A stretch of 64,000 bases of DNA from Acidimicrobiales bacterium. Its GTDB lineage: Bacteria; Actinomycetota; Acidimicrobiia; Acidimicrobiales; Iamiaceae. The position numbers and the translations under genes were made by a program. Positions 1 to 64,000 of the stretch are shown one piece after another. Positions within the stretch are counted from its first letter, which is position 1; every line of letters begins with the position of its first letter. Where the stretch lies: NCBI GenBank assembly GCA_035547835.1, contig DASZTW010000011.1, positions 1 through 64,000 on the forward strand, given 5' to 3'. The notes under the pieces were generated by a model. The model had not been told where the DNA came from. It did no database searches and worked only from the letters and a program-made list of their open reading frames with translations.

Positions 1-175
1 AACACGCCGGCAGCCACGGCCAACGGACTTCGAGGGCATCTCCGGCCTTTCGCTGGTCGCACCGAACGAGATGCCGGACTATCACCGACTTCAGAAGGAT
101 GAGGTCTGGACCCTGCTCGGAGCGGGGATCTCCCGCATGAGCCGCGCGGACCGCCGTGCTCAGAGAGGAGACCAA

Positions 176-343
176 ATGTCCTACCCACTCGGCACCAGAG
201 CCCGAACCGGCGAGGTCTGTCCGGTGTCCGGCGTATGGAAGTCGCTCGACACCCCGAGCACCACGGCACCAATCGCCAAGGGGAATCGGATGCCGCCCCA
301 CAACAGCGTGGCAGTCACATGGGAGTTGACCCGCTTCGCCTGA
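176..343 (+). CDS. Small protein of unknown function (55 aa)
   Basis: Encodes 55 residues from an ATG with a good ribosome site (GAGGAG, about 5 bases upstream), which is why I prefer it to the earlier in-frame ATG at 71. The peptide has a 'CPVSGVW' motif, a middle 'PIAKGNRMPP' stretch and a single Trp near the C-terminus. This layout resembles YjzC-type small proteins, but the likeness is weak and no function can be given. The same frame is open leftwards to the window edge, so the segment could instead be the end of a longer protein that starts outside. It precedes a sigma-like gene by about 235 bases and is probably a separate transcription unit. Confidence 0.45.
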   Translation: MSYPLGTRARTGEVCPVSGVWKSLDTPSTTAPIAKGNRMPPHNSVAVTWELTRFA

Positions 344-349
344 TCACAG

Positions 350-402
350 TCCCCGCCTGGCGTCCGCGAAGGAACCTGTCCGAACGGCTCTCCAGGCGGG
401 GA
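350..402. terminator. Long inverted repeat after the small gene
   Basis: Perfect 11-bp arms (TCCCCGCCTGG at 350-360 and its complement at 392-402) enclose about 31 bases. No T-run follows, so this is either a factor-dependent terminator or a structured leader. It begins 7 bases after the preceding stop codon. Confidence 0.35.
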
Positions 403-578
403 TGCTTACAGTGAGGGCCCAAGCTGGCCGCGAGAGCGGAATCAGCATGCTAAGTTGGCTCTGACAACTGAATTGAAGGTCGTTACCTCGGACGAGGCCG
501 CAAAGGCTTCATAAGTAGGAACGGCATACCGCACCTGCACTCATCGGCTGCGACCTTCCACGAGAGAAGGGTCGAACG

Positions 579-1142
579 ATGAGTTCTTCTGTTTTTGATG
601 AGTTGCCCGCGGATGGGCGCTTGCGCACCAAGGCCCACCTTGAAGCGTGTCACGCCACGGTACGCGCAGCTAGCCCGCGGTGGTGCGCCAAGGACGCCGA
701 CTTTGAGGGCGTAGCCGATGAGGTGGTCGTATCAACCGTGCGCAGCTTCGATCCGAAGCTCGGCGACTTCGCACCACACCTCTTCGCCCGTGCATCGAAC
801 CGCGTTGCCCGCAGCCTGAGTCGGCAGATGCCAGTCTTCGAACGCTCACGCACGAGGGAGTCCATCGATGGCCTGGCGCCCAGCGTTCTCGATGATGTCC
901 GCTACGCGGCCCCCGGAGCTGACGAGGAGTTGGCATCCGCGGACGAGTTCACTGTGCATGACTTCTTCGATGGGCTGCCGAAACCGCTCGAGGCGGTCGC
1001 CCGACTTCTCTATGCCGGATCGACTCAGGCCGCCGCGGCGGAGCAACTAGGTCTATCGCCGAAGGCAGTCAGTCGACTGGTCGCCCGCCTCAGGCCAATT
1101 GCCGCCTCTCATTTTGGCCGCCCCGATCTCCTTGCCGCGTAG
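579..1142 (+). CDS. Sigma-70-like (ECF-type) DNA-binding protein
   Basis: 187 residues. Residues about 45-85 ('FDPKLGDFAPHLFARASN') look like sigma region 2, which binds core RNA polymerase and the -10 element. Residues about 140-175 ('STQAAAAEQLGLSPKAVSRL') form a helix-turn-helix like sigma region 4. The ATG follows a purine-rich ribosome site (GAGAGAAGG). It lies 30 bases ahead of the GHKL ATPase gene and most likely shares its mRNA. A sigma-like protein at the head of a cargo cassette could be a dedicated activator or a structural DNA-binding subunit. The protein is divergent and may have lost sigma activity. Composition is less GC-rich than the chromosomal part of the window, in keeping with mobile cargo. 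Confidence 0.6.
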   Translation: MSSSVFDELPADGRLRTKAHLEACHATVRAASPRWCAKDADFEGVADEVVVSTVRSFDPKLGDFAPHLFARASNRVARSLSRQMPVFERSRTRESIDGLAPSVLDDVRYAAPGADEELASADEFTVHDFFDGLPKPLEAVARLLYAGSTQAAAAEQLGLSPKAVSRLVARLRPIAASHFGRPDLLAA

Positions 1143-1172
1143 CCCCCAGTTCACCTACCTTAAGGATACCAA

Positions 1173-2936
1173 ATGTCACGCGATACCGCGAGTAAAGCCC
1201 ACAAGCGCCAACTTGATTATGTGTCCGGTTTGCCGGGCGAGGAGGGCAAGCTCGACCTCATCGTTGCGCAGGCCTTCGTACGGTCGATCCGAGATCTTGG
1301 CTACCGGAGTGCCGCCACAGCGCTCGATGAGTTGATCGACAATTCGATTGAGGCTGGGGCGGCGAACGTCCACGTAGCGCTAGGCTTCAATGGTAAATCG
1401 GATGCTAAACCAACCCAGATTGCTGTTCTTGATGATGGCTTTGGCATGGTTCCCGGGATGGTTGCCGCAAGCGCCCAATGGGGTGGGACGGACCGTGAAG
1501 GCAGCCGCAACCTCTTCGGTCGCTATGGATACGGGTTGCCGAGCGCCTCGGTGAGTCAGGGGAAGCGCTTCTCCGTGCTCTCGCGCATCGATTCGGGGAC
1601 GTTCTACGGCGTGACTCTCGATGTGGAAGAGATCGGCAAGGCGAAGACTGGCAGCCGAGTTCTGATGCCGGAAGCCGCAACCCAAGAGCTCCCTCAATGG
1701 ATTCAGATGCACGCCGAAGAAGCCTTCCCTGGTGGTATGGATGCTGTTCGCACCGTCATCGTCTGGGACAAGCTCGACCGCATCACCTGGAAGACGGCTA
1801 GTTCATTGGAGCAGAACCTGCTCCAACACTTCGGCCTTGTCTACCGCGGGTTTCTTCGACAGACCGCGATCTCGGTCAACCGAAAGGTGGTCGAGCCTAT
1901 CGACCCCTTGTTCATCACGCCTGGTTATCGCCTCTACGATGTCGATGATGACCGAGCGGAGGCTCTGCCCCCACTCGCCCTAGAGGTCCCGGACGATAAC
2001 GGAAAGCTGCTCGGCACCGTCACCTTGCGGATCTCATACATGCCACCGGGATTTCTGTCGAAGGACAAATCCAAGAAGGCTACTGGCAAAAACCAGAACG
2101 CGCGGTTCGGGGTTCGCAAGGACAACAACGGTTTCATCATCTGCCGTAACGGCCGGCAGATTGACACGGTCACCAAGAACAAGCTCACGACCTTCGTCAA
2201 CAATGATCGCTACATCGGGCTAGAGCTCGACTTCCCAGCGGCCCTTGACGAAGAGTTTGGTGTCACCACAGCAAAACAACAGATCACGATCTCGGATCGC
2301 GTCCTCGATCGGCTACAACAGGCCGGCTTCCTTCGGATCATGGAGCAGCTGCGCAAACGCGTGAAGGAGGAGGTTGCAGATACGGTCACCACGATTGAGG
2401 GATCGGACAGCGTGGCGAGCGCCTCTGAGGCAGTCATGGCGGAGGTGTCCGACCTCGTCCGCCAGCGGCCTCCGTCCCCCGAGGCGGAAGAGATCGCCCG
2501 CGAGAATCTTGATCGTGAGATTGAGCGGGTTGCGAAGGAGGAGGGTCTCCCTGAGGCGCTGGTCAGGGATGCACATGAGGAGGCGGCGGCTGCGCGCCCC
2601 TTTCGGGTGCACCGAGAGAGCGTTGCCGATGCCCCCTTCTACCGGGTCGAGCAGCGTGGTGGACAGTTCATCCTGATCTTGAACACGGCCCACCGATTCT
2701 TCACGGACGTGTACGCGGTCGTGGAGGGGCTCGAAGGGGCCAGGATCCGCGCATCGCTTGACTTGCTGCTGTTCATCCTCGGACAATGCGAGTTGGACGC
2801 CAACACCCAGGGTCAGATCTGGTATCAGAGCGAGCGTATCGAGTGGTCCCGCCGTCTGAACGCGGCGTTGACCCTGCTCGAGGATCATCTCGATCTCCTC
2901 ATCGATGAGCCAGACACGCTGCTCGACTCCGAGTAG
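1173..2936 (+). CDS. GHKL (Hsp90/MutL/MORC-type) ATPase, probable defence component
   Basis: 587 residues. The N-terminal half has all the GHKL ATP-binding boxes: 'LDELIDNSIEAGA' at about 51-63 (Glu53 as likely general base, Asn57 for Mg), 'LDDGFGM' at 86-92 and 'GRYGYGLPSAS' at 116-126. Such ATPases dimerise on ATP binding and act as clamps in Hsp90, MutL, gyrase B and MORC. Residues about 395-470 are charged and helical. The C-terminal region (about 475-587) has no family I recognise. The ATG follows AAGGA. The gene sits between the sigma-like gene and a DruA-like gene, all on one strand, so a joint role in phage or plasmid defence is inferred. Residues are seen, family behaviour is known, the defence role is inference. 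Confidence 0.7.
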   Translation: MSRDTASKAHKRQLDYVSGLPGEEGKLDLIVAQAFVRSIRDLGYRSAATALDELIDNSIEAGAANVHVALGFNGKSDAKPTQIAVLDDGFGMVPGMVAASAQWGGTDREGSRNLFGRYGYGLPSASVSQGKRFSVLSRIDSGTFYGVTLDVEEIGKAKTGSRVLMPEAATQELPQWIQMHAEEAFPGGMDAVRTVIVWDKLDRITWKTASSLEQNLLQHFGLVYRGFLRQTAISVNRKVVEPIDPLFITPGYRLYDVDDDRAEALPPLALEVPDDNGKLLGTVTLRISYMPPGFLSKDKSKKATGKNQNARFGVRKDNNGFIICRNGRQIDTVTKNKLTTFVNNDRYIGLELDFPAALDEEFGVTTAKQQITISDRVLDRLQQAGFLRIMEQLRKRVKEEVADTVTTIEGSDSVASASEAVMAEVSDLVRQRPPSPEAEEIARENLDREIERVAKEEGLPEALVRDAHEEAAAARPFRVHRESVADAPFYRVEQRGGQFILILNTAHRFFTDVYAVVEGLEGARIRASLDLLLFILGQCELDANTQGQIWYQSERIEWSRRLNAALTLLEDHLDLLIDEPDTLLDSE

Positions 2937-2988
2937 CGTCCTCCTCGAACGAGACGAGTGCCGTCCGACCCCGGCTCGCGCTCGCGCC

Positions 2989-3020
2989 TAGCCTGCCTTG
3001 CAGTTCGGCGTCACGAACTG
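2989..3020 (+). promoter_or_regulatory. Candidate -10 box and 5' hairpin ahead of the DruA-like gene
   Basis: A TAGCCT -10-like box (2989-2994) is followed at 3001-3020 by a 7-bp inverted repeat (CAGTTCG / CGAACTG, 6-base loop). If transcription starts about 7 bases after the box, the mRNA would begin with this hairpin, 35 bases before the start codon. Suggests the third cassette gene can be expressed separately. Confidence 0.35.
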
Positions 3021-3054
3021 CCTCGACCGCCCAGGCAAGCGAAGGTACAGGAGC

Positions 3055-4191
3055 ATGGTCAATCTCAGCGAGCTGCGCCGCATGGTGATCGGCGAGCTGA
3101 TGGCGGCGGGCTTCGAGTCGAGCGGGGGCCTTCTCGTCCCGCCAGCCGACAGCGACAAGCAGAGCATCCGTGCGCTTCATCAAGCTCAACGCTCTCAGGT
3201 ACTTGCAAAGGCGGCCAACTTCATCGAGACCTGGGAGAATCGGGTTCTCGGCTCCTTCGCGGATGGCGATGAAGTCGACCCAGAGCAAATAAATCCGGCC
3301 GTTGTACAGGTAACGACAGAGGAGGAGGCCGCTATATTTCGGTATGCTTCGCTCCATTGGTCTGTACCTGTCTCGCAAGGTTACGGCCGGCGAACGCGCT
3401 TCCTGATTATGGATCAGTCGAATGGGAAACTCATTGGTATCTTCGCTCTCGGAGATCCCGTGTTCAATCTCAAGGTCCGGGATGATCTTATTGGCTGGGG
3501 ACCCGAGCAGCGTAAGAGGCGTCTGTACAACGTCTTCGATGCGTTCGTTCTAGGCGCCGTGGAGCCCTATCGTCAGCTAATTGGCGGGAAGCTTGCAGCG
3601 TTGTGTGCCGTCAGTGATGAAACCCGGATTTTCCTAAAGGAGAAGTACGATGGTACTCGCACCATCATCGATCAGCAGGTGAAGATCGCCACTCCCGTTC
3701 TCATCACGACCACATCGGCGCTCGGTCGCTCCTCTGTCTACAACAGGCTTACTTTCGGCGACCGCAAGGTCCTGCAGCCAATCGGTTTTACGGAAGGCTT
3801 CGGACACTTCCAGTTCTCGGATGACGTCTTCACCGAACTTGTTGAGCTGGCGAGGCGGGATGACCCGCGGCGCGGCAATGAGTACGGTGATGGGCCCAAC
3901 TGGAAGATGCGGACGATCCGGAGCTCGCTGCAGAAGCTTGGCTTGTCCGGAAACCTCCTCAAGCACGGGATCAAGCGGGAGGTGTTCATCGCGCCGCTCT
4001 CGTTTGGATGGCGGGCATTTCTACGTGGTGAGACAGATGTGATCAGGCCGGTTGCCTACCCACTCGGAGACATTTCCCGTTATTACAGCGAGCGCTGGGC
4101 GATCCCCCGTGCTCAGCGGATGCCAGGATTCAGGTCCTGGGATCACCATGGCATGCGGCTGTCTTCGCAAATGGTGACGCTGCGCCGCTAG
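3055..4191 (+). CDS. DUF4338 / DruA-like protein
   Basis: 378 residues from an ATG with an AGGAG site just upstream; an in-frame TTG at 2998 is less likely. Residues about 110-200 match the DUF4338 pattern seen in Druantia DruA: 'FLIMDQSNGKLIGIFALGDP', then 'RDDLIGWGPEQRKRRLYNV' and a 'FVLGAV' segment. In Druantia type I, DruA works beside DruB-E, where DruE is a large helicase. None of those partners is present here; the neighbours are a GHKL ATPase and a sigma-like protein. DUF4338 has no agreed activity. Its occurrence on a mobile element next to an ATPase supports an anti-phage or anti-plasmid role, and the gene set appears to be a different architecture from classical Druantia. Confidence 0.7.
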   Translation: MVNLSELRRMVIGELMAAGFESSGGLLVPPADSDKQSIRALHQAQRSQVLAKAANFIETWENRVLGSFADGDEVDPEQINPAVVQVTTEEEAAIFRYASLHWSVPVSQGYGRRTRFLIMDQSNGKLIGIFALGDPVFNLKVRDDLIGWGPEQRKRRLYNVFDAFVLGAVEPYRQLIGGKLAALCAVSDETRIFLKEKYDGTRTIIDQQVKIATPVLITTTSALGRSSVYNRLTFGDRKVLQPIGFTEGFGHFQFSDDVFTELVELARRDDPRRGNEYGDGPNWKMRTIRSSLQKLGLSGNLLKHGIKREVFIAPLSFGWRAFLRGETDVIRPVAYPLGDISRYYSERWAIPRAQRMPGFRSWDHHGMRLSSQMVTLRR

Positions 4192-4289
4192 CCACAGGGC
4201 TGCAGAACGGATGCGAGACTGCCGATCATAATGCGAACGATGTCGAAATCGCTCCGAGCTTGACCTCGCCGATCGACCGCCGCCGCGGC

Positions 4290-4556
4290 CTACGTTGTGG
4301 GCGCGGCCAGCCCCTTCACCAGCTCCCCCGCATCCACCTCGAGCGCCTCGGCCAGCTTGAGGATGTTGTGCAACGAGATGTTGCGCTGACCACGCTCGGT
4401 TTGTCCGATCATCGTCCAGTGCAGCTGTGCCCTGGCTGCCAGCGCCTCCTGGCTCAGCCCGAGCTCCTGCCGGCGGGCGCGGACGCGCTCCCCGAAGGCC
4501 TTGGTAGCAGGTGACAGCGGAGGAGCCATGGCAAGCCCCAACGACATACGCCCCAT
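4290..4556 (-). CDS. XRE-family helix-turn-helix regulator
   Basis: 88 residues, or 79 if the in-frame ATG at 4529 is used. The Cro/CI-type helix-turn-helix covers about residues 24-80: 'FGERVRARRQELGLSQEALA' followed by 'TMIGQTERGQRNISLHNILK'. Proteins of this size repress their own promoter and adjacent genes. It is divergent from the membrane-protein/SpeD operon at 4857, and the region between them carries an ACATATGT palindrome. It may therefore control that operon. Unlike the XRE protein at 13415 it has no ImmA partner. Confidence 0.75.
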   Translation of the reverse strand: MGRMSLGLAMAPPLSPATKAFGERVRARRQELGLSQEALAARAQLHWTMIGQTERGQRNISLHNILKLAEALEVDAGELVKGLAAPTT

Positions 4557-4573
4557 GGGTCAACATCCAGAGA

Positions 4574-4581
4574 ACATATGT
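4574..4581. promoter_or_regulatory. ACATATGT palindrome, candidate XRE operator
   Basis: Eight-base perfect palindrome, extended by imperfect G/C flanks, 18 bases upstream of the first ATG of the divergent XRE gene. The position suits autoregulation. Confidence 0.3.
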
Positions 4582-4833
4582 CCCAACTGTTTGCATCCTG
4601 GTACGCTCAGGCTCGGACAGCAGGCGCTCTGTCTGCCCGGGCTGAGGGGAGGTGGCACCGTGAGCGGTGGCGGCAACGGCTAGTTGATGGCCGACTCTGA
4701 ACCCGCGCAGGCGTGCACCCACGAGTCCGGCCGGCTCCCGGTGCAGGCGGCGAGGGGGAGTGACTGATCCCGGCGCGCACGGTGCACCTGCCGCTTGGGG
4801 TCGGTCGCTACACGCTATGGAATGTCATGCATG

Positions 4834-4850
4834 TTTGATACAATTGACAC
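4834..4850 (+). promoter_or_regulatory. Promoter-like -10 with a partial match to the element's operator
   Basis: TACAAT (4839-4844) lies 12 bases before the ATG at 4857, which lacks a ribosome site, so a leaderless or very short-leader mRNA is likely. Read on the minus strand, 4834-4850 (GTGTCAATTGTATCAAA) partly resembles the TTGACATTGNGTATCA repeat found before 9482 and 13415. Confidence 0.35.
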
Positions 4851-4856
4851 TAGAAC

Positions 4857-6077
4857 ATGCGCGACATTCTCGGCCGGTTGTACCGCACCAAGATGGTCCT
4901 CAGCTGCCTGATCCTGATCACCAGTGGGACCCTCTTGATCGTGGCCGGCCACCAGGTTGACGCCATGCACGGTTGGGCCTGGCTCAAGACCCTGCCCTTC
5001 GGGGAACTCGGCGGCATCCTGATTGGCGCCGGCGTACTCAGCGTCTGGCTTGACCACTTCTTTCAACGCGAGCAATCCGAGATCGATGAGCTCAGGCTCC
5101 GCCGCCTGCTCCACGACCAGGCACCCGCCATGCGGGATGCCGTGCTCGAGGCCTTCGCTGCCAACCAGGCCGATCTACGGCGGGTAGCCACACCCGACAC
5201 CCTCGACCGGATCATCACCAACAGCCTGGCCCTGCGCCTCGATGACGAGCAGTTCGCAGCCGAGGTGTACGCCGACATTCGTGACCAGGCAATCGGTGCT
5301 GCTGAGCGTTGGCACGATGCCAACCTGTCTATTCAGCTGTCGCCCCTGCCTGCAGGCAGGGGTACGGCCAAGGGCCGTACCCCTCACCACCCGGGTGGTG
5401 GCTTCTTCAGCGTTACCGTTCGCTGGGAGTACACCGTGGTGCCTAAGCATGCCCAGCGCCGCTTCGTCTGCCTGTCCGACCGAACCGAGTACGCCGAGCT
5501 GGCAGCCGAGCGAGGCGCGACCTCCGCCTGGTACTTGAAACCCGATCCAGGAGTCGAGGCGGGCTCGCCTGACTCCTTCGAACTGCTGCGCTTCAGTGTC
5601 GATGGCGAGGAACGGGCGATCCGGCGCACGGCCCGGAAGCACAGCCAGCTCTACACGGTCAATGTGGGCACAGAGCAGATCGAGGCCGAGGAGCCGGTGA
5701 CGATCAGCTACACCTACCGCACCATCACGCCAGCCAACGCCCACCTGCTGTTCTTTGACATCGAGCAGCCCACCCGGGACCTGCGGGTCGACTTCGACTA
5801 CAGCGACTGCGACCTGGCCAGCGTCAGCACGCTCGACCTCATCCCCTCGGTGAGACCAACCCGCATCGAGAAAACCCCCGCTCAACTACCTGACGGGGTC
5901 ATCCGCGTGGACATCGATGGCTGGGTGTTTCCACGGTCGGGGGTGGCGTTCGTGTGGACAAGTGGCAGCGAGACGACATTGGTCCCGGTCTCAACTGCGA
6001 ACCACGAGCAGCGAGCTAGGTTACGCAGCGGTGGAGCGACAAGCCGCTCCGGGAGGTGGGCCGATGGCACGCAGTGA
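4857..6077 (+). CDS. Two-TM membrane protein with a large soluble domain
   Basis: 406 residues. Two hydrophobic helices at about 14-34 and 46-66 are followed by a charged helical segment (about 70-160, 'REQSEIDELRLRRLLHD') and a beta-rich region (about 180-385) with alternating Thr/Val/Tyr. No enzyme motif is visible. The stop overlaps the start of speD by 14 bases, so the two are co-transcribed. The layout, TM hairpin plus soluble sensor or effector domain, is common among membrane proteins of bacterial conflict systems, but I recognise no named family. Codon use is GC-rich, unlike the next three genes, so it may be an older part of the element to which the polyamine genes were added. The C-terminal 20 residues are low-complexity Arg/Ser/Gly. 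Confidence 0.65.
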   Translation: MRDILGRLYRTKMVLSCLILITSGTLLIVAGHQVDAMHGWAWLKTLPFGELGGILIGAGVLSVWLDHFFQREQSEIDELRLRRLLHDQAPAMRDAVLEAFAANQADLRRVATPDTLDRIITNSLALRLDDEQFAAEVYADIRDQAIGAAERWHDANLSIQLSPLPAGRGTAKGRTPHHPGGGFFSVTVRWEYTVVPKHAQRRFVCLSDRTEYAELAAERGATSAWYLKPDPGVEAGSPDSFELLRFSVDGEERAIRRTARKHSQLYTVNVGTEQIEAEEPVTISYTYRTITPANAHLLFFDIEQPTRDLRVDFDYSDCDLASVSTLDLIPSVRPTRIEKTPAQLPDGVIRVDIDGWVFPRSGVAFVWTSGSETTLVPVSTANHEQRARLRSGGATSRSGRWADGTQ

Positions 6078-6540
6078 CGAAGGGGCGCCGACCAACCCGC
6101 AGGTGTCGCTGCCGGCCCTGCCCAGCAAGAGCACTCTGAAGTATGGTCGCCGGATCTTTGACCTGAACTTGACGGACCACGTTCAGGGCGTCTGGGATGA
6201 GTCAATCCCTCTGGTCCAGCAATGCACGGTGGAAGCGGTTGGAATTTCATCCGACCTCCTCACCGATGGAGAGTTTCTTGCCGATACCTGCGAACGGCTC
6301 TGCAGCTCGCTACACCTGACCATTCTACGCTCAATTGCTGAGCCGTTGCCGCCCGGCCACACGCTAGTGTTCATTCTCTCCGAAAGCCACCTTGCGCTTC
6401 ACTCCTGGCCCGAGAAGGGATACATCAATATCGATCTTGTGACATGCACAAAACGCGGAGTTGACCCAATTCGGTTCTCCGACCTCATTACAGATGCCTT
6501 TAAGCCATCAAGCATACGCGTTCACAAGATCTACTTTTAG
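6064..6540 (+). CDS. speD: S-adenosylmethionine decarboxylase, prokaryotic SpeD type
   Basis: 158 residues; the ATG has a strong GGGAGGTG site and overlaps the upstream gene by 14 bases. SpeD makes decarboxylated AdoMet, the aminopropyl donor for polyamine synthesis, with a pyruvoyl group formed by self-cleavage at Ser. The cleavage and active-site block is intact: 'SESHLALHSWPEKGY' with Glu107, Ser108, His109, His113, and Cys128 in 'DLVTC'. Compared with the usual 120-135 residue bacterial enzyme it carries about 30 extra N-terminal residues. It is followed after 12 bases by a BpsA-type transferase, which would consume its product. Base composition drops well below the chromosome here, a sign of recent transfer. 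Housekeeping polyamine genes are not usually in this setting. Confidence 0.8.
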   Translation: MARSDEGAPTNPQVSLPALPSKSTLKYGRRIFDLNLTDHVQGVWDESIPLVQQCTVEAVGISSDLLTDGEFLADTCERLCSSLHLTILRSIAEPLPPGHTLVFILSESHLALHSWPEKGYINIDLVTCTKRGVDPIRFSDLITDAFKPSSIRVHKIYF

Positions 6541-6552
6541 GCGGAGGAGAGT

Positions 6553-7281
6553 ATGACAGACGATACTTCGGAGCATCAGAGAGCCAAGGGAAAGTCGGTA
6601 GTCAGTTACCGGTCTATCGGTGAGTTGGCTGCTGCATTAGACTCCTTGCGTCCGGAACCGGATCCTCAGCTAGAGCAATTCCTAATGATGGCTCCGAACC
6701 TCGCCGATCAGGCAGAGTACCTTGGGCGGATCTTCGCCGACCGCAGAGTGCTATTCCTGGGTGACGATGACCATGTGTCCATCCTGGTTGCCGCGTTCTC
6801 AACTGTCTCGCCAGTCGTCTACGAGGTCGACCATCGGGTTGTGGCGAGCTTGAAGTCATGGGCGGACCGGCTGCCGCTGCCGAGCTACTCAGTCGCATTG
6901 CACGACATACGAGAACCGTTCCGCCAGCCGCCCGAGTGCGATGCGTTCTACATAAATCCGCCATATTCGTCAAAGACTGACGGATATGGTATCAAATTCT
7001 GGATCAGCCGTGCGCTTGAGGGTTGCGTCCCATATTGCGAAGGCGTGATTGTCTTGCCCGCCGATAGTGATGGCGGATGGATAGATCAGAACTGGTTGTC
7101 AGTCCAGGACTTCCTTACCGCGAACGGGTTCCGGATCGTTAATCCACATAATGATGTGCGCCACATGTACCATGGGACGAACGACCTGGGACTCCGATCC
7201 GAGAATTTGCGAGTGAGACGAGTCGACCCATCCCGCCGCCTCCCAATCGAGCCGCGACCTGGTACGCACCTATACCGTTGA
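6553..7281 (+). CDS. BpsA-like (DUF43) aminopropyltransferase, short form
   Basis: 242 residues; ATG preceded by GGCGGAGGAG. The core fits the branched-chain polyamine synthase family, which transfers aminopropyl groups from decarboxylated AdoMet to spermidine: 'RRVLFLGDDDHVSIL' (about 62-76, the conserved Gly-Asp-Asp-Asp), an acidic 'VVYEVDHRVVAS' ribose-binding strand, and 'DAFYINPPYSSKTDGYG' (about 132-148), where family members have D-P-P-Y. The N-terminal winged-helix domain of full-length BpsA (about 350 aa) is missing, so this is a minimal catalytic version. Directly downstream of speD, which supplies its donor. It could act on a polyamine, a nucleotide or a protein; a methyltransferase role is the main alternative because the fold is shared. 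Confidence 0.7.
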   Translation: MTDDTSEHQRAKGKSVVSYRSIGELAAALDSLRPEPDPQLEQFLMMAPNLADQAEYLGRIFADRRVLFLGDDDHVSILVAAFSTVSPVVYEVDHRVVASLKSWADRLPLPSYSVALHDIREPFRQPPECDAFYINPPYSSKTDGYGIKFWISRALEGCVPYCEGVIVLPADSDGGWIDQNWLSVQDFLTANGFRIVNPHNDVRHMYHGTNDLGLRSENLRVRRVDPSRRLPIEPRPGTHLYR

Positions 7282-7302
7282 CGTCCCGGGAGTTGTTTCT
7301 TC

Positions 7303-7797
7303 GTGAGAAGTCTACTAGCGAGTACTTCGCCTGCTCTGGAGCAATGGTACTGGGTATCCCAGATCACTCTGTCGATTATTCTGACGGTATCGGCGGTAGC
7401 TGCGGTCGTTCAGATTGTCGGACTGCGCAGGACGTTGCTCAGCCAGGGATTTGAGGAGGACGCAGGTCGGATCAGGCGGCTATCCGACCTCATGTTGAAC
7501 TACCCGCGAGAACTCAATGAGCTAGGCACATACAATACTTCTGGGAAGCAACTCTCAACTTCAGCCTGCGTTCTGGCGGAAGCCATTCTAGATGAACTAG
7601 ATACGGTTCTACTCCGTAAGGGCACCTTCGAGAAGCGCTGGGGGGCGCGAAATCTACCGGACCTGCGACTCTGGATGAGAGATATGATGGCCGAGTATCC
7701 TGGTCTGATGTGGTGCTTGCAGCGGCGGAGAGAATGGTATACGGGTGGCCTGAGAGATCTCGCGGCTGCCGTAAGCGATACGGACGCGACCAGTTAG
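7303..7797 (+). CDS. One-TM protein, last gene of the polyamine-type cassette
   Basis: 164 residues from GTG, 21 bases after the transferase gene. One hydrophobic helix at about 18-42 ('LSIILTVSAVAAVVQIVGL') is followed by a cytoplasmic, mainly helical domain with many Arg and Leu residues and several conserved-looking aromatics ('YPGLMWCLQRRREWY'). This is the arrangement of small membrane effectors or anchors in several bacterial immune cassettes, but I cannot name a family. It shares the AT-richer composition of speD and the transferase and clearly travels with them. A role as membrane effector triggered by the products of the two enzymes is inference only. Confidence 0.6.
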   Translation: MRSLLASTSPALEQWYWVSQITLSIILTVSAVAAVVQIVGLRRTLLSQGFEEDAGRIRRLSDLMLNYPRELNELGTYNTSGKQLSTSACVLAEAILDELDTVLLRKGTFEKRWGARNLPDLRLWMRDMMAEYPGLMWCLQRRREWYTGGLRDLAAAVSDTDATS

Positions 7798-7842
7798 CGG
7801 ATATAATCATTTTAGTTGTTTGGAACTTGCGGCGGCGCCGTA

Positions 7843-8274
7843 TCAGCTATGGTGGTTGGCCGTCCAGACTACTAGCGCAACATCAGCCACTATATTGTCC
7901 TCATAATAGCTGCGAAATGTTGACGTCATGATGCCCAGCTGGTCGGCCGCGATCCGGCGGCGATGCTTGAGCAGTTGCCCTCGTGCCTCAGGCGTGACTC
8001 CGAAGAGCGCCTGCGTGGCTAGACCGGTGGCTCCCTCACCGAGGGAGCGTACGGCCGCAGTGATCCGATCCGCGAGGTTGAGTGCCCGGAGATATGGGTC
8101 GGTCGTGTCACCCGGTGAGAGATCATCGGCAGCCAGGATGACAGCGTCTGGGAAGAGATCGAGGTAGCGGACCATCTGCGCCGGCCTGACGCCCACGCGC
8201 AGCAGCTCCTGCAATGCACGCGTGATCACCTCGACCGGGTGCTCAGCCCCGGTGGCGGGTGACGACTCGTCCAC
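7843..8274 (-). CDS. Helical protein of unknown function, possible remnant
   Basis: 143 residues from GTG. The C-terminal part ('GVTPEARGQLLKHRRRIAAD' then 'STFRSYYEDNIVADVA') resembles a winged-helix-like motif that recurs in actinobacterial regulatory and conflict proteins ('L..RR..AA..L.....FR'). The N-terminal half is helical and unassigned. The frame stays open upstream to a TAA near 8365, and a strong AGGAGG lies at about 8344-8349 without a standard start codon at the right distance. The true start may therefore be a rare codon (CTG or ATC), or the gene may have lost its 5' end. It is convergent with the TM gene at 7303. Confidence 0.4.
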   Translation of the reverse strand: MDESSPATGAEHPVEVITRALQELLRVGVRPAQMVRYLDLFPDAVILAADDLSPGDTTDPYLRALNLADRITAAVRSLGEGATGLATQALFGVTPEARGQLLKHRRRIAADQLGIMTSTFRSYYEDNIVADVALVVWTANHHS

Positions 8275-8349
8275 ATCGCCCTGCGTGCCGCTGGTCGCCC
8301 GAACCAGCCGGTACCGCGAGATCGCACGCAGGCCCTTGATCAGCCTCCT

Positions 8350-8397
8350 GCCACAAAATTAGTCAGGAACTGGTCACTTTCCTCCACGTTTTGTGGC
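8350..8397. repeat. Inverted repeat GCCACAAAA / TTTTGTGGC
   Basis: Perfect 9-bp arms at 8350-8358 and 8389-8397 in the AT-richer region between divergent genes (7843 minus and 8424 plus). Could be a regulatory site or a scar of the junction between the cargo and the transfer backbone. Confidence 0.4.
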
Positions 8398-8423
8398 TTT
8401 TGGATGCGTCATCGTCTCGGGTG

Positions 8424-8567
8424 ATGACCCGCACCCCTGATTCCGACCCCAACGAAAACGATGTTCCCCACTGGGGCGGCGTCTCGTTCTCCGGGCTCGA
8501 CACCCGCCACTGGCTCCCCTACCTCCCGCCTGAGGTCGTAGAGCAAGCCGCCAACGACTCTGACTGA
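8424..8567 (+). CDS. Small acidic protein (47 aa)
   Basis: ATG at 8424, with an in-frame GTG directly before it, opens a 47-codon frame ending in TGA, followed 11 bases later by a strong terminator hairpin. The peptide is rich in Asp, Pro and Trp ('NDVPHWGGVSFSGLDTRHWL') and has a typical C-terminal helix ('PEVVEQAAND'). No family recognised. Clean framing by upstream inverted repeat and downstream terminator supports a real single-gene unit at the start of the transfer region. Confidence 0.5.
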   Translation: MTRTPDSDPNENDVPHWGGVSFSGLDTRHWLPYLPPEVVEQAANDSD

Positions 8568-8578
8568 TCCACCCACAG

Positions 8579-8603
8579 AGGCCCACGCCCAAGGCGTGGG
8601 CCT
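8579..8603 (+). terminator. Intrinsic terminator
   Basis: Perfect 11-bp GC-rich hairpin (AGGCCCACGCC / GGCGTGGGCCT) with a 3-base loop, followed by CTTCTCG. It separates the 47-aa gene from the transfer operon. Confidence 0.65.
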
Positions 8604-8620
8604 CTTCTCGTACAGGAGAG

Positions 8621-8992
8621 ATGACCAACATGACTGAACTGCTTCCAACCATTCGTAACGCCACCCAGCCTGCTCGGCTGCCCGGCGCAGCACCCCGCCT
8701 CCCTCGCCACACCAGCCGTGCACTGGCGGCGCTGGAACAGCGCACCATGCTGCGCCAGGCCGGCGTTCTGGCCGAGTCGGTCGTGCAGCTGACCAAGCTA
8801 CAAGAGATCGACCGCCTGGCCCGCGAAGCCGCCAGCGGCCACGCAATGCTGGTGCGCTGGCGCGAAACCCTGGCTGCCGGCGACCCGCTGCTCGATGACG
8901 AGCTGCGCTACTTCACGGACCTCGCCCGCCTCGGCAAGGGCGAGATCCTGATGGACACCATCACGACCTACTGCCGCGAGAGCAACCGGTGA
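8621..8992 (+). CDS. Conserved element protein, first gene of transfer-region chain
   Basis: 123 residues, or 120 if the ATG at 8630 is used; the AGGAG site sits better for 8630. The protein is alpha-helical and charged after a Pro/Arg-rich N-terminus ('LAALEQRTMLRQAG', 'IDRLAREAASGHAMLVRWRE'). No catalytic motif. The stop overlaps the next start by four bases (GTGA), so translation is coupled. The position ahead of small membrane proteins and a coupling ATPase suggests an accessory transfer or stabilisation role. Function unknown. Confidence 0.6.
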   Translation: MTNMTELLPTIRNATQPARLPGAAPRLPRHTSRALAALEQRTMLRQAGVLAESVVQLTKLQEIDRLAREAASGHAMLVRWRETLAAGDPLLDDELRYFTDLARLGKGEILMDTITTYCRESNR

Positions 8993-9201
8993 TCGCCCTC
9001 GTCTTCCTGGTGATCCTCTTGCTGCTGGCATTGAGCGGGTTCGTCTTCTTGCTCGGCTTCCGGCTGGGCTCGGCCGGCTGGCTCGAGGAGATGACCCGAG
9101 TCCGCGCTCAGGCGATCGAGGCCCAGCGCCGGATGCAAGACCTGACCCGGCAGGCCTTCCAGGCCATGACCGAAGAGCTGGGCAAGCGCCGCCCCCGGTG
9201 A
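8989..9201 (+). CDS. Small one-TM protein of the transfer operon
   Basis: 70 residues from GTG, overlapping the preceding stop (GTGA). One N-terminal helix at about 3-25 ('VFLVILLLLALSGFVFLLGF') is followed by an amphipathic coiled-coil-like tail ('RVRAQAIEAQRRMQDLTRQA'). Likely inner-membrane component or scaffold. Coupled to the next small membrane gene by another GTGA overlap. Confidence 0.6.
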   Translation: MIALVFLVILLLLALSGFVFLLGFRLGSAGWLEEMTRVRAQAIEAQRRMQDLTRQAFQAMTEELGKRRPR

Positions 9202-9371
9202 CTGATCCACTGAAGCCGCTGACCGATCGCCTGCTGGAGATCGCCGTGGTGCTCCTGTTGGCAGCGCTGGCGCTGCGTTGGGCCTGGGCGGTCTTCCAGC
9301 CGCTCCTGCCAGTCGCAGTCGGCGGGGGCGTGCTCTACGGCTTCATCGTCTGGCAGCGCCACCGCCGGTAG
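9198..9371 (+). CDS. Small two-TM protein of the transfer operon (57 aa)
   Basis: Starts at a GTG whose last two bases form the stop of the preceding gene (GTGA), and ends at TAG. Two hydrophobic segments, about residues 13-28 ('EIAVVLLLAALALRWAW') and 36-50 ('LPVAVGGGVLYGFIVW'), flank a short Pro-containing turn; the tail is 'QRHRR'. Together with the 70-aa protein before it, it probably forms a small membrane complex for conjugative DNA export. Inference from position. Confidence 0.6.
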   Translation: MTDPLKPLTDRLLEIAVVLLLAALALRWAWAVFQPLLPVAVGGGVLYGFIVWQRHRR

Positions 9372-9412
9372 GCCCCGTCCGTCTGCCGTGGATTTCACAA
9401 CGAAAGCTTGAC

Positions 9413-9465
9413 TGTTGACATTGAGTATCAGCAAAATGGAGGCTTGTAGATATTCAATGTCAACA
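9413..9465. promoter_or_regulatory. Inverted repeat / operator before the coupling-ATPase operon
   Basis: Arms of 16 bp (TGTTGACATTGAGTAT at 9413-9428 and ATATTCAATGTCAACA at 9450-9465) match with one mismatch. The left arm contains GTTGACATTGAGTATCA, repeated with one change at 13364-13380 before the XRE gene. This is a probable repressor operator overlapping a TTGACA -35-like hexamer. Confidence 0.6.
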
Positions 9466-9481
9466 CAGGAGAGGAGGTGAA

Positions 9482-9622
9482 ATGGACAAGCAAAGCCGCG
9501 TTACGGCCATTCACTCCGCCACACCCAACCTGCGCAAGCTGGCCCGGGCGCTCCTGCTGTTGGTCGCCGAGCAATCTCCCAAGCAGACCGCCCAGCCGCC
9601 CACAGAACGGAAGGCCAGCTAA
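9482..9622 (+). CDS. Small basic protein (46 aa) ahead of the coupling ATPase
   Basis: ATG with an excellent GGAGAGGAGGTG site; ends in TAA that overlaps the next ATG (TAATG). The 46 residues are Arg/Lys-rich at the N-terminus with one short hydrophobic helix ('LARALLLLVAEQ'). It is the first gene after the 9413-9465 operator and may serve mainly to couple translation of the large ATPase gene, or be a small accessory peptide. Confidence 0.5.
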   Translation: MDKQSRVTAIHSATPNLRKLARALLLLVAEQSPKQTAQPPTERKAS

Positions 9623-11904
9623 TGGCCGCCTCGCTCTGGCTGGCCGTGACGGCGGCCGCCGCCTTCGTGGCAGGCGTCCTGCTGCTGCGGGCCGCCGAAC
9701 AGCGCCGGATCAACCACGGCGCCCGCAGCTTCTGCTTGCGCTTTCCGCGTGACATGGCCGCTGAAGATGTGACGGTGTTCGTAGCCGGCCTGGCCGGCGT
9801 CCGGCCGCCTTGGTACTGGCACTGGCTCCGCCTGCCAACCGTCAGCCTCGAGACCCACGCCACCGCCGGTCAGATCGACCACTACCTGTTCATTCCCAAG
9901 CCGCTGACCGGCATCGTGCTGTCGCACCTCCGCGCCGCCCTGCCGAGCGTGCGGGTCGAGCTAGCCGAGGCCCCGCCCGCCGCGGATCTCAGCCACGGCA
10001 TCGAGCTGCGCACCACCAGCCGGCAGCGGCCGCTGCGCACTGACCGGGCGGCAGCCACCTCGGCAGCGCTGTTGACCACGCTGCTGCCGCTCCGACCAGA
10101 CGAGCAAGTAGTGGTGCAGTGGCTGCTGACGCCGGCCTTGCTGCCGCGTCCGCTGAAGCTGGCCAGCCGGCCCCGCCAACCTGAGCTGCTGACGCCGCTG
10201 CGTGAGGATCACGACTACGACATCTCGCCGCACGGCGAAGCGCTCCGAGCCGCCCGCGCCAAGCAGGCCGAAGCCACCTTCTCGTGCGTAGGACGGATCG
10301 CCGTCAAGGCAGCCGCCCGCCCACGGGCCCGCTACCTGCTGCAGCGGATACGTGGTGCCTACGAGCTTGTCAGCGCGCCCGGCATCCAGCTCGACCGCCG
10401 CCTTGGCGTCAGCAGTCGCTTGGCGGCTCGCTACGCCAGCCAGCGCCGGATCCCGCTGGTGACGTGGCCGGTCCTGCTCAACGCCGCCGAGATCAGTGCC
10501 GTCATGGGCTGGCCGGTCGGCGTGACGCAGCTGCCGGGTCTGGTGCTGGGTGCCTGCCGGCAGTTGCCGCCAGCCGCCGACCTGCCGAGCACCGGCTGCG
10601 TGGTGGCGCGTGCCACCTTCCCGGGCGCCGAGCGGCCGGTCGCCATCCAGCCGGCGGACCGCCTGCTGCACACGCTGCTGACCGGGCCCACCGGCTCGGG
10701 AAAGAGCAACCTGCTGCTGTCGCTCATCACGCAGGACATGCAGGCCGGCCGTTCGGTTGTGGTGGTTGACCCCAAGGGTGACTTGGTAACGGAATGCTTG
10801 AAGCGAGTGCCCGCCGAGCGGGTGCGGGATGTCATTGTGCTGGATCCGGGCGATGAGCAGCGCCCCGTTGGCATGGATCTGCTGACTGCCGACCAGGCCT
10901 CCGCCGAACTGGTAGCTGAACAGACGGTCTTCATCTTTCATCAGTTGTTCTCGGCCTTCTGGGGTCCCCGGACCGATGACGTCTTGCGGGCGGCGCTGCT
11001 GACGCTGATGTCGGAGCCGGGCATGACCTTGGTAGAGGTGCCGCTGCTGCTGACCAACGCCGCCTGGCGCCGCCGCTTTGTGGCCAACGTCCAACACGAC
11101 AGTGTTGGGCTCGGCCCCTTCTGGTCGTACTACGAAGGCCTCAAGCCGAACGACCAGGCGCAAGTGATCGCCCCGCTTATGAACAAGCTGCGCGCCACCT
11201 TGCTGCGCAGCCGGGTCCGCAACTGCGTTGGCCAAGCCGAGCCGCTCCTCAAGCTGGGCGAAGCCTTGGACAGCCGCAAGCTGCTGTTCGTACCGCTGCG
11301 CCAGGGCGTGCTCGGCGATGAAGCCGCCGCCCTGATGGGCTCGCTGTTCGTCTCCCGGGTCTGGCAGACCGTCCAGGCCCGCAGCGCCATCCCCGAAGCC
11401 CAGCGCCAACCGGTCCACTTCTACATTGATGAGGTTCAGAACTACCTACACCTGCCGAGCAGTGTCGGCGACATGCTGGCGGCCGCCCGCGGGCTGGGGC
11501 TCGGTCTGACGGTCGCTCACCAGCACCTCGGCCAGCTCTCCGCCGAGCTGCTGCAGGATCTCCTGGCGAACTGCCGCAGCAAGGTGGTCTTTCAAACCAC
11601 CGCCAAGGACGCACACCGCTTCGAGCAAGAGTTCACGCCCTACCTGACCGCCGCTGACCTGCAGGGCCTCGGCCGCTTTGAGGTGGTCGCCCAGCTGGCC
11701 GTCAACCAGCGGGTGGCCCCGCCGGTCACCGGCGTGACGCTGCCGCCACCCGAGCCCACCAACCATGCGGCTGCCGCCAAGGCCTGGTCGCGCCAGCACT
11801 ACGGCCGCGACCGCCAAGCCATCGAGGCCGACATGCAGGCGCGCCATGGCACGGTCGCTGCAGCGGCACCAGTCGGACGAGCACCGAAGCGGAGGTCACG
11901 ATGA
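9622..11904 (+). CDS. VirD4/TraG-like DNA-transfer coupling ATPase
   Basis: 760 residues. One N-terminal membrane helix at about 5-23 precedes an N-terminal domain of about 300 residues. Walker A 'GPTGSGKSN' is at about 355-363, followed by 'VVVVDPKGDLVTE'. Walker B and the acidic pair are in 'VHFYIDEVQNYL' at about 599-610, then 'HQHLGQLS'. These are features of hexameric coupling proteins that drive DNA through conjugative channels (TraG/VirD4 family, HerA-FtsK clade). No relaxase or mating-pore genes are visible, so the element may be a mobilizable one, or move double-stranded DNA as actinobacterial elements with FtsK-like proteins do. The last codon overlaps the start of a 40-codon gene (ATGA). 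Confidence 0.85.
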   Translation: MAASLWLAVTAAAAFVAGVLLLRAAEQRRINHGARSFCLRFPRDMAAEDVTVFVAGLAGVRPPWYWHWLRLPTVSLETHATAGQIDHYLFIPKPLTGIVLSHLRAALPSVRVELAEAPPAADLSHGIELRTTSRQRPLRTDRAAATSAALLTTLLPLRPDEQVVVQWLLTPALLPRPLKLASRPRQPELLTPLREDHDYDISPHGEALRAARAKQAEATFSCVGRIAVKAAARPRARYLLQRIRGAYELVSAPGIQLDRRLGVSSRLAARYASQRRIPLVTWPVLLNAAEISAVMGWPVGVTQLPGLVLGACRQLPPAADLPSTGCVVARATFPGAERPVAIQPADRLLHTLLTGPTGSGKSNLLLSLITQDMQAGRSVVVVDPKGDLVTECLKRVPAERVRDVIVLDPGDEQRPVGMDLLTADQASAELVAEQTVFIFHQLFSAFWGPRTDDVLRAALLTLMSEPGMTLVEVPLLLTNAAWRRRFVANVQHDSVGLGPFWSYYEGLKPNDQAQVIAPLMNKLRATLLRSRVRNCVGQAEPLLKLGEALDSRKLLFVPLRQGVLGDEAAALMGSLFVSRVWQTVQARSAIPEAQRQPVHFYIDEVQNYLHLPSSVGDMLAAARGLGLGLTVAHQHLGQLSAELLQDLLANCRSKVVFQTTAKDAHRFEQEFTPYLTAADLQGLGRFEVVAQLAVNQRVAPPVTGVTLPPPEPTNHAAAAKAWSRQHYGRDRQAIEADMQARHGTVAAAAPVGRAPKRRSR

Positions 11905-12023
11905 GTTGGCCGGTCGCTTGTCCGTTCGGGTTGCCAAGCCACGGCCAGCTGCCGTGGTCAGACGGGCTATCTGCAGCCGATCCGGTAGCGACACATGACG
12001 GAAGCCATGGAGTCGAGTCGTGA
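11901..12023 (+). CDS. Tiny coupled gene (40 aa)
   Basis: ATG at 11901 (ATGA overlap with the ATPase stop, GGAGG site upstream) opens a 40-codon frame whose TGA overlaps the GTG of the next gene (GTGA). The peptide ('PFGLPSHGQLPWSDGL' in its middle) has no known motif. Overlaps at both ends with large genes argue that it is translated, perhaps as a relay that couples the two. Confidence 0.45.
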   Translation: MSWPVACPFGLPSHGQLPWSDGLSAADPVATHDGSHGVES

Positions 12024-12820
12024 ACGGCCGCCCCTACGTAACCGCCCATTACCTGGCCGACCTGCGCACCAGGCTGACCGAGGTCGACTGGGCAATCGTG
12101 GCGGACGTTCGCCAGATGCGGCTGGCCTCAGCCCGAGACCTGCAGGCACTCCAGCAGCTGCGCGCCCCGCTGCAGGTGCGATCGTTTCGGCGCCGCTTGC
12201 AGCAGCTGCACGAGCTCGGCGTGCTGGCCCGCCTGGAGCGGACGGTCGGCGGCCAGCGGGCTGGCTCGGCCGGCTTCGTCTACCGCCTCGGCAGTGCCGG
12301 CCAGCGGCTGCTGGCGAACGAGCACGGCGGTGCCATCCAGCGGCCGTGGACGCCCCGGCCCGCTTGGCTGCGGCACGCCCTGGCCGCCAGTCACCTCTAC
12401 GTAGTGCTGCGCCTGGCCGAAGCCGAGCAGCGGCTTCGTCTGCTCGACTATCAGCCGGAGCCGTTGGCGTGGCGGCGCTTCCAGGCAGTCGGCGGCCAAG
12501 CGGTCACCCTCAAGCCCGATGGCTTCGCCCGCTACGAGCTGCCTGATGCGCTCGTCAGCAGCTTCCTCGAGGTCGACTGCGCCAGCGAGTCGCCCGCCAC
12601 CATCGCCCGCAAACTCGGCGTCTACATCGCCTGCTGGCAGAGCGGCCAAGCCCTCGACTCGAGCGGCGTCTTCCCGGAAACGCTCTGGCTGGTGCCAGAC
12701 CAGCGCCGCCGTGCGGTCTTGCAGCGGGTGATCGATCAGCATCCAGCCGAAGCCCGCCGCCTCTTCCGGGTCGGCTGTTACGACCAGGCCCGACAGCTGT
12801 TTACGGAGCCGCCGCCCTGA
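12020..12820 (+). CDS. Replication-relaxation family protein
   Basis: 266 residues from GTG. The N-terminus has a winged-helix pattern ('VDWAIVADVRQMRLASARDL', 'RRRLQQLHELGVLARLERTV', 'FVYRLGSAGQRLL'), followed by a central 'WLRHALAASHLYVVL' segment and a nuclease-like or regulatory C-terminal part with 'KPDGFARYEL' and 'FLEVDCASESPATI'. This order is that of the replication-relaxation family found on actinobacterial integrative elements, where it is thought to take part in initiating transfer or replication. The E/D residues of the last block resemble restriction-endonuclease-fold signatures. It lies immediately after the coupling ATPase, the usual pairing. Confidence 0.7.
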   Translation: MNGRPYVTAHYLADLRTRLTEVDWAIVADVRQMRLASARDLQALQQLRAPLQVRSFRRRLQQLHELGVLARLERTVGGQRAGSAGFVYRLGSAGQRLLANEHGGAIQRPWTPRPAWLRHALAASHLYVVLRLAEAEQRLRLLDYQPEPLAWRRFQAVGGQAVTLKPDGFARYELPDALVSSFLEVDCASESPATIARKLGVYIACWQSGQALDSSGVFPETLWLVPDQRRRAVLQRVIDQHPAEARRLFRVGCYDQARQLFTEPPP

Positions 12821-12866
12821 CGCGGCTGGCACTGCAACAGATCAACCGTAAACAGGAGATCGCTTC

Positions 12867-13349
12867 ATGGAAGGAGCACACGAACGAAGATCAGAAGAAC
12901 AACCCGGCCGCTGGCCGGAACAGCTGCCCGAGCAGCTCACGGTTACGCCGTGGCGTGACGAGGTGGTCGAAGCCCACGGCTACGGCCCGCGCTCGATGTA
13001 CGTAGAGGTCTGCTGGTTGCCCACGCTGGGACCGAGCAGTACCTGGCTGTACCGGCGGCTTGGCAGCTGGGCCGAGTTCAACCCGGACGGCGTCCAAGTC
13101 GACACCGCCGACCTGGCCGCCTCGCTTGGCCTCGGCCAGGGTTTGGGCCGCCACTCGCTGCTGAGCCGCACCGTTGACCGCCTCATCCGGTTCGAGGCCG
13201 CCCGCTGGGCTGGCAGCGATCTGCAAGTCAGGACGGCGCTCGGCGCCCTGCCGCTGAAGCTGGCCGGACGGCTCAGCCCCACCGCCCTCAGCTTTCACGA
13301 GCAGATGCTGCGCCGGCCGGGCAACAGCATCCCGGGGAGGTCGGCGTGA
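12867..13349 (+). CDS. Element protein with a winged-helix-like region
   Basis: 160 residues, ATG after AGGAGA. Residues about 45-140 contain 'LPTLGPSSTWLYRRLGSW', 'VDTADLAASLGLGQGLGRHS' and 'RTVDRLIRFEAARW', a pattern like a winged helix-turn-helix. It follows the replication-relaxation gene and precedes the XRE/ImmA switch. Probably an element regulator or replication accessory; not assignable to a named family. Confidence 0.55.
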   Translation: MEGAHERRSEEQPGRWPEQLPEQLTVTPWRDEVVEAHGYGPRSMYVEVCWLPTLGPSSTWLYRRLGSWAEFNPDGVQVDTADLAASLGLGQGLGRHSLLSRTVDRLIRFEAARWAGSDLQVRTALGALPLKLAGRLSPTALSFHEQMLRRPGNSIPGRSA

Positions 13350-13363
13350 AACGTACAACACCC

Positions 13364-13393
13364 GTTGACATTGGGTATCAACAAGCGGACAAT
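13364..13393 (+). promoter_or_regulatory. Promoter and operator of the XRE-ImmA-integrase unit
   Basis: TTGACA (13365-13370), 17 bases, then GACAAT (13388-13393), 22 bases before the XRE ATG. The -35 lies in GTTGACATTGGGTATCA, which matches the left arm of the repeat at 9413 in 16 of 17 positions. A repressor bound here would block its own promoter and, through the second site, the transfer operon. Confidence 0.6.
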
Positions 13394-13414
13394 ACGGTGC
13401 TGAAGGAGCAGCGC

Positions 13415-13756
13415 ATGCACATCAGCCGTAAACAACTTGGCCGTCAGATCCGCGAGGCCCGCGAGGCCACCGGCATGACGCTGCGGGCGGCTGCCGAGCG
13501 CCTTGGCATCGACTCCGGCTACTACAGCCGCATCGAGACCGGCCAGAACCCGGTCGGCAAGCACGCCCGCAAGATCGCCAAGCTGTACGGCCTGAACGCT
13601 GACGAGCTGGAGGCCCAGGCCACCACCAAGCTGCCCAACTACCGGCCGTACCTACGGGCCAAGTTCGACTTGCCAGACGAGGCCATCGCCGAACTGGAAG
13701 CCCACTTCGAGGCGGTCACCAAGCAGCACGCCCGTGGGCGCCGGAGGCAGGCATGA
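13415..13756 (+). CDS. XRE-family repressor (ImmR-like)
   Basis: 113 residues; ATG after AAGGAG, chosen over an upstream in-frame GTG at 13346 that would overlap the promoter. Helix-turn-helix at about 5-60: 'LGRQIREAREATGMTLRAAA', 'SGYYSRIETGQNPVGKHARK'. A C-terminal tail of about 50 residues may be the protease-sensitive part. The stop overlaps the ImmA/IrrE gene (ATGA). In ICEBs1 an ImmR repressor is cleaved by its ImmA protease to switch on excision; the same gene order is seen here just before the integrase. Two copies of a matching operator sequence support repression of both itself and the transfer operon. Confidence 0.8.
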   Translation: MHISRKQLGRQIREAREATGMTLRAAAERLGIDSGYYSRIETGQNPVGKHARKIAKLYGLNADELEAQATTKLPNYRPYLRAKFDLPDEAIAELEAHFEAVTKQHARGRRRQA

Positions 13757-14352
13757 AGCTGCTAGCTGACCTGCGCAGCCTGCGGCCGCTCCGGCCACTG
13801 AGCACCACCGAGGCCTACTCGATCGCCGAGCGCCAGGCCGCCCGTCTGTTGCGCCGCTCTGGCGTGACCGTAGGACCGGTGCCGAGCGAGATCATCACCG
13901 AGCAGCCTTTCATCCGCGTTGGTGTCCGGCGGGGCTTGGTCTCCTCCGGTGCCACCAAGTGGATCAAGCCGCACTGGGTGATCCTGCTCAACGGCATGGA
14001 ACCGTTGACACGGCGGCGCTTCAGCCTGGCCCATGAGTACAAGCACGTGCTCGACCACCCGTATCACCGGGCGTTCGCCTCACTGAACACGCCAGAACGC
14101 CGCCAAGCCAATGAACGCCTCTGCGACTACTTTGCGGCCTGCTTGCTGATGCCACGACCGTGGATCAAGGCGGCTTGGACGGCTGGCATACAAGATCCAG
14201 TCGAACTGGCTCGCCGCTTTGAGGTTTCCCCGCAAGCCATGCAGGTCCGCCTGCTGCAGCTGGGCCTGCTTGATCCCTACGCTCGCTGCGCTGGCCTCGA
14301 TGCGACTTATCTCCGGGCCTTGCCCGTCTTGCCGCCTGAACTGGCGGCCTAA
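13753..14352 (+). CDS. ImmA/IrrE-family metallo-endopeptidase
   Basis: 199 residues, start overlapping the repressor stop by four bases. Zinc motif HEXXH is present as 'HEYKH' (His94, Glu95, His98) in 'FSLAHEYKHVLDHP', followed by the family's 'CDYFAACLLMP' helix at about 120-130. ImmA-type proteases inactivate their cognate XRE repressor under DNA damage or cell-density signals, releasing mobile-element excision. Residues after about 150 may sense the signal. It precedes the integrase gene by 58 bases with a hairpin between. Confidence 0.85.
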   Translation: MKLLADLRSLRPLRPLSTTEAYSIAERQAARLLRRSGVTVGPVPSEIITEQPFIRVGVRRGLVSSGATKWIKPHWVILLNGMEPLTRRRFSLAHEYKHVLDHPYHRAFASLNTPERRQANERLCDYFAACLLMPRPWIKAAWTAGIQDPVELARRFEVSPQAMQVRLLQLGLLDPYARCAGLDATYLRALPVLPPELAA

Positions 14353-14364
14353 ACATTTGCATTA

Positions 14365-14383
14365 TGACGCCTTCGGCGCGTCA
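14365..14383 (+). terminator. Hairpin between protease and integrase genes
   Basis: TGACGC / GCGTCA arms with a CTTCGGC loop. There is no clear T-run, so it may only attenuate read-through from the repressor-protease pair into the integrase gene. Confidence 0.4.
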
Positions 14384-14410
14384 ATAGATAGGTAAACGAG
14401 GAACTACGTC

Positions 14411-16708
14411 ATGAAGGAGCGCCGTCCACAGGAGCGGCCATCCAGCAGTCATGCCGCTGGATCGGCCACGCCGCAGGAGGCCAGCATCAAGCGTGCGGTC
14501 GCCTACCTGCGGGTCAGTACCAAACAGCAAGCCGTCCGTGACGGCCACGCCGAGGGTTATTCGCTGCCGACCCAGCGAGCCACCTGCGAACGCCGGGCCG
14601 AGCAACTGGGCGCCGTCATCATCGAGGAGTACCTCGACAAGGACACCGGCACCCGCACCGACAAGCGCCCGCAGATGATGGCCATGCTGGACCGCATCAC
14701 CCGTGAGCGAGATGTCGACTACGTCATCGTCTTCAAGCTCGATCGCTGGGCCCGCAACGCCCGTGAGGATCTGGTCAACGACTACCTGCTCGAGAACGCC
14801 GGCGCTGAGCTGGTGTCGTGCTCCGAGCCGATCGACCGCAGCAACGCCGGCCAGATGATGCACACCGTGCTGGCCGGCCTCAACCAGTACCACTCCCGCA
14901 ACATGGGCGATGAGATCAAGCGCAAGACGCTGATCAAGATCCAAGAGGGCGGCACCCCAGGCGCCGCCCGCATTGGCTACAAGAACATTGGCGAGGGTGG
15001 CCGCCGCTGGGTCGAGCCCGACCCGGAGCGTGCCCCGCTGATCCAGTGGTGCTTTGAGGCCTATGCCACCGGCGAATGGACGATGGGCGATCTACTGGCC
15101 GAAGCCACCGACCGAGGCCTGCGCAGCCGAGGCGGACCGAACACGCCTCAGAAGAAGCTCTCGCTCAGCCAAATGAACCGGTTGCTGCGCTCGCCCTACT
15201 ACAAGGGCATCGTGGTCTTCAACGGTGCGCAGTACCAAGGCAAGCACGAGCCGCTGGTCGATGACGAGACCTGGCAGCGTGTTCAGGACATGGTCGCCAG
15301 CCGGCGCAAAGGCGAGAAGCAGCGCTCACATCACCACTATCTCAAGGGAAGCATCTACTGCGGACGCTGTGGCTCACGGCTGTGTATCACGTACTCCCGG
15401 AGCAAGACCGGCCAGCGTTACCCGTACTACTTCTGCGTGGGCCGGCACCAGAAGCGCACCACCTGCATGCTCACGTACCGGCCGCTCGAGTGGGTCGAGC
15501 GCTGCATTGAGGAGCACTACCGAGTCATCCAGCTGACAGCCGAGGGACTCGACTATACGGCTGCGGCCGTCTTGCGAGAGCTCCGTGGCCAGCAGGATAC
15601 GACAGCCGCCGAGACCGAACGCCAGCAGACCCGCCTCCGCCAGCTCGATGACGAACGCACCAAGTTGCTGCACGCCTACTACGCCGGTGCCGTGCCACTC
15701 GACCTGCTGCAGCGAGAACAACAGCGCATCGCCGAAGAAAGCAATGCGGCTGCCGCCCTGATCGCCGCTACCACCCTCCAAGGCGAAACACTCCAGACCA
15801 CCGCTGATGCTGCCGTCAGCATGGCCCGTGACTGCCATGGCGCCTACCTGGCCGCTTCGCCCAAAGCCCGCCGCCTGATGAACCAGGCCTTCTTCAAGCG
15901 AATCATGGTGACCGAGGACGGCGTAGTCGACTGGGAGTACGCTCAGCCCTTCGCCAGCCTGATGGCTGCACACGAGGCCCCCAGCGGTCTCCACGCCCAG
16001 CCCCATGACCAGCACGGCGAGGTCGACACCGCCACGGCAGGCACGAGCCGCCAGCGTGCTTCAGGCAACGGCCCGGCATACCAACGACAGAGCCCCCGCC
16101 GTTGGGCGGGGGCTCTCTTTGGTCGGAGTTCGAAAGACGAACACTTGGCGGAGGGTGTGGGATTCGAACCCACGGTGGCCCGAAGACCACAACGACTTTC
16201 GAGGCCGTCCCATTCGTCCGCTCTGGCAACCCTCCGGCCGCGACACTACTGGCTGGCAACCAGGGCCCAGAACGGGTTGGGCGCCGCTGGCCGTAGCATG
16301 CGGCGCGGTGGAACGCCTCGTGTCGTCGGAGCAGTCGGTCGCAGCAGCGCTCGACGTCGCGCTCGACGAAGCGGCGCTCGCTGCCCGCCACGACGACGTG
16401 CCGGTGGGGGCGGTGGTGCTGCGCGGCGAGCGGATCATCGCCCGCCGCCACAACGAGCGCGAACTGCGCGGCGACCCCACCGCCCACGCGGAGATGCTGG
16501 CTATCCGCGACGCGGCCGACGACCTCGGTCGTTGGCGGCTCGAGGATTGCACGCTGGTGGTCACGCTCGAGCCTTGCCCGATGTGCGCGGGAGCGGCGTG
16601 GGCGGCACGGCTCGGCAAGGTCGTGTACGCGGCCGCCGACTTCAAAGCGGGCGCGATGGGGTCGCTGTACAACGTGGCTGCCGACAACCGGCTCAACCAT
16701 CAGAGTGA
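14411..16708 (+). CDS. Large serine recombinase (integrase) with no stop before the tRNA
   Basis: The catalytic resolvase domain (about residues 28-170) begins 'RAVAYLRVSTKQQ' with nucleophile Ser36. The recombinase domain follows to about 300. A zinc ribbon is at about 316-352 ('YCGRCGSRLC', 'YFCVGRHQKRTTC'), then a coiled-coil region ('LRQLDDERTKLLHAYYAG'). It inserts and excises the element. Recognisable homology ends near residue 520 (about 15960), but the frame has no stop until 16708. It runs through a terminator hairpin, antisense through tRNA-Ser(CGA), and into the tadA region. Everything past about 16090 is probably not native protein. The likeliest cause is that integration separated the gene from its own stop codon. 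The start has a GAGGA site. The end coordinate is simply the first in-frame stop. Confidence 0.8.
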   Translation: MKERRPQERPSSSHAAGSATPQEASIKRAVAYLRVSTKQQAVRDGHAEGYSLPTQRATCERRAEQLGAVIIEEYLDKDTGTRTDKRPQMMAMLDRITRERDVDYVIVFKLDRWARNAREDLVNDYLLENAGAELVSCSEPIDRSNAGQMMHTVLAGLNQYHSRNMGDEIKRKTLIKIQEGGTPGAARIGYKNIGEGGRRWVEPDPERAPLIQWCFEAYATGEWTMGDLLAEATDRGLRSRGGPNTPQKKLSLSQMNRLLRSPYYKGIVVFNGAQYQGKHEPLVDDETWQRVQDMVASRRKGEKQRSHHHYLKGSIYCGRCGSRLCITYSRSKTGQRYPYYFCVGRHQKRTTCMLTYRPLEWVERCIEEHYRVIQLTAEGLDYTAAAVLRELRGQQDTTAAETERQQTRLRQLDDERTKLLHAYYAGAVPLDLLQREQQRIAEESNAAAALIAATTLQGETLQTTADAAVSMARDCHGAYLAASPKARRLMNQAFFKRIMVTEDGVVDWEYAQPFASLMAAHEAPSGLHAQPHDQHGEVDTATAGTSRQRASGNGPAYQRQSPRRWAGALFGRSSKDEHLAEGVGFEPTVARRPQRLSRPSHSSALATLRPRHYWLATRAQNGLGAAGRSMRRGGTPRVVGAVGRSSARRRARRSGARCPPRRRAGGGGGAARRADHRPPPQRARTARRPHRPRGDAGYPRRGRRPRSLAARGLHAGGHARALPDVRGSGVGGTARQGRVRGRRLQSGRDGVAVQRGCRQPAQPSE
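16089..16116. terminator. Strong hairpin, probable terminator
   Basis: Perfect 12-bp arms (AGAGCCCCCGCC / GGCGGGGGCTCT) with a GTTG loop. It lies 30 bases beyond the 3' end of the minus-strand tRNA-Ser and so suits termination of the tRNA transcript. On the plus strand it is followed by CTTT and lies inside the run-on integrase frame. Confidence 0.65.
16146..16235 (-). tRNA. tRNA-Ser(CGA)
   Basis: 90-nt class II tRNA on the minus strand with CCA encoded. The acceptor arm is GGAGGGT/ACCCTCC, the anticodon loop is CTCGAAA (anticodon CGA, reads UCG), the long variable arm is GTGGTC-TTCG-GGCCAC, and the T arm is GTGGG-TTCGAAT-CCCAC. Its 3' end faces the mobile element, the usual orientation for an attachment site in a tRNA gene. 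Confidence 0.92.
16294..16299 (+). promoter_or_regulatory. -10 box of tadA (leaderless)
   Basis: TAGCAT, 8 bases before the GTG start; no ribosome site. Confidence 0.6.
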
Positions 16709-16796
16709 GGTGGTGGCCGGGCCGCGGTCGGACGAGAGTGCGCGGATGTTGCGCGACTTCTTCGAGTCGCACCGCGGCACGTCCGTCGCGGAGTAG
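16308..16796 (+). CDS. tadA: tRNA-specific adenosine deaminase
   Basis: 162 residues from GTG, chosen because a TAGCAT -10 box lies 8 bases upstream. Converts A34 to inosine in tRNA-Arg(ACG). Zinc and catalytic motifs are complete: 'HAE' (His60, Glu62 as proton shuttle) and 'PCPMC' (Cys90, Cys93). Length is usual for bacterial TadA. The upstream region overlaps only the meaningless run-on of the integrase frame. Next to a tRNA-Ser gene, as often found in actinobacteria. A plain nucleoside or guanine deaminase is the less likely alternative. Confidence 0.9.
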   Translation: MERLVSSEQSVAAALDVALDEAALAARHDDVPVGAVVLRGERIIARRHNERELRGDPTAHAEMLAIRDAADDLGRWRLEDCTLVVTLEPCPMCAGAAWAARLGKVVYAAADFKAGAMGSLYNVAADNRLNHQSEVVAGPRSDESARMLRDFFESHRGTSVAE

Positions 16797-16844
16797 CGCG
16801 AGCGCCGGCGACAGACGTCGGTCCGCGCCTGCGACACTCGGAGG

Positions 16845-17699
16845 ATGGCGGACGACGCGGGGTCGAGCCGCAACGACCTCATGGTCGACGAGCTGGTCCG
16901 CCGGGGAGTGATCCGGCGGGCCGAGGTGGAGGCCGCGTTCCGGGCGGTGCCCCGGCACTGGTTCCTGCCGGGTGTCGACGAGCACGAGGTGTACCGGGGC
17001 CGCGTCGTCGCGACGCACTGGGACGCCGAGGGGCTCACCAGCTCCGCCAGCGAGCCGGCGATCATGGCCCGGATGCTGGAGCAGCTCGCGCCGCGTCCCG
17101 GCGATGCCGTGCTCGAGATCGGCGCCGGCACCGGCTACAACGCTGCGCTGCTGGCCACGTTGGTGGGTGCCACCGGCGGGGTCGTCACCGTCGACATCGA
17201 CCCCGAGGTGACGGCAGAAGCGGCCCGCAACCTTGCGGCGGCGGGCTTCGACGCGGTCGACGTGCGGGCGGTCGACGGGTGGGAACCGGCCGGGCCGCAC
17301 GGTGCGTTCGACCGCATCCTCGTCACGGCGTCGGTCTGGGACCTCGCTCCCGCGTGGCTCGACGAGCTGGCACCCGACGGCGTGCTGGTGTCGCCGCTGT
17401 GGCTGCACCGCGGCCAGCAGGCGTCGGTCGAACTGCACCGCCACGGTGTGGGGTTGCGGAGCCGGAGCATCGAGCCGTGCGGGTTCATCCCGTTGCGGGG
17501 CGCGGGCGCGGTCCCGCCGGGTGCGGTCGCGGCGGACGGCTGGGTCGGGCCGCGCTGGGACCGCCTGGTGGTCGACGTGGTGCCGGCCGCGGCCGTGCCG
17601 TCGCTCGACGAGACCGCTACGGTCGGCGCGCTGGCCGTGCTGCAACGGCCGCACTGCACGTACGTGATCTGGGATCGGGGGACGAGATGGGGAACGTGA
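16845..17699 (+). CDS. pcm: Protein-L-isoaspartate O-methyltransferase-like
   Basis: 284 residues. Repairs isoaspartyl residues in damaged proteins using AdoMet. The N-terminal 'LVRRGVIRRAEVEAAFRAVP' and 'HWFLP' with the family's 'SSASEPAIMARMLEQL' (about 65-80) are followed by the AdoMet motif I 'VLEIGAGTGYNAALLA' (about 89-104), and 'FDRILVTASVWDLAPAWLDE' stands for motif II/III. It is longer than the usual 210-residue enzyme by a C-terminal extension of about 70 residues, like the actinobacterial PCMT-type proteins. The stop overlaps the start of the next gene by 13 bases. Confidence 0.8.
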   Translation: MADDAGSSRNDLMVDELVRRGVIRRAEVEAAFRAVPRHWFLPGVDEHEVYRGRVVATHWDAEGLTSSASEPAIMARMLEQLAPRPGDAVLEIGAGTGYNAALLATLVGATGGVVTVDIDPEVTAEAARNLAAAGFDAVDVRAVDGWEPAGPHGAFDRILVTASVWDLAPAWLDELAPDGVLVSPLWLHRGQQASVELHRHGVGLRSRSIEPCGFIPLRGAGAVPPGAVAADGWVGPRWDRLVVDVVPAAAVPSLDETATVGALAVLQRPHCTYVIWDRGTRWGT

Positions 17700-18901
17700 C
17701 GCCGCGCGTCGATCCGGAAGAGGTCGGCCTCGACGGTGCGCAGCTGCGCCGGATCGACGAGCACCTGACCACCCGGTACCTCGACCCGGGCAAGATCGCC
17801 GGTTGCCAGACCTGGGTGATCCGCCACGGCCAGGTCGCGTACGCCTCGTCGCTGGGCTTGGCCGACCGCGAGCGGGGGCGCCCCGTGGCCGACGACACGA
17901 TCTGGCGTCTGTACTCGATGACCAAGCCGATCACCGGCGTCGCCCTGATGCAGCTGTACGAGCGCGGCTTGTTCCAGCTCTCGGACCCCGTCCACCGCTT
18001 CATCCCGTCGTGGCGCGACGTGACCGTCCGAGAGGTCGACGCCGACGGCCGCGAACGGATCGTCCCCGCCGACCGGCCGCCGTCGATCCGCGACGTGATG
18101 ATGCACATGTCGGGCATCGGCTACGCCAAGGGCAACGGCGACCTCGACCTTGCCAACGTGAGCCGCTACCACGACCTCGAGGAGCTCGCCTCCGACATCG
18201 TCACCTCGCCGTTGCGCTACCAGCCCGGTACCCAGTGGCTGTACTCGTTCGGGATGGACGTGTGCGCCCGCCTCGTCGAGATCCTGGCCGACGAGCCGTT
18301 TGACGACTACTTGCAGCGGGAGATCTTCGACCCGCTCGGCATGGTCGACACCGGGTTCTCCGTGTCCGACGACCAGCTCGATCGGTTCGCTGCCTGCTAC
18401 GGCCGCAACAGCCGAAAAGAGCTCGTGCTGGTCGACGACCCCGAGCGGTCGGCCTACCGGCGCAGGCCGACGCTGTTGATGGGAGGCGGCGGGCTGGTGG
18501 GTAGCGGGCCCGACTACGTGCGGTTCGTGGCCATGCTCGCGGCTGGCGGCACGCTCGACGGCGCCAGGATCCTCGGCCCCCGCACCGTGGAGCTGATGGC
18601 CACCAACCACCTGCCGGGCGGCGGCCAGATGACCGACTTCGCGCTCCCCGGCGCGTACGGCGAGGTCGGGTTCGAGGGCATGGGCTTCGGGCTCACCATG
18701 GCCGTCGGCCAAGGCCCCGCCGCCACCCAAGTGATCGGCTCGGCCGGCGAGTTCATGTGGGGCGGCGCCGCGTCGACCGCGTTCTGGGTCGACCCAGTCG
18801 AGGACCTCGCGGTCGTGTTCATGACCCAACTGCTCCCGTCGGGCACGTTCAACTTCCGCGGCCAGCTCCGCACGATCGTCTACCCCGCGATCACCGCCTG
18901 A
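17687..18901 (+). CDS. Beta-lactamase-family serine hydrolase
   Basis: 404 residues from an ATG 13 bases inside the end of the preceding gene. The SxxK nucleophile motif is 'SMTK' (Ser77, Lys80), in 'WRLYSMTKPITGVALMQLYE'; a second motif 'YSFGMDV' stands at about 185 for the YxN tyrosine. No signal peptide, so probably cytoplasmic. This clade (class C beta-lactamase/EstB-like) holds esterases and D-aminopeptidases rather than antibiotic resistance enzymes. Substrate unknown. Confidence 0.8.
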   Translation: MGNVTPRVDPEEVGLDGAQLRRIDEHLTTRYLDPGKIAGCQTWVIRHGQVAYASSLGLADRERGRPVADDTIWRLYSMTKPITGVALMQLYERGLFQLSDPVHRFIPSWRDVTVREVDADGRERIVPADRPPSIRDVMMHMSGIGYAKGNGDLDLANVSRYHDLEELASDIVTSPLRYQPGTQWLYSFGMDVCARLVEILADEPFDDYLQREIFDPLGMVDTGFSVSDDQLDRFAACYGRNSRKELVLVDDPERSAYRRRPTLLMGGGGLVGSGPDYVRFVAMLAAGGTLDGARILGPRTVELMATNHLPGGGQMTDFALPGAYGEVGFEGMGFGLTMAVGQGPAATQVIGSAGEFMWGGAASTAFWVDPVEDLAVVFMTQLLPSGTFNFRGQLRTIVYPAITA

Positions 18902-18983
18902 CCGACCGATCCCGCCACTGGTTCCTCGTCGCCGCGCCCCCGGCAATCGCACAGATCTGGTCGCGCGGGAGAACGCGGGCGCG

Positions 18984-19071
18984 TGGCGGAGGGGGTGGGA
19001 TTCGAACCCACGGTGAGTCTCCCCACACACGCTTTCCAAGCGTGCCGATTCGGCCGCTCTCGCACCCCTCC
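18984..19071 (-). tRNA. tRNA-Ser(GGA)
   Basis: 88-nt class II tRNA on the minus strand, CCA encoded. Acceptor GGAGGGG/CCCCTCC, anticodon arm CACGC-TTGGAAA-GCGTG (anticodon GGA, reads UCC/UCU), long variable arm, T arm GTGGG-TTCGAAT-CCCAC. Confidence 0.92.
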
Positions 19072-19390
19072 CAGGGCGCCGGCCGCGGCGCCGGGACGAC
19101 GCCGGTGGTGGCCGGAGCGGTAGAGGCTATCGTGTCTGCGACCCGCCTCCGGAGGTGGCGGCCGGGTCCTGTGCAACGGCAGCCCGTGAACCGAGTCAGG
19201 GCCGGGAGGCAGCAGCTCTCAGCGGAGACTGCGGTGTGCCGCAGATCGCCTGGCCGTCGCCTCCGGGGGCGGGCCTTCGTCGTTTCGTCCCTGTCAGGCC
19301 TGCGTCGTGGCGTCGGTGGAGCGGGCGACGGTTGTGACGCCGACGCAAATGGTGACGGTGCCGGGCCCGGTTCCACGTATCCTCCGGCCG
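19072..19390. other. Intergenic region upstream of tRNA-Ser(GGA) and the MOSC gene
   Basis: About 320 bases with no supportable gene on either strand. Holds the promoter for the minus-strand tRNA (no box clear enough to mark) and, at its right end, the -10 box of the MOSC gene. Confidence 0.6.
19378..19383 (+). promoter_or_regulatory. -10 box of the MOSC gene (leaderless)
   Basis: TATCCT, 7 bases before the ATG at 19391; no ribosome site. Confidence 0.6.
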
Positions 19391-20083
19391 ATGTCATCGG
19401 TGCGGTCGGTCAATGTGGGTTCGGCCACGCCCACGTCGGCGCCGGGGCCGGGCGTCACCGGCATCTGCAAGGCGCCCGTCGCCTCGGTCGACGTGCGGGC
19501 ACCTGGGCCGAAGCACGGCGGCGAGGGCAGCGGGATCGTCGGCGACGTGGTTGCCGATCGCCGCCACCACGGCGGCGACACCCAGGCCGTGTACGCCTTC
19601 GCCCGCGAGGAGCTCGATTGGTGGGCCGCCGAGCTCGCCCGCGAGCTGCCCGACGGCATGTTCGGCGAGAACCTCACCACGACCGGACTCGACGTCGACG
19701 CGTCGATCATCGGCGAGCGGTGGGAGGTGGGCGCCGAGGTCGTGCTCGAGGTGTGCGGGCCCCGCATCCCGTGCCAGACGTTCCAGGTCCGTATGGGCGA
19801 GCGCGGCTGGATCAAGCGCTTCACGCAGCGAGGTCGGAGCGGGGCATACCTGGCGGTCGTCGAGCCGGGGACGATCCGCACCGGCGACCCGATCCGCGTG
19901 ACGGCCCGCCCCACCCATGGGGTCACGGTGCCGGACGTGTTCCGCGCCTGGAACGGCGACCACGCCGCGGAGGACAAGGTGCTCGCCGCCAGCTGCTTGT
20001 GGCCCGTCGAACACGAGGAGCTCGCGGCGCGCGTCGCGGCGCGGGAGACGGCCCGGGTCGGGCTCGGCGACGACCCCGCCTAG
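19391..20083 (+). CDS. MOSC-domain protein
   Basis: 230 residues. MOSC proteins carry or transfer sulfur, often onto molybdenum cofactor (YiiM type). Visible signature: 'RHHGGDTQAVYAFAREELDWW', 'GMFGENLTTTGLD', 'GPRIPCQTFQVRMGERGW' with the conserved Cys, and 'GAYLAVVEPGTIRTGDPI'. The ATG was chosen for the TATCCT box upstream. The stop codon TAG is the first half of the -10 box of the following SDR gene. Which cofactor enzyme it serves is not shown by the neighbours. Confidence 0.85.
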   Translation: MSSVRSVNVGSATPTSAPGPGVTGICKAPVASVDVRAPGPKHGGEGSGIVGDVVADRRHHGGDTQAVYAFAREELDWWAAELARELPDGMFGENLTTTGLDVDASIIGERWEVGAEVVLEVCGPRIPCQTFQVRMGERGWIKRFTQRGRSGAYLAVVEPGTIRTGDPIRVTARPTHGVTVPDVFRAWNGDHAAEDKVLAASCLWPVEHEELAARVAARETARVGLGDDPA

Positions 20084-20086
20084 ATT
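20081..20086 (+). promoter_or_regulatory. -10 box of the SDR gene (leaderless)
   Basis: TAGATT, 7 bases before the ATG at 20094. Its TAG is also the stop codon of the MOSC gene. Confidence 0.6.
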
Positions 20087-20093
20087 CCGAGCC

Positions 20094-20903
20094 ATGACCG
20101 ACACGACCGCGGCCGGCCCCGCCACCAAGCCCGTCCCTGCAGACGCCGGGCAGGTGGCGCGCCTGTTCCGGCTCGACGGGCGCGTCGCCATCGTGACCGG
20201 GGCGTCGAGCGGCCTGGGTGACCGCTTCGCCCGGGTGCTGCGGGCGGCGGGTGCCGAGGTCGTCGTGGCGGCGCGGCGCGTCGATCGCCTCGACACGCTG
20301 GCCGCAGAGATCGGCGCGGTCCCCGTCCGCTGCGACGTCGCCGACGCCGACGACCGCGAAGCCCTCGTGTCCACCACCCTCGACCGGTTCGGGCGCATCG
20401 ACATCCTCGTGAACAACGCGGGCATCTCGTGGGTCGGCGCTGCGGAGGACGAGCCGCTCGAGGAGTGGCATCGCGTGCTCGACGTCAACCTCACCGGGCT
20501 GTTCGGCCTCACCCAGCTCGTGGCTCGCCACATGTTCGAGCGCGCCAGCGGGTCGATCATCAACATCTCGTCGATGCTCGGCCAAGTGGCATCGATGCCG
20601 GTGAAGCAGGCCAGCTACATCGCCACGAAGGGCGCGGTCACCAACCTCACCCGCCAACTCGGCGCCGAGTGGGCCCGCAAGGGGGTTCGGGTCAACGGGA
20701 TCGGCCCCGGCTGGTTCCGCAGCGAGCTCACGGTCGACATGGAAGACGATGCGTCGCAGACGTTCATCCGCCGGAACTGCCCGATGGGCCGCATGGGCGA
20801 GCCGCACGAGCTCGACGGCGCGCTGCTGTACCTGGCCGGCGACGCGTCGACGTACGTGACCGGCCAGACCCTGCTGGTCGACGGGGGCTGGACCGCCCGC
20901 TGA
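20094..20903 (+). CDS. Short-chain dehydrogenase/reductase
   Basis: 269 residues. Classical SDR with NAD(P) motif 'TGASSGLG' (about 39-46), 'NNAG', catalytic Ser ('NISSMLG') and Tyr-Lys ('YIATK', YxxxK). The C-terminal 'DASTYVTGQTLLVDGGW' is typical of the family. Cytoplasmic NAD(P)-dependent oxidoreductase of unknown substrate. An Asp in 'RCDVADADDREA' at strand 3 does not settle NAD against NADP. Expressed from its own -10 box. Confidence 0.88.
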   Translation: MTDTTAAGPATKPVPADAGQVARLFRLDGRVAIVTGASSGLGDRFARVLRAAGAEVVVAARRVDRLDTLAAEIGAVPVRCDVADADDREALVSTTLDRFGRIDILVNNAGISWVGAAEDEPLEEWHRVLDVNLTGLFGLTQLVARHMFERASGSIINISSMLGQVASMPVKQASYIATKGAVTNLTRQLGAEWARKGVRVNGIGPGWFRSELTVDMEDDASQTFIRRNCPMGRMGEPHELDGALLYLAGDASTYVTGQTLLVDGGWTAR

Positions 20904-20930
20904 CCCGTCACGGGGGGCGCGGGCCATCGG

Positions 20931-20936
20931 TAGGCT
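20931..20936 (+). promoter_or_regulatory. -10 box of dnaX (leaderless)
   Basis: TAGGCT, 7 bases before the dnaX ATG. Confidence 0.6.
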
Positions 20937-20943
20937 CGGCCCG

Positions 20944-22821
20944 ATGGCCTACCAGTCGCTCTACCGGCGCTACCGGCCGCAGCGCTTCAGCGAGGTGCGG
21001 GGCCAGCCGTACGTCGTGGCGGCCCTGCGCAACGCCGTGCGCGACGAGCGGGTCTCGCACGCGTACCTGTTCAGCGGGCCACGCGGTACCGGCAAGACCT
21101 CCACGGCCCGCATCATGGCCAAGGCGCTCAACTGCGAGAACCTGACCGACGGCGAACCGTGCGGCGAGTGTGAGTCGTGCCGGGCCATCGAGGCCGGCAC
21201 GTCGTATGACCTCCAGGAGCTCGACGCCGCGTCGAACAACGGCGTCGACGCCATGCGCGACCTCATCGCCCGCGCCGCGCTCGGGTCGCCCGGCCGCACG
21301 AAGGTGTACATCCTCGACGAGGTCCACATGCTGTCGACGGCGGCGTCGAACGCATTGTTGAAGACGCTCGAGGAGCCGCCGCCACATGTGGTGTTCGTGC
21401 TGGCCACCACTGATCCCGAGAAGGTGCTGCGCACGATCCGCAGCCGCACCCAGCACCTCGAGTTCCACCTGCTCCCGGCCGACGAGCTCGCCGAGCACGT
21501 GCGGTGGGTGGCGGGCGACGCAGGGCTCGACGTCGACGACGACGCCGTGGCGCACGTGCTGCGCGCTGGTGGCGGCTCGGCCCGCGACACGCTCTCCGCG
21601 CTCGACCAGGTGGTCGCGGCGGGCGGCGTGGTCGACTCGGCCGGTCGCGCCGACGACCTCGTCGACGCCATCGTGCACACCGACACGGGCGCTGCGCTGC
21701 GAGCCGTCGAGCAGGCCGTGCAGGCCGGGCGCGACCCCCGGGTGCTCGGCGAAGCGCTGCTGGCCCGGCTGCGTGACGTGTTCCTGCAACGGATGGGCGT
21801 CGCGCTCGACCACCTCCCCGACAGCGAGCGGACGCAAGTCGCGGCCTGGGCCGAGGAGCTCTCCGACCGCGGCGTCACTCGATCGCTCGAAGCGGTGGGC
21901 GAGGCGCTGCTCGAGATGCGCCAGGCCCCCGACGTGCGCATCCCCCTCGAAGTCGCGCTGGTGCGCATCACCCGTGTCGAGACCGACGTGTCGCTCGACG
22001 CCCTGCTCGCCCGCATCGAGCACCTCGAAGCGCGCCTCGCCGGTTCGCCCGAGCCAGCTGCTGCGCCGCCACCTCCGGCCGGGTCGGGCGCGACCACCCC
22101 CGATGCCCCACCGGCGTCAGGTCCACCGCCCGCCCCGGCGCGCCCCGCCCGCGGCCGCCCGGGCGACGCGGCGCGCGCCGCGCTCACCAAGCCCGCACCC
22201 GACGCCTCGCAGGGACCCCCGCCCGCGCCGCCGGCACCCGCCACCGCACCTTCGGCGCCGGCGCGGTCGGCGTCCCCACCCCTGGAGCCGCCGGCGTCGA
22301 CAACGGATGCACCCCCGGCCGAGGCGCCGCCGGCCGACGCTCCCGCTCCCGGTGGCGGCTCCGACCCCGGCGGGCTGCCCGACCGCGACGCGCTGACCAT
22401 GGCCTGGGGCGACACGGTGCTGCCCGGCCTGCGCGGTCTCACCAAAGCGCTGTACTCCGCGGGGCGCTTCCTCGACAGCGACGGCGGCCACGCGGTGTTC
22501 GCACTGCCCGACGAGACCCACCGGGCCAAGTGCGCCGACCGCCTGGGCGACGTCGAAGCCGCGCTCGCCACGCATTTCGGCTTTCCGGTGCCGGTTCAGC
22601 TCGTCATCGACCGGGGCGCGACGCGTCCGGCCGACGAAACCGGCCCCGACGAGGGAGGGCCCACGCCGTCGGCGCCCGTAGCATCAGACCGTGCCATCGA
22701 GGACCGTGGCACCGAGGACATCGATCTGTCCGAGCTGACCGACGCGCCTGCCGACCAGCGCACCCCGGTCGACCGGGTGAGCGAGGTGTTCCCCGGTGCC
22801 GAGGTCGTCGACGGCAACTGA
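20944..22821 (+). CDS. dnaX: DNA polymerase III subunits gamma/tau
   Basis: 625 residues. Clamp-loader motor. AAA+ N-domain: Walker A 'GPRGTGKTS' (about 45-53), zinc-binding cysteines in 'CENLTDGEPCGECESCRAI', 'ILDEVHML' Walker B, and 'RTIRSRTQ' with the SRC-type arginine finger. Residues about 365-480 are a Pro/Ala-rich linker, followed by a tau-like C-terminal domain ('LTKALYSAGRFL', 'HFGFPVPVQLVID'). I saw no A-rich slippery site for making gamma by frameshift. First gene of dnaX-ybaB-recR, a conserved order. Confidence 0.93.
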   Translation: MAYQSLYRRYRPQRFSEVRGQPYVVAALRNAVRDERVSHAYLFSGPRGTGKTSTARIMAKALNCENLTDGEPCGECESCRAIEAGTSYDLQELDAASNNGVDAMRDLIARAALGSPGRTKVYILDEVHMLSTAASNALLKTLEEPPPHVVFVLATTDPEKVLRTIRSRTQHLEFHLLPADELAEHVRWVAGDAGLDVDDDAVAHVLRAGGGSARDTLSALDQVVAAGGVVDSAGRADDLVDAIVHTDTGAALRAVEQAVQAGRDPRVLGEALLARLRDVFLQRMGVALDHLPDSERTQVAAWAEELSDRGVTRSLEAVGEALLEMRQAPDVRIPLEVALVRITRVETDVSLDALLARIEHLEARLAGSPEPAAAPPPPAGSGATTPDAPPASGPPPAPARPARGRPGDAARAALTKPAPDASQGPPPAPPAPATAPSAPARSASPPLEPPASTTDAPPAEAPPADAPAPGGGSDPGGLPDRDALTMAWGDTVLPGLRGLTKALYSAGRFLDSDGGHAVFALPDETHRAKCADRLGDVEAALATHFGFPVPVQLVIDRGATRPADETGPDEGGPTPSAPVASDRAIEDRGTEDIDLSELTDAPADQRTPVDRVSEVFPGAEVVDGN

Positions 22822-22871
22822 CGCGCGACGCCCCCGACTCCCGTCCGCCCCCGACACTTGAGAGCACCGCG

Positions 22872-23327
22872 ATGAACGAACAGCCCGCTGACGAATCCCG
22901 AGACGTCGCCCGCCCCGACGAGGTGTTGCCGCAGGGGCCCAGCGCGCCTGGTGGCGGGCCGGGAGGCGACCTCGGTGGACTCGATCTGTCGTCGCTGCTG
23001 GGAGCCGCGGCCGAGATGCAACAGCAGTTCGCCGAGGCGCAGGAAGCCGCGGCCGAGACTGTCCTCACCGGCGTCTCGGGCGGTGGCGTGGTGCGCATCG
23101 AGGTCACTGGCGCCGGCGAGTTCCAATCCGTCACCATCGACCCGGCCGCCGTCGACCCGTCCGACGTCGAGATGCTCCAGGACCTCGTCCTCGCCGCGTT
23201 GCACGACGCGTCGCGCCAGCTCCAGGACCTGCAGGAGCAGTCGATGAGCACCGGCATGTCCGGGCTCGGCGACCTGCTGGGCGGCGGCGGCCTCGGCGGC
23301 CTGTTCGGCAGTCCCGGCGAGCAGTAG
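22872..23327 (+). CDS. ybaB: YbaB/EbfC nucleoid-associated protein
   Basis: 151 residues. Small dimeric DNA-binding protein. The YbaB core is at about 40-125: '[20 protein letters not shown]', '[18 protein letters not shown]', '[15 protein letters not shown]'. Longer than the usual 105-110 residues: an acidic N-terminal tail of about 35 residues and a Gly-rich C-terminus ('[12 protein letters not shown]') are added. ATG chosen for length match. Between dnaX and recR as in most bacteria. Confidence 0.88.
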
Positions 23328-23334
23328 GGGCTTC

Positions 23335-23940
23335 GTGGGCGCGTACGCCGCAGCGGTCCAGGATCTGATCGACGAGCTCGGCCGTCTGCCCGGGATCGGC
23401 CCGAAGTCGGCTCAGCGCATCGCGTTCTGGTTGCTGAACCGGCCCGAGGAGGACGCCGGCAGGCTGGCGGGTGTGATCCTCGCCGCCAAGGAGCGGGTGT
23501 CGTGGTGCCCGCGGTGCTTCAACTTGGCCGAAGGCGGCGAGTGCGACATCTGCACCGACGCGCGGCGCGACACCTCGCTGTTGTGCGTGGTCGAGGAGCC
23601 CCGCGACGTCGTCGCGGTGGAGCGCACCGGCGAGTACCGCGGCCGCTACCACGTGCTCGGTGGGGCCATGAGCCCGATCGACGGCATCGGGCCCGAGCAG
23701 CTGCGGGTGAAGGAGTTGCTCGCACGCCTGGGCGCGGAGCCGGTGACCGAGGTGATCCTGTGCACCAACCCCAACATCGAGGGTGAGGCCACCGCGATGT
23801 ACCTCGCCCGCATGCTGACGCCGCTCGGCATCACCGTCAGCCGGATCGCGAGCGGCCTGCCGGTCGGTGGCGACCTGGAGTACGCCGACGAGCTGACGTT
23901 GGGGCGGGCGTTGGAAGGCCGCCGCCGGATCGAGCCCTGA
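23335..23940 (+). CDS. recR: Recombination mediator RecR
   Basis: 201 residues from GTG, 7 bases after ybaB. Works with RecO/RecF to load RecA at gaps. Helix-hairpin-helix '[17 protein letters not shown]', zinc finger '[16 protein letters not shown]' (about 57-72), Toprim domain '[14 protein letters not shown]' and '[17 protein letters not shown]', and the C-terminal Walker-like '[19 protein letters not shown]'. Full length. Confidence 0.93.
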
Positions 23941-23976
23941 GGCCAGGGCCCGATCGGCAGCTCGACCAGCGGTTGG

Positions 23977-25161
23977 TCAGAGGCTCTTCACCAAGATCGC
24001 GTCGCCCTGGCCGCCGCCACCGCACAGCGCCGCCGCGCCGATGCCGCCGCCGCGGCGCTTCAGCTCATGCAGGATCGTGAGCGCCACGCGGTTGCCGGAC
24101 ATGCCGACCGGGTGGCCGAGCGCAATGGCGCCACCGTTGACGTTGACCACGTCGTCGGTGATGCCCAGGTCGGCCATCGAGGCCAGCCCGACGGCAGCGA
24201 ACGCCTCGTTGAGCTCGAACAGGTCGATGTTCGACAGCTCGACGCCATCGGTGTGGGCCACCGCGTCGAGGATCGCCCGCGACGGCTGGGTCAGCAGCGA
24301 CGCGTCGGGCCCGGCGACCTGGCCGTAGCCGAGCACTTCGCCGAGCGGCTCGACGCCGAGCTCGTCGGCTTTCGCCCTGGAGACCACGACCACGGCCGAA
24401 CCGCCGTCGCTGATCTGGCTGGCGTTGCCGGCGGTGACGTTGCCGGCCTTGTCGAACGCCGGGCGCAGCTTGCCGAGCGAGTCGACCGTGGTCTCGGGGC
24501 GCACGCCCTCGTCGGTGTCGACCACCAGCGGGTCACCCTTGCGCTGGGGAACCTCGACCGGGACGATCTCGTCGGCGAACTTGCCGTCCTTGATGGCGGC
24601 CGCAGCCCGCTCGTGCGACTTGGCGGCCAGCTCGTCTTGGGGCTCGCGGGCCAGACCGGCCGACGCGGCGTACTTCTCGGTGCCGGCGCCCATCGCGACC
24701 TGGTCGAACGCACAGAACAAGCCGTCGTACATCATCGAGTCGACGACGCTCGCGTCGCCCAACCGGTAGCCGGCCCGGGCGCCTGGCAGCAGGTACGGGG
24801 CCTGCGTCATCGATTCCATGCCGCCGGCCACGACGATGTCGGCCAGACCGGCCTGGATCAGCTGGTCGGCCAAGAAGATCGTGTTGAGGCCCGACAAGCA
24901 CACCTTGTTGACGGTGGTGGAGGGCACGGTCATCGGGATGCCGCCGTTGACGGCGGCCTGGCGGGCGGTGATCTGCCCGGCGCCGGCCTGGAGCACCTGG
25001 CCCATGTAGACGTAGTCGACCTGGTCGCCGGTGAGGCCGGCCCGCTCCAGCGCGGCCTTGATGGCGAAGCCGCCCAGCTCCGCAGCACTGAACGATGCCA
25101 GCGCACCGGAGAGCTTGCCGATCGGCGTGCGGGCGCCGGTGAGGATCACAGAACCAGCCAT
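23977..25161 (-). CDS. Acetyl-CoA C-acetyltransferase (thiolase)
   Basis: 394 residues, ATG chosen because it gives the standard '[16 protein letters not shown]' N-terminus after an AGGGGG site. Catalyses reversible Claisen condensation of two acetyl-CoA or cleavage of 3-ketoacyl-CoA. Catalytic residues: Cys88 in '[10 protein letters not shown]', His in '[14 protein letters not shown]', and Cys in '[10 protein letters not shown]'. Convergent with recR. With ccr and methylmalonyl-CoA epimerase a few kb away, a role in the acetyl-CoA/ethylmalonyl-CoA route or fatty-acid breakdown is plausible. Confidence 0.9.
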
Positions 25162-25304
25162 TGACGCATTCCCCCTGGAGGAGTGGAAGAGGCCCACCAG
25201 CGTAGTGACCCACCGGTAACTCCGGCCAAGCCGCGTGCCGGCCGATCGGTCGAATAGCGTTCGAGAACCGGCGGAAGTGGGCATGGCGCACGCCTCGTCC
25301 GTCG

Positions 25305-26015
25305 GTGGAAGGGACTTGGGGCGTGGCCGCACTCATCATCGTTGGGGTCGTCGTAGTGGTCGGCGTGATCGCCTGGCTGGCCTATCAGCGGAACAAGAAG
25401 CATCGCGAGCAACTGGCCGGGTGGGCCGCGTCGAAAGGCTGGACCTACGCCGAGCGCGACGACTCGTACTGCGACCGCTGGTCGGGGTCGCCGTTCGGGC
25501 AGGGGCACTCCCGCAAGGCGAAGAACGTGATGTGCGGCACGTACGCCAACCGCGACGCCGTGGTCTTCGACTACCAGTACAACGAGACCACCAACGACTC
25601 CAACGGCACGCACGAGACCACGTACCGGTTCGGCGTCTACGCCCTGGCACTGCCGTGTGCCCTGCCGACCGTGTCGGTGGCGCCCGAGGGGTTCTTCACC
25701 AAGATCGGCCACGCGGTGGGCATCCACGACATCGATCTGGAGAGCGAGGACTTCAACCGGGCGTTCCGGCTGACCGCCGACGACAAGAAGCTCGCCTACG
25801 ACGTCCTGCCCGCTCGCAACATGCAGCTGCTGCTCTCGCAGCCCGACATCCACGTCCGGACGCAAGGTTCGTACCTGCTGGCCTTCGACCGGCGCTGGCT
25901 GAACATGACGCTGGTCGAGCGACGCTTGGCGGTGATGGGGCAGTTCGTCGACCAGATCCCCGGGTTCGTGTGGGACGACCACGGCGCCGGCTCACACGAA
26001 GGGAGCACCCGATGA
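25305..26015 (+). CDS. Membrane protein of unknown function next to LemA
   Basis: 236 residues from GTG; an in-frame GTG at 25323 behind GGAAGGG is also possible. One N-terminal helix ('VAALIIVGVVVVVGVIAWLA', about 7-26) is followed by a soluble domain beginning 'RNKKHREQLAGWAASKGWTY', as in DUF3137-like proteins. The stop overlaps the LemA start (ATGA), so the two are co-expressed. LemA proteins are often paired with membrane proteins of this kind. Function unknown. Confidence 0.75.
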   Translation: MEGTWGVAALIIVGVVVVVGVIAWLAYQRNKKHREQLAGWAASKGWTYAERDDSYCDRWSGSPFGQGHSRKAKNVMCGTYANRDAVVFDYQYNETTNDSNGTHETTYRFGVYALALPCALPTVSVAPEGFFTKIGHAVGIHDIDLESEDFNRAFRLTADDKKLAYDVLPARNMQLLLSQPDIHVRTQGSYLLAFDRRWLNMTLVERRLAVMGQFVDQIPGFVWDDHGAGSHEGSTR

Positions 26016-26611
26016 TCGTGGTCTACGTGGTGATCGCAGTGCTGGTGGTGATCGGCCTCGCCGTCATCGTCAGCCACAACCGGTTCGCCCGCCAGCGGAA
26101 CCTGGTCGAAGAGTCGTGGCGACAGGTCGACGTCGAGCTGGCCCGCCGCCACGACCTCATCCCCAACCTGGTCGAGACCGTGAAGGGCTACGCGGCGCAC
26201 GAGCGCCAGGTGTTCGAGGAGGTCACCAAGGCACGCAACCTGGCGGCCGCGCCAGGCTCGACGCCAGCCGCCCAGGCCCAGCAGGAGAACGTGCTGACGG
26301 CCGTGCTCGGTCGCCTGTTCGCGGTGGCCGAGAACTATCCCGACCTCGAGGCGAGTGCCAACTTCGGCCAGCTCCAAGACGAGCTGTCCGAGACCGAGGA
26401 TCGCATCGCGGCCGCCCGTCGCTTCTACAACGGCAACGTCCGGGCCTTCAACACGCGCATCGAGGCGTTCCCGTCGTCGATCGTGGCGGCCCGGATGCAC
26501 CTGACCAAGGCCGAGTACTTCGAGACCGACGACGCCTCCCGGGCCCGCCCCGACGTCTCGTTCGACGCGAGCGCCCCCGCGCCGCCCCCGCCCCCGCCGC
26601 CGCCCTCCTGA
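26012..26611 (+). CDS. LemA family protein
   Basis: 199 residues. One N-terminal TM helix (about 2-22), then the LemA core: 'NRFARQRNLVEESWRQVDVE', 'RRHDLIPNLVETVKGYAAHE', 'LFAVAENYPDLEASANFGQL', 'DELSETEDRIAAARRFYNGN'. LemA proteins form membrane-anchored helical bundles; role unclear. The tail ends in a run of nine prolines. Start overlaps the preceding gene by four bases. Confidence 0.9.
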   Translation: MIVVYVVIAVLVVIGLAVIVSHNRFARQRNLVEESWRQVDVELARRHDLIPNLVETVKGYAAHERQVFEEVTKARNLAAAPGSTPAAQAQQENVLTAVLGRLFAVAENYPDLEASANFGQLQDELSETEDRIAAARRFYNGNVRAFNTRIEAFPSSIVAARMHLTKAEYFETDDASRARPDVSFDASAPAPPPPPPPPS

Positions 26612-26697
26612 CCCCTCTCCTCCCCGAACCGGGTGGGGATCCGGTGTCCCTGGCAGCCACTTGTCCCTCCAGTTCGGGTGGCTTCGGAGGTGTCGGG

Positions 26698-26703
26698 TAC
26701 CGT
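26698..26703 (+). promoter_or_regulatory. -10 box of ccr (leaderless)
   Basis: TACCGT, 8 bases before the ATG at 26712. Confidence 0.55.
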
Positions 26704-26711
26704 CGCGGCCC

Positions 26712-28061
26712 ATGCAGGAGATCCTCGACGCCATCTCGGCCGGTGCGACCGGCGACGACCTCGCCAACGTGGCCATCCCGGGTAGCTATCGGGCGGCCTA
26801 CGTGCTGCGCGACGAGCAGACCATGTGGGAAGGCGTCGCGTCGGAAGACAAGGACCCTCGCAAGTCGCTCCACGTCGGGGAGATCGCTACGCCGGAACTG
26901 GCGCCCGACGAGGTCTACGTGGCGGTGATGGCGTCGGCCATCAACTTCAACACCGTCTGGACCTCGATCTTCGAGCCGCTGCCGACGTTCGGGTTCCTCG
27001 ACCGCCTCGGCAAGGAGAGCGTGTGGGGCGCTCGCCACGCCCAGCCGTTCCACGCCGTGGGCTCCGACGCTTCCGGCGTGGTCGTGCGGGTCGGCTCCGC
27101 GGTGCGCAACTGGAAGCCGGGCGACAAGGTGACCGTGCACTGCAACTACGTCGACGACCAGTCGCCGTCGGCGCACGACGACTCGATGCTCGCCGACAAC
27201 CAGCGCATCTGGGGTTTTGAGACCAACTACGGCGGCCTGGCCGATCTCGCGCTGGTCAAGGCGAACCAGCTGATGCCGAAGCCCCGGCACTTGAGCTGGG
27301 AAGAAGCCGCGTGCAACGCGCTGTGCAACTCCACGTCGTACCGCATGATCGTGTCGAAGCACGCAGGCGACCTCAAGCAAGGTGAGGCCGTGCTGATCTG
27401 GGGCGCCACCGGCGGCATCGGTGGCTACGCCGTGCAGTACGTGTTGAACGGCGGAGGGATCCCCGTGGGCGTCGTGTCGAGCCCGCACCGGGCGGAGCTG
27501 CTGCGCGCCATGGGGTGCGAGCACGTCATCGACCGCAAGGCCGCCGGCTACAAGTTCTGGGCCGACGAGCACACCCAGGACGAGAGCGAGTGGCGGCGCC
27601 TCGGCAAGGACATCCGCGGCCTGATCGGGCGTGACGTCGACACCGTGTTCGAGCACCCCGGCCGCTCCACGTTCGGTGCGTCGGTGTTCGCGGCGGCACG
27701 CGGCGGCAAGATCGTCACGTGCGCCGCCACCAGCGGCTACATGATCGAGTACGACAACCGCCATCTGTGGATGAAGCTGAAGTCAATCGTCAGCTCCCAC
27801 TTCGCCAACTACAAAGAAGCGTGGGCGGCCAACCAGCTCGTGTGCGAGGGCAAGATCCAGCCGTTGCTCAGCCGGGTGTACCCGCTCGAGCAGACGGGTG
27901 AGGCCGCCCGGGCCGTGCACCGCAACGAGACCGAAGGAAAGGTCGGTGTGCTGTGCCTGGCCGCGTCGGAAGGCCTCGGCATCGACGACCCCGACCTGCG
28001 TGAACAGGTCGGCGAGGACAAGATCACGTTGTTCCGGCGCGCCGAATCTGGCACGGTCTGA
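26712..28061 (+). CDS. ccr: Crotonyl-CoA carboxylase/reductase
   Basis: 449 residues, ATG set by the -10 box and family length. Reductively carboxylates crotonyl-CoA to ethylmalonyl-CoA with NADPH. MDR fold with 'INFNTVWTSIFEPLPTFGFL', 'GSDASGVVVRVGSAVRNWKP', the dinucleotide motif 'GATGGIGGYAVQ', 'HPGRSTFGASVFAAARGGKI', and 'SHFANYKEAWAANQLV' near the active site, all typical of Ccr rather than ordinary quinone reductases. Followed after 2 bases by methylmalonyl-CoA epimerase. Serves the ethylmalonyl-CoA pathway or supplies ethylmalonyl extender units; other pathway enzymes are not in the window. Confidence 0.9.
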   Translation: MQEILDAISAGATGDDLANVAIPGSYRAAYVLRDEQTMWEGVASEDKDPRKSLHVGEIATPELAPDEVYVAVMASAINFNTVWTSIFEPLPTFGFLDRLGKESVWGARHAQPFHAVGSDASGVVVRVGSAVRNWKPGDKVTVHCNYVDDQSPSAHDDSMLADNQRIWGFETNYGGLADLALVKANQLMPKPRHLSWEEAACNALCNSTSYRMIVSKHAGDLKQGEAVLIWGATGGIGGYAVQYVLNGGGIPVGVVSSPHRAELLRAMGCEHVIDRKAAGYKFWADEHTQDESEWRRLGKDIRGLIGRDVDTVFEHPGRSTFGASVFAAARGGKIVTCAATSGYMIEYDNRHLWMKLKSIVSSHFANYKEAWAANQLVCEGKIQPLLSRVYPLEQTGEAARAVHRNETEGKVGVLCLAASEGLGIDDPDLREQVGEDKITLFRRAESGTV

Positions 28062-28063
28062 AC

Positions 28064-28570
28064 ATGCCACTTGCCGCCAGGAACCCTTACGAGCGGGACA
28101 ACGTCAGCGACCCGTTCGACCGCGACGACGACGAGGTGCTGCAGTCCGACGACTCCGCGGAAGTGCAGCCCTTGCTCACCGAGATCGACCACGTGGCCAT
28201 CGCGGTGAACGACCTGCCGGAGGCCATCGACTACTACCGGGAGGTCTATGGCGCCGTGGTCGACCACCGCGAGGTGGTCGAGTCCGATGGCGTGGAGGAA
28301 GCCCTGCTCAAAGTGGCCGACAGCTACATCCAGCTGCTCACGCCCACCAACGACGACTCGCCGGTGGCCAAGTACCTCGCCAAGAAGGGCGAGGGCCTGC
28401 ACCACATCGGCTACCGGGTGGCCGATTGCGCCGCCGCCCTCCAGGCCGTGAAGGACGCCGGCGGTCGCGTGATCGACGAGGCGCCGCGTCCCGGTTCGCG
28501 AGGCACCACCGTGGCCTTCATCCACCCCAAGACCACGTTCGGCACGCTGATCGAGCTCGTCGAGGAGTAA
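28064..28570 (+). CDS. mce: Methylmalonyl-CoA epimerase
   Basis: 168 residues, 2 bases after ccr. Glyoxalase-fold enzyme that interconverts 2R and 2S methylmalonyl-CoA (and often ethylmalonyl-CoA). Metal and catalytic pattern: 'IDHVAIAVNDLPEAIDYYRE' (about 41-60, His), 'GEGLHHIGYRVAD' and a C-terminal 'FGTLIELVEE' (Glu). It has an acidic N-terminal extension of about 40 residues. Operon with ccr fits the ethylmalonyl-CoA pathway. Confidence 0.9.
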   Translation: MPLAARNPYERDNVSDPFDRDDDEVLQSDDSAEVQPLLTEIDHVAIAVNDLPEAIDYYREVYGAVVDHREVVESDGVEEALLKVADSYIQLLTPTNDDSPVAKYLAKKGEGLHHIGYRVADCAAALQAVKDAGGRVIDEAPRPGSRGTTVAFIHPKTTFGTLIELVEE

Positions 28571-28625
28571 AGAACCGCGCGATCTTCAGCCGGCACCCAG
28601 CTTGGTCCAAGGTTGAGCCGGTTCA

Positions 28626-29306
28626 ATGGGGCCGATGAACGGCGACGAGCCCACCACCCCTGACAACCCGCAAGCCAGCGAGCCGGCGTCCTCTCAGGCC
28701 TCGGACCTGCCGGCTGCGGCCACTCCGGCCACCCCCGCCGCTCCGGCGGCACCCGAAGCGGCGGCGCCCGAACCAGGGACGCCCGCGGCTTCTGCTCCTC
28801 CGTCGACGGCTCCTACCCCGCCGGTCGAAAGTGCGGCGGCTGCGGTGCCCCCTGCGGCAGCGCCCGCTCCTGGCGCCGTTGCTCCTGGCGCCGTCGCCGC
28901 AGCGGCGCCGGTCAAGGCACGCTGGTGGAACCGCACAGCACGCGTGCCCATCGCCGCAGCAGCCCTCGTGGTGGCCGCGTTGATGTTCGGCGGCGTCGCC
29001 ATCGGGCATTGGGGCTGGGGCTCGTCCGACGGCGGAGGCGGCCACCACGCGCGCCTCGTCCAACCGTTCGACAGCGGTGGACCCATGATGGGCGGACCGC
29101 AGTCGGGCCTCCGTCGAGGCGGTGGCCCGGGCGCCACCTTGCGCAACGACTTGCGCCGCTTCTGCAACAACAAGGGGTCTGGTCGCCCGTTCTGCGACGC
29201 GTTGAAGAACCGCCAGGGTGGCGGCTCGGGCGGCACCACGCCGTCGAAGCCGTCGTCGCCGTCGACCACCCCTCCGTCGACCACGGTTCCCTCGACGAGC
29301 TCCTGA
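28626..29306 (+). CDS. Pro/Ala-rich membrane protein
   Basis: 226 residues, or 223 from the ATG at 28635. The N-terminal 95 residues are low-complexity Pro/Ala/Thr. A single TM helix lies at about 106-126 ('VPIAAAALVVAALMFGGVAI'), then a Gly-rich external part with a small block of conserved type ('LRNDLRRFCNNKGSGRPFCD', two Cys) and a Ser/Thr/Pro tail. Looks like an exported, anchored protein. Unknown function. Confidence 0.6.
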   Translation: MGPMNGDEPTTPDNPQASEPASSQASDLPAAATPATPAAPAAPEAAAPEPGTPAASAPPSTAPTPPVESAAAAVPPAAAPAPGAVAPGAVAAAAPVKARWWNRTARVPIAAAALVVAALMFGGVAIGHWGWGSSDGGGGHHARLVQPFDSGGPMMGGPQSGLRRGGGPGATLRNDLRRFCNNKGSGRPFCDALKNRQGGGSGGTTPSKPSSPSTTPPSTTVPSTSS

Positions 29307-29359
29307 TCCGCTGCCCGGCGGTGACAGCCGCCGATGCCAGTGGCAGCGCACCGTCCGGG

Positions 29360-29365
29360 TAGCGT
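29360..29365 (+). promoter_or_regulatory. -10 box of the ABC permease gene (leaderless)
   Basis: TAGCGT, 8 bases before the GTG at 29374. Confidence 0.55.
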
Positions 29366-29373
29366 CGTGAGCC

Positions 29374-31086
29374 GTGCTGGCGGCTGAATCTCCGTACGAC
29401 GCGCAGCAGCCCGACTTCGCGGCGGCGCTCGCTGAGCTCCGCGCGGCCCGTCGCCACAAGCGCCTCGAGGACATCCACTGGGTCGACGCCTTCTACAAGG
29501 TGTACTTGTCCGCCATCCTCGGCGTCGTCGCCATCGTGGCCATCTCGAGCGTGGTCGGCGGCGACAAGGTTCGTGGTCACGACCTCGTGGAGGTCATCCG
29601 TCGGGGCCCCGCCTTCCTCGGGTTGGTCGCCGCGCTGAGCTTCGGCATCGGCCTTCGTTCCGGTAGCCGCGGCGGGCCGATCGCCCTTGAAGCGCCAGAC
29701 GTGCGTCACGTGCTGATGTCGCCGCTCGACCGGGGAACTGCACTGCGTGCGCCCTCCGTGCGCCAGCTTCGGTTCGCCTTGTTCCTCGGTGCGGTCGTGG
29801 GCGCCGCCGCCGGCGTGTTCGCCCATCGCCGCCTTGGTCACAACCCGATCGCCATGGTCGTCGCCGGTGCCCTGTACGGCGCGGTGACGGCCTCGCTGGG
29901 CGTCGCCACCGGCTTGGTCGCCAGCGGCCGGCGCCTGAGCAAGTGGCTGGGCACCCTCGGCGCGCTCGTGATCGTCGGCTGGTCGGTGGCCGACGCCGCC
30001 GACAAAGTCGGGCACATCCACTCGCCGGCCACCTTCGTCGGCCGCATCGCACTGTGGCCGCTCCATTTCGATGCCTGGTCGATCATCCCGATCGTGGTGG
30101 TCGCGGCCTTGGCGTTCTTCGGCCTGCGCGGCATCGCCGGCTTGTCGGTAGAAGCGGCGGAGCGGCGCACTGCGCTGGTCGGCCAGCTGCGCTTCGCGGT
30201 CACCATGCAGGACCTCCGGACCGTGCTGGTGCTGCGCCGCCAACTCGCCATGGAGCTCCCGCGCGAGCGCCCGTGGTTCGGCAACCGCCCAAGGGCGCGC
30301 CGCCTGCGCTGGCCGGTGTGGCGGCGGGGCTGGAGAGGCGTGTTGCGGTGGCCTGCGACCCGTCTGGTGCGGCTGGTGCTGCTCGCCGCGGTGGCCGGCT
30401 TCTGCATGCGGGCGGCCTGGAACGGCACCGTGCCGTTGATCGTCGGCGCGGGCCTCGCGATGTGGCTCGCCGCGCTCGACGGTGTCGAGTCGATCGCGCA
30501 GGAGACCGACCACCCGAGCCGTCGCGACAGCTTCCCGATGGAGCGCGGGCTGCTGTACCTGCGCGAGACGGTCGTGGCGTCGATCGTCATGGTGGTGGTC
30601 GCGGCGGTCGCCGCGGCGGTCGCCGCCGCCACCGGGCCGTCGAAGACCGCGTTCGCCGTCGCCGCCATCGCGTTCGTGCCGGCCGGCCTCGCGGCGATGG
30701 CCGGCGCGGCCGTGAGCGTGGTGGCCGGCGCGCCCAAGATCTCGACCACCGGCGGCCTGTTCCAAGGCATCGGTCCGCCGGAGTTCAGCGGAATGGCCAA
30801 CGTGCTGCGAGCAGCCATCCCGCCGGGCATCGCGGTGATCGGCACCACCCCGATGCTGGCGGCGCGATCCGCGTACCACAAGGGTCTGCCGCTCTATCGG
30901 CCCGAGTTGTTCGCGGTGGTGGGCGTGCTGGTCGTGGTGCTGCTCGCCGTGGCCTGGCTGCGGTTGCACGAGCGGATCCATGAGTGGTGGGTGGTCGTCA
31001 CCGAGGAAGCCGCAGCTCAGCAAAAGCAGCGGCGCGAAGCCGCCGACGCGGCCCGCTCCCGGGCCCGGAACCACGAGGACGACTGA
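29374..31086 (+). CDS. ABC-2-type transporter permease (DUF6297-like)
   Basis: 570 residues from GTG. About ten or more hydrophobic segments: near 45-65 ('YLSAILGVVAIVAISSVVGG'), 80-95, 130-180, 190-210, 225-250, 330-370, and a C-terminal set with 'SIVMVVVAAVAAAVAAATGP' and 'FAVVGVLVVVLLAVAWLRLH'. Charged loops lie in the cytoplasm. The stop shares a base with the start of the ATPase gene, so they form one exporter. Substrate unknown. Confidence 0.75.
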   Translation: MLAAESPYDAQQPDFAAALAELRAARRHKRLEDIHWVDAFYKVYLSAILGVVAIVAISSVVGGDKVRGHDLVEVIRRGPAFLGLVAALSFGIGLRSGSRGGPIALEAPDVRHVLMSPLDRGTALRAPSVRQLRFALFLGAVVGAAAGVFAHRRLGHNPIAMVVAGALYGAVTASLGVATGLVASGRRLSKWLGTLGALVIVGWSVADAADKVGHIHSPATFVGRIALWPLHFDAWSIIPIVVVAALAFFGLRGIAGLSVEAAERRTALVGQLRFAVTMQDLRTVLVLRRQLAMELPRERPWFGNRPRARRLRWPVWRRGWRGVLRWPATRLVRLVLLAAVAGFCMRAAWNGTVPLIVGAGLAMWLAALDGVESIAQETDHPSRRDSFPMERGLLYLRETVVASIVMVVVAAVAAAVAAATGPSKTAFAVAAIAFVPAGLAAMAGAAVSVVAGAPKISTTGGLFQGIGPPEFSGMANVLRAAIPPGIAVIGTTPMLAARSAYHKGLPLYRPELFAVVGVLVVVLLAVAWLRLHERIHEWWVVVTEEAAAQQKQRREAADAARSRARNHEDD

Positions 31087-31820
31087 TGGCGAACCCGAAG
31101 AACGCACCGACTGACTTCGATGTCGCGGACACCGACGAGGAGACCTGGCCGGCGCTGTACGTCAAGGGTCTGTCGAAGGAGTACGGCGACTTGCCGGCCC
31201 TCGAGCCGCTCGACCTCACCGTGGAAGTGGGGGAGTCGCTGGCGCTGATCGGCCACAACGGCTCGGGTAAGTCGACGCTGTTGCGGATGGTGGCCGGGTT
31301 GCTCGAGCCCAGCAGCGGTGAGGTGGAGATCGCCGGATGGCCGGTCGGCTCGGAACCGGCCCGGGCCACCACGTCGTACCTGCCGGACGACCCGGTGCTG
31401 TACGACGACCTGAGTGTCCGGGAGCACGTCGAGTACATCTCCCGGCTGCACGGTGGCGACGGTTGGGACGACTATGCGCAAGACATCGTGGAACGGCTCG
31501 GGCTGTCCGGCCGCGAGGACGACCTGCCGGCGCGCTTCTCCCGCGGCTTGCGCCAAAAGACGAGCTTGCTGCTCGGGCTCACGCGCCCGTTCTCGCTGTT
31601 GCTGGTCGACGAGCCGTTCGTCGGGCTGGACGCCGCGGGGCGCGAGACGCTGCTCGAACTGCTGAAGGAAGTCCACGACGACGGCGCAGCGGTCGTCGTG
31701 GCCACGCACGACCCCGACTTCGTCGGTCGTGTGCAGCGATGCGTGGCGCTGCGCGACGGCGCGGTGGTCTACGACGGGCTGGCCGGATCGGCCGACGTGC
31801 GCGCCCTCGTCTCCGGCTGA
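31086..31820 (+). CDS. ABC transporter ATP-binding protein
   Basis: 244 residues. Walker A 'GHNGSGKST' (about 58-66), signature region 'FSRGLRQK' (in place of LSGGQ, a common variant in ABC-2 exporters), Walker B 'LLLVDEPFVGLD', and the H-loop 'VATHDPDF'. The Q-loop region ('TTSYLPDDPVLYDDL') lacks the usual Gln. Energises the permease encoded by the overlapping upstream gene. Confidence 0.9.
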   Translation: MANPKNAPTDFDVADTDEETWPALYVKGLSKEYGDLPALEPLDLTVEVGESLALIGHNGSGKSTLLRMVAGLLEPSSGEVEIAGWPVGSEPARATTSYLPDDPVLYDDLSVREHVEYISRLHGGDGWDDYAQDIVERLGLSGREDDLPARFSRGLRQKTSLLLGLTRPFSLLLVDEPFVGLDAAGRETLLELLKEVHDDGAAVVVATHDPDFVGRVQRCVALRDGAVVYDGLAGSADVRALVSG

Positions 31821-31895
31821 CGCCCCGCAACGGGCGGTTGCAGGTGCGGGGCCGTTCGACCGGCGGGGCGACGATCGTCGCGCGAGGCTCAGCTG

Positions 31896-32771
31896 ATGGA
31901 CGTCCACCTCGTCGACGGCACGTACGAGCTGTTCCGTTACTTCTTCGCGCTGCCATCGCACGTGACCGCGGACGGCCTCGAGGTGGGCGCCACCCGCGGG
32001 ACGGTGGGTACGGTCCTGCAACTGCTCGAGGGTGGCGCCACGCACGTCGGGGTGGCCACCGACCACGTCATCGAGTCCTTCCGTAACGACTTGTGGCCTG
32101 GCTACAAGACCGGCGAGGGCGTCGACCCCTCACTCAGATCGCAGTTCCCGCTGCTCGAAGAGGCGCTGGCAGCCGCCGGCGTGGTGGTGTGGCCGATGGT
32201 CGAGTTCGAGGCCGACGACGCGCTCGGCGCGGCGGCGGCGAAGGCGGCGGCCGACCCTCGGGTGGACCAGGTGGTGATCTGCACCCCCGACAAGGATCTC
32301 GGCCAGTGCGTCGGCGGCAAGGTCGTGCAACTCGACCGTCGCAAGGAGCAGCTGATCGACGTCGGCGGGGTGCGCGAGAAGTTCGGGGTGGAGCCCGAGT
32401 CCATCCCTGACTTCCTCGCGCTGGTCGGCGACTCGGCCGACGGGTTCCCGGGCTTGCCCGGGTGGGGCGCCAAGTCGACCGCCGCCGTGCTCGCTCGTTA
32501 CGGGCGCCTCGACGACATCCCGCTCGACGAGCCCTGGGATGTCAAGGTGCGCGGCGGCGGAGGGCTGCAAGCCACGTTGCGTGAGCAGTTCGACGACGCG
32601 TTGCTGTTCCGTCGGATCGCGACGATCGAGCTCGACGCGCCGGTCATGGACGACGTCGAGGAGCTCCGCTGGACCGGTCCGTCGAAAGCGTTCGTCGAGA
32701 TGTGCGAACGGCTCGAGGCGCCGGGCTTGTTGCGTCGGGCCGTGAAGCTGGCCACCGCGCGTATCGGCTGA
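31896..32771 (+). CDS. 5'-3' exonuclease / flap endonuclease-like
   Basis: 291 codons. Stand-alone relative of the PolA N-terminal nuclease. Metal-binding acidic residues: 'VHLVDGTYELFR' (about 2-13), 'EFEADDALGA' (about 103-112), 'VVICTPDKDLGQCV' (about 127-140) and 'ALVGDSADGFPGLPGWGAKS' with the H3TH motif (about 175-195). Removes RNA primers or flaps. No polymerase domain follows. Confidence 0.85.
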   Translation: MDVHLVDGTYELFRYFFALPSHVTADGLEVGATRGTVGTVLQLLEGGATHVGVATDHVIESFRNDLWPGYKTGEGVDPSLRSQFPLLEEALAAAGVVVWPMVEFEADDALGAAAAKAAADPRVDQVVICTPDKDLGQCVGGKVVQLDRRKEQLIDVGGVREKFGVEPESIPDFLALVGDSADGFPGLPGWGAKSTAAVLARYGRLDDIPLDEPWDVKVRGGGGLQATLREQFDDALLFRRIATIELDAPVMDDVEELRWTGPSKAFVEMCERLEAPGLLRRAVKLATARIG

Positions 32772-32868
32772 TGCCCGCACCGATCGTCGACACGGAGCGT
32801 GCTGCCGCGGTTCTTCCTGTAAAAGTGGCTATTCGACCACTTCTGCACGAATCGCCGGAATGTGGCGG

Positions 32869-33888
32869 TCAGTCGCGGTCGTTGCGGGCACGGCTGGGGG
32901 CCACGCGGGGCGGCTCGTTGGGCTGCTTGGGATAGACCGGCGGCCACGGCGCGTCCATCAGGCCGTCATCGAGGTCGCGCTCATACCAGGCGAGCAGCGT
33001 GTCGATCGACTGGGGGTGGTCGTTCATCTCCGCCCACGGGTCACCACCGCTGGCGACGCGGTCGGGCACGACGAACAACGTGAGCGACTCGGGGTCGATG
33101 TCGGTCAGCTCGTCCCACGCGAACGGGGTCGAGACCTGCCCGCCGACCCGGGGGCGGGCGCACCACGCCCCGAACACCGTCTTGTGGGGCGCGTTCTGGT
33201 TGTAGTCGACGAAGACGCGAGTGCCGCGCTCCTCCTTCCACCACTTGGCGGTGATGAGGTCAGGGTGGCGGCGCTCGAGCTCGCGGGCCAGGGCGACGGC
33301 TGCGGCGCGCACCTGGTACGAGTCCCACTTGCGTTCGAGGCGGAGGTACACATGAAGACCCTTCGAGCCGGTGGTCTTCACGAAGCCGACGAGGCCCAGC
33401 TCGTCGAGCAGGTCGTGGACCTTGCCGGCCGCCGCGCGCACGTCGTCGAAGCGGACGCCCGGCGTGGGGTCGAGGTCGATGCGCAGCTCGTCGGTGATGT
33501 CGGGCGACGCGGCGAGGTACGGCCAGGGGTGGAACCCGAGGCAGCCCATGTTCACCGCCCACAACAAGTGGGCCAGGTCCTCGACCACCAGCGCGTTCGA
33601 CGTGGTGCCGTTCGGGGTCGCCACTTCGGTGGTGGTGAGCCAGTCGGGAGCACCTTTCGGCACGCGCTTTTGGAAGAACGACTTCGCGCCCGCGCCGTCG
33701 GGATAGCGCTCCATCATCGTGGGACGGCCCGCGATGATGCGCAGCAACGGTTCGGCCACGGCCTGGTAGTACGCGACGAGATCGGCCTTGGTGGCGCCGA
33801 TCGCCTTGAAGAAGACCTTGTCGGGGTGGGTGATCCGTACGACCCGCCCGTCGGCTACGACTTCGATGGCATCTGCGTCGGCGGCCAT
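32869..33888 (-). CDS. LigD-type DNA polymerase/primase domain protein
   Basis: 339 residues. The start at 33888 is preferred over 33951 because an ACGCTA (minus strand TAGCGT) -10 box lies 7 bases ahead. Archaeo-eukaryotic primase fold used in non-homologous end joining: 'ITHPDKVFF', 'FFQKRVPKGAPDWL', 'LHLWAVNMG'-like 'LLWAVNMGCLGFHPWPY', catalytic 'RIDLDPTPGVRFDDV' (DxD) and 'KTTGSKGLHVYLRL' with the His. C-terminal 'FVDYNQNAPHKTVFGAWCAR' is the family signature. No ligase domain is attached; a ligase gene lies 11 kb away. No Ku gene is visible. Confidence 0.88.
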   Translation of the reverse strand: MAADADAIEVVADGRVVRITHPDKVFFKAIGATKADLVAYYQAVAEPLLRIIAGRPTMMERYPDGAGAKSFFQKRVPKGAPDWLTTTEVATPNGTTSNALVVEDLAHLLWAVNMGCLGFHPWPYLAASPDITDELRIDLDPTPGVRFDDVRAAAGKVHDLLDELGLVGFVKTTGSKGLHVYLRLERKWDSYQVRAAAVALARELERRHPDLITAKWWKEERGTRVFVDYNQNAPHKTVFGAWCARPRVGGQVSTPFAWDELTDIDPESLTLFVVPDRVASGGDPWAEMNDHPQSIDTLLAWYERDLDDGLMDAPWPPVYPKQPNEPPRVAPSRARNDRD

Positions 33889-33895
33889 CGCGGCG

Positions 33896-33901
33896 ACGCT
33901 A
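33896..33901 (-). promoter_or_regulatory. -10 box of the LigD-type polymerase gene (leaderless)
   Basis: TAGCGT on the minus strand, 7 bases before the ATG at 33888. Confidence 0.55.
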
Positions 33902-33947
33902 CCCGAGCAGGCCTCCGGGCCGGCCGGGCCGGCCGTCGCCGCGCCGG

Positions 33948-35366
33948 TCACTCCGGGAATGTCACACCGAGCTCGGCGGCTTTCGCCTTGGCCTCTTCCG
34001 GGAAGATGTTCTTCATGATGAACGGGTCGGTGGTGAGCACGTAGTCAGGTGCCAGCGCGGTCGTGTACCGCTCGATGTAGAGCATCTGCTTGGAGATCAA
34101 CATCAACTCTTGCGGGGCGACGCCCCCGAACGCCGACAGCATGTCGACGCTCTGGGCGACCATCTCGCTGATGTTGAAGTCCTTCATGCCGCTGGCGAGC
34201 ACCGGGCCCATCACCGCGCCCAGCCGCTCGGCGATCTCCTCGTCGGTGCCGACGCCTTCGGGGAAGATGCCCACCCGGCGGTACGCGCGGACCACGCGGG
34301 TGAAGTCCAAGTCGAACGCGGCGGTGTAGAAGAGGTCGCGCAACACGTTGCGCCACTCGTCGTCGAGCTCGCCCATGATCCCGAAGTCGAGGTAGCAGCC
34401 GCGCCCGTCTTCGAGCACCCAGATGTTGCCGGCGTGCATGTCACCATGGAACGGCCCGTGCACGAGCGCGGCTTCGGCCCACACCTTGGCGCCGCGTCGC
34501 AAGATCAGCGCCCCGTCGAGACCACGACGCTCGATCTCCTCGAAGTGGTCCATGGGGATGCCCCACACCCGCTCCATGCAGATGACCTGCGGGCCGCACC
34601 AGTTCCACAGCACTTCGGGTGCGGTCACCATCGTGTTGTCACCGAACGCGCCGATGTTGGCCCGGAAGCGGTCCTGGCGCCAGGCCTCGAGCGCGGGGTT
34701 GAGCTCCTGGCTCGACGTGGCGTGCAAGTCGCGCACCGCAGCTTCGGCGTTGAACGTGCGACCCCAAGGGGTGCGGTGGAGCAAGCGGGCCAGCCGCAGC
34801 AGGATCCGCAAGTCGACCAACATGCGATGCCGGATGTTCGGGCGCTGGATCTTCACCACCGCGGCGCGCCCGCCGGGCAGTGTGCACGCGTGGACCTGGC
34901 CGATTGACGCTGCCGACAGTGGCGTGTCGTCGAACGACTCGAACAGCGTGGCCACCGGCTGACCGAGATCGGACTCGAGCACCCGGTGCACTTCTTCGAC
35001 CGGGAACGGCGGCACGGCGTCGAGGCAGCGGCGTGCTGCGTTCGACAAGGTGGCCGGGAACAGGCCGGTGGAGCTGGCGATCACCTGACCGGTCTTCACG
35101 AACGTGGGGCCGAGCAGGATGAAGGCGTCGATCGCGCCTTCGGCCGCCGCTTCGGCGACCACGCTCGCCTTGTGCTGGCGCACGATCCGCGGCAGCCCGC
35201 GTACCAGCGCCTTCAGCACGCACACGAACAACACGGTCTGCACCACCACGGCGCGCCGGAGCTCGCCGAGACCGAAGTGGTCGAGGTCGGCGATCTCGAC
35301 TTCGAGTGCCTCGGGCGGCGGGCCGTCGGCGAACGGGCCGCGGAACGGGGGTCGGGAGTCGGTCAT
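33948..35366 (-). CDS. AarF/UbiB (ABC1) atypical kinase
   Basis: 472 residues. Atypical protein-kinase-like ATPase linked to lipid or quinone metabolism. Family motifs: 'GPTFVKTGQVIASSTGLFP' (KxGQ, about 84-102), 'PLSAASIGQVHACTLPGG' (A-rich loop), 'AVVKIQRPNI' (Lys), 'HGPFHGDMHAGNIWVLEDG' and 'YLDFGIMGEL' (metal-binding Asp). C-terminus has a possible membrane-associated part. Downstream of a MerR gene by 6 bases and probably co-transcribed with it. Confidence 0.88.
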   Translation of the reverse strand: MTDSRPPFRGPFADGPPPEALEVEIADLDHFGLGELRRAVVVQTVLFVCVLKALVRGLPRIVRQHKASVVAEAAAEGAIDAFILLGPTFVKTGQVIASSTGLFPATLSNAARRCLDAVPPFPVEEVHRVLESDLGQPVATLFESFDDTPLSAASIGQVHACTLPGGRAAVVKIQRPNIRHRMLVDLRILLRLARLLHRTPWGRTFNAEAAVRDLHATSSQELNPALEAWRQDRFRANIGAFGDNTMVTAPEVLWNWCGPQVICMERVWGIPMDHFEEIERRGLDGALILRRGAKVWAEAALVHGPFHGDMHAGNIWVLEDGRGCYLDFGIMGELDDEWRNVLRDLFYTAAFDLDFTRVVRAYRRVGIFPEGVGTDEEIAERLGAVMGPVLASGMKDFNISEMVAQSVDMLSAFGGVAPQELMLISKQMLYIERYTTALAPDYVLTTDPFIMKNIFPEEAKAKAAELGVTFPE

Positions 35367-35372
35367 GGCGGC

Positions 35373-36128
35373 TCAGTTCCTGGGGGGTCGAAACTCCTCG
35401 ACCAGTGCATTTCGCTCGGCCGGGGACCCCTCACTTTCGATCCGCCGCTGCGCGGCTTGCAAGACGGCGCGCTCGACGTTGTAGCCGACGAGCTCGCCGA
35501 CGATGGTCGCCAGCGCCTGCGCGGACGTGACGACGCGCTTGCCCACTTCCTCTGGCGCGAGGCGCGACCCGCGCAAGTGGCTCGCGACGAGGTCGTTCCA
35601 CGCGGTCACCGTGTCGTTCGCGAGCCCCTCGCCGCTCTCCACGAACGGGCGGGCGATCTCGAGGAACACGTCGAGCGGCAGCCCCACCCCGAGCAACGTG
35701 AGCACGTGGCGCACGAAGCGCACGTCGGCTTGGGTGAACAGCCACTCTCGCCCCACCTGCACCGGCCGCAACAGACCGGACGCTTCGAGCGCCCGGATGA
35801 GCTCGGTGGGCACTTCGGATCGTTCGGCCACGTCGCGCAGCTTGAGCAGCTCGCGCTCGTCGGCCGGCCCCGGCGGCCCTTCGTCGCCCTCGCGCAGCGT
35901 GTCGGCGATCATCCGCAACGAGTAGCCGCGGTCTTTGAGGTCACGGATGTGCTTGAGCCGGTCGAGGTGCTGCCGTCCGTACCACGCGACCCGGCCCTCA
36001 TGGCGCGGCGGCGGCACCAGTCCCTTCGACTGGTACGAGCGCAGCAACTGCACGGTGACGCCCGCCCGCGTGGCCAGCTCGTCGGCCCGCATGCGTCCCC
36101 GCTCGTCGGATGTCGGTGCGTTGCTCAC
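35373..36128 (-). CDS. MerR-family regulator with two DNA-binding-like halves
   Basis: 251 residues. The N-terminal MerR winged helix (about 14-85) reads 'TRAGVTVQLLRSYQSKGLVP', 'RVAWYGRQHLDRLKHIRDLK', 'GYSLRMIADTLREGDEG'. A second MerR-like block follows at about 93-150 ('DVAERSEVPTELIRALEASG', 'LFTQADVRFVRHVLTLLGVG'). Tandem arrangement as in actinobacterial two-MerR proteins. Divergent from the fatty-acid synthase operon, which it may regulate; the AACCATT inverted repeat at 36264 is a candidate site. Confidence 0.8.
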   Translation of the reverse strand: MSNAPTSDERGRMRADELATRAGVTVQLLRSYQSKGLVPPPRHEGRVAWYGRQHLDRLKHIRDLKDRGYSLRMIADTLREGDEGPPGPADERELLKLRDVAERSEVPTELIRALEASGLLRPVQVGREWLFTQADVRFVRHVLTLLGVGLPLDVFLEIARPFVESGEGLANDTVTAWNDLVASHLRGSRLAPEEVGKRVVTSAQALATIVGELVGYNVERAVLQAAQRRIESEGSPAERNALVEEFRPPRN

Positions 36129-36263
36129 GGTCCCCCGCTCCGTTGCAGGATGCTGTGGCTCGCGACGGACGCTAGTGCGGGACCCCGTGGTGGGCTGGGG
36201 ATCGTCAGGAGGCAGAAACAGAACGTTTCCATGCCGTTCGCGGATTGTTCGATGCCATCATGT

Positions 36264-36282
36264 AACCATTCGTTCAATGGTT
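36264..36282. promoter_or_regulatory. Inverted repeat at the head of the fab operon
   Basis: AACCATT (36264-36270) and AATGGTT (36276-36282) with a 5-base CGTTC spacer, between the divergent MerR gene and fabD. It covers the possible upstream ATG of fabD, which favours the start at 36298. Candidate operator. Confidence 0.45.
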
Positions 36283-36297
36283 GTGTCAGACCTCCCG

Positions 36298-37239
36298 ATG
36301 TCGTTTGCTGTCGTCTTCCCCGGCCAGGGCGCGGCCGAGCCCGGCCTCGGGCAGCCCTGGGTCGACCACCCGGCGTGGCAGGTCGTCGAGGAGGCAGAGT
36401 CGCTGCTCGACCGGCCGATCGGACGCCTCTTGCTGGCCGCCGACGCCGAGGAGCTCGGCACCACGCGCGCCAGCCAGCTCGCCGTGCTCGTCCACTCCCT
36501 CATGGTGTGGGAAGCCCTGTCGCCCTCGCTGCCCGGCCTGCCGGTCGGTTTCGCCGGCCACTCCCTGGGTCAGGTCACGGCGTTGCTGGCCTCGGGCGTG
36601 CTGAGTCGGGGCGACGGTCTGCGGTTCGCGGCGGAGCGAGCCGACCGCTCCCAGGACTCCGCCGACGCGAACCCCGGTCGCATGGCCGCCCTCATCGGCG
36701 CCACGCCCGAACAAGCCGTCGCTGCGTGCGACGGGGTCGACGGCGCCTGGCTGGCCAACGACAACGCGCCCGGCCAGGTCGTGATCGCCGGCACGCCCGA
36801 CGGCATTGCCGCCGCGGGCGAGCAGGCCAAGGGGAGCGGGGTGCGGCGGGTGCTGGCCTTGGACGTGGGCCACGCCTTCCACACCCCTCTCCTGCTCGAC
36901 GCCGCGGAGGCCTTGGCTCCCACGCTCGGCGAGGTGACGTTCCACCAGCCGTGGGCACCGGTGTTCACCAACACCGACGCCGCGCCGCACGCCACGGCCG
37001 ACGGCTGGCCGGAACTGCTCACCCGGCATCTCGTCGAGCCCGTGCGCTGGCGCGAGTCGCAGCTCGCGCTGGAGGCCGCCGGCGCCCGCCGGTTCCTCGA
37101 GGTCGGCCCCGGGAACGTGTTGGCCGGCCTGGCCAAGCGCACCGTGCCCGACATCGACGTGCTCGGCATCCACCAGCCCGACGACATCGCGGTCGCCGTG
37201 GCGGCGTTGGGCACCTCGGACCTGGAGCCGACCCGATGA
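36298..37239 (+). CDS. fabD: Malonyl-CoA:ACP transacylase
   Basis: 313 residues from the ATG that gives the standard 'MSFAVVFPGQGA'; an ATG at 36277 adds seven residues. Loads malonyl groups onto ACP. 'FAGHSLGQVTALLASG' carries the nucleophile Ser (GHSLG), 'RADRSQDSADAN' the substrate-binding Arg region, and 'DVGHAFHTPLL' the catalytic His. First gene of a nine-gene type II fatty-acid synthase operon; overlaps the next gene by four bases. Confidence 0.93.
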   Translation: MSFAVVFPGQGAAEPGLGQPWVDHPAWQVVEEAESLLDRPIGRLLLAADAEELGTTRASQLAVLVHSLMVWEALSPSLPGLPVGFAGHSLGQVTALLASGVLSRGDGLRFAAERADRSQDSADANPGRMAALIGATPEQAVAACDGVDGAWLANDNAPGQVVIAGTPDGIAAAGEQAKGSGVRRVLALDVGHAFHTPLLLDAAEALAPTLGEVTFHQPWAPVFTNTDAAPHATADGWPELLTRHLVEPVRWRESQLALEAAGARRFLEVGPGNVLAGLAKRTVPDIDVLGIHQPDDIAVAVAALGTSDLEPTR

Positions 37240-37565
37240 CCCTGTTCGAACCACCCACGAGGGTCGAACCCCCCGCGGAGGAGGTCCTGATGTCAGAAGC
37301 CGTCGTCGCCGAGGACCTGTTCGTCCCGGAGCGGATCGTGTGCGCGCCCGCAGCCGGGGTGTTCCACCCCTCGCCACCCGCCACGATCACAACCGAGGGC
37401 GAAGTCGTGTACGCCGGGCAAGTCGTCGGATCGATCGACGGGCCGAGCTCGTCGGTCGAGGTCGTCAGCCCGTTCACCGGCTTCTTCATGGGGATGCTCG
37501 CCCACACCGGCGAGCGTGTCCGCACGGCGCAGCCGGTGCTGTGGGTGCGGGTCACCAACCCGTGA
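37236..37565 (+). CDS. Biotinyl/lipoyl-domain protein lacking the biotin lysine
   Basis: 109 residues. The C-terminal 75 form a biotinyl-type barrel with both half-repeats: 'IVCAPAAGVFHPSP' and 'GEVVYAGQVVGSIDG', then 'EVVSPFTGFFMGMLAHTGER' and 'TAQPVLWVRV'. Where AccB has the AMKM hairpin the sequence reads 'GPSSSVEVV', with no lysine, so it cannot be biotinylated in the usual way. It sits between fabD and fabH, overlapping both (ATGA, GTGA). It may be a structural subunit of an acyl-CoA carboxylase with the carboxyltransferase encoded 4 kb downstream, or a relic. AccB is the nearest family. Confidence 0.7.
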   Translation: MTLFEPPTRVEPPAEEVLMSEAVVAEDLFVPERIVCAPAAGVFHPSPPATITTEGEVVYAGQVVGSIDGPSSSVEVVSPFTGFFMGMLAHTGERVRTAQPVLWVRVTNP

Positions 37566-38728
37566 CCACCGTCCACGACCTCGGCGCGCCCGCGGCCGCG
37601 TCGGGCGCGCCAACCACCGCGCGCGCCACACACGCCGCGTCGCCGCCGAGCCCGCCACGCACGGTCGCGCCGTTCGTGGTGGCGGGCTGGGGGACAGCCC
37701 TGCCGCCCACCATCGTGACCAACCGCGATCTCGAGGCACGGCTCGACACCACCGACGCGTGGATCCGCGAGCGGTCCGGCATCGCCGAGCGCCGGCTTGC
37801 GTCGCCCGGCCACACCACCGCGGGCTTGGCCACCGACGCGCTGCGCACCGCGCTCGACCGGGCGCACCTCGACTTGGCCGACCTCGATGTGGTGGTGGTC
37901 GCCACGTCCACGCCCGAACTGCCCATGCCGCCGACGGCTTCGCTCGTCGCGGCTGCGCTCGCCGGGGGGCGAGACGGAACTGCCGGGGCCGGGACCGCCG
38001 GCCCCGGCACCGTCGACCTCAACGGTGCATGTGCCGGGTTCCCGTACGCGCTCTCGTTCGCAGCCGGCCAGCTCGCGACGGGCCAAGCCGACACGGTCGC
38101 GGTGGTCGCTGCCGAGACGATGAGCCGGATCATCGACCCCGAGGACCGTTCGACGGCGGTCCTGTTCGGTGACGGGGCCGCCGCCGTGATCTTGTCGCAA
38201 GCCGGACAGGACGACCGCGGGTCGGGCGGCGCCGGTGGCTGGGTGGCGGGTGGTGTGCCCGGCCTGCTCGCCATCGACTTGGTGTCCGATCCGGGCGGCG
38301 CCGACCTGCTCACCGTCCCTGCCGGCGGCGCGGCACGACCGGCGAGCGAGGCCACGGTCGCGGCGCGTGAGCACTACATGCGGATGGACGGCCGGGAAGT
38401 GTTCCGCCGCGCGGTCCGTGCCGTGGTCGACTCGGTCGGGCGCACACTGTCGCGGGCGGGGGTGTCGGCCGCCGACGTCGACGTGTTCGTCCCGCACCAG
38501 GCCAACGTGCGCATCGTCGACGCGGTGCTGCACCGCACCGGGATCGACCCGGACCACACGCTCGGCAACATCGAGCGACTCGGCAACACCTCGGCCGCCT
38601 CGATCCCGATGGTGCTCGCCGAAGCAGCCGGCTCGGGGCGGCCGGCCCCTGGCGACCTCGTGCTGCTGACCGGCTTCGGCGCCGGCCTCACGGTCGGCAC
38701 CGCGCTGGTCCGCTGGGGCATCCGATGA
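37562..38728 (+). CDS. fabH: 3-oxoacyl-ACP synthase III
   Basis: 388 residues from GTG (GTGA overlap). Condenses acetyl- or branched acyl-CoA with malonyl-ACP to start chains. Triad: Cys in 'LNGACAGFPYAL' (about 156), His in 'VFVPHQANVR' (about 312), Asn in 'RLGNTSAASIP' (about 343). N-terminal extension of about 36 Ala/Pro-rich residues before 'VVAGWGTALPP'; two low-complexity inserts (about 140-150 and 220-230). Otherwise full length. Confidence 0.92.
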   Translation: MTTVHDLGAPAAASGAPTTARATHAASPPSPPRTVAPFVVAGWGTALPPTIVTNRDLEARLDTTDAWIRERSGIAERRLASPGHTTAGLATDALRTALDRAHLDLADLDVVVVATSTPELPMPPTASLVAAALAGGRDGTAGAGTAGPGTVDLNGACAGFPYALSFAAGQLATGQADTVAVVAAETMSRIIDPEDRSTAVLFGDGAAAVILSQAGQDDRGSGGAGGWVAGGVPGLLAIDLVSDPGGADLLTVPAGGAARPASEATVAAREHYMRMDGREVFRRAVRAVVDSVGRTLSRAGVSAADVDVFVPHQANVRIVDAVLHRTGIDPDHTLGNIERLGNTSAASIPMVLAEAAGSGRPAPGDLVLLTGFGAGLTVGTALVRWGIR

Positions 38729-39468
38729 GCGGGCGTGTCGCGTTTGTGACCGGGGCGTCCGGCGGCATCGGCTCGGCGTGCGCGGTGGCCCTGGCGGCGG
38801 CCGGCAACCGGGTCGCGGTCGGTTACGGGTCCTCGAGCGACGGTGCCGACAAGACCAAGCGCGCGGTCGAGGAAGTCGGCGGCGAGGCACTGGTGGTGCG
38901 GGTCGACGTCACCGATGCGTCTGCGGTCGACCACGCCTTCGCCGCGATCGAAGCCGGATGGGGGCCCGTCGAGATCCTCGTCAACGCAGCGGGCGCCAAC
39001 CGCGACAAGCTCCTCGTGCAGCTCGGCGACGACGACTGGCGCCACACGCTCGACACCGACCTCACCGGACCGTTCCTCACCACGCGCCGAGCCATGCGCC
39101 CGATGATCCGCGCTCGGTGGGGTCGCGTCGTGCAGGTCTCATCCGTCGTCGCCAGCACGGGCTCGCCCGGTCAAGCCAACTACGCCGCCGCCAAGGCCGG
39201 GCTGGTCGGCTTCTCCCGCTCGGTCGCCCGCGAGGTCGCCAAGCGCAACATCACGCTCAACGTCGTGGAACCCGGCCCGATCGACACCGCGATGACCGCC
39301 GCGTTGCCCCAGGGCCGCCAGGACTACCTCGCAACCGCCACACCCGCCGGGCGCTTCGGCACACCCGAAGAAGTCGCCGCCGTGGTGGCCTTCCTGGGGT
39401 CGGACGCCGCGTCGTACGTCACCGGCGCGGTCGTTCCGGTCGACGGCGGCCTCGCCATGGGACGCTGA
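38725..39468 (+). CDS. fabG: 3-oxoacyl-ACP reductase
   Basis: 247 residues, start overlapping fabH stop (ATGA). NADPH-dependent SDR: 'TGASGGIGSA' (about 9-18), 'NAAGANRDKLL', Ser in 'VSSVVAS', Tyr-Lys in 'YAAAK' and C-terminal 'YVTGAVVPVDGGLAMG'. Position within the fab operon makes FabG the best call over a general SDR. Confidence 0.9.
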   Translation: MSGRVAFVTGASGGIGSACAVALAAAGNRVAVGYGSSSDGADKTKRAVEEVGGEALVVRVDVTDASAVDHAFAAIEAGWGPVEILVNAAGANRDKLLVQLGDDDWRHTLDTDLTGPFLTTRRAMRPMIRARWGRVVQVSSVVASTGSPGQANYAAAKAGLVGFSRSVAREVAKRNITLNVVEPGPIDTAMTAALPQGRQDYLATATPAGRFGTPEEVAAVVAFLGSDAASYVTGAVVPVDGGLAMGR

Positions 39469-39535
39469 CCACTCGGCCTTCGTCCGCAACACCTGTCACC
39501 CATCCCAACCACGTCCACACCCAAGGAGCAACACC

Positions 39536-39787
39536 ATGGAGCGATCCGAAGCTTTCGACGCACTGCGCGACGCCGCGGTCGAGGTCCTCAGCGTCGACGC
39601 CGGCGCGGTCACCGAGCAGGCCTCGTTCGCCGACGACCTCGAAGCCGACAGCCTCGACCTGGTCGAGCTGGTCATGGCCGTCGAGGACCGCCTCGGCGTC
39701 GAGATCGGCGAAGACGATCTCGGCGACGTCGCCACTGTCGGCGACGCGGTCGACCTGATCGTCGCTGCAGCCGCCGCCAAGGTCTGA
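39536..39787 (+). CDS. acpP: Acyl carrier protein
   Basis: 83 residues, acidic, with the phosphopantetheine Ser39 in 'DLEADSLDLVELVMAVEDR'. Carries growing acyl chains. ATG after AAGGAG. Preceded by a 67-base gap after fabG, the largest in the operon, which may hold an extra promoter because ACP is needed in excess. Confidence 0.95.
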   Translation: MERSEAFDALRDAAVEVLSVDAGAVTEQASFADDLEADSLDLVELVMAVEDRLGVEIGEDDLGDVATVGDAVDLIVAAAAAKV

Positions 39788-39788
39788 C

Positions 39789-41054
39789 GTGGCCGGCGCC
39801 CGCGACCACCGCGGTCGACCGCGTGTGGCCGTCACCGGCCTCGGGGTCAAGACCCCTGCGGGGCTGACGGTCGACGAGTTCTGGGCGACGTTGCGCGCCG
39901 CCCGCCCCACCGCCGCGCCCATCACGTTGTACGACGCATCGGCCCACTCCGTGGGGTTCGCGTGCGAGGTGCCCGACACGTTCGACCCGGCTGTCTACCT
40001 CGGACCCAAGGAGCCGCGCCGCACCGACCGGGTCACGCACTTGGGTGTGGGCGCGGCGGCCGACGCCGTCGCCGACGCCACCGGCGGCACCGGCGACTTC
40101 GGGTGCGACCCCGCTCGCATCGGGGTTGTTGGTGGCTCGGGCATCGGCGGCATCCGCACCCTCGAAGACCAAGTGCTCGGCTACGGCGAGAAGGGCCCCC
40201 GCGGAGTGAGCCCGTTCCTCGTGCCGATGATGATGCCGAACGGCACTTCGGCCCACATCGCCATCCACCACGGCTTCACCGGGCCGAACCTCGCGGTCGC
40301 CACTGCGTGCGCCACCGGCACCAACGCGATCGGCGAAGCAGCCCGGTGGGTGCGCGACGGCTCTGCCGACGTGGTGGTGGCCGGCGGCGCCGACGCCTGC
40401 GTCGCACCGGTGGCCATGGCCGCGTTCGCGCGCGCGGGCGCCTTGTCGAAACACGACGACCCAGCCGGCGCGTCGCGCCCCTTCGACGTCGACCGAGACG
40501 GGTTCGTGATGGGCGAAGGCGCCGCGTTCGTGGTGCTCGAGCCGCTCGATCGCGCCCTTGCCCGCGGTGCCATGGTGTATGCGGAGCTGGCTGGTTACGG
40601 CACCACGTGCGACGCGTTCCACATCACGGCACCGCTCGAAGACGGTGCCGGCGCGGTCGCGTGCATCCAGCTCGCGCTGGCCGACGCCGGCCTCGAACCG
40701 AAGGCGTTCGGGCACGTCAACGCGCACGGCACGTCGACACCGCTGAACGACTCTGCCGAGGCGGCGGCGATCGCCAAGGTGTTCGGCGACCACGCACTCC
40801 CCATCACGTCGATCAAGGGCGTGACCGGCCACCTCATCGGTGCCGCCGGCGCGGCCGAGCTCGTCGCCACCGTGCTGTCGGTTCGCGACGGGGTCGTCCC
40901 GCCGGTCGCCAACCACCGCAACTGCGACCTCCCGGTCGACGTGGTGGCCGGCACCGAACGCGAGGTGGCCCCCGCCCCCGCGGTGTCGACCTCGTTCGCG
41001 TTCGGTGGCCACAACGCCGCGCTGGTGGTCGTGCCGGGACCAGCGGCTGGCTGA
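39789..41054 (+). CDS. fabF: 3-oxoacyl-ACP synthase II
   Basis: 421 residues from GTG, one base after acpP. Chain-elongating ketosynthase. Triad: Cys in 'VATACATGTNAI', His in 'NAHGTSTPLND', His in 'GVTGHLIGAAG'. Full length, with 'VTGLGVKTPAG' at the N-terminus and 'SFAFGGHNAAL' near the end. Overlap-free but tightly packed in the operon. Confidence 0.93.
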   Translation: MAGARDHRGRPRVAVTGLGVKTPAGLTVDEFWATLRAARPTAAPITLYDASAHSVGFACEVPDTFDPAVYLGPKEPRRTDRVTHLGVGAAADAVADATGGTGDFGCDPARIGVVGGSGIGGIRTLEDQVLGYGEKGPRGVSPFLVPMMMPNGTSAHIAIHHGFTGPNLAVATACATGTNAIGEAARWVRDGSADVVVAGGADACVAPVAMAAFARAGALSKHDDPAGASRPFDVDRDGFVMGEGAAFVVLEPLDRALARGAMVYAELAGYGTTCDAFHITAPLEDGAGAVACIQLALADAGLEPKAFGHVNAHGTSTPLNDSAEAAAIAKVFGDHALPITSIKGVTGHLIGAAGAAELVATVLSVRDGVVPPVANHRNCDLPVDVVAGTEREVAPAPAVSTSFAFGGHNAALVVVPGPAAG

Positions 41055-41058
41055 TCCC

Positions 41059-42546
41059 GTGGCCGCGGTGACGCCGATCTCGGTTTGGCGCGACACCCGC
41101 GGCGTCTCGGGCGGCGCGCCCGAAGCTCGCATGCCGGTCGCGACCGGCCGGTTGTCGTGCGTCGCCGCCGGCATCGGCCCACTCGAATCGCTCGGCGCCG
41201 GACTCGGCGACCGGACCGTCGCGTGGTTCCACACCGATCCGGCACTGCGTCCGCCATCGCTCGGCCACGTGCGTGCCGGCCAGGGCGAGGTCGACACCGA
41301 CGTGATGGCCCGCACGGTGCGCGCCGGTCTCGAGAGCGGCCTTCCGGTCGTCGGTGTGCTGCGCACCGCAGGGCTCGACACGATCGACGGGCTGCCGGGC
41401 CTCGACGGTTGGGGTCGGGTGGCCGCCGCAGCGGCCGCCGCGTCGGGGCTGGTGCCGACCGTGTTGGTGGTCGACGGGCCGTGCGTCGGAGGTCCGGCGC
41501 TGCTGCTCGGCCTGGTCGACGTGGTGGTGATGACCGCCGACGCATGGGCCTACCTCAACGGGCCCGCCGCGGCGGCACGCATGACCGGCGCTGCCTTGGG
41601 AGTCGGGATGGCCGCCGTCGACGCGCTCGGCGGCCCGGCCGTGCACGCCGCGTCGAGCGGCGCCGCCCACTTGGTGGTTCCCGACCTCGAAGAAGCCTTG
41701 GCGTCGGTGGCCGACTTGTTGGTGCACCTCCCCGACAACAGCCACGAGCCGGTCCGGCCGGTTCCGACCGCCGACCCAGCCGAGCGCGCCACGGTGGTGG
41801 CCGCGGCGGCCGTCCCGGCCGACACCCGCCGGTCCTACGACGTACGAGACGTGATCCACGACCTCGTCGACGACGGCGACTTCCTCGAGCTCCAGGAACG
41901 CTTCGGCACGAGCGTCGTCACCGGGGTGGGACGCATCGGCGGCCAGCCGGTGGGGCTCGTGGCCAACCAGCCCAGCCAGCTCGCAGGAGCGCTCGACATC
42001 GAGGGCTCGCAGAAAGGCGCACGGTTCGTGCGTTGGTGCGACGCGTTCGGCCTGCCGCTCGTGACGCTGGTCGACACGCCTGGGTTCCGGCCCGGCAAGG
42101 ACCAAGAGTGGCGCGGGATGATCCGCCACGGAGCGCAGCTCGCGTACGCGTACGCGATGGCCACCGTCCCCCGGGTGTGCGTGCTGTTGCGCAAGGCGTA
42201 CGGCGGCGCGTTCATCGTCATGGACTGCAAGACCATGGGCAACGACTGCTGCCTTGCCTGGCCTTCGGCCGAGATCGCGGTGATGGGTGCGGCCGGAGCA
42301 GTCGAGATCCTGCACCGGCGCGACTTGCTCGCCGCGCCCGACGACGAGCGCGACACGGTCCGCAAGCAGCTCGAAGCCACCTACGAGGAAACGCATTTGT
42401 CGCCCCGGATCGCCGCCGAGCGCGGCTACGTCGATGCCATCATCGACCCCACCGACACCCGCGCTGCGGTAGCGGGTGCCATCGCGGCGTTGACCGCCAA
42501 GCGGGAGCACCTGCCGCGCCGGCGCCACGACAACACGCCGCTGTGA
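41059..42546 (+). CDS. Acyl-CoA carboxylase carboxyltransferase in the fab operon
   Basis: 495 residues from GTG, four bases after fabF. Two crotonase-fold domains as in PccB/AccD-type subunits. The C-terminal half is well conserved ('LVTLVDTPGFRPGKDQEW', 'RKAYGGAFIVMDCKTMGND', 'WPSAEIAVMGAAGAVEIL') and closely parallels the second carboxyltransferase at 52749, down to the 'N-[TV]-P-L' C-terminus. The N-terminal half is diverged: 'VVDGPCVGGPALLLGLVD' stands for the oxyanion region, but the first 100 residues show little family likeness. Probably makes malonyl-CoA for the surrounding synthase. The biotin carboxylase and a functional AccB must be elsewhere. Confidence 0.82.
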   Translation: MAAVTPISVWRDTRGVSGGAPEARMPVATGRLSCVAAGIGPLESLGAGLGDRTVAWFHTDPALRPPSLGHVRAGQGEVDTDVMARTVRAGLESGLPVVGVLRTAGLDTIDGLPGLDGWGRVAAAAAAASGLVPTVLVVDGPCVGGPALLLGLVDVVVMTADAWAYLNGPAAAARMTGAALGVGMAAVDALGGPAVHAASSGAAHLVVPDLEEALASVADLLVHLPDNSHEPVRPVPTADPAERATVVAAAAVPADTRRSYDVRDVIHDLVDDGDFLELQERFGTSVVTGVGRIGGQPVGLVANQPSQLAGALDIEGSQKGARFVRWCDAFGLPLVTLVDTPGFRPGKDQEWRGMIRHGAQLAYAYAMATVPRVCVLLRKAYGGAFIVMDCKTMGNDCCLAWPSAEIAVMGAAGAVEILHRRDLLAAPDDERDTVRKQLEATYEETHLSPRIAAERGYVDAIIDPTDTRAAVAGAIAALTAKREHLPRRRHDNTPL

Positions 42547-42569
42547 CCCGCCGAGGAGACCCCGACACG

Positions 42570-43388
42570 ATGCTGCTCGAAGGCAAGAAGCTGGTGATCA
42601 CCGGCGTGCTGACCAAGGACTCCATCGCCGCGTCGGTGGCCCGCCTCGCGCAGGAGCACGGCGCTGAAGTGGTGCTCACCTCGTTCGGTCGCGCGTTGCG
42701 GATCACCGAGCGGGTGGCGCGCCAGCTCCCGACGGTCGCAGACGTGGTCGAGCTGGACGTCACCGACCCGGCCCACCACGAAGCCCTGGCCGCAGACCTC
42801 CGGGCGCGCTGGGGCCGGGTCGACGGCGTCCTGCACGCCGTCGGCTTCGCGCCCGAGCGCTGCTTGGGGTCGGGCATCCTCCCCGCCGACTGGGACGAGG
42901 TCTCGGTGGCGCTGCACGTATCCGCGTACTCGCTCAAGTCGCTGGCGGCCACGGTCGCACCGCTGATGACCGCGGGCGGCTCGATCGTGGGTCTCGACTT
43001 CGACGCGTCGCAGGCCTGGCCGGCGTACGACTGGATGGGGGTCGCCAAAGCGGCACTCGAGGCCACGTCTCGCTACCTGGCCCGCGACTTGGGCGCGCAG
43101 CGCATCCGGGTGAACCTGGTGGCCGCTGGTCCGTTGCGCACCGTGGCGGCCCGGTCGATCCCGGGGTTCGACGCGCTCGAAGCGGCGTGGGCGTCGCGGG
43201 CGCCCTTGGGTTGGGACACCAGAGACCCCGAGCCCACCGCGAAGGCATGCGTGGCGCTGCTGTCGGACTGGTTCCCGGCGACGTCGGGCGAGATCGTGCA
43301 CGTCGACGGCGGCGCGCACGCCGTGGCCGCGGGCGCGGCCGAGGTCGGGCTGGCGACCGGTGCGGACCCCGACGAGGCAAGGCGATGA
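42570..43388 (+). CDS. fabI: Enoyl-ACP reductase
   Basis: 272 residues, ATG after GAGGAG. InhA/FabI family, NADH-dependent last step of elongation. 'LVITGVLTKDSIAASVARLA' is the cofactor motif; Tyr and Lys of the Y-x6-K active site are in 'YDWMGVAKAALEATSRYLAR'; 'LVAAGPLRTVAARSIPGF' is the substrate loop with the InhA-like 'AGPLRT.A' string. Triclosan- and isoniazid-type inhibitors target this family in other bacteria. Confidence 0.92.
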   Translation: MLLEGKKLVITGVLTKDSIAASVARLAQEHGAEVVLTSFGRALRITERVARQLPTVADVVELDVTDPAHHEALAADLRARWGRVDGVLHAVGFAPERCLGSGILPADWDEVSVALHVSAYSLKSLAATVAPLMTAGGSIVGLDFDASQAWPAYDWMGVAKAALEATSRYLARDLGAQRIRVNLVAAGPLRTVAARSIPGFDALEAAWASRAPLGWDTRDPEPTAKACVALLSDWFPATSGEIVHVDGGAHAVAAGAAEVGLATGADPDEARR

Positions 43389-43810
43389 CGCTCGACCCGC
43401 ACGTGGCGCTGCTGCCGCACCGGCCCCCGTTTCGGTTCGTCGACCGCGTCGAGGAGCTGGTGCCCGCCGAGCGGGCGGTGGGCGTGTACCGGGTGACGGG
43501 CGACGAACCGTTCCTCGCCGGCCACTTCCCCGGCAACCCGGTGTTCCCGGGGGTGCTGCAACTCGAGGCGTTGGCCCAGGTCGGCGCGATCGCGGTGCTG
43601 GCCGACGACCGCTACGCGGCCACGCTGCCGCTGTTCGGCGGCGTCGAGCACGTGCGGTTCCGGCGCCAGGTCGTGCCCGGCGACGAGCTTCGTCTCGAGG
43701 TCGTGGTCGAACAGCTCTCGGCCCGAGCCGGTTGGGCGCAAGCGACGGCCACCGTCGACGGCTCCAAGACGTGCGCGGCGCGGATCCTGTTCGCACTCGC
43801 CAAGCCCTGA
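43385..43810 (+). CDS. fabZ: 3-hydroxyacyl-ACP dehydratase
   Basis: 141 residues, start overlapping fabI stop (ATGA). Hotdog fold: 'LLPHRPPFRFVDRVEEL', catalytic His in 'GHFPGNPVFPGVL' and Glu in 'LQLEALAQ'. Completes the elongation cycle. Last gene of the fab operon. Confidence 0.92.
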   Translation: MTLDPHVALLPHRPPFRFVDRVEELVPAERAVGVYRVTGDEPFLAGHFPGNPVFPGVLQLEALAQVGAIAVLADDRYAATLPLFGGVEHVRFRRQVVPGDELRLEVVVEQLSARAGWAQATATVDGSKTCAARILFALAKP

Positions 43811-43866
43811 TCGGCCGTCCCGCGGTCGGCGTCCTGGCTGGCGGCGCGCGCCTCGATGCCCGCGGA

Positions 43867-43872
43867 TAGGTT
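43867..43872 (+). promoter_or_regulatory. -10 box of a lipoprotein gene (leaderless)
   Basis: TAGGTT, 7 bases before the GTG at 43880. Confidence 0.6.
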
Positions 43873-43879
43873 GACCGCC

Positions 43880-44455
43880 GTGCAGCGCGAGTGGCGGCGG
43901 TCGCGGGTCCTGGCAGCGGCGACGGCCTTGGCCGTCGCGGTGGTCATCGGGGCGGGGTGCAGCGGCGGCAGTGGTGGGCTCGGCACGTCGGGCTCGTCGT
44001 CGTCGACTTCGCCGGCCCGCGCCGGGTCCACCGCGGGATCGACTCCGGTGACCGACGGGTCCACCACGACTCAACGGTCATCGACGTCGACCACGCCCGT
44101 CGATGCCGGCGACCACGGCCCTGATTACTTCACGTCACCGTCGAAGAACATCGGCTGTTACCTCGACGCCGCGCAAGTGCGCTGCGACGTCGGGGACAAG
44201 ACCTGGACGGCGCCGCCCCCCGACACGCCGTGCCCGCTCGATTACGGCCACGGGGTGCTGATGGAGGCGGGCAAGGCCCCCGTCTTCAGCTGCGCGGGCG
44301 ACACCACCCTCGGCGGGCCGGACGTGCTGGCGTACGGCCAGACCGCACAGCGCGGCCACTTGGTGTGCGCGTCGACCGAAGGCGGCATGACGTGCAGCGA
44401 TCTCACGTCGGGTCACAGCTTCACCGTCGCCCGCGAGAGCTACGCGCTGCACTGA
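43880..44455 (+). CDS. Secreted lipoprotein (DUF6636-like)
   Basis: 191 residues from GTG, set by the -10 box. Signal peptide with lipobox 'VVIGAGC' (Cys about 27), a Ser/Thr/Gly linker of about 55 residues, then a small domain with four or more cysteines: 'SPSKNIGCYLDAAQVRCDVG', 'PCPLDYGHG', 'VFSCAGDTTL', 'VCASTEGGMTCSD'. The paired Cys and the 'F.SPS.NI.C' start are like secreted actinobacterial proteins of the DUF6636 type. Role unknown. Confidence 0.75.
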   Translation: MQREWRRSRVLAAATALAVAVVIGAGCSGGSGGLGTSGSSSSTSPARAGSTAGSTPVTDGSTTTQRSSTSTTPVDAGDHGPDYFTSPSKNIGCYLDAAQVRCDVGDKTWTAPPPDTPCPLDYGHGVLMEAGKAPVFSCAGDTTLGGPDVLAYGQTAQRGHLVCASTEGGMTCSDLTSGHSFTVARESYALH

Positions 44456-44465
44456 CCTCCGCCCG

Positions 44466-45107
44466 TCACGCCTCCGGCGGCCGGGGCTCGCGCCACATCA
44501 GCCAGATGCGAGGCCCGTCGGGGAAATCGTGGGTCTCGGTCACCTCGAAGCCGTGCCGCTCGTAGAACGGCACGTTCGACTCCTTCGAGGACTCCAGATA
44601 CGCAGGTAGGCCATCGGCGTCGCAGCGCGCCAGCGTCGGCGCCAGCAGCGACGAGCCGACGCCGCGGCCTTGGTGATCGGGGTGCGTGCCGAGGAACCCG
44701 AGGTAGTAGTGCGGTTCGGTGGGGTGGCGCTTGTCGATCTGGTCGAGGCTCGACAGTGCCCGCGGCATGCGGACGCCGAACAAGCGGAGCGACGCGGGCG
44801 CCAGGCCGAGGATGCCGACGAACCCCAGCTTCCAGCGTCCCGGCGGCGCCCACAGCGCGCCGCCTTGTTGCGCGTCGTTGGTCCAGCAGCCGTCGAGCTT
44901 GTGATAGTGCCGAGCCTCGGTGCGGAAGAACGGCACCGCACGCTCGGGGCGCTGGCGCATCCGGTCGTCGGTGAGCCACGCCCAGATCGGGTCATCGTGG
45001 AACGCCATCGCCAACGCGTGGGCCACCGCGCCGATTTCGTCGCGCGTGCCGAGCCGGGCGGGGGAGGACTCCGCTCCCGCGGCGCCGGCGCCGCTTGCCG
45101 CGCTCAT
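44466..45107 (-). CDS. GNAT-family N-acetyltransferase
   Basis: 213 residues. AcCoA-binding motif A: 'YYLGFLGTHPDHQGRGVGSS' (about 136-155) with Q-x-x-G-x-G, then 'LESSKESNVPFYERHGF' as motif B. Transfers an acetyl group to an unknown amine. The start overlaps the stop of the ligase gene (ATGA), so it is the second gene of that minus-strand pair. Confidence 0.85.
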   Translation of the reverse strand: MSAASGAGAAGAESSPARLGTRDEIGAVAHALAMAFHDDPIWAWLTDDRMRQRPERAVPFFRTEARHYHKLDGCWTNDAQQGGALWAPPGRWKLGFVGILGLAPASLRLFGVRMPRALSSLDQIDKRHPTEPHYYLGFLGTHPDHQGRGVGSSLLAPTLARCDADGLPAYLESSKESNVPFYERHGFEVTETHDFPDGPRIWLMWREPRPPEA

Positions 45108-46231
45108 TGCTGACCTGCCGCGAAGATCTGCCGTAGCTCGATCGGCGGTGCGACATCGAGCTGGTCGTAGCGGCACGACTCCGGCTCGCGGTCGGGACGC
45201 CAGCGTTTGAACCGAGCGGTGGCACGGAACCGGGCGGGCGGACCCCACGACCCCGACGGGTCGCCTTGCAGCTGCGTGAACGACACTTCGGCCACCAGGC
45301 CCATCTTCAGCGGAACCCACGACAGATCCTTGGTGCCGGTCCAGCGGCTCACCCCGCCGGGCAATCGGGCGCCGCTGGCGACCGCTGCGGTCTGCGCCTC
45401 GATCCACCCGGCCCACGGGTGGCCGTCGAGGGTGTTGGTGGCCCACGGTTCGAGCTCGGCGACGAGGGCCTTGCGGCGGGCCGCCGAGAACGACGACGCC
45501 ACGCCCACGTGGTGCAGGGTGCCGTCGTTGTCGTACAGGCCGAGCAGCAACGAGCCGGGGCCGTCACCGGACTTGTGGAGCCGGTACCCCGCCACCACAC
45601 AGTCGGCCGTCCGCTCGTGTTTGACCTTGACCATCGCCCGCTCCCCGGGCCGGTAGCAGAGGTCGCCGCGCTTGGCCACGACCCCGTCGAGCCCCGCACC
45701 TTCGAACCGTTCGAACCAGTCGCGGGCTTCGTCGGCCGACGACGTGATCGGGGTGAGGTGCACTCTGGTGTCCCCCGACGGGACCGCGTCGAGGACCGAC
45801 TCGAGAAACGCACGTCGCTGGTCGAACCCGAGCGGTCGGCAGTCCTCGTCGCCGATGGCGAGCAGGTCGAAGGCCACCAACGACGACGGGGTCTCCGCAG
45901 CCAGCCGGTTGATGCGCGACTCGGCAGGGTGGATGCGATTGCCGAGCGCGTCCCAGTCGAGGCCGTGTGGGCCGGTGACCACGAGCTCGCCGTCGAGGAC
46001 GCACCGCGGCGGGAGCGCTGCCTTCACGGCCGCGACCATCTCCGGGAAGTAACGCGTGAGCGGCTTGGTCGAGCGACTGCCGAGGGCGACATCGTCGCCG
46101 TCGCGGTAGACGATGCAACGGAAGCCGTCCCACTTCGGCTCGTAGCGCCAGCTGGCTTCGGCATCGTCGGGTACGTCGGGCGCCGCCTTGGCCAGCATCG
46201 GGTCGAGCGGCGGCATCACGGGGAGATCCAC
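45104..46231 (-). CDS. ATP-dependent DNA ligase (LigC/LigD ligase type)
   Basis: 375 residues from GTG, set by a TAGCGT box 8 bases ahead. Nucleotidyltransferase core with the AMP-binding lysine in 'EPKWDGFRCIVYRDG', motif III 'LVAFDLLAIGDE', motif IV 'EGAGLDGVVAKRGD', motif V 'MVKVKHERTADCVV', followed by an OB fold. Seals double-strand breaks in non-homologous end joining or other repair. In many bacteria this domain is fused with the polymerase seen here at 32869; here they are apart. Confidence 0.9.
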   Translation of the reverse strand: MDLPVMPPLDPMLAKAAPDVPDDAEASWRYEPKWDGFRCIVYRDGDDVALGSRSTKPLTRYFPEMVAAVKAALPPRCVLDGELVVTGPHGLDWDALGNRIHPAESRINRLAAETPSSLVAFDLLAIGDEDCRPLGFDQRRAFLESVLDAVPSGDTRVHLTPITSSADEARDWFERFEGAGLDGVVAKRGDLCYRPGERAMVKVKHERTADCVVAGYRLHKSGDGPGSLLLGLYDNDGTLHHVGVASSFSAARRKALVAELEPWATNTLDGHPWAGWIEAQTAAVASGARLPGGVSRWTGTKDLSWVPLKMGLVAEVSFTQLQGDPSGSWGPPARFRATARFKRWRPDREPESCRYDQLDVAPPIELRQIFAAGQQ

Positions 46232-46239
46232 GTGGGAGC

Positions 46240-46245
46240 ACGCTA
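46240..46245 (-). promoter_or_regulatory. -10 box of the ligase gene (leaderless)
   Basis: TAGCGT on the minus strand, 8 bases before the GTG at 46231. Confidence 0.55.
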
Positions 46246-46310
46246 CAAGGGCGCGCCGTGAGCGCGTGTGGCCGCCGTGGTCGGTGCTTGCGAGGTGGCG
46301 GGCCGCGTCA

Positions 46311-46316
46311 TAGGTT
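46311..46316 (+). promoter_or_regulatory. -10 box of the cupredoxin gene
   Basis: TAGGTT, 40 bases before the ATG at 46357, which has its own GGGAG site. Here a leader is present, unlike most neighbours. Confidence 0.45.
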
Positions 46317-46356
46317 CGGCCAGCGAGCAACCGGGCGACGGCGGGACGGGAGACGC

Positions 46357-46908
46357 ATGGCGGGTTCAGCGAGGTGTACCGACAAGCGGCAGCGCGCCGG
46401 CGGCGACATGGCCGATCGAGTGGCCGATCGCCTAGCTGATCCGCGTGCGGGTACGGCTGGCCTGGTCCGGCACCGAGTGCTCGTCGCGTTCGTCGTGGTG
46501 ACCTCGCTGGTGTTCGTGCCGGCGTTGGTGGCCGCCTGCGGGTCGAGCTCGAAGGGCTCGGCAGACTCAGGCGCCACCGACACGACCGCCGAGCCGGCAG
46601 GGTTCGGTACGCCGGTCAGCGAGCCCGGCTCGTCGGTGACGATCGACGCGATCGACAACGACTTCGAACCGAAGAACATCGAGATCCACGCCGGCACCAA
46701 GGTCACGTTCACCAACAAGGGCCGCAACCAGCACGACGTGGTGGCCGTCGATCCCGCCAAGTTCGACTTCGGGATCGACGAATCGAAGTTCGCACCCGGC
46801 GACAGCGAGACATTCACCTTCGCCAAGCCGGGCGTCTACCCGTACTACTGCTCGCTGCACGCCACGGCCACGGTGGGCGACATGCGGGGACAGGTCATCG
46901 TCAAGTGA
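46357..46908 (+). CDS. Cupredoxin-domain lipoprotein
   Basis: 183 residues, ATG after GGGAG; an ATG at 46408 is possible. Hydrophobic segment ending in lipobox 'LVAAC' (Cys about 63), Ser/Ala linker, then a plastocyanin-like barrel. Copper ligands are present: His in 'GRNQHDVVAV', Cys and His in 'YYCSLHATA', Met in 'VGDMRGQVIV'. Small blue-copper electron carrier or copper-binding protein on the cell surface. It is followed by two more secreted-protein genes. Confidence 0.85.
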   Translation: MAGSARCTDKRQRAGGDMADRVADRLADPRAGTAGLVRHRVLVAFVVVTSLVFVPALVAACGSSSKGSADSGATDTTAEPAGFGTPVSEPGSSVTIDAIDNDFEPKNIEIHAGTKVTFTNKGRNQHDVVAVDPAKFDFGIDESKFAPGDSETFTFAKPGVYPYYCSLHATATVGDMRGQVIVK

Positions 46909-46951
46909 GCCGGTCGGATCCGCCGTGGGTCCGTCGATCAAGGGGGCAGTC

Positions 46952-48316
46952 ATGAAGGCAACGAGGCCGAGGACCACCGGTCGCAAGGCGACCGCCGCGC
47001 TGCTCGGCATGTTGTTGGCGGTGAGCGTGGTGGCCGCCTGCGGGTCGTCGAAGAAGGGCGCCGCCGGCACGTCCGGCCGTACGTTGAAGGTGCCCTCGGA
47101 CTACAAGACGATCACCGCCGCGGTGCAGGCCGCCAAGCCGGGCGACCTCGTCTTGGTGGCGCCGGGCGTGTACCACGAGGCGGTCGACGTGACCACGAAC
47201 GACATCGTGATCCGCGGCGAGGACCGCAACAAGGTCATCCTCGACGGCGACTTCACCAAGGCCAACGGCATTCGTGTGCTGAACGCCAAAGGCGTGGCCG
47301 TCGAGAACATGACCGCCCGCGACTACAAGAGCAACGGGTTCTTCTGGACCGGTTCCGACGGCTACCGCGGCTCGTACCTCACTGCCTACCGCAACGGCGA
47401 CTACGGGGTCTACGCGTTCAAGTCGACGCACGGCCTGTTCGAGAACAGCTACGCGTCGGGGAGCCCGGATGCCGGTTTCTACATCGGTGGCTGCCAGCCG
47501 TGCGACGCGCTGATCCGCAACGTCGTGTCGGAGTACAACGGCCTTGGCTACTCGGGCACCAACAGCGGCGGCAACCTCGTCATCATGACGTCGACGTTCC
47601 GTCACAACCGTGCGGGCGTGGTGCCCAACACCGGCAGCTACGAGCCCTGCTACCCCGAGCGCGACAACACGATCGTCGGCAACCTCGTCTACGACAACAA
47701 CTACGACCAGGGTCCCGCCATCGACAGCGCGCGCCTCGCGCAGGAGAACGGCATCCTCATCGCGGGTGGCTGGAACAACAAGGTCCTGCGCAACTTGGTG
47801 TACGACCACAAGCTCACCGGCATCGCGCTCGTCCCGTACCCGGAGACGAACCCGTCCGACGTGGTGCCCACCAACCCGCCCAAGACCTGCGCGGAGCAGG
47901 CCCAGCAACCCAAGCCCACCAACGTGCCCGCTGCCGAGCTGTGGCCGTCGAAGGGCAACACCGTCGAGGGCAACGTCGTGCGCGACTCGGGCCTGGCCGA
48001 CCTGGCCACGGCCGACAGCGACGCCAGCGCCAAGAACTGCTTCGCCGACAACACGTCCAAGGTGACAGCACCGCTCGACCTCGAGACGCTGCTGCCGTGC
48101 AGCGGAACGGGATCCGGCGACTTCACCAAGGGACCGCTCGACCTCGCCAAGTTGGTCGCTCGTGAGACCGCGCCGTCGGGCGACTACAAGACCCAGCCGG
48201 TGCCGGCACCACAGCCGAACATGCCGGACGCCAAGTCCGCCAAGGCGGTGCCGGCCACGAACGTGCCGCCGACCGTCGACATCGACGCGGTCAAGGTTCC
48301 CAAGGCCCCGAGTTGA
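46952..48316 (+). CDS. Right-handed beta-helix lipoprotein
   Basis: 454 residues. Lipobox 'VSVVAAC' (Cys about 30). Residues about 45-310 form parallel beta-helix rungs like NosD/pectate-lyase proteins: 'TITAAVQAAKPGDLVLVAPG', 'IVIRGEDRNKVILDGDF', 'VAVENMTARDYKSNGFF', 'HGLFENSYASG', 'GILIAGGWNNKVLRNLVYDH'. The C-terminal 100 residues are Pro/Lys-rich. Probably binds or cleaves polysaccharide, or acts as a NosD-like periplasmic protein; the adjacent cupredoxin gene is compatible with a copper link. The stop overlaps the TTG start of the next gene. Confidence 0.8.
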   Translation: MKATRPRTTGRKATAALLGMLLAVSVVAACGSSKKGAAGTSGRTLKVPSDYKTITAAVQAAKPGDLVLVAPGVYHEAVDVTTNDIVIRGEDRNKVILDGDFTKANGIRVLNAKGVAVENMTARDYKSNGFFWTGSDGYRGSYLTAYRNGDYGVYAFKSTHGLFENSYASGSPDAGFYIGGCQPCDALIRNVVSEYNGLGYSGTNSGGNLVIMTSTFRHNRAGVVPNTGSYEPCYPERDNTIVGNLVYDNNYDQGPAIDSARLAQENGILIAGGWNNKVLRNLVYDHKLTGIALVPYPETNPSDVVPTNPPKTCAEQAQQPKPTNVPAAELWPSKGNTVEGNVVRDSGLADLATADSDASAKNCFADNTSKVTAPLDLETLLPCSGTGSGDFTKGPLDLAKLVARETAPSGDYKTQPVPAPQPNMPDAKSAKAVPATNVPPTVDIDAVKVPKAPS

Positions 48317-49290
48317 CGGCTCCCGGTGCAGCCGCCCGCCGGGCGGCGGTGGGCGTGCTGGCCGTGGTGCTGGTTGCGGCCGCGGTCGGCCTCGCGGGCT
48401 GGGCTGCCGCCACCGGCTCCGGTCCCACGACGGCCGCGTCGGCGGCCCCGGTGAACCCCAACCAGTCACTCACCTCCTTCGGCGGGCAGTTCCTCGCGTC
48501 GTGCCCGTACAGTCACACGCGCCCCGACGACCCGATCGTGCACATGGGCATGCCGGGCATGTCGCACTTGCACGAGTTCTTCGGCAACGACACCACCGAC
48601 GCGGCCACCACGTTCGCCAGCTTGCGTCGCGGTTCGAGCACCTGCAGCGAGGCCGGTGACCGATCCGGCTACTGGGTGCCGGCGCTGTACGTCGGCGCGA
48701 AGCGAGTACCGCCGGTGCGGGTCGACGCGTACTACCGGGTCCCCAACGGCGTGAAGCCGGCGGCCGTCCGCCCCTTCCCCGACGGCCTCGAAGCGCTGGC
48801 CGGCAACCAGCACGCCACCGCCACCCAGTCGCTCGACGTCGTGGCGTGGACGTGCGGCTTGTCGCCGGACCTGACGACCTCGCCGCCGTCGACCTGCGGG
48901 CCCGACCGGCCTCTGCAACTCCGCCTGACGTTCCCCTCTTGCTGGGATGGCCATCACGCGGCCAGCGCCGACCACGTGTCGCACCTCGCGTACCCCACGG
49001 CCGCCGGCTGCCCCGGGTCGCACCCGGTGCCCATCCCGCAACTGACGCTGGCGGTGCACTACCCGGTGTACGGCAAGCTCGGCGAAGTGCACCTCGCCTC
49101 GGGATCGACGGTCACCGCACACGGCGACTTCTTCGACGGTTGGGACCCGGCCCGGCTGCGGGCGCAGGTCGCCGGCTGCCTGAACCGCGACGTGACCTGC
49201 GGGATCGTGGGCGGCACGTTCCACACCGGCCCGGGCTCGGGCGACCGCGACACGTACAACCTCCCGGCGTACTCCGGCGACGAGTCGTGA
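48313..49290 (+). CDS. DUF1996-domain secreted protein
   Basis: 325 residues from TTG (TTGA overlap with the preceding stop). N-terminal membrane or signal helix 'AVGVLAVVLVAAAVGLAGWA'. The DUF1996 domain follows: 'DDPIVHMGMPGMSHLHEFFG' (about 70-90), 'SGYWVPALYVGAKRVPP', 'TFPSCWDGHHAASADHVSHL', 'LTLAVHYPV'. Conserved His and Cys suggest metal binding. The family is found in fungi and actinobacteria, with no fixed function. Likely secreted with the beta-helix protein. Confidence 0.85.
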   Translation: MTAPGAAARRAAVGVLAVVLVAAAVGLAGWAAATGSGPTTAASAAPVNPNQSLTSFGGQFLASCPYSHTRPDDPIVHMGMPGMSHLHEFFGNDTTDAATTFASLRRGSSTCSEAGDRSGYWVPALYVGAKRVPPVRVDAYYRVPNGVKPAAVRPFPDGLEALAGNQHATATQSLDVVAWTCGLSPDLTTSPPSTCGPDRPLQLRLTFPSCWDGHHAASADHVSHLAYPTAAGCPGSHPVPIPQLTLAVHYPVYGKLGEVHLASGSTVTAHGDFFDGWDPARLRAQVAGCLNRDVTCGIVGGTFHTGPGSGDRDTYNLPAYSGDES

Positions 49291-49343
49291 TCGGCGAGGA
49301 CCAACCGGGAGCGCTGCCAGCTTCGTTGCGGGGATGAGTCGGG

Positions 49344-49359
49344 GATCACGAACGTGATC
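49344..49359. terminator. Inverted repeat between convergent genes
   Basis: GATCACG (49344-49350) and CGTGATC (49353-49359), two-base spacer, in the 267-base gap between the DUF1996 and nitroreductase genes. No other feature seen in this gap. May be a bidirectional terminator or a protein site. Confidence 0.35.
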
Positions 49360-49557
49360 TCCGCGGTGTGGCCCGACTGAAGTCCGCGTGGGCCTGCAGC
49401 AGTCTTGGTGGGACCCCCGAACGACAGGAGGTCCGCCTGCGACGGGTCGGCCATGCCGCACTCGGCGCTCGCGTGGATGTTCGCCGGCCCGGTCTCGAGG
49501 CTGCCTACGGAGGAGTTGCCCTCCGACCTGGCGCGGCGCCGTCCCCAGCGGCTGGGG

Positions 49558-50211
49558 TCACCAGGTGTCGTGGTGGATCACGCGGTCGAGGGCGCGGCGG
49601 GGGCCCGGCTTGAAGTCGGTGCCGATGGTGTGGGCGACGGGGATCAGCGCGGCTTGGCACACGTCGTCGGGCAGGCCCAGCAGCTCGGCGGTGTCGCGCT
49701 CATGCAGCAGGTGGAGCGAGGTCCAGCAGGTGCCCAGGCCACGGGCGCGCGCCGCCAACATGAAGTTCCACACCGCGGGCATGATCGAGCCCCACACCCC
49801 GGCTTGCATGGCAGGCGGGGCGTTGTCGAGCCGCCCGGTGATGCAGGGGATCACCAGCACCGGTACTTCGCCCATGTGCTCGGCGAGGTAGGTGGCCGAG
49901 TCGATGACCCGCTTGGTGGCCGCCACGTAGTCGGGGTCGTCGGCCGGCAGCGCATCAGTGACCGCGTCGGGGTTGCCGTAGAACATCTGGAACGCCTCGC
50001 GGTACCACTCGCCGAGCTGGCGCCGCTTGGCTTCGTCGGTCACCACCACGAAGTGCCAGCCTTGCGAGTTCGACCCGGTGGGCGCTTGCGTGGCGAGCTC
50101 GATGCACTCGCGGATCAGCGCCGGATCCACCGGTCGGGAGAGGTCGAGCCGCTTGCGCACGGCGCGGGTGGTCGACAGCAACTCGTCGGGCGTGAGGTCG
50201 AGCGTTGCCAT
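49558..50211 (-). CDS. Nitroreductase-family protein
   Basis: 217 residues. FMN-dependent oxidoreductase: 'STTRAVRKRLDLSRPVD' with the FMN-binding Arg cluster near the N-terminus, 'ATQAPTGSNSQGWHFVVVTD' (about 41-60), 'GSIMPAVWNFMLAARARGLG' and 'CWTSLHLLHE'. Reduces nitro compounds, quinones or flavins; real substrate unknown. Single gene. Confidence 0.88.
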   Translation of the reverse strand: MATLDLTPDELLSTTRAVRKRLDLSRPVDPALIRECIELATQAPTGSNSQGWHFVVVTDEAKRRQLGEWYREAFQMFYGNPDAVTDALPADDPDYVAATKRVIDSATYLAEHMGEVPVLVIPCITGRLDNAPPAMQAGVWGSIMPAVWNFMLAARARGLGTCWTSLHLLHERDTAELLGLPDDVCQAALIPVAHTIGTDFKPGPRRALDRVIHHDTW

Positions 50212-50394
50212 GGTGGGTTCCTCGCAGTTCGTCGGCGATCGCCCGAGCATGCTCGCAGGTTCGCCCCCCGGCCGTCTCGCCATCCCCGGCTGCGTCGGGG
50301 CGGCGGCGAGCTCGCCGCCCGACCGTGTCCCGCCGTTTGCTTCCGATTCGTGCAGCAGTGGCGACGGACGCGGCCCGATGAGGTGGGGGTGGGG

Positions 50395-51618
50395 TCAGGG
50401 CACGGCGACGGACCGCACGTGCGACGCGGCCACGGCGAGTTTTGCCGCCTCGAGCGCACTGGCCCACGACACCTCGGCGAGGTGGCCAGGCGCGGCCATC
50501 TGGTCGCCGCACACGAACACGTCGTCGCCTCGGTCGACCGCGGGCCGGTCACGCCAAGTGTGTCCCGGCAGGTCGAGCGCGCCTGAGCGGTGCTCCACCA
50601 CCGACCTACGCCGCCAGACCTCCCGGTCGCGCCAGCCGCCGAACGTGTCGTCGAGCAGCCCCTCGAGCGTGGCCACCCCGTCGGCGAGCGCCACGCCTGG
50701 CTCCAATCCCACCAGCAGCTGCACCAGTTCGTCGCGGTCGGGTGCCAGGTCGGGCAGGACCGACGTGACGCGGGTGGCGAAGCCGGCGAGGTCGAGGTCG
50801 ACGACCGCACTCGGGTCGTCCCAACGATGGCGGAGGCCGACGTCGAGCAGGGCCGTGCGCGTCCCTCGCGGCGCGAGCTCGTCGTCGCCGAGCAGGCGCG
50901 CGGCCGACTGGGCGCCGACCCCCACGATGACGGGTCCACTGCTGGGCAGCTCGGCCACGTGCTCGCCGGTCTGGATGAGCACGCCACGGTCGCGCGCCGC
51001 TGCGGCGAGGCTGGCCACCAGCGCGGACCAACCGCCGGCCACGTAGCGCGCCACCGGCTTGGCGTGCAGGGCGATCTGCTCGAAGCGGTCGGCCACGAAC
51101 CTGGCCGACAGCCGACCGGGGTCGGCGTCGAAGGTCAACACGCCAGCGGCCCCCCACAGCGCGGCGACGGTCTCGTCGGGCAGGAAGCTGCTGGTCCACT
51201 CGCGGAACGACTGGTCGACCGGTGCGCTGGCGAGATGCTGACGGAAGCGGGGGAGCTGGCGGGCCAACGGCGGCATGACCCGCCGGCGACCCTGCCAGCG
51301 AAAGCGGGCCCGTACCGTGCTCGGCGTGACGACCGGGGGCAGGAGGTCGTGGTCGACGAGCCAGGTCCACAGGCCAGTGGTGGTGTAGAGCGCGTGCGGG
51401 CCAAGGTTGGCGATCCACGGTCCCGGAGTGGAGCGGGCCGTCCCGCCCAGGCCCGCGTGGGCCTCGACGAGTCGCACACTCGACGCGCCGGCGTCGACAG
51501 CTGCGATGCTCGCGATCAGCCCGGCGAGGCCGCCGCCGACCACGGTGATGGGTGCCGGAGCGGAACCGCCCGTGCGGCGGAGGTGGGTCACGTTGTCGGA
51601 GGAGTTCGCGGTGGTCAT
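50395..51618 (-). CDS. FAD-dependent oxidoreductase (amine oxidase/phytoene desaturase-like)
   Basis: 407 residues. Rossmann motif 'ITVVGGGLAGLIASIAAVDA' (GxGxxG, about 24-43), 'LVEAHAGLGGTARSTPGPW', and C-terminal 'GDDVFVCGDQMAAPGHLAEV' (FAD-binding, about 365-384). The family includes protoporphyrinogen oxidase and carotenoid desaturases. Divergent from an ECF sigma gene across a long palindrome, so it may be one of that sigma factor's targets. Confidence 0.8.
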   Translation of the reverse strand: MTTANSSDNVTHLRRTGGSAPAPITVVGGGLAGLIASIAAVDAGASSVRLVEAHAGLGGTARSTPGPWIANLGPHALYTTTGLWTWLVDHDLLPPVVTPSTVRARFRWQGRRRVMPPLARQLPRFRQHLASAPVDQSFREWTSSFLPDETVAALWGAAGVLTFDADPGRLSARFVADRFEQIALHAKPVARYVAGGWSALVASLAAAARDRGVLIQTGEHVAELPSSGPVIVGVGAQSAARLLGDDELAPRGTRTALLDVGLRHRWDDPSAVVDLDLAGFATRVTSVLPDLAPDRDELVQLLVGLEPGVALADGVATLEGLLDDTFGGWRDREVWRRRSVVEHRSGALDLPGHTWRDRPAVDRGDDVFVCGDQMAAPGHLAEVSWASALEAAKLAVAASHVRSVAVP

Positions 51619-51625
51619 GTCCTGT

Positions 51626-51660
51626 AGAGGGAGGGAACCTTTCAAAGGTTCCCTCCCTCT
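51626..51660. repeat. Perfect 17-bp-arm palindrome between divergent genes
   Basis: 35-base palindrome with perfect 17-bp arms around a single central C. It fills the space between the FAD gene start (51618) and the ECF sigma gene start (51670), 7 and 9 bases away. Each strand contains GGGAACC, which resembles the -35 motif (GGAAC) of many ECF sigma factors. Candidate operator or hairpin controlling both genes. Confidence 0.75.
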
Positions 51661-51669
51661 TTGGTCGTG

Positions 51670-52200
51670 ATGGACGAGCCCGCCGGCGGCTGGGAGCCGC
51701 TGATCCGCCGCGCCGGTCGCGGCGATCCGCTCGCGCAGGACCGTCTGGTCCGGGTGCTGAGCCCGTACGTCGCGCGCGTCTGTGGCGCGATCGCGCTGCA
51801 GCACGGCGACGACGCCATGCAGGAGACGTTCATCGCGATCCTCCGTGGTGTCGGCGGGGTGCGGCACCCGGCCGCGTTCCCCGGTTGGGTGCGGCGGATC
51901 GCGGTGCGCGAGTCGATTCGGGTTGCGCAGCGCGCCACGAAAGTCGTGCCCATAGACCCCGAGGCGCCCGGCTTCGCCGAGTCCGCCGCCGCCGCAACGC
52001 TGCCCGACCCCTCGACGGTGCTCGACGTGCGCGCCACGCTGGCCGCGCTGCAACCGGCACACCGCGCCATCCTCGTGTTGCGCGACCTCGAAGGTTGGAC
52101 CGAGGAGCAAGTCGCCGAAGTGCTCGACATCGCGCCCGGCACGGCCAAGTCGCGCCTCCATCGGGCTCGCACTGCGTTCTCCAGGAGGTGGACGGCATGA
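51670..52200 (+). CDS. ECF-type RNA polymerase sigma factor
   Basis: 176 residues from ATG; GTG at 51667 is an alternative. Region 2: 'DRLVRVLSPYVARVCGAIAL', 'GDDAMQETFIAILRGVGG'. Region 4: 'LQPAHRAILVLRDLEGWTEE', 'VAEVLDIAPGTAKSRLHRAR'. Directs polymerase to stress or light-type promoters. The stop overlaps an SRPBCC gene (ATGA). No anti-sigma gene is obvious; the palindrome immediately upstream may provide the control. Confidence 0.88.
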   Translation: MDEPAGGWEPLIRRAGRGDPLAQDRLVRVLSPYVARVCGAIALQHGDDAMQETFIAILRGVGGVRHPAAFPGWVRRIAVRESIRVAQRATKVVPIDPEAPGFAESAAAATLPDPSTVLDVRATLAALQPAHRAILVLRDLEGWTEEQVAEVLDIAPGTAKSRLHRARTAFSRRWTA

Positions 52201-52685
52201 CCGACACGAGCGACGCGCACGTCGGCTGGCCGTCGGCCGAGCTCGACGCCATCGCCCGGCTGCGGGTGATCGAGGCGGCCAACCCGTTCGTGGCAGCAGC
52301 CGAAGGCGTGGTCGACGCGCCGTTCGACGACGTGTGGACGTGGATCAGTGACCTCGAGCGCTCGGTCCCGGAGTTCGACGGGTCGGTGAGCCGCATCCGG
52401 ATCAACCGGCGCGACGGCGCCGACCTGGCGATCTCTGCGTGGTCGGGGAAGGTGCCCGTCCCGCTGCCGTTGCGGGCCCGCCTCGAAGAGGGCTTCTGCC
52501 TCATGCAGGGTCGCGGTCGTATCTATCTCGTGGGGATGGCGGCCGTAGCCGAGGGCGACCGCACCCGCGTGCGCCACGTCGAGGGCGTCCCGCTGCCGGG
52601 GATCGGCCGTCTCGCGCGGGCCGCGGTGCAGCGCGAGGTTCGCCACGACCTGAAGGGCATGATCCGTCACTTCGCCAGGGGTTGA
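52197..52685 (+). CDS. SRPBCC-fold protein
   Basis: 162 residues, start overlapping the sigma gene stop by four bases. START-like fold: 'AAEGVVDAPFDDVWTWISDL' (about 34-53), 'VSRIRINRRDGADLAISAWS', a long C-terminal helix 'QREVRHDLKGMIRHFARG'. Such proteins bind lipids or small hydrophobic molecules. Operon with an ECF sigma factor suggests it could sense or transport the molecule made or removed by the divergent FAD oxidoreductase. Confidence 0.75.
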   Translation: MTDTSDAHVGWPSAELDAIARLRVIEAANPFVAAAEGVVDAPFDDVWTWISDLERSVPEFDGSVSRIRINRRDGADLAISAWSGKVPVPLPLRARLEEGFCLMQGRGRIYLVGMAAVAEGDRTRVRHVEGVPLPGIGRLARAAVQREVRHDLKGMIRHFARG

Positions 52686-52736
52686 GCTCGGCGTTCGCGG
52701 CGTGGCCGTGGGTTGGGCGGAAATCCGGCCCTCGCC

Positions 52737-52742
52737 TAGCCT
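52737..52742 (+). promoter_or_regulatory. -10 box of the acyl-CoA carboxylase gene (leaderless)
   Basis: TAGCCT, 6 bases before the ATG at 52749. Confidence 0.6.
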
Positions 52743-52748
52743 GCGAAC

Positions 52749-54305
52749 ATGCCCGAACACCCCATCGCCGAGCGGCTGGTGCAGCTCAAAGAACGCAAAG
52801 CCGAAGCGCAGCAGCCCGGCTCGGAGCGTGCGGTGGCCCGCCAGCACGAGCGCGGCAAGATGCTCGCCCGCGAGCGCATCGAGTACCTGCTCGACGACGG
52901 ATCGTTCAACGAGCTCGACCTCCTCGCCCGCCACCGTGCGCCCGAGGGCGCGCTGGCCGAGCGGCCCTACACCGACGGCGTCATCACCGGCTGGGGCACC
53001 ATCGACGGTCGCAAGGTGTTCGTGTTCTCGCAGGACTTCACGGTGTTCGGCGGGGCGCTCGGCGAGGTCTTCGCCGAGAAGATCCACAAGATGATGGATC
53101 TGGCACTCAAGGTGGGCGCACCGGTCATCGGCCTCAACGACGGCGCGGGCGCCCGCATCCAGGAAGGGCCGGTCAGCCTGGCCAGCTACGGCGGCATCTT
53201 CTACCGCAACGTGCAGGCGTCGGGTGTGACGCCGCAGATCAGCGTGATCCTCGGCCCCTGCGCGGGCGGCGCGGTGTACAGCCCGGCCATGACCGACTTC
53301 ATCTTCATGGTCCGCGAGTCGAGCCACATGTTCATCACTGGTCCCGATGTCGTGAAGACCGTGACCGGCGAGGAAGTCACCCTCGAGGAGCTCGGTGGCG
53401 CCATGAGCCACGCCACCAAGTCAGGCGTGGCGACGTTCGTGTCCGACGACGAGAAGTCGTGCCTCGACGATGTGCGCTTCTTGTTCAGCTACCTGCCCTC
53501 CAACAACTTGGAGGAGCCGCCGCACTTCGCGTCGTCTGACGACCCGAACCGCCTGTGCCCCGAGCTGATCGACCTGATGCCGGCCAGCCCCAACATCCCC
53601 TACGACATGAAGACGGTCGTCGAATCGGTGGTCGACGACGGCGAGTACTTCGAGTACTTCCCCCACTGGGCCGGTTCGATCGTGTGCGCGTTCGCCCGGC
53701 TCGACGGCCACCCCGTCGGCATCGTCGGGAACCAGCCGATGATGCTCGCCGGCGTGCTCGACATCGAGAGCTCCGAGAAGGCCGCCCGCTTCGTCCGCAC
53801 ATGCGACGCGTTCAACATCCCGCTGGTGACGTTCGTCGACGTGCCCGGCTTCCTGCCCGGCGTCGACCAGGAGTACGGCGGCATCATCCGTCACGGGGCC
53901 AAGCTGCTGTACAGCTACTGCGAGTCGACCGTGCCGCGGATCCAGGTCATCACCCGCAAGGCGTACGGCGGCGCCTACGTCGTGATGAACTCCAAGTCGA
54001 TCGGCGCCGACCTCGCGTTCGCGTGGCCGTCTGCCGAGCTGGCGGTCATGGGCCCCCAAGGCGCGGTGGAGATCGTGTACCGCAAGGAGCTGGAGGCCGC
54101 CGATGACCCGGAGGCCAGGCGCGCCGAGCTGGTCGACGAGTACACGGAGAAGTTCTGCAACCCTTACGTGGCGGCCGAGCGAGGGTTCGTCGACGACGTG
54201 ATCGACCCGGCCGAGACCCGCGTACGTCTCATCAACGGGCTCGAGCTGCTGCGCTCCAAGCGCGAGGAGCTCCCCAAGCGCAAGCACGGGAACGTCCCGC
54301 TGTGA
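52749..54305 (+). CDS. pccB: Acyl-CoA (propionyl-CoA) carboxylase beta subunit
   Basis: 518 residues, full length. Carboxyltransferase: 'ERIEYLLDDGSFNELDLLAR', 'FSQDFTVFGGALGEVFAEKI', 'GLNDGAGARIQEG', 'VILGPCAGGAVYSPAMTDF' in the N-domain; 'FVDVPGFLPGVDQEYGGI' and 'RKAYGGAYVVMNSKSIGAD' in the C-domain. Transfers CO2 from biotin to propionyl- or acetyl-CoA. Followed by an epsilon-type small subunit overlapping by four bases. Product methylmalonyl-CoA would feed the epimerase at 28064. Confidence 0.93.
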   Translation: MPEHPIAERLVQLKERKAEAQQPGSERAVARQHERGKMLARERIEYLLDDGSFNELDLLARHRAPEGALAERPYTDGVITGWGTIDGRKVFVFSQDFTVFGGALGEVFAEKIHKMMDLALKVGAPVIGLNDGAGARIQEGPVSLASYGGIFYRNVQASGVTPQISVILGPCAGGAVYSPAMTDFIFMVRESSHMFITGPDVVKTVTGEEVTLEELGGAMSHATKSGVATFVSDDEKSCLDDVRFLFSYLPSNNLEEPPHFASSDDPNRLCPELIDLMPASPNIPYDMKTVVESVVDDGEYFEYFPHWAGSIVCAFARLDGHPVGIVGNQPMMLAGVLDIESSEKAARFVRTCDAFNIPLVTFVDVPGFLPGVDQEYGGIIRHGAKLLYSYCESTVPRIQVITRKAYGGAYVVMNSKSIGADLAFAWPSAELAVMGPQGAVEIVYRKELEAADDPEARRAELVDEYTEKFCNPYVAAERGFVDDVIDPAETRVRLINGLELLRSKREELPKRKHGNVPL

Positions 54306-54538
54306 CCCCGCCCGCTTCGGCGGACTCGACGTCGTCGAGCGCGGGCTCGGCCTCGCCGGTGGTCCACCACGTGGCGCCCGAGCCGACCGACGAGGAGATG
54401 GCCGCGATCGTCGCCGCGTTGGAGGTCGCCACCGAGCGTCCCGTCATGGCCGCGGCTCCCGAGCCCCCGCCCCGCTGGCGGTTCTCCGGCCGCTGGTGGA
54501 CCAAGCCCATCCCCGTCCGCCGCGACCGCCCCTTCTGA
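54302..54538 (+). CDS. Acyl-CoA carboxylase epsilon-like subunit
   Basis: 78 residues from GTG (GTGA overlap with pccB). Residues about 28-75 resemble AccE: 'PTDEEMAAIVAALEVA' helix, Pro stretch, then 'RWRFSGRWW'. Small epsilon subunits stabilise actinobacterial acyl-CoA carboxylase complexes. N-terminal 25 residues are Ser/Ala-rich. Confidence 0.75.
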   Translation: MTPPASADSTSSSAGSASPVVHHVAPEPTDEEMAAIVAALEVATERPVMAAAPEPPPRWRFSGRWWTKPIPVRRDRPF

Positions 54539-54639
54539 CCGTCCGGCCCTCGCCGCTCCAAGCGCCCATTTCCGGGGCAGGTGACAGCGCCCCCGGGGGC
54601 ACGCTTGGGCGCCCAGAACACCGGTCGGTGGACGATCGG

Positions 54640-54645
54640 TAGGGT
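54640..54645 (+). promoter_or_regulatory. -10 box of the metallophosphoesterase gene (leaderless)
   Basis: TAGGGT, 7 bases before the GTG at 54653. Confidence 0.55.
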
Positions 54646-54652
54646 CGCTGCC

Positions 54653-55693
54653 GTGGCGCAGCGCGAACACGTGGAACACGTACCGCCGTCGGGGCCGGAG
54701 CTCACCACGGTCGGCACTCACGAAGCGGTGATCCACGACGGGACCAGTGTTCGTCGCTACGACGGGCTCGCGCCGGACACCGAGTACGAGATCGAGGGGT
54801 TCACGTTCCGCACCTTGCCGGAACCGGGGGAGCTGCTCGCCACGTTCGCGACGGTGAACGACGTGCACTTCGGCGAAGTCGAGGCCGGGCTCATCGAGGG
54901 TTCCGACGTGGGCCCGACGTTCCGGTCCGCGCCCGGCGAGGAGCCGTATCCCGAGTTGATGAACCGGTGCGCGGTGGCCGAGATCGCCGCGCTCGACCCG
55001 CCGGCGGTCATCGTCAAGGGCGACCTCACCAGCACCGGCACGGTCGAGGAGTACGACCGGTTCCGGGAGGTCTACGAGCCCGCGTTCGGCGAGCGGCTCA
55101 CGTACGTGCGGGGCAACCACGAGAGCTACTACGACACGGACCTCGGCGCGATCCCGCACCAGGAAGTGGTGCTGCCAGGCGTGCGGATCGCGCTGCTCGA
55201 CACGTCACGCCAGCGCGCACCGGGTGGCGGGGTCGACCGCGACCAGCTCGACTGGCTCGACGACATGGCGTCGGCGAGCGACCGGCCGGTGATCGTGATG
55301 GGTCACCACCACCTCTGGGATCCGAGCCACACCGAACGACCCGCGGACTACTTCGGCATCCGCCCCGACGACTCCATCGCGCTGGTCGACCTGGTGGCCG
55401 GCCGACCGTCGATCATCGGCTACTTCGCCGGCCACACCCACCGCAACCGGGTGCGGCGCTTCGCGGTCACCGGCGACGTGCCGTGGGTCGAGGTGGCGTC
55501 GGTCAAGGAGTACCCGGGGACTTGGGCGGAGTACCGGGTGTACGACGGCGGCGTGCTGCAGATCCACCGCCGGATCTCCGACCCGGAAGCGTTGGCGTGG
55601 ACCGAGAAGACCAAAGGCATGTACGCCGGGCTGTACCACGACTACGCCTTCGGTCAGCTCCCCGACCGCTGCTTCGCCTTCGGCCTTCGCTGA
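54653..55693 (+). CDS. Metallophosphoesterase
   Basis: 346 residues from GTG. Calcineurin-like motifs: 'ATVNDVHFGE' (D-x-H, about 65-74), 'VIVKGDLTSTG' (GD), 'YVRGNHESYY' (GNHE), 'VMGHHHLWD' and 'FAGHTHRNRV' (GHxH). No signal peptide. N-terminal 60 residues form a small beta domain ('TVGTHEAVIHDGTSVRRYDG'). Could hydrolyse cyclic nucleotides or other phosphodiesters. Its end overlaps a minus-strand gene by 40 bases. Confidence 0.87.
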   Translation: MAQREHVEHVPPSGPELTTVGTHEAVIHDGTSVRRYDGLAPDTEYEIEGFTFRTLPEPGELLATFATVNDVHFGEVEAGLIEGSDVGPTFRSAPGEEPYPELMNRCAVAEIAALDPPAVIVKGDLTSTGTVEEYDRFREVYEPAFGERLTYVRGNHESYYDTDLGAIPHQEVVLPGVRIALLDTSRQRAPGGGVDRDQLDWLDDMASASDRPVIVMGHHHLWDPSHTERPADYFGIRPDDSIALVDLVAGRPSIIGYFAGHTHRNRVRRFAVTGDVPWVEVASVKEYPGTWAEYRVYDGGVLQIHRRISDPEALAWTEKTKGMYAGLYHDYAFGQLPDRCFAFGLR

Positions 55694-56172
55694 CCGGCGA
55701 GCGCGTTGACGCTCGGGTGGACCACGACTTCGGGGTTGGTCACCACATAGGGCCGGAGGGCGGCCCACACACGTCGCAGCGGGAAATAACCGCCGCCGAC
55801 CGCGACCGTGCGACCCGCCGCGTCCTGCACCACGAGCGTGGCGCCGCCCCGCCAGGCAGAGCCGGGGTTGAGACCCACCAGCCGGACCCGGTCCATGGAC
55901 AGGATCTGGCTGCCGTCGCGCTGCAGGACCCGCACCGCGAGCCGCTCGCGGTCGATCGCCACTTCGCCCCACCACGCCACCAGCGTGACGAGGCCACACA
56001 GCACCGTGAGCGCCAACGCGCCGGTCGACTGGTCGCTGTGGGACACGAGCGTGGTGGCGCCGAGGACACCCGCTGCGACCGTGAGGATCGGCATCAGCAC
56101 CCGCAGCCACAAGTGGCCGCGGATCCGGACCGGCGCCGCCAATGGCTCGTCGTGGTCGTGGGGGCCGCTCAC
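55654..56172 (-). CDS. Two-TM PH-like membrane protein
   Basis: 172 residues from GTG. Two TM helices at about 23-45 ('LWLRVLMPILTVAAGVLGAT') and 50-70, then a small beta domain ('VAIDRERLAVRVLQRDG', 'LVGLNPGSAWRGGATLVVQD') like bacterial PH-type domains, ending in a basic tail. Function unknown. Tail-to-tail overlap with the phosphoesterase gene (55654-55693). Confidence 0.65.
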   Translation of the reverse strand: MSGPHDHDEPLAAPVRIRGHLWLRVLMPILTVAAGVLGATTLVSHSDQSTGALALTVLCGLVTLVAWWGEVAIDRERLAVRVLQRDGSQILSMDRVRLVGLNPGSAWRGGATLVVQDAAGRTVAVGGGYFPLRRVWAALRPYVVTNPEVVVHPSVNALAGQRRPKAKQRSGS

Positions 56173-56183
56173 CGCACCGACGC

Positions 56184-56189
56184 TACCGT
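56184..56189 (+). promoter_or_regulatory. -10 box of the CoA-transferase gene (leaderless)
   Basis: TACCGT, 6 bases before the GTG at 56196. Confidence 0.5.
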
Positions 56190-56195
56190 CGGTGC

Positions 56196-57380
56196 GTGCC
56201 CGACCCCCATCGACCAGCGGACCTGCCCGGTGATCCTTCGCCGATCGGCTCTGGACCGTTGCCGCTCGCCGACCTGCGCGTCATCGACTGCTCGACCGTG
56301 CTCGCGGGCCCCCACTGCGCTCGCTACCTCGGCGATTTCGGCGCCGACGTGATCAAGGTCGAGCGTCTCGACGGCGGTGACACGACGCGAGCGATGGGGT
56401 GGCGCGATCCGGCGGACGACGTCACGCTCTGGTGGAAGTACCTCGGTCGGAACAAGCGGACGATCTCGCTCGACTTGAAGGACCCCGACGACCTTGCCGT
56501 GATGCGTGCCCTGTGTGCTCGGGCGCACGTGCTGGTGGAGAACTTCCGCCCCGGCACCCTCGAACGCCTCGGCTTGGCGCCCGACACGCTGCTGGCGACG
56601 AACCCCAAGCTGGTGGTCGTGCGCGTCACGGGGTTCGGCCAGACCGGCCCGTACGCGGGGCGCGCCGGGTTCGCGACGCTGGCCGAGGCGATGTCCGGCT
56701 TTGCGGCCGTCAACGGCGAACCCGACGGTGCGCCGCTGCTCCCCCCGATCGCGCTCACCGACGAGGTCACGGGGCTGGCCGCGGCGTTTGCCACGATGGT
56801 GGCGCTGCACTCCGGCAAGGGCCAGGTCGTCGATGTCAACCTGCTCGAGTCGCTGGCGCAGCTCATGGGACCGGTCGTCGCGGCCCACCACCAGACCGGT
56901 TGGTTGCAGGAGCGACTCGGATCGGGCATCCCGTATTCGGTTCCTCGCGGCACGTATCGCACCGCTGACGGCCACTGGGTGGCGGTGTCGACGTCGGCCG
57001 AGTCGGTGGCCGGCCGGGTGATGGAGCTGGTTGGGGCCGGCGACGATCCGCGCTTTGCCGACTTCGCGGGCCGCGTCGCCCACCGCCACGAAGTCGACGA
57101 CTTGGTGGCGGCCTGGATCGGCGCACGGCCGATGACCGAGGTGCTCGCGGCGTTCGACGGGGCGAGTGCGGCGATCGCGCCGGTGTACTCGGCTGCCGAC
57201 TACGCGGCCGACGCGCACGTAGTGGCCCGAGGCGCCATCGTCGACGTGGACGGGATGCCCCAACCCGAGGTGATCGCCCGGCTCTCGGCGACCCCGGGGC
57301 GGGTCCGCTGGGCCGGCCGGCCGCTCGACGCCGACGCCGACGAGGTGCGCGGCGAGGTGGCCACGCCGCGGTCCGACTGA
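56196..57380 (+). CDS. CaiB/BaiF family CoA-transferase
   Basis: 394 residues from GTG, matching the family's usual length. Class III CoA-transferase that moves CoA between carboxylic acids. 'PLADLRVIDCSTVLAGPHCA', 'LGDFGADVIKVERLDGGDTT', 'KRTISLDLKDPDDLAVM', 'DVLVENFRPGTLERLGL'-like 'VLVENFRPGTLERLGL' and 'TGFGQTGPYAGRAGFATLAE', with the catalytic Asp expected in the segment after about 160 ('LTDEVTG'). Substrate unknown. Confidence 0.9.
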   Translation: MPDPHRPADLPGDPSPIGSGPLPLADLRVIDCSTVLAGPHCARYLGDFGADVIKVERLDGGDTTRAMGWRDPADDVTLWWKYLGRNKRTISLDLKDPDDLAVMRALCARAHVLVENFRPGTLERLGLAPDTLLATNPKLVVVRVTGFGQTGPYAGRAGFATLAEAMSGFAAVNGEPDGAPLLPPIALTDEVTGLAAAFATMVALHSGKGQVVDVNLLESLAQLMGPVVAAHHQTGWLQERLGSGIPYSVPRGTYRTADGHWVAVSTSAESVAGRVMELVGAGDDPRFADFAGRVAHRHEVDDLVAAWIGARPMTEVLAAFDGASAAIAPVYSAADYAADAHVVARGAIVDVDGMPQPEVIARLSATPGRVRWAGRPLDADADEVRGEVATPRSD

Positions 57381-57400
57381 TCGCCCCGCGGTCGGCCCCA

Positions 57401-58927
57401 TCAGGGCAGGAGCGATGGGACGTCGATGACGCTGTGGGGCAACTTGGTGACCTCCTTGGCGAAGTCGACGCCGCGGTCGATCAAGTTCCGTTCGGCGGTG
57501 TCGGTGATCCCATGGACGCCGTGAAGGACCCGGTCGGCGGCTTGGAACGCTTCATGCCCAGGGCCGTGGTAATGCCGGGCCATGAAGTCCATCGCCTGCC
57601 GCCTGGGGTCGAGGGTTCCGCCGGTGAGCTCGTCGAGGTGGTCCTTTCCGTCGACGATCCGCTCCCCGGCTGTTGCCCGCTGCACCTCGGGGTCGTGGCC
57701 GGTCGCCACGGCGGCCGTGTTGCGCAGCGCTTCGGAGTCCTTCTCGAAGTACCGCGAGTGGAATGAGACCTCCGGCCGTCCGGGCGCGTTGGTGGTCATC
57801 CGTACGGCACCGAACCGAGGGGCACTCGGGTCGGTGCCGTACGCCTCGGTGATCGCGACGTAGTCGCCCGGCGCCCGCTCGACGTACACGCCACCGTCGG
57901 CCGGCGCACCGATCTTCGCCGCCGACGACTTCTCGACCCCGGGGCTTCCCAGCAGCACGACGTTGCGTGCCCCGGCCCCGCCGGCCTCGGCCCGCGACAC
58001 CACGATGGTGCCGTAGGAGTGGCCGACCATGGTGAGCGACTGCCGGGCCGTGAGGCCGAGGCCGTGGACGAACGCCGTCAACTGGTCGCCGCCGCGGCGG
58101 GCGGCGTCGTCGACCGTGCCCGCCACGATGTTCGAGGGAGGCCGGTAGCCGAGCCAGGCGATGGTGGCGGCGCCGCGCCGCGACTGCCGCTCCATCTCCG
58201 CTGCGAGGTTGGCGCCGTCGGTCCTCGGTCGGCCGACGAAGGTCGAGAACGACTCGCCGACACCGGGGACGGTGATCGCCACATGCTCGGCCCTCGACAC
58301 GTCGCCAAAGGCCACGGCCACCCGGCCCCCGTCAGGGTCGTACAACACGACTTGGTCGTGGGTGAGCACGCGGAGACGCCGGGCGGCGCTGGCGTTGCCG
58401 GCGGCCTCGGCCGCCGCCAGGTCGGCGAGCACCTGCTGGTGGTTCGCCCGGTAGCGAAGGTCGAGCGGCACCCCGTCGGTGCTGCCCATCCACGCGGGGT
58501 GATCGGCGAGCAGCGCATCGAGCGTGGCGGGGCCGAGCTCGCGCAGGATCGCGCCGAGGCGTCCCGGCGACATCGAACGGAGGTCGTGGAACAGACCGAG
58601 GGCCGGTGTCGTGGCGGCGAACGCGGCGACCAAGCGTGCGTCATCGGCGACCACTGGGCCATGGCCGCTGCCGGCTCCGTCCGCGGCTTCGAAGGCATGG
58701 GCGACGCGACTGACGAAGTCGGCCTCTGCGAGGACGCGGCTGGCGAACGTGCGGGTCTCGGCCACGACCTCGGGATAGGAGCCGACCACCACCGGGTCGG
58801 CACCGCGCCACACCCGCGCCACGGCGTCGTCGAGCGGCGCGAGCGCAACCAGCACGTGTTCGGCGAGGGCGCGCTCGGCCGCGGCGAGGTGGGCGAGCTC
58901 GGTGGGATCGGCGGAGCTGCGAGCCAC
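57401..58927 (-). CDS. Alpha/beta hydrolase of the DUF1023 type
   Basis: 508 residues from GTG. The C-terminal hydrolase domain has nucleophile elbow 'MVGHSYGTIVV' (GHSYG, about 301-311) and 'NVVLLGSPGVEKS'. 'AITVPGVGESFSTFVGRPRT' and 'TIAWLGYRPPSNIVAG' are DUF1023 signatures. The N-terminal 200 residues are helical, WXG100-like in spacing, as in related actinobacterial proteins. Likely an esterase or lipase; location uncertain because there is no signal peptide. Confidence 0.82.
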   Translation of the reverse strand: MARSSADPTELAHLAAAERALAEHVLVALAPLDDAVARVWRGADPVVVGSYPEVVAETRTFASRVLAEADFVSRVAHAFEAADGAGSGHGPVVADDARLVAAFAATTPALGLFHDLRSMSPGRLGAILRELGPATLDALLADHPAWMGSTDGVPLDLRYRANHQQVLADLAAAEAAGNASAARRLRVLTHDQVVLYDPDGGRVAVAFGDVSRAEHVAITVPGVGESFSTFVGRPRTDGANLAAEMERQSRRGAATIAWLGYRPPSNIVAGTVDDAARRGGDQLTAFVHGLGLTARQSLTMVGHSYGTIVVSRAEAGGAGARNVVLLGSPGVEKSSAAKIGAPADGGVYVERAPGDYVAITEAYGTDPSAPRFGAVRMTTNAPGRPEVSFHSRYFEKDSEALRNTAAVATGHDPEVQRATAGERIVDGKDHLDELTGGTLDPRRQAMDFMARHYHGPGHEAFQAADRVLHGVHGITDTAERNLIDRGVDFAKEVTKLPHSVIDVPSLLP

Positions 58928-59095
58928 GACACTCTCCTGGGTGCGACAGCTGGAGGGCTGCCGTCACCGAGGCGCCGATCGAGCATCAAGCGTATGTCAT
59001 GTCATTCCACACAACAACTCTCAAGGCCCTGAGGCCGCGGTCGCGGGTGGCGATGATGGCCAGGGCCCCGCTGGTTGCGGGCCGGCTGGTCGCAG

Positions 59096-60208
59096 TCAGA
59101 CGGCGTAGTCGAGACGCCCGCGGATGTTCTTGCCGTCGAGCATGTCGGCGTAGCCCTGGTTGATCTCGGCGAGGTCGTACGTGCGCGTCACGAGGCCTTC
59201 GAGGTCGAGCTGGCCCTGGCGGTACAGCTCCAGCAGCTTCGGGATGTCGTAGCGCGGGTTGGCCGAACCGAAGAGCGTGCCGATCATCTGCTTCTCCATC
59301 AGCGTGAGGTCGAGCAGGCTGATGCCGATCTCCGTCTCGTTGACGGAGTGGATGTTGGTGATCACCGCGGTGCCCCGCTTGGCCACGAGCGTCATCACCT
59401 GCGGGATGAGCTCGCCCTTGCCCACACCGATGGTGCAGATGACCTTGTTGGCCATGCGGCCGAGCGTCGCTTGCTGGATCAACTCGAACGCCTCGTCGAG
59501 CGACGAGTACGTGTGGGTGGCGCCGAACTTCAGGGCCTGCTCTCGCTTGAACTCCACCGGGTCGATGGCGAAGATCCGCTCGGCGCCGGCCAGCCGGGCG
59601 CCTTGCACGGCGTTGGCGCCGATGCCACCCACGCCGAGCACGACGACGTCGTCGCCGGGTTGCACGTCGGCCGCGTAGACCGCCGACCCCCACCCCGTGG
59701 TCACCCCGCAGCCCACCAGGCACGCGTACTCGAGCGGGATGTCGTCGTCGATCTTGATGCACGACCACTCGTGCACCACCGAGTGCTTGCCGAACGTGCC
59801 GAGGCAGACCATCGTGAACAGGTCCTTGCCTCGCGCGTGGTGGCGCGACGTGCCGTCCATCTGGAGGCCTGCGAGCAGCGCAGCGCCGTTGTCGCACAGG
59901 TTCTGGTGGCCGGTGGAGCACGACGGGCACTGCCCACACGACGGGATGAACCCGAACACCACGTGATCGCCCGGCTTCAGCGTCGTGACCTCGGGCCCCA
60001 CCTCCATGACCACGCCCGCACCTTCGTGCCCGCCGATGATCGGCAGCAGCGCCGGCATGTCCTGCGTGCGGATGTGATCGTCGGAATGGCACATGCCCGA
60101 CGCGGTGAGCTCCACCAGGACTTCGTGGGCCTTGGGCGGGTCGAGCTCGATCTCCTCGATGCTCCACTCCTGCATCGGCTCCCACATGATCGCCGCCTGC
60201 GTCTTCAT
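59096..60208 (-). CDS. NDMA-dependent alcohol dehydrogenase
   Basis: 370 residues. Zinc-binding MDR: 'SGMCHSDDHI' (Cys, His ligands), 'IGGHEGAGVV', structural-zinc cysteines in 'PSCGQCPSCSTGHQNLC', and cofactor motif 'VVVLGVGGIGANAVQGARLA'. Long N-terminal fit 'KTQAAIMWEPMQEWSIEE' is typical of the nicotinoprotein (mycofactocin-linked) group, which holds NAD tightly and uses an external electron carrier. No mycofactocin genes are in the window. Divergent from the SCO6745-type gene across a palindromic operator. Confidence 0.9.
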   Translation of the reverse strand: MKTQAAIMWEPMQEWSIEEIELDPPKAHEVLVELTASGMCHSDDHIRTQDMPALLPIIGGHEGAGVVMEVGPEVTTLKPGDHVVFGFIPSCGQCPSCSTGHQNLCDNGAALLAGLQMDGTSRHHARGKDLFTMVCLGTFGKHSVVHEWSCIKIDDDIPLEYACLVGCGVTTGWGSAVYAADVQPGDDVVVLGVGGIGANAVQGARLAGAERIFAIDPVEFKREQALKFGATHTYSSLDEAFELIQQATLGRMANKVICTIGVGKGELIPQVMTLVAKRGTAVITNIHSVNETEIGISLLDLTLMEKQMIGTLFGSANPRYDIPKLLELYRQGQLDLEGLVTRTYDLAEINQGYADMLDGKNIRGRLDYAV

Positions 60209-60229
60209 CTCGGTACCCCCGGTGCCTGC

Positions 60230-60246
60230 TCTGACGGTGTGTCAGA
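60230..60246. promoter_or_regulatory. TCTGAC-N5-GTCAGA palindrome, candidate TetR-type operator
   Basis: Perfect 6-bp arms with a GGTGT spacer between the alcohol dehydrogenase gene and the divergent gene at 60268, ending 10 bases before the latter's -10 box. Confidence 0.5.
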
Positions 60247-60255
60247 CCAGCACAC

Positions 60256-60261
60256 TAGGTT
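60256..60261 (+). promoter_or_regulatory. -10 box of the SCO6745-type gene (leaderless)
   Basis: TAGGTT, 6 bases before the GTG at 60268. Confidence 0.6.
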
Positions 60262-60267
60262 GCGCCC

Positions 60268-61131
60268 GTGGCAGAAGATTCCCCGGCGCCGGCCCGGCGC
60301 ATGTGGCAGGTGTACGAACCGATCCACGCGGTGGTGTACTTCGCGCCCGAGCCCGCCCAGGCTTGCAAGGACCTCGGCCTGCGCGGGTGGTGGATGGGCT
60401 ACTTCGCCGGGCGTTTCGCGCCGCTCGGTGCGATCGGCCCGGAGGCCGTGACCGCGATGGCGTTCGGTTTCGCACCCGCGATGGTCGCGCGATCCTTGCC
60501 AGACGCCTGGTCACATGCCGACCCCCACCAAGTGATGGTGGCGCGCTCGGATGCCGTGGCCGACGCGCTCCGCTCGCGCCTGCCGGCTGGCGAAGGGGGC
60601 GAGCTGGCGGAGCTCGCGGCGCTGCTGTGGGCGGCGGTCGACGCGGCGACATTCGACGGCCGGCCCTTGGCCGCCGCGTGGTCGGCCGTTCCCCGGCCAG
60701 CCGATCCGGTGGCGTCGCTGTGGCTCGCGACCACCGTGTTGCGCGAGCACCGCGGCGACGGCCACGTGCTGGCCAACGTGGCGGCGGGCGTCTCGGGCCT
60801 CGAGGCCGGCTTGCTGCATGAGGCGACGGGCGCCGTCACCCGCGAGGCGCTGCAGCCCAACCGGGGTTGGACCGACGAGGCATGGGAGCGCGCCGGCGCC
60901 GCGTTGCGTGAGCGAGGGTTGCTCCGCGACGACGGCCTCCTGACCGCCGGTGGGTTGTCGTTGCGCCGAGAGATCGAGGCAACGACCGACCGTCTCGCCG
61001 CCGTGCCCCTCGATGCCCTTGGTGCGGCGGGGGTGCAACGTGCGCTCGAGTTGGCGACGCCCCTCGCGCGCCATGTCATCGACGCCGGCGTCGTCCCGGT
61101 GCCCAACCCCATCGGCGTCGCCCGACCCTGA
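60268..61131 (+). CDS. SCO6745-family helical protein
   Basis: 287 residues from GTG. All-alpha protein with the family's 'RRMWQVYEPIHAVVYFAPEP' start, 'GLRGWWMGYFAGRFAPLGAI', 'AFGFAPAMVARSLPDAW' and a second half 'RGWTDEAWERAGAALRERGL' that looks like a winged helix. Common in actinobacteria, function unknown, perhaps a regulator. Shares the intergenic palindrome with the alcohol dehydrogenase gene. Confidence 0.8.
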   Translation: MAEDSPAPARRMWQVYEPIHAVVYFAPEPAQACKDLGLRGWWMGYFAGRFAPLGAIGPEAVTAMAFGFAPAMVARSLPDAWSHADPHQVMVARSDAVADALRSRLPAGEGGELAELAALLWAAVDAATFDGRPLAAAWSAVPRPADPVASLWLATTVLREHRGDGHVLANVAAGVSGLEAGLLHEATGAVTREALQPNRGWTDEAWERAGAALRERGLLRDDGLLTAGGLSLRREIEATTDRLAAVPLDALGAAGVQRALELATPLARHVIDAGVVPVPNPIGVARP

Positions 61132-61161
61132 TTGCTGTCGTGGGCGTCCCGCGCTGTCGGG

Positions 61162-61182
61162 GCCTCAGAGCCGAGCTGAGGC
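61162..61182 (+). terminator. Hairpin after the SCO6745-type gene
   Basis: GCCTCAG / CTGAGGC arms (7 bp, 7-base loop), 31 bases after the stop codon. No T-run. Confidence 0.35.
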
Positions 61183-61303
61183 ACCGGGCCACGAGCCTCC
61201 CACTGATGTCCCAGCAAGGTGCCTTGACGGTGCGCCCCGGCCGTGTTCGGATCTGCCAGCCGTCGCAGCAGGCGGCGTGCATCGATGACGGAAGGGCACC
61301 TCG

Positions 61304-63061
61304 ATGAGCACTGCGGGCGGGATGCGGGCGAACGCGGTTGTGCGCGGGCGCCATGTGGTGGCGTGGCTGGCCGCGGCAGCGATGCTGGTCACACTCGTGG
61401 CGGGGTCGTCGCCGGTCCCGGCCGCGGCGTCGCCGGCCACCGACGCGAACTACGTCGCTGCCGTCTACCACGACTTTCTCGGTCGAGCGCCATCTGGCGC
61501 TGAATCCCAGTACGTCGTGGCCGCGCTGCAGGGGGGCGCGAGTCGATATGGGTTCGTGTGGAACATCGCGAACTCCGACGCGTACGTCTCGCATCTCGTG
61601 ACCGGCTTCTACCGGGACACCCTCGATCGCGAACCGGATCCGACCGGCCTCGCCGGCTGGGACCACCTCATCGAGTCCGGCCAGATGACGATCGCGCAGG
61701 TTGGCGCCGCGTTCTACACGTCGACCGAGTACTTCCGTGCGACTGGCCAGTCAGATCTCCGGGTGTGGGTCACCGACCTCTACGAGCGGATCCTGCACCG
61801 CCAACCGGACAGCCGGGGCCTCGACAGTTGGGTGTGGATCGCCGCGACCCAGGGTCGCCAGCCCGTCGCGTATTCGATCTTCCAGTCGACCGAGTCGGGA
61901 CAAGACCGAGTCCGGAAGCTGTACGCCGCGCTCCTCGATCGCGGGCCGGATCCGGTGGGCCTGGCCGGTTGGACACCAGTGGTGCTGCGCGACGGCGACA
62001 TCCGCCTCGCCGCCACGCTCGCCACGAGCCCCGAGTACTACCAGCGCGCACAGCACCAGACCCCGGAGGGCACCTGGGCCGAGGTGTCGACCCCTTCGAC
62101 GTGCGACCTTCGCGGGCTCGATGATGTGGGGCATCTCATCGGGAGCTGTAGGGACAGCTCTGACCGCGACCAGCCGGCGGTCTGGATGTCGCCATCGGCC
62201 GAGCCGTCCCTGCTGGCGCTGCCGGACGACGACAACCAAGGTCAAGCGACCGCGGTGAGCCCGGGCGGGGTCATCGTGGGGTGGGGCGACGCGGGCTTCG
62301 ACGAAGATGGAGCCCCGGCCGCGCTACACCTGCTGCTGTGGGCCTCGCCGACTGCGCCACCGGCGGTGCTGGCCGCACCTACCGCGTGCGGCGGAACGTA
62401 CGTCTTCCCGAGCGCGGTGAACGACTCCGGCATCGTGGTCGCCGCGTGCGAGGACGATGCCAGCCCGTATGCGACGAAGGCGTACGTGTGGACCTCGCCA
62501 GCCGCTCAACCCGTCGCGCTGTCGCAGCCAGACGACACCACCTACGTGACCCCGACCGCGATCGGCGCCGACGGTGCGATCGTGGGGGTCTGCAACTCCA
62601 CGCAGGGCATCTGCGCGTTGGGGTGGGCATCGCCGTCCGCCGCCTACACCAGGCTCGCGGTCCCTTCCGGGTACGAGGATGTCGTTCCCGACGCGGTGCT
62701 CGGCGATGGTCGGGTCGTGGGTGTCGCCGACGCGCCGCAGGGAGACAAGGCCCCAGTGACATGGCCTTCCCAGTCTGGCGCGCCCACCGTGTTGAGCGGG
62801 CCGGGGGGCGAGGCGGTCGACCTGTTGACCGGGCTCGCCGCCAGCTCTGACGGCCGGCTCGCGGCCGCCTACCAAGTGGGTGAGCAGTCCATGGCGCTGC
62901 TGTCGTGGGCGTCGACGACCGCGACGCCCGTCCGCATCGACCCACCGGGTGGTCGGACATGGATCGCGCCACTCGGTGTCAACAGCCAGGGCCTGATCCT
63001 GGCGTCGACGAACGAGTTCGGGACCGAGCCGTGGATCTATCGGCCCGCCGCCGGACCGTGA
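61304..63061 (+). CDS. Secreted protein: DUF4214-type repeats plus propeller-like repeats
   Basis: 585 residues. Signal peptide to about residue 42 ('AAAAMLVTLVAGSSPVPAAA'). Residues about 45-260 hold four DUF4214-like units built around 'YVAAVYHDFLGRAPSGAESQ', 'GFYRDTLDREPDPTGLAGW', 'DLYERILHRQPDSRGLDSW' and 'KLYAALLDRGPDPVGLAGW'. From about 265 there are six or so repeats with a 'VWMSPSAEPSLLALPDDDNQ'-like unit (W-[MTA]-S-P-[ST]-A-x-P), each near 50 residues, resembling a beta-propeller. DUF4214 occurs in surface-layer and allergen-type proteins. Likely a large surface or extracellular protein, possibly carbohydrate-binding. Confidence 0.8.
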   Translation: MSTAGGMRANAVVRGRHVVAWLAAAAMLVTLVAGSSPVPAAASPATDANYVAAVYHDFLGRAPSGAESQYVVAALQGGASRYGFVWNIANSDAYVSHLVTGFYRDTLDREPDPTGLAGWDHLIESGQMTIAQVGAAFYTSTEYFRATGQSDLRVWVTDLYERILHRQPDSRGLDSWVWIAATQGRQPVAYSIFQSTESGQDRVRKLYAALLDRGPDPVGLAGWTPVVLRDGDIRLAATLATSPEYYQRAQHQTPEGTWAEVSTPSTCDLRGLDDVGHLIGSCRDSSDRDQPAVWMSPSAEPSLLALPDDDNQGQATAVSPGGVIVGWGDAGFDEDGAPAALHLLLWASPTAPPAVLAAPTACGGTYVFPSAVNDSGIVVAACEDDASPYATKAYVWTSPAAQPVALSQPDDTTYVTPTAIGADGAIVGVCNSTQGICALGWASPSAAYTRLAVPSGYEDVVPDAVLGDGRVVGVADAPQGDKAPVTWPSQSGAPTVLSGPGGEAVDLLTGLAASSDGRLAAAYQVGEQSMALLSWASTTATPVRIDPPGGRTWIAPLGVNSQGLILASTNEFGTEPWIYRPAAGP

Positions 63062-63065
63062 CGAC

Positions 63066-63082
63066 CTCTCGCAGTTGCGAGG
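63066..63082. terminator. Hairpin between convergent genes
   Basis: CTCGCA / TGCGAG (63068-63073, 63076-63081) with a two-base loop, 5 bases after the plus-strand stop and 38 bases after the minus-strand stop. Could serve both genes. Confidence 0.35.
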
Positions 63083-63119
63083 CCGTGCCGATCGGAACGT
63101 ACCGCGACTGGGTGCTCCG

Positions 63120-64000
63120 TCAGCGGTTCTCGTCACCGCACATCGCCGGGCGCCCGTACGGCAACGTCGCCACTGCGTAGCCGGGCACGTCGTTGGTCAC
63201 CCGATCCCAGCCACCGAGGCAGGCGAAGGCCTTGCCGGTCCCGATCCAGTGCCGAGATCCGTCCGCGCTGATCCACCACGTGGTGCCGTCGGAGTGGCGC
63301 AGGATGCGGTGGTCGAGCGGGGCGGCGGGGAGCGCCTTGGCCGGGTCGGTGACGAGCGTGAAGTGCAGTTGGTCGTCGAGCCCTAACGTGAGGTACCCAC
63401 CGGTGAAGTCCTGGCGTAGCCCGCCGCTCACGATCGTGGGGTTCGACCGAGGCAGACCGAGCTCTCCGCTCGCGCCGCCGTGGTCGTCCCAGTAGTGGCG
63501 GACGGGGGTCAGCAAGAAGAAGAACGGCGCGTCAGCCGCCTCGCCCACGAGCAGGCCGTCGTTGTCCATCGCCATCTCGACGTGCCCATCGACCGTGTGG
63601 GGTGGGCCGATTGGCAACCCGACCAGGGTCTGCGCGTTGTCACCGCTCTTGCCTCCAACCTCGTGATACGACGACCACTCGGCAAAAGTCATCGTGAACA
63701 CATGGTCGGCGTCGACGCCGAGGACGATCGTCGAGGTCGGGTCGACGCCGAACTTCTGGTAAGTGATGCGCTGCCACTGGCCCACCGGAGCGGCCGGGCA
63801 ACCCAGCCGGCCGGTGCCGCCTCGTGCGGCTGCGACTTGGGCGATCTTCACTGCCATCGCCTGCAGTTGGGGATCTTCGATGGCACCAGCCTTCACTCCG
63901 CACGGCCTAGCGGAACCGGCCGCGCCAGGCGACGCCGCGGTCGACTCCGGCGCGGCGCCCCGCTGCTGGGCGTGCGAATGATGGCCCGAACCCACCAGCC
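63120..64000 (-). CDS. Secreted LGFP-like repeat protein, 5' end cut by the window
   Basis: At least 291 residues. The frame runs to the window edge; the GTG at 63995 is not preceded by a signal peptide, so the true start lies outside. 'LGCPAAPVGQWQRITYQKFG' and 'GELGLPRSNPTIVSGGLRQDF' are like LGFP repeats of actinobacterial envelope proteins; 'HSDGTTWWISADGSRHWIG' and 'YAVATLPYGRPAMCGDENR' form the C-terminus. Probable cell-wall or secreted protein. Confidence 0.65.
   Translation of the reverse strand, partial: LVGSGHHSHAQQRGAAPESTAASPGAAGSARPCGVKAGAIEDPQLQAMAVKIAQVAAARGGTGRLGCPAAPVGQWQRITYQKFGVDPTSTIVLGVDADHVFTMTFAEWSSYHEVGGKSGDNAQTLVGLPIGPPHTVDGHVEMAMDNDGLLVGEAADAPFFFLLTPVRHYWDDHGGASGELGLPRSNPTIVSGGLRQDFTGGYLTLGLDDQLHFTLVTDPAKALPAAPLDHRILRHSDGTTWWISADGSRHWIGTGKAFACLGGWDRVTNDVPGYAVATLPYGRPAMCGDENR

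Follow-up and report, generated by a model that had tools for sequence, protein, structure and literature searches.

The window analyzed here, a 64,000-nucleotide stretch of DNA from an Acidimicrobiales bacterium, begins with a three-gene cassette (579-4191) that is a DruE-less, sigma-bearing relative of Druantia type I-like loci and belongs to a probably real, apparently undescribed branch of Druantia-related conflict systems. DruA is one of the unexplained components of Druantia. The cassette consists of three intact ORFs, all on the + strand: a gene for a sigma-70/ECF-like protein of 187 aa (579..1142), which ends 30 bp before the gene for a MORC-like GHKL ATPase of 587 aa (1173..2936), and a gene for a short-form DruA (DUF4338) of 378 aa (3055..4191), with the start at ATG 3055 and TTG 2998 as an alternative. 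The initial annotation had placed the three genes on a shared strand at the same coordinates, including the end of DruA at 4191. Neither a nuclease nor a helicase was found within the cassette. Base 1 of the window is also base 1 of its contig, leaving approximately 578 bp visible 5′ of the cassette.

We asked how often the three genes occur together. DruA adjoins relatives of the ATPase in 69 of the 86 loci examined, and 22 loci, the window and 21 others, contain the sigma-GHKL-DruA trio, mostly in the gene order of the window. In most of these triple loci, the sigma gene lies directly 5′ of the ATPase gene on the same strand, often with a gap of 1-4 bp. Only about 0.2 sigma neighbours would be expected by gene density, so the three genes do not stand together by coincidence. 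The trio is present in at least six phyla (Pseudomonadota, Verrucomicrobiota, Deinococcota, Bacteroidota, Poribacteria, and the lineage of the window, whose ATPase has an actinobacterial nearest relative) and therefore probably represents a real branch. Two tests had been named for the claim of a distinct architecture, a neighbourhood analysis showing that the genes rarely occur together and an existing named system with the same three components. The first found the recurrence described above, and the second found no such system in PADLOC or in the literature searched. At 10 further loci sigma-ATPase pairs occur without DruA, and some of these carry genes for ParB-like proteins and a DNA methyltransferase instead, company that may point to DNA as what these modules act on. 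An SNF2-like helicase block lies near some triple loci, for example L046, L053, L079, and L081.

GHKL-DruA loci outside the trio mostly carry DruE1, the helicase of Druantia type I, and some also carry DruD1. Among the 69 loci, 19 have the sigma gene only, 39 have DruE only, and 3 have both; 11 of the 19 sigma-only loci have at least 6.5 kb of visible sequence on both sides. This near-exclusion of sigma and DruE places the window in a sigma-bearing, DruE-less branch of the Druantia type I-related module. The claim that the architecture differs from Druantia I-III thus stands insofar as no named system matches, but the cassette is related to Druantia and GHKL-DruA pairs mostly come with DruE1 and sometimes with DruD1. 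The other Druantia genes had been described as absent, and none of DruB, DruC, DruD, or DruE was found beside the cassette, where the upstream side ends with the contig: PADLOC gave no match to DruB, DruC, or DruD in the neighbouring ORFs tested, while the same library recognizes DruB-D in pKF715A, and no MZB helicase (DruE) is present on the contig, the search ending at the contig start. There was also no PADLOC match to DruE, DruF, or DruL, the components of Druantia type IV in PADLOC (PMC8565338), among the neighbours tested. The genome encodes only two MZB helicases, on contigs C2 and C17; the one on C17 lies in an ARMADA-like locus and the other is an 826-aa form. The only large MZB helicase adjoins a probable methyltransferase gene and a RelE-like/GajB-like ORF, an arrangement described for ARMADA type II, and this neighbourhood led us to reject it as a DruE partner acting in trans.

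The assignment of the DUF4338 gene as DruA was confirmed by the Pfam DruA model (265 bits, 9e-79) and the PADLOC DruA model (411 bits, 1.8e-123). The protein is of the short, Druantia I-type form (support for the short-DruA clade, 1.0), lacks the insertion of about 150 residues present in the other GHKL-linked DruAs found, which are long forms, and is approximately 41-42% identical to plasmid-borne DruAs of the Druantia I type. About 30 alignment columns are invariant among DruAs of roughly 30% identity. DruA models as a GNAT fold (AF2, pLDDT 80), consistent with the description of DUF4338 as a GNAT domain in previous work (PMC10853773). The leading VIA matches of the model had Z scores of 8.7-10 and were all GNAT or Mom folds, with Mom of phage Mu (8bv8; Z 10.0 over 183 residues) tied with many GNATs at Z of about 9; Foldseek gave an E value of 0.02 at best. 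Homology of DruA and Mom was unsupported by profile comparison, with a probability of about 1% or less in hhalign. Synechococcus phage S-SCSM2R encodes a relative of DruA that its record labels Mom, the label being the depositor's own. Searching viral contigs with back-translated peptides yielded no DruA.

The ATPase exceeded the Pfam cut-off for HATPase_c_3 (61.6 bits, 1e-16). Its residues E53, N57, D87-x-G89-x-G91, and G116/G119/G121 do not vary in an alignment of 28 sequences, and the ExxxN, DxGxG, and G-rich lid motifs that define the GHKL superfamily are intact. The invariance of the ATP motifs shows that the earlier reading of a complete GHKL ATPase (E53/N57, DDGFGM, GRYGYG) was correct. 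The GHKL domain and an S5-type module span residues 30-404, followed by a helical C-terminal extension (415-577) in which a Pfam search found no nuclease domain. As judged from the AF2 model (pLDDT 86), the protein is of the MORC/SMCHD1-type fold with the two-domain GHKL plus S5 module: Z scores in VIA-align ranged from 18 to 21 for MORC2, MORC3, MORC4, and SMCHD1, and residues 30-404 matched MORC3, SMCHD1, and MORC4 with Z of 21.1, 21.0, and 20.3, respectively. The S5 motif of the protein, GFIICRNGRQI, deviates from the MORC-specific GhXhhpXXRhl of Iyer et al. 2008 at one position, where the motif demands a hydrophobic residue and the protein has Q, and a strict match is seen in 4 of 101 family members. 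As a single query against the genome contigs the ATPase had no match; the family was reached only with an alignment of ATPase relatives.

The sigma-like protein aligned over residues 20-172 with nearly the full TIGR02937 (sigma70-ECF) model at an E value of 1.2e-9, its 38.0 bits being slightly below the curated cut-off of 42.9 bits. Several counterparts at other loci exceed the Pfam cut-offs for Sigma70_r2 and/or Sigma70_r4 (region 2 and/or 4). Against the family of cassette sigmas, the protein of the window scored 41 bits, no better than a generic ECF-like ORF from another part of the window (40 bits). Fragments of sigma genes were searched for in L039, L040, L041, and L043 and before the ATPase gene in L045, and none were found. 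An ECF-type promoter (GGAAC..CGT-type) occurred upstream of 1 of 35 sigma genes versus 0.54 in shuffled sequences, which is no enrichment and lends no support to autoregulation via a common ECF promoter motif.

The mobile setting proposed for the cassette was borne out by genes at 9.6-16.2 kb and by base composition. The region encodes an ImmA-type peptidase and, all on the + strand, a type IV coupling-protein-like ATPase (9622..11904; TrwB_AAD_bind, 3e-12), a Replic_Relax protein (12020..12820; PF13814, 1.5e-30), and a large serine recombinase with Resolvase, Recombinase, and Zn_ribbon domains (14411..16708). The 3′ part of the recombinase ORF overlaps a tRNA-Ser gene predicted by ARAGORN on the - strand (16146-16235), and this is the probable right end of the mobile element. 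The GC content is 60% at 0-8 kb versus about 70% across most of the remaining window. A left att copy was sought to extend the element past the contig end; no contig start has one, and the search returned only other tRNA-Ser-like sites. Loci of the ATPase/DruA family are also carried on plasmids, viral contigs, and mobile elements.

We infer a role of the cassette in defence against phages or plasmids, and our favoured, tentative reading (probability about 45%) is that of a compact DNA-conflict module borne by a mobile element, related to Druantia type I, and working as follows. MORC2 and MutL dimerize in an ATP-dependent manner and clamp DNA. By analogy, the MORC-like ATPase would dimerize upon binding ATP and clamp or entrap DNA, to which it would deliver DruA. 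DruA might then modify either a base or a DNA-bound protein by transferring an acyl-type group, and this modification would keep the invader from replicating or being expressed. Coupling of the ATPase-DruA pair to transcription may fall to the sigma-like protein, which would either set the timing of operon expression or guide the complex to RNA polymerase or to promoters, and which would stand in for the DruE helicase in the branch of the window. This explanation gains support from the pairing of DruA with the ATPase, the excess of sigma neighbours, the spread over at least six phyla, the near-exclusion of sigma and DruE1, the MORC fold, the GNAT-like DruA with its invariant columns and with Mom among its tied best matches, the carriage on plasmids, viral contigs, and mobile elements, and the ParB-like and methyltransferase genes beside some sigma-ATPase pairs that lack DruA. 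It is weakened because the view upstream ends after about 578 bp, because there is no nuclease or helicase in the cassette, no sequence link to Mom, and no enrichment of ECF promoters, because the sigma-like protein of the window resembles its family hardly more than a generic ECF-like ORF does, and because SNF2-like blocks lie near some triple loci.

Other readings were weighed against the same data. DruA might be a Mom-like enzyme that modifies the element's own DNA against host restriction, with the ATPase aiding access to DNA and the sigma-like protein timing expression after transfer. Such self-protection would fit the carriage on mobile elements, plasmids, and viral contigs, the first though tied rank of Mom among the structural matches, and the phage relative annotated as Mom, but the sequence link to Mom is absent, that annotation is the depositor's, and DruA is known best from Druantia defence loci, and we consider it unlikely. 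Less likely than this, the cassette could be the remnant of a decaying or shortened Druantia type I system that has lost DruE and DruB-D or has them past the contig end. DruE1 usually accompanies GHKL-DruA pairs (39 loci), the contig begins only 578 bp upstream, and DruA has the Druantia I short form; however, each of the three ORFs is complete and retains its conserved motifs, the 19 DruE-less triple loci include 11 with ample flanking sequence, and the two MZB helicases of the genome are the 826-aa form and the one in the ARMADA-like locus.

The tight coupling of sigma and ATPase even without DruA, the presence of anti-sigma kinases among GHKL proteins, and the precedent of CapK/CapS raise the prospect of a regulatory switch, in which the ATPase would be an anti-sigma partner, as SpoIIAB/RsbW and CapK are, and DruA would acetylate a host regulator with no role against invaders. 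We rank this below both preceding readings since the ATPase models as MORC plus S5 module rather than as an RsbW-type kinase and the distribution is patchy across phyla and on plasmids. Transcription-coupled DNA marking, in which a dedicated sigma-like protein would guide the DNA-entrapping MORC-type ATPase and a Mom-like GNAT enzyme, DruA, to invading DNA that is hypermodified and silenced, we regard as improbable and lower again; if true, it would be a functional parallel of eukaryotic MORC-based silencing. That the sigma gene is unrelated cargo next to a GHKL-DruA pair is strongly disfavoured: the sigma of the window is no nearer to other cassette sigmas than the generic ECF-like ORF is, but position and strand are constant in most triple loci, with the short gaps and low expected number given above.

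The recurrent pairing of DruA with a MORC-like ATPase at 69 loci, to which one branch adds DruE and another a sigma-like protein, provides a minimal unit of two or three genes in which the chemistry of DruA could be studied apart from the huge DruE helicase. A single bacterial operon here also brings together a MORC ATPase of eukaryotic type, an enzyme with a GNAT fold, and a transcription factor.

Among known systems, Druantia type I shares DruA with the window, even in the same short form, but no DruB, DruC, DruD, or DruE was found here, and the MORC-like ATPase and sigma-like protein are unmatched by the PADLOC Druantia models. The N-terminal GHKL half of the ATPase matches MzaB of the MZA system with 68 bits, far from the equivalog cut-off of 850 bits, and no other Mza genes were found beside the cassette; we therefore rejected its identification as MzaB. 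GNAT acyltransferases and Mom of phage Mu match the DruA model in structure, while sequence-profile similarity to Mom is undetectable. MORC/paraMORC ATPases of restriction-like operons (Iyer et al. 2008, PMC2292703) have the GHKL plus S5 architecture in common with the ATPase of the window and are, like its family, mobile and linked to DNA-modifying genes; the ATPase differs from them at one position of the MORC-specific S5 motif, and DUF4338 or sigma partners are unmentioned in the parts of that study consulted. Regulator modules such as CapK/CapS in immune operons (PMC13373217) are similar in that these conflict operons open with genes for a GHKL protein and a transcription-type protein. CapK, however, is a GHKL protein resembling anti-sigma kinases, and CapS is a repressor of the STAS-wHTH type, whereas in the cassette described here the ATPase is MORC-like and its partner is sigma-like.

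The window covers the first 64 kb of contig C11, one of 22 contigs of a 3.7 Mb genome, and the three genes of the cassette lie on the + strand at its very start. They encode a sigma-70/ECF-like protein of 187 aa (579-1142), a MORC-like GHKL ATPase of 587 aa (1173-2936; HATPase_c_3, 1e-16), and DruA of 378 aa (3055-4191, with an alternative TTG start at 2998; DruA, 9e-79), separated by 30 bp and 118 bp, respectively. For the sigma-like protein, the ECF sigma model TIGR02937 gave a match that spans most of the protein (E 1.2e-9) and scores 38 bits against a cut-off of 42.9. With PADLOC, DruA was the sole protein to receive a firm name, and the ATPase matched MzaB weakly. The ATPase motifs read in the initial annotation (E53/N57, DDGFGM, and GRYGYG) were exact, and no catalytic position varies among 28 relatives.

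We analyzed the recurrence of this trio by searching 84,980 species genomes with a profile built from five ATPases, resulting in 79 loci; together with the window and further loci from plasmids and genomes, 86 loci have an ATPase match. DruA is encoded within 600 bp of the ATPase in 69 of these, and a profile made from the small sigma-like neighbours identified all three genes in 22 loci, including the window. The other trio loci belong to Pseudomonadota, Verrucomicrobiota, Deinococcota, Bacteroidota, and Candidatus Poribacteria. Except on two Rhodobacterales plasmids (Leisingera and Roseivivax), where it lies beyond DruA on the opposite strand, the sigma gene is the immediate neighbour of an ATPase gene and shares its strand; it almost always lies upstream, often with a gap of 1-4 bp. 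Only five sigma matches occurred far from any ATPase in 1.59 Mb; therefore, about 0.2 would be expected near ATPases by chance, and the proposed association of the three genes holds. Several sigma counterparts score over the Pfam cut-offs for Sigma70 region 2 and/or 4. Against the other cassette sigmas, the window sigma scored 41 bits and a generic ECF-like ORF elsewhere in the window 40 bits; the kinship of the window sigma to the others rests on position, not sequence. We found no ECF promoter signal when searching for one, and no description of the trio in the literature searched (non-subscription papers). Nine loci (L046, L048, L049, L050, L053, L057, L062, L079, and L081) have the order GHKL-sigma-GHKL-DruA with two different ATPases, suggesting a heterodimer variant, and the ATPase-DruA pair, or its two-ATPase version, was also present on three viral contigs of IMG/VR.

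The GC content is ~60% at 0-8 kb of the window versus ~70% over most of the remainder. Genes downstream of the cassette encode an ATPase resembling coupling proteins, a Replic_Relax protein, an XRE regulator accompanied by an ImmA-like peptidase, and a large serine recombinase, whose ORF extends into a tRNA-Ser. Hence, the cassette is carried as cargo by an integrated element that has its left end outside the contig, only 578 bp being visible 5' of the sigma gene. The recombinase ORF (14411-16708) continues through a strong hairpin and the tRNA-Ser into chromosomal sequence, and the native C-terminus in the circular element may differ. The low-GC region also carries an unusual cargo pair (5917-7281), an S-adenosylmethionine decarboxylase adjoining a relative of branched-chain polyamine synthase (BpsA_C).

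In the AF2 model of the ATPase (pLDDT 86), residues 30-404 match MORC3, SMCHD1, MORC4, and MORC2 at Z 18-21, followed by a helical C-terminal extension. Because the strict MORC S5 motif is missed at one position across the family, 'MORC-like' is the best term. The AF2 model of DruA (pLDDT 80) matched GNAT folds, with weak Foldseek E-values; DUF4338 had already been called a GNAT domain (PMC10853773). Phage Mu Mom ranked first (Z 10.0 over 183 residues) but was tied with ordinary GNATs, and profile comparison gave no link between DruA and Mom. A Synechococcus phage encodes a true DruA relative (hhalign 96%) annotated 'mom' by its depositors, and in phages of Arthrobacter and Microbacterium, Mom-like genes (L202, L204) adjoin genes for ParB-like nuclease domains. 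With recurrence, folds, and motifs observed, our best reading of the trio is a DNA-directed conflict module, of which the target, chemistry, and role in defence are predicted: the MORC-type ATPase would act as a clamp, DruA as a modifying enzyme, and the sigma-like protein would provide transcriptional coupling.

The DruA of the window lacks the insertion of the long forms, while the other GHKL-linked DruAs found have ~650-750 aa, except one split over two ORFs (L096). It belongs to a short-DruA clade together with Druantia-I-type plasmid loci (support 1.0), with 40-46% identity to members of this clade versus ~30% to long forms. Among the inspected loci from 395 genomes of the class and 396 of the phylum, no second short DruA was adjacent to an ATPase of this kind. 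It looks as if one DruA type was replaced by the other within the module. A further DruA context is that of L159:8735-19001, where a short DruA precedes NurA, a HerA-like ATPase, a UvrD-like helicase, and genes of restriction type. Two genomes of the same class as the window genome encode a fusion of DruA with a DndF/DptF-like P-loop protein (L145:5498-9244 and L146:5357-9079); fusions of this kind have been described before (PMC10853773). Elsewhere in the window's own genome, a locus on contig C17 (L034, C17:268000-287900) contains at 2-13714 an ORF of 1556 aa resembling a PglX-type methyltransferase, a YprA-type helicase of 2088 aa with an MZB domain, and an ORF opening with a RelE-like stretch; by eye, from the description in PMC12458937, this is probably an ARMADA type II locus.

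The sigma-ATPase pair occurs without DruA in 10 further loci. ParB-like and N6/N4 DNA methyltransferase genes are its second recurrent partner set, one or both lying beside the pair in L026, L051, L055, L058, L059, and L060, and some sigma-bearing loci contain an SNF2-like helicase block. Of the DruA loci, 39 contain DruE but no sigma gene and 19 a sigma gene but no DruE, compared with 3 that contain both and 8 that contain neither (Fisher p ~4e-8, uncorrected for kinship). No DruE-like match was present in 11 sigma-bearing loci with at least 6.5 kb visible on each side. Partner labels are strongly clustered in the ATPase tree, in which the window ATPase groups with a Micromonosporaceae relative close to other sigma/DruA rows. 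Hence, given the near-exclusion of sigma and DruE, the clustered labels, and the 11 DruE-free loci, the trio forms one branch of a module related to Druantia type I. Most GHKL-DruA loci outside the trio set carry a helicase of ~1,850 aa, identified as DruE1 by PADLOC in the one example tested (1,993 bits), and some also DruD1, as in Druantia type I, whereas the trio branch mostly has the sigma-like protein without DruE.
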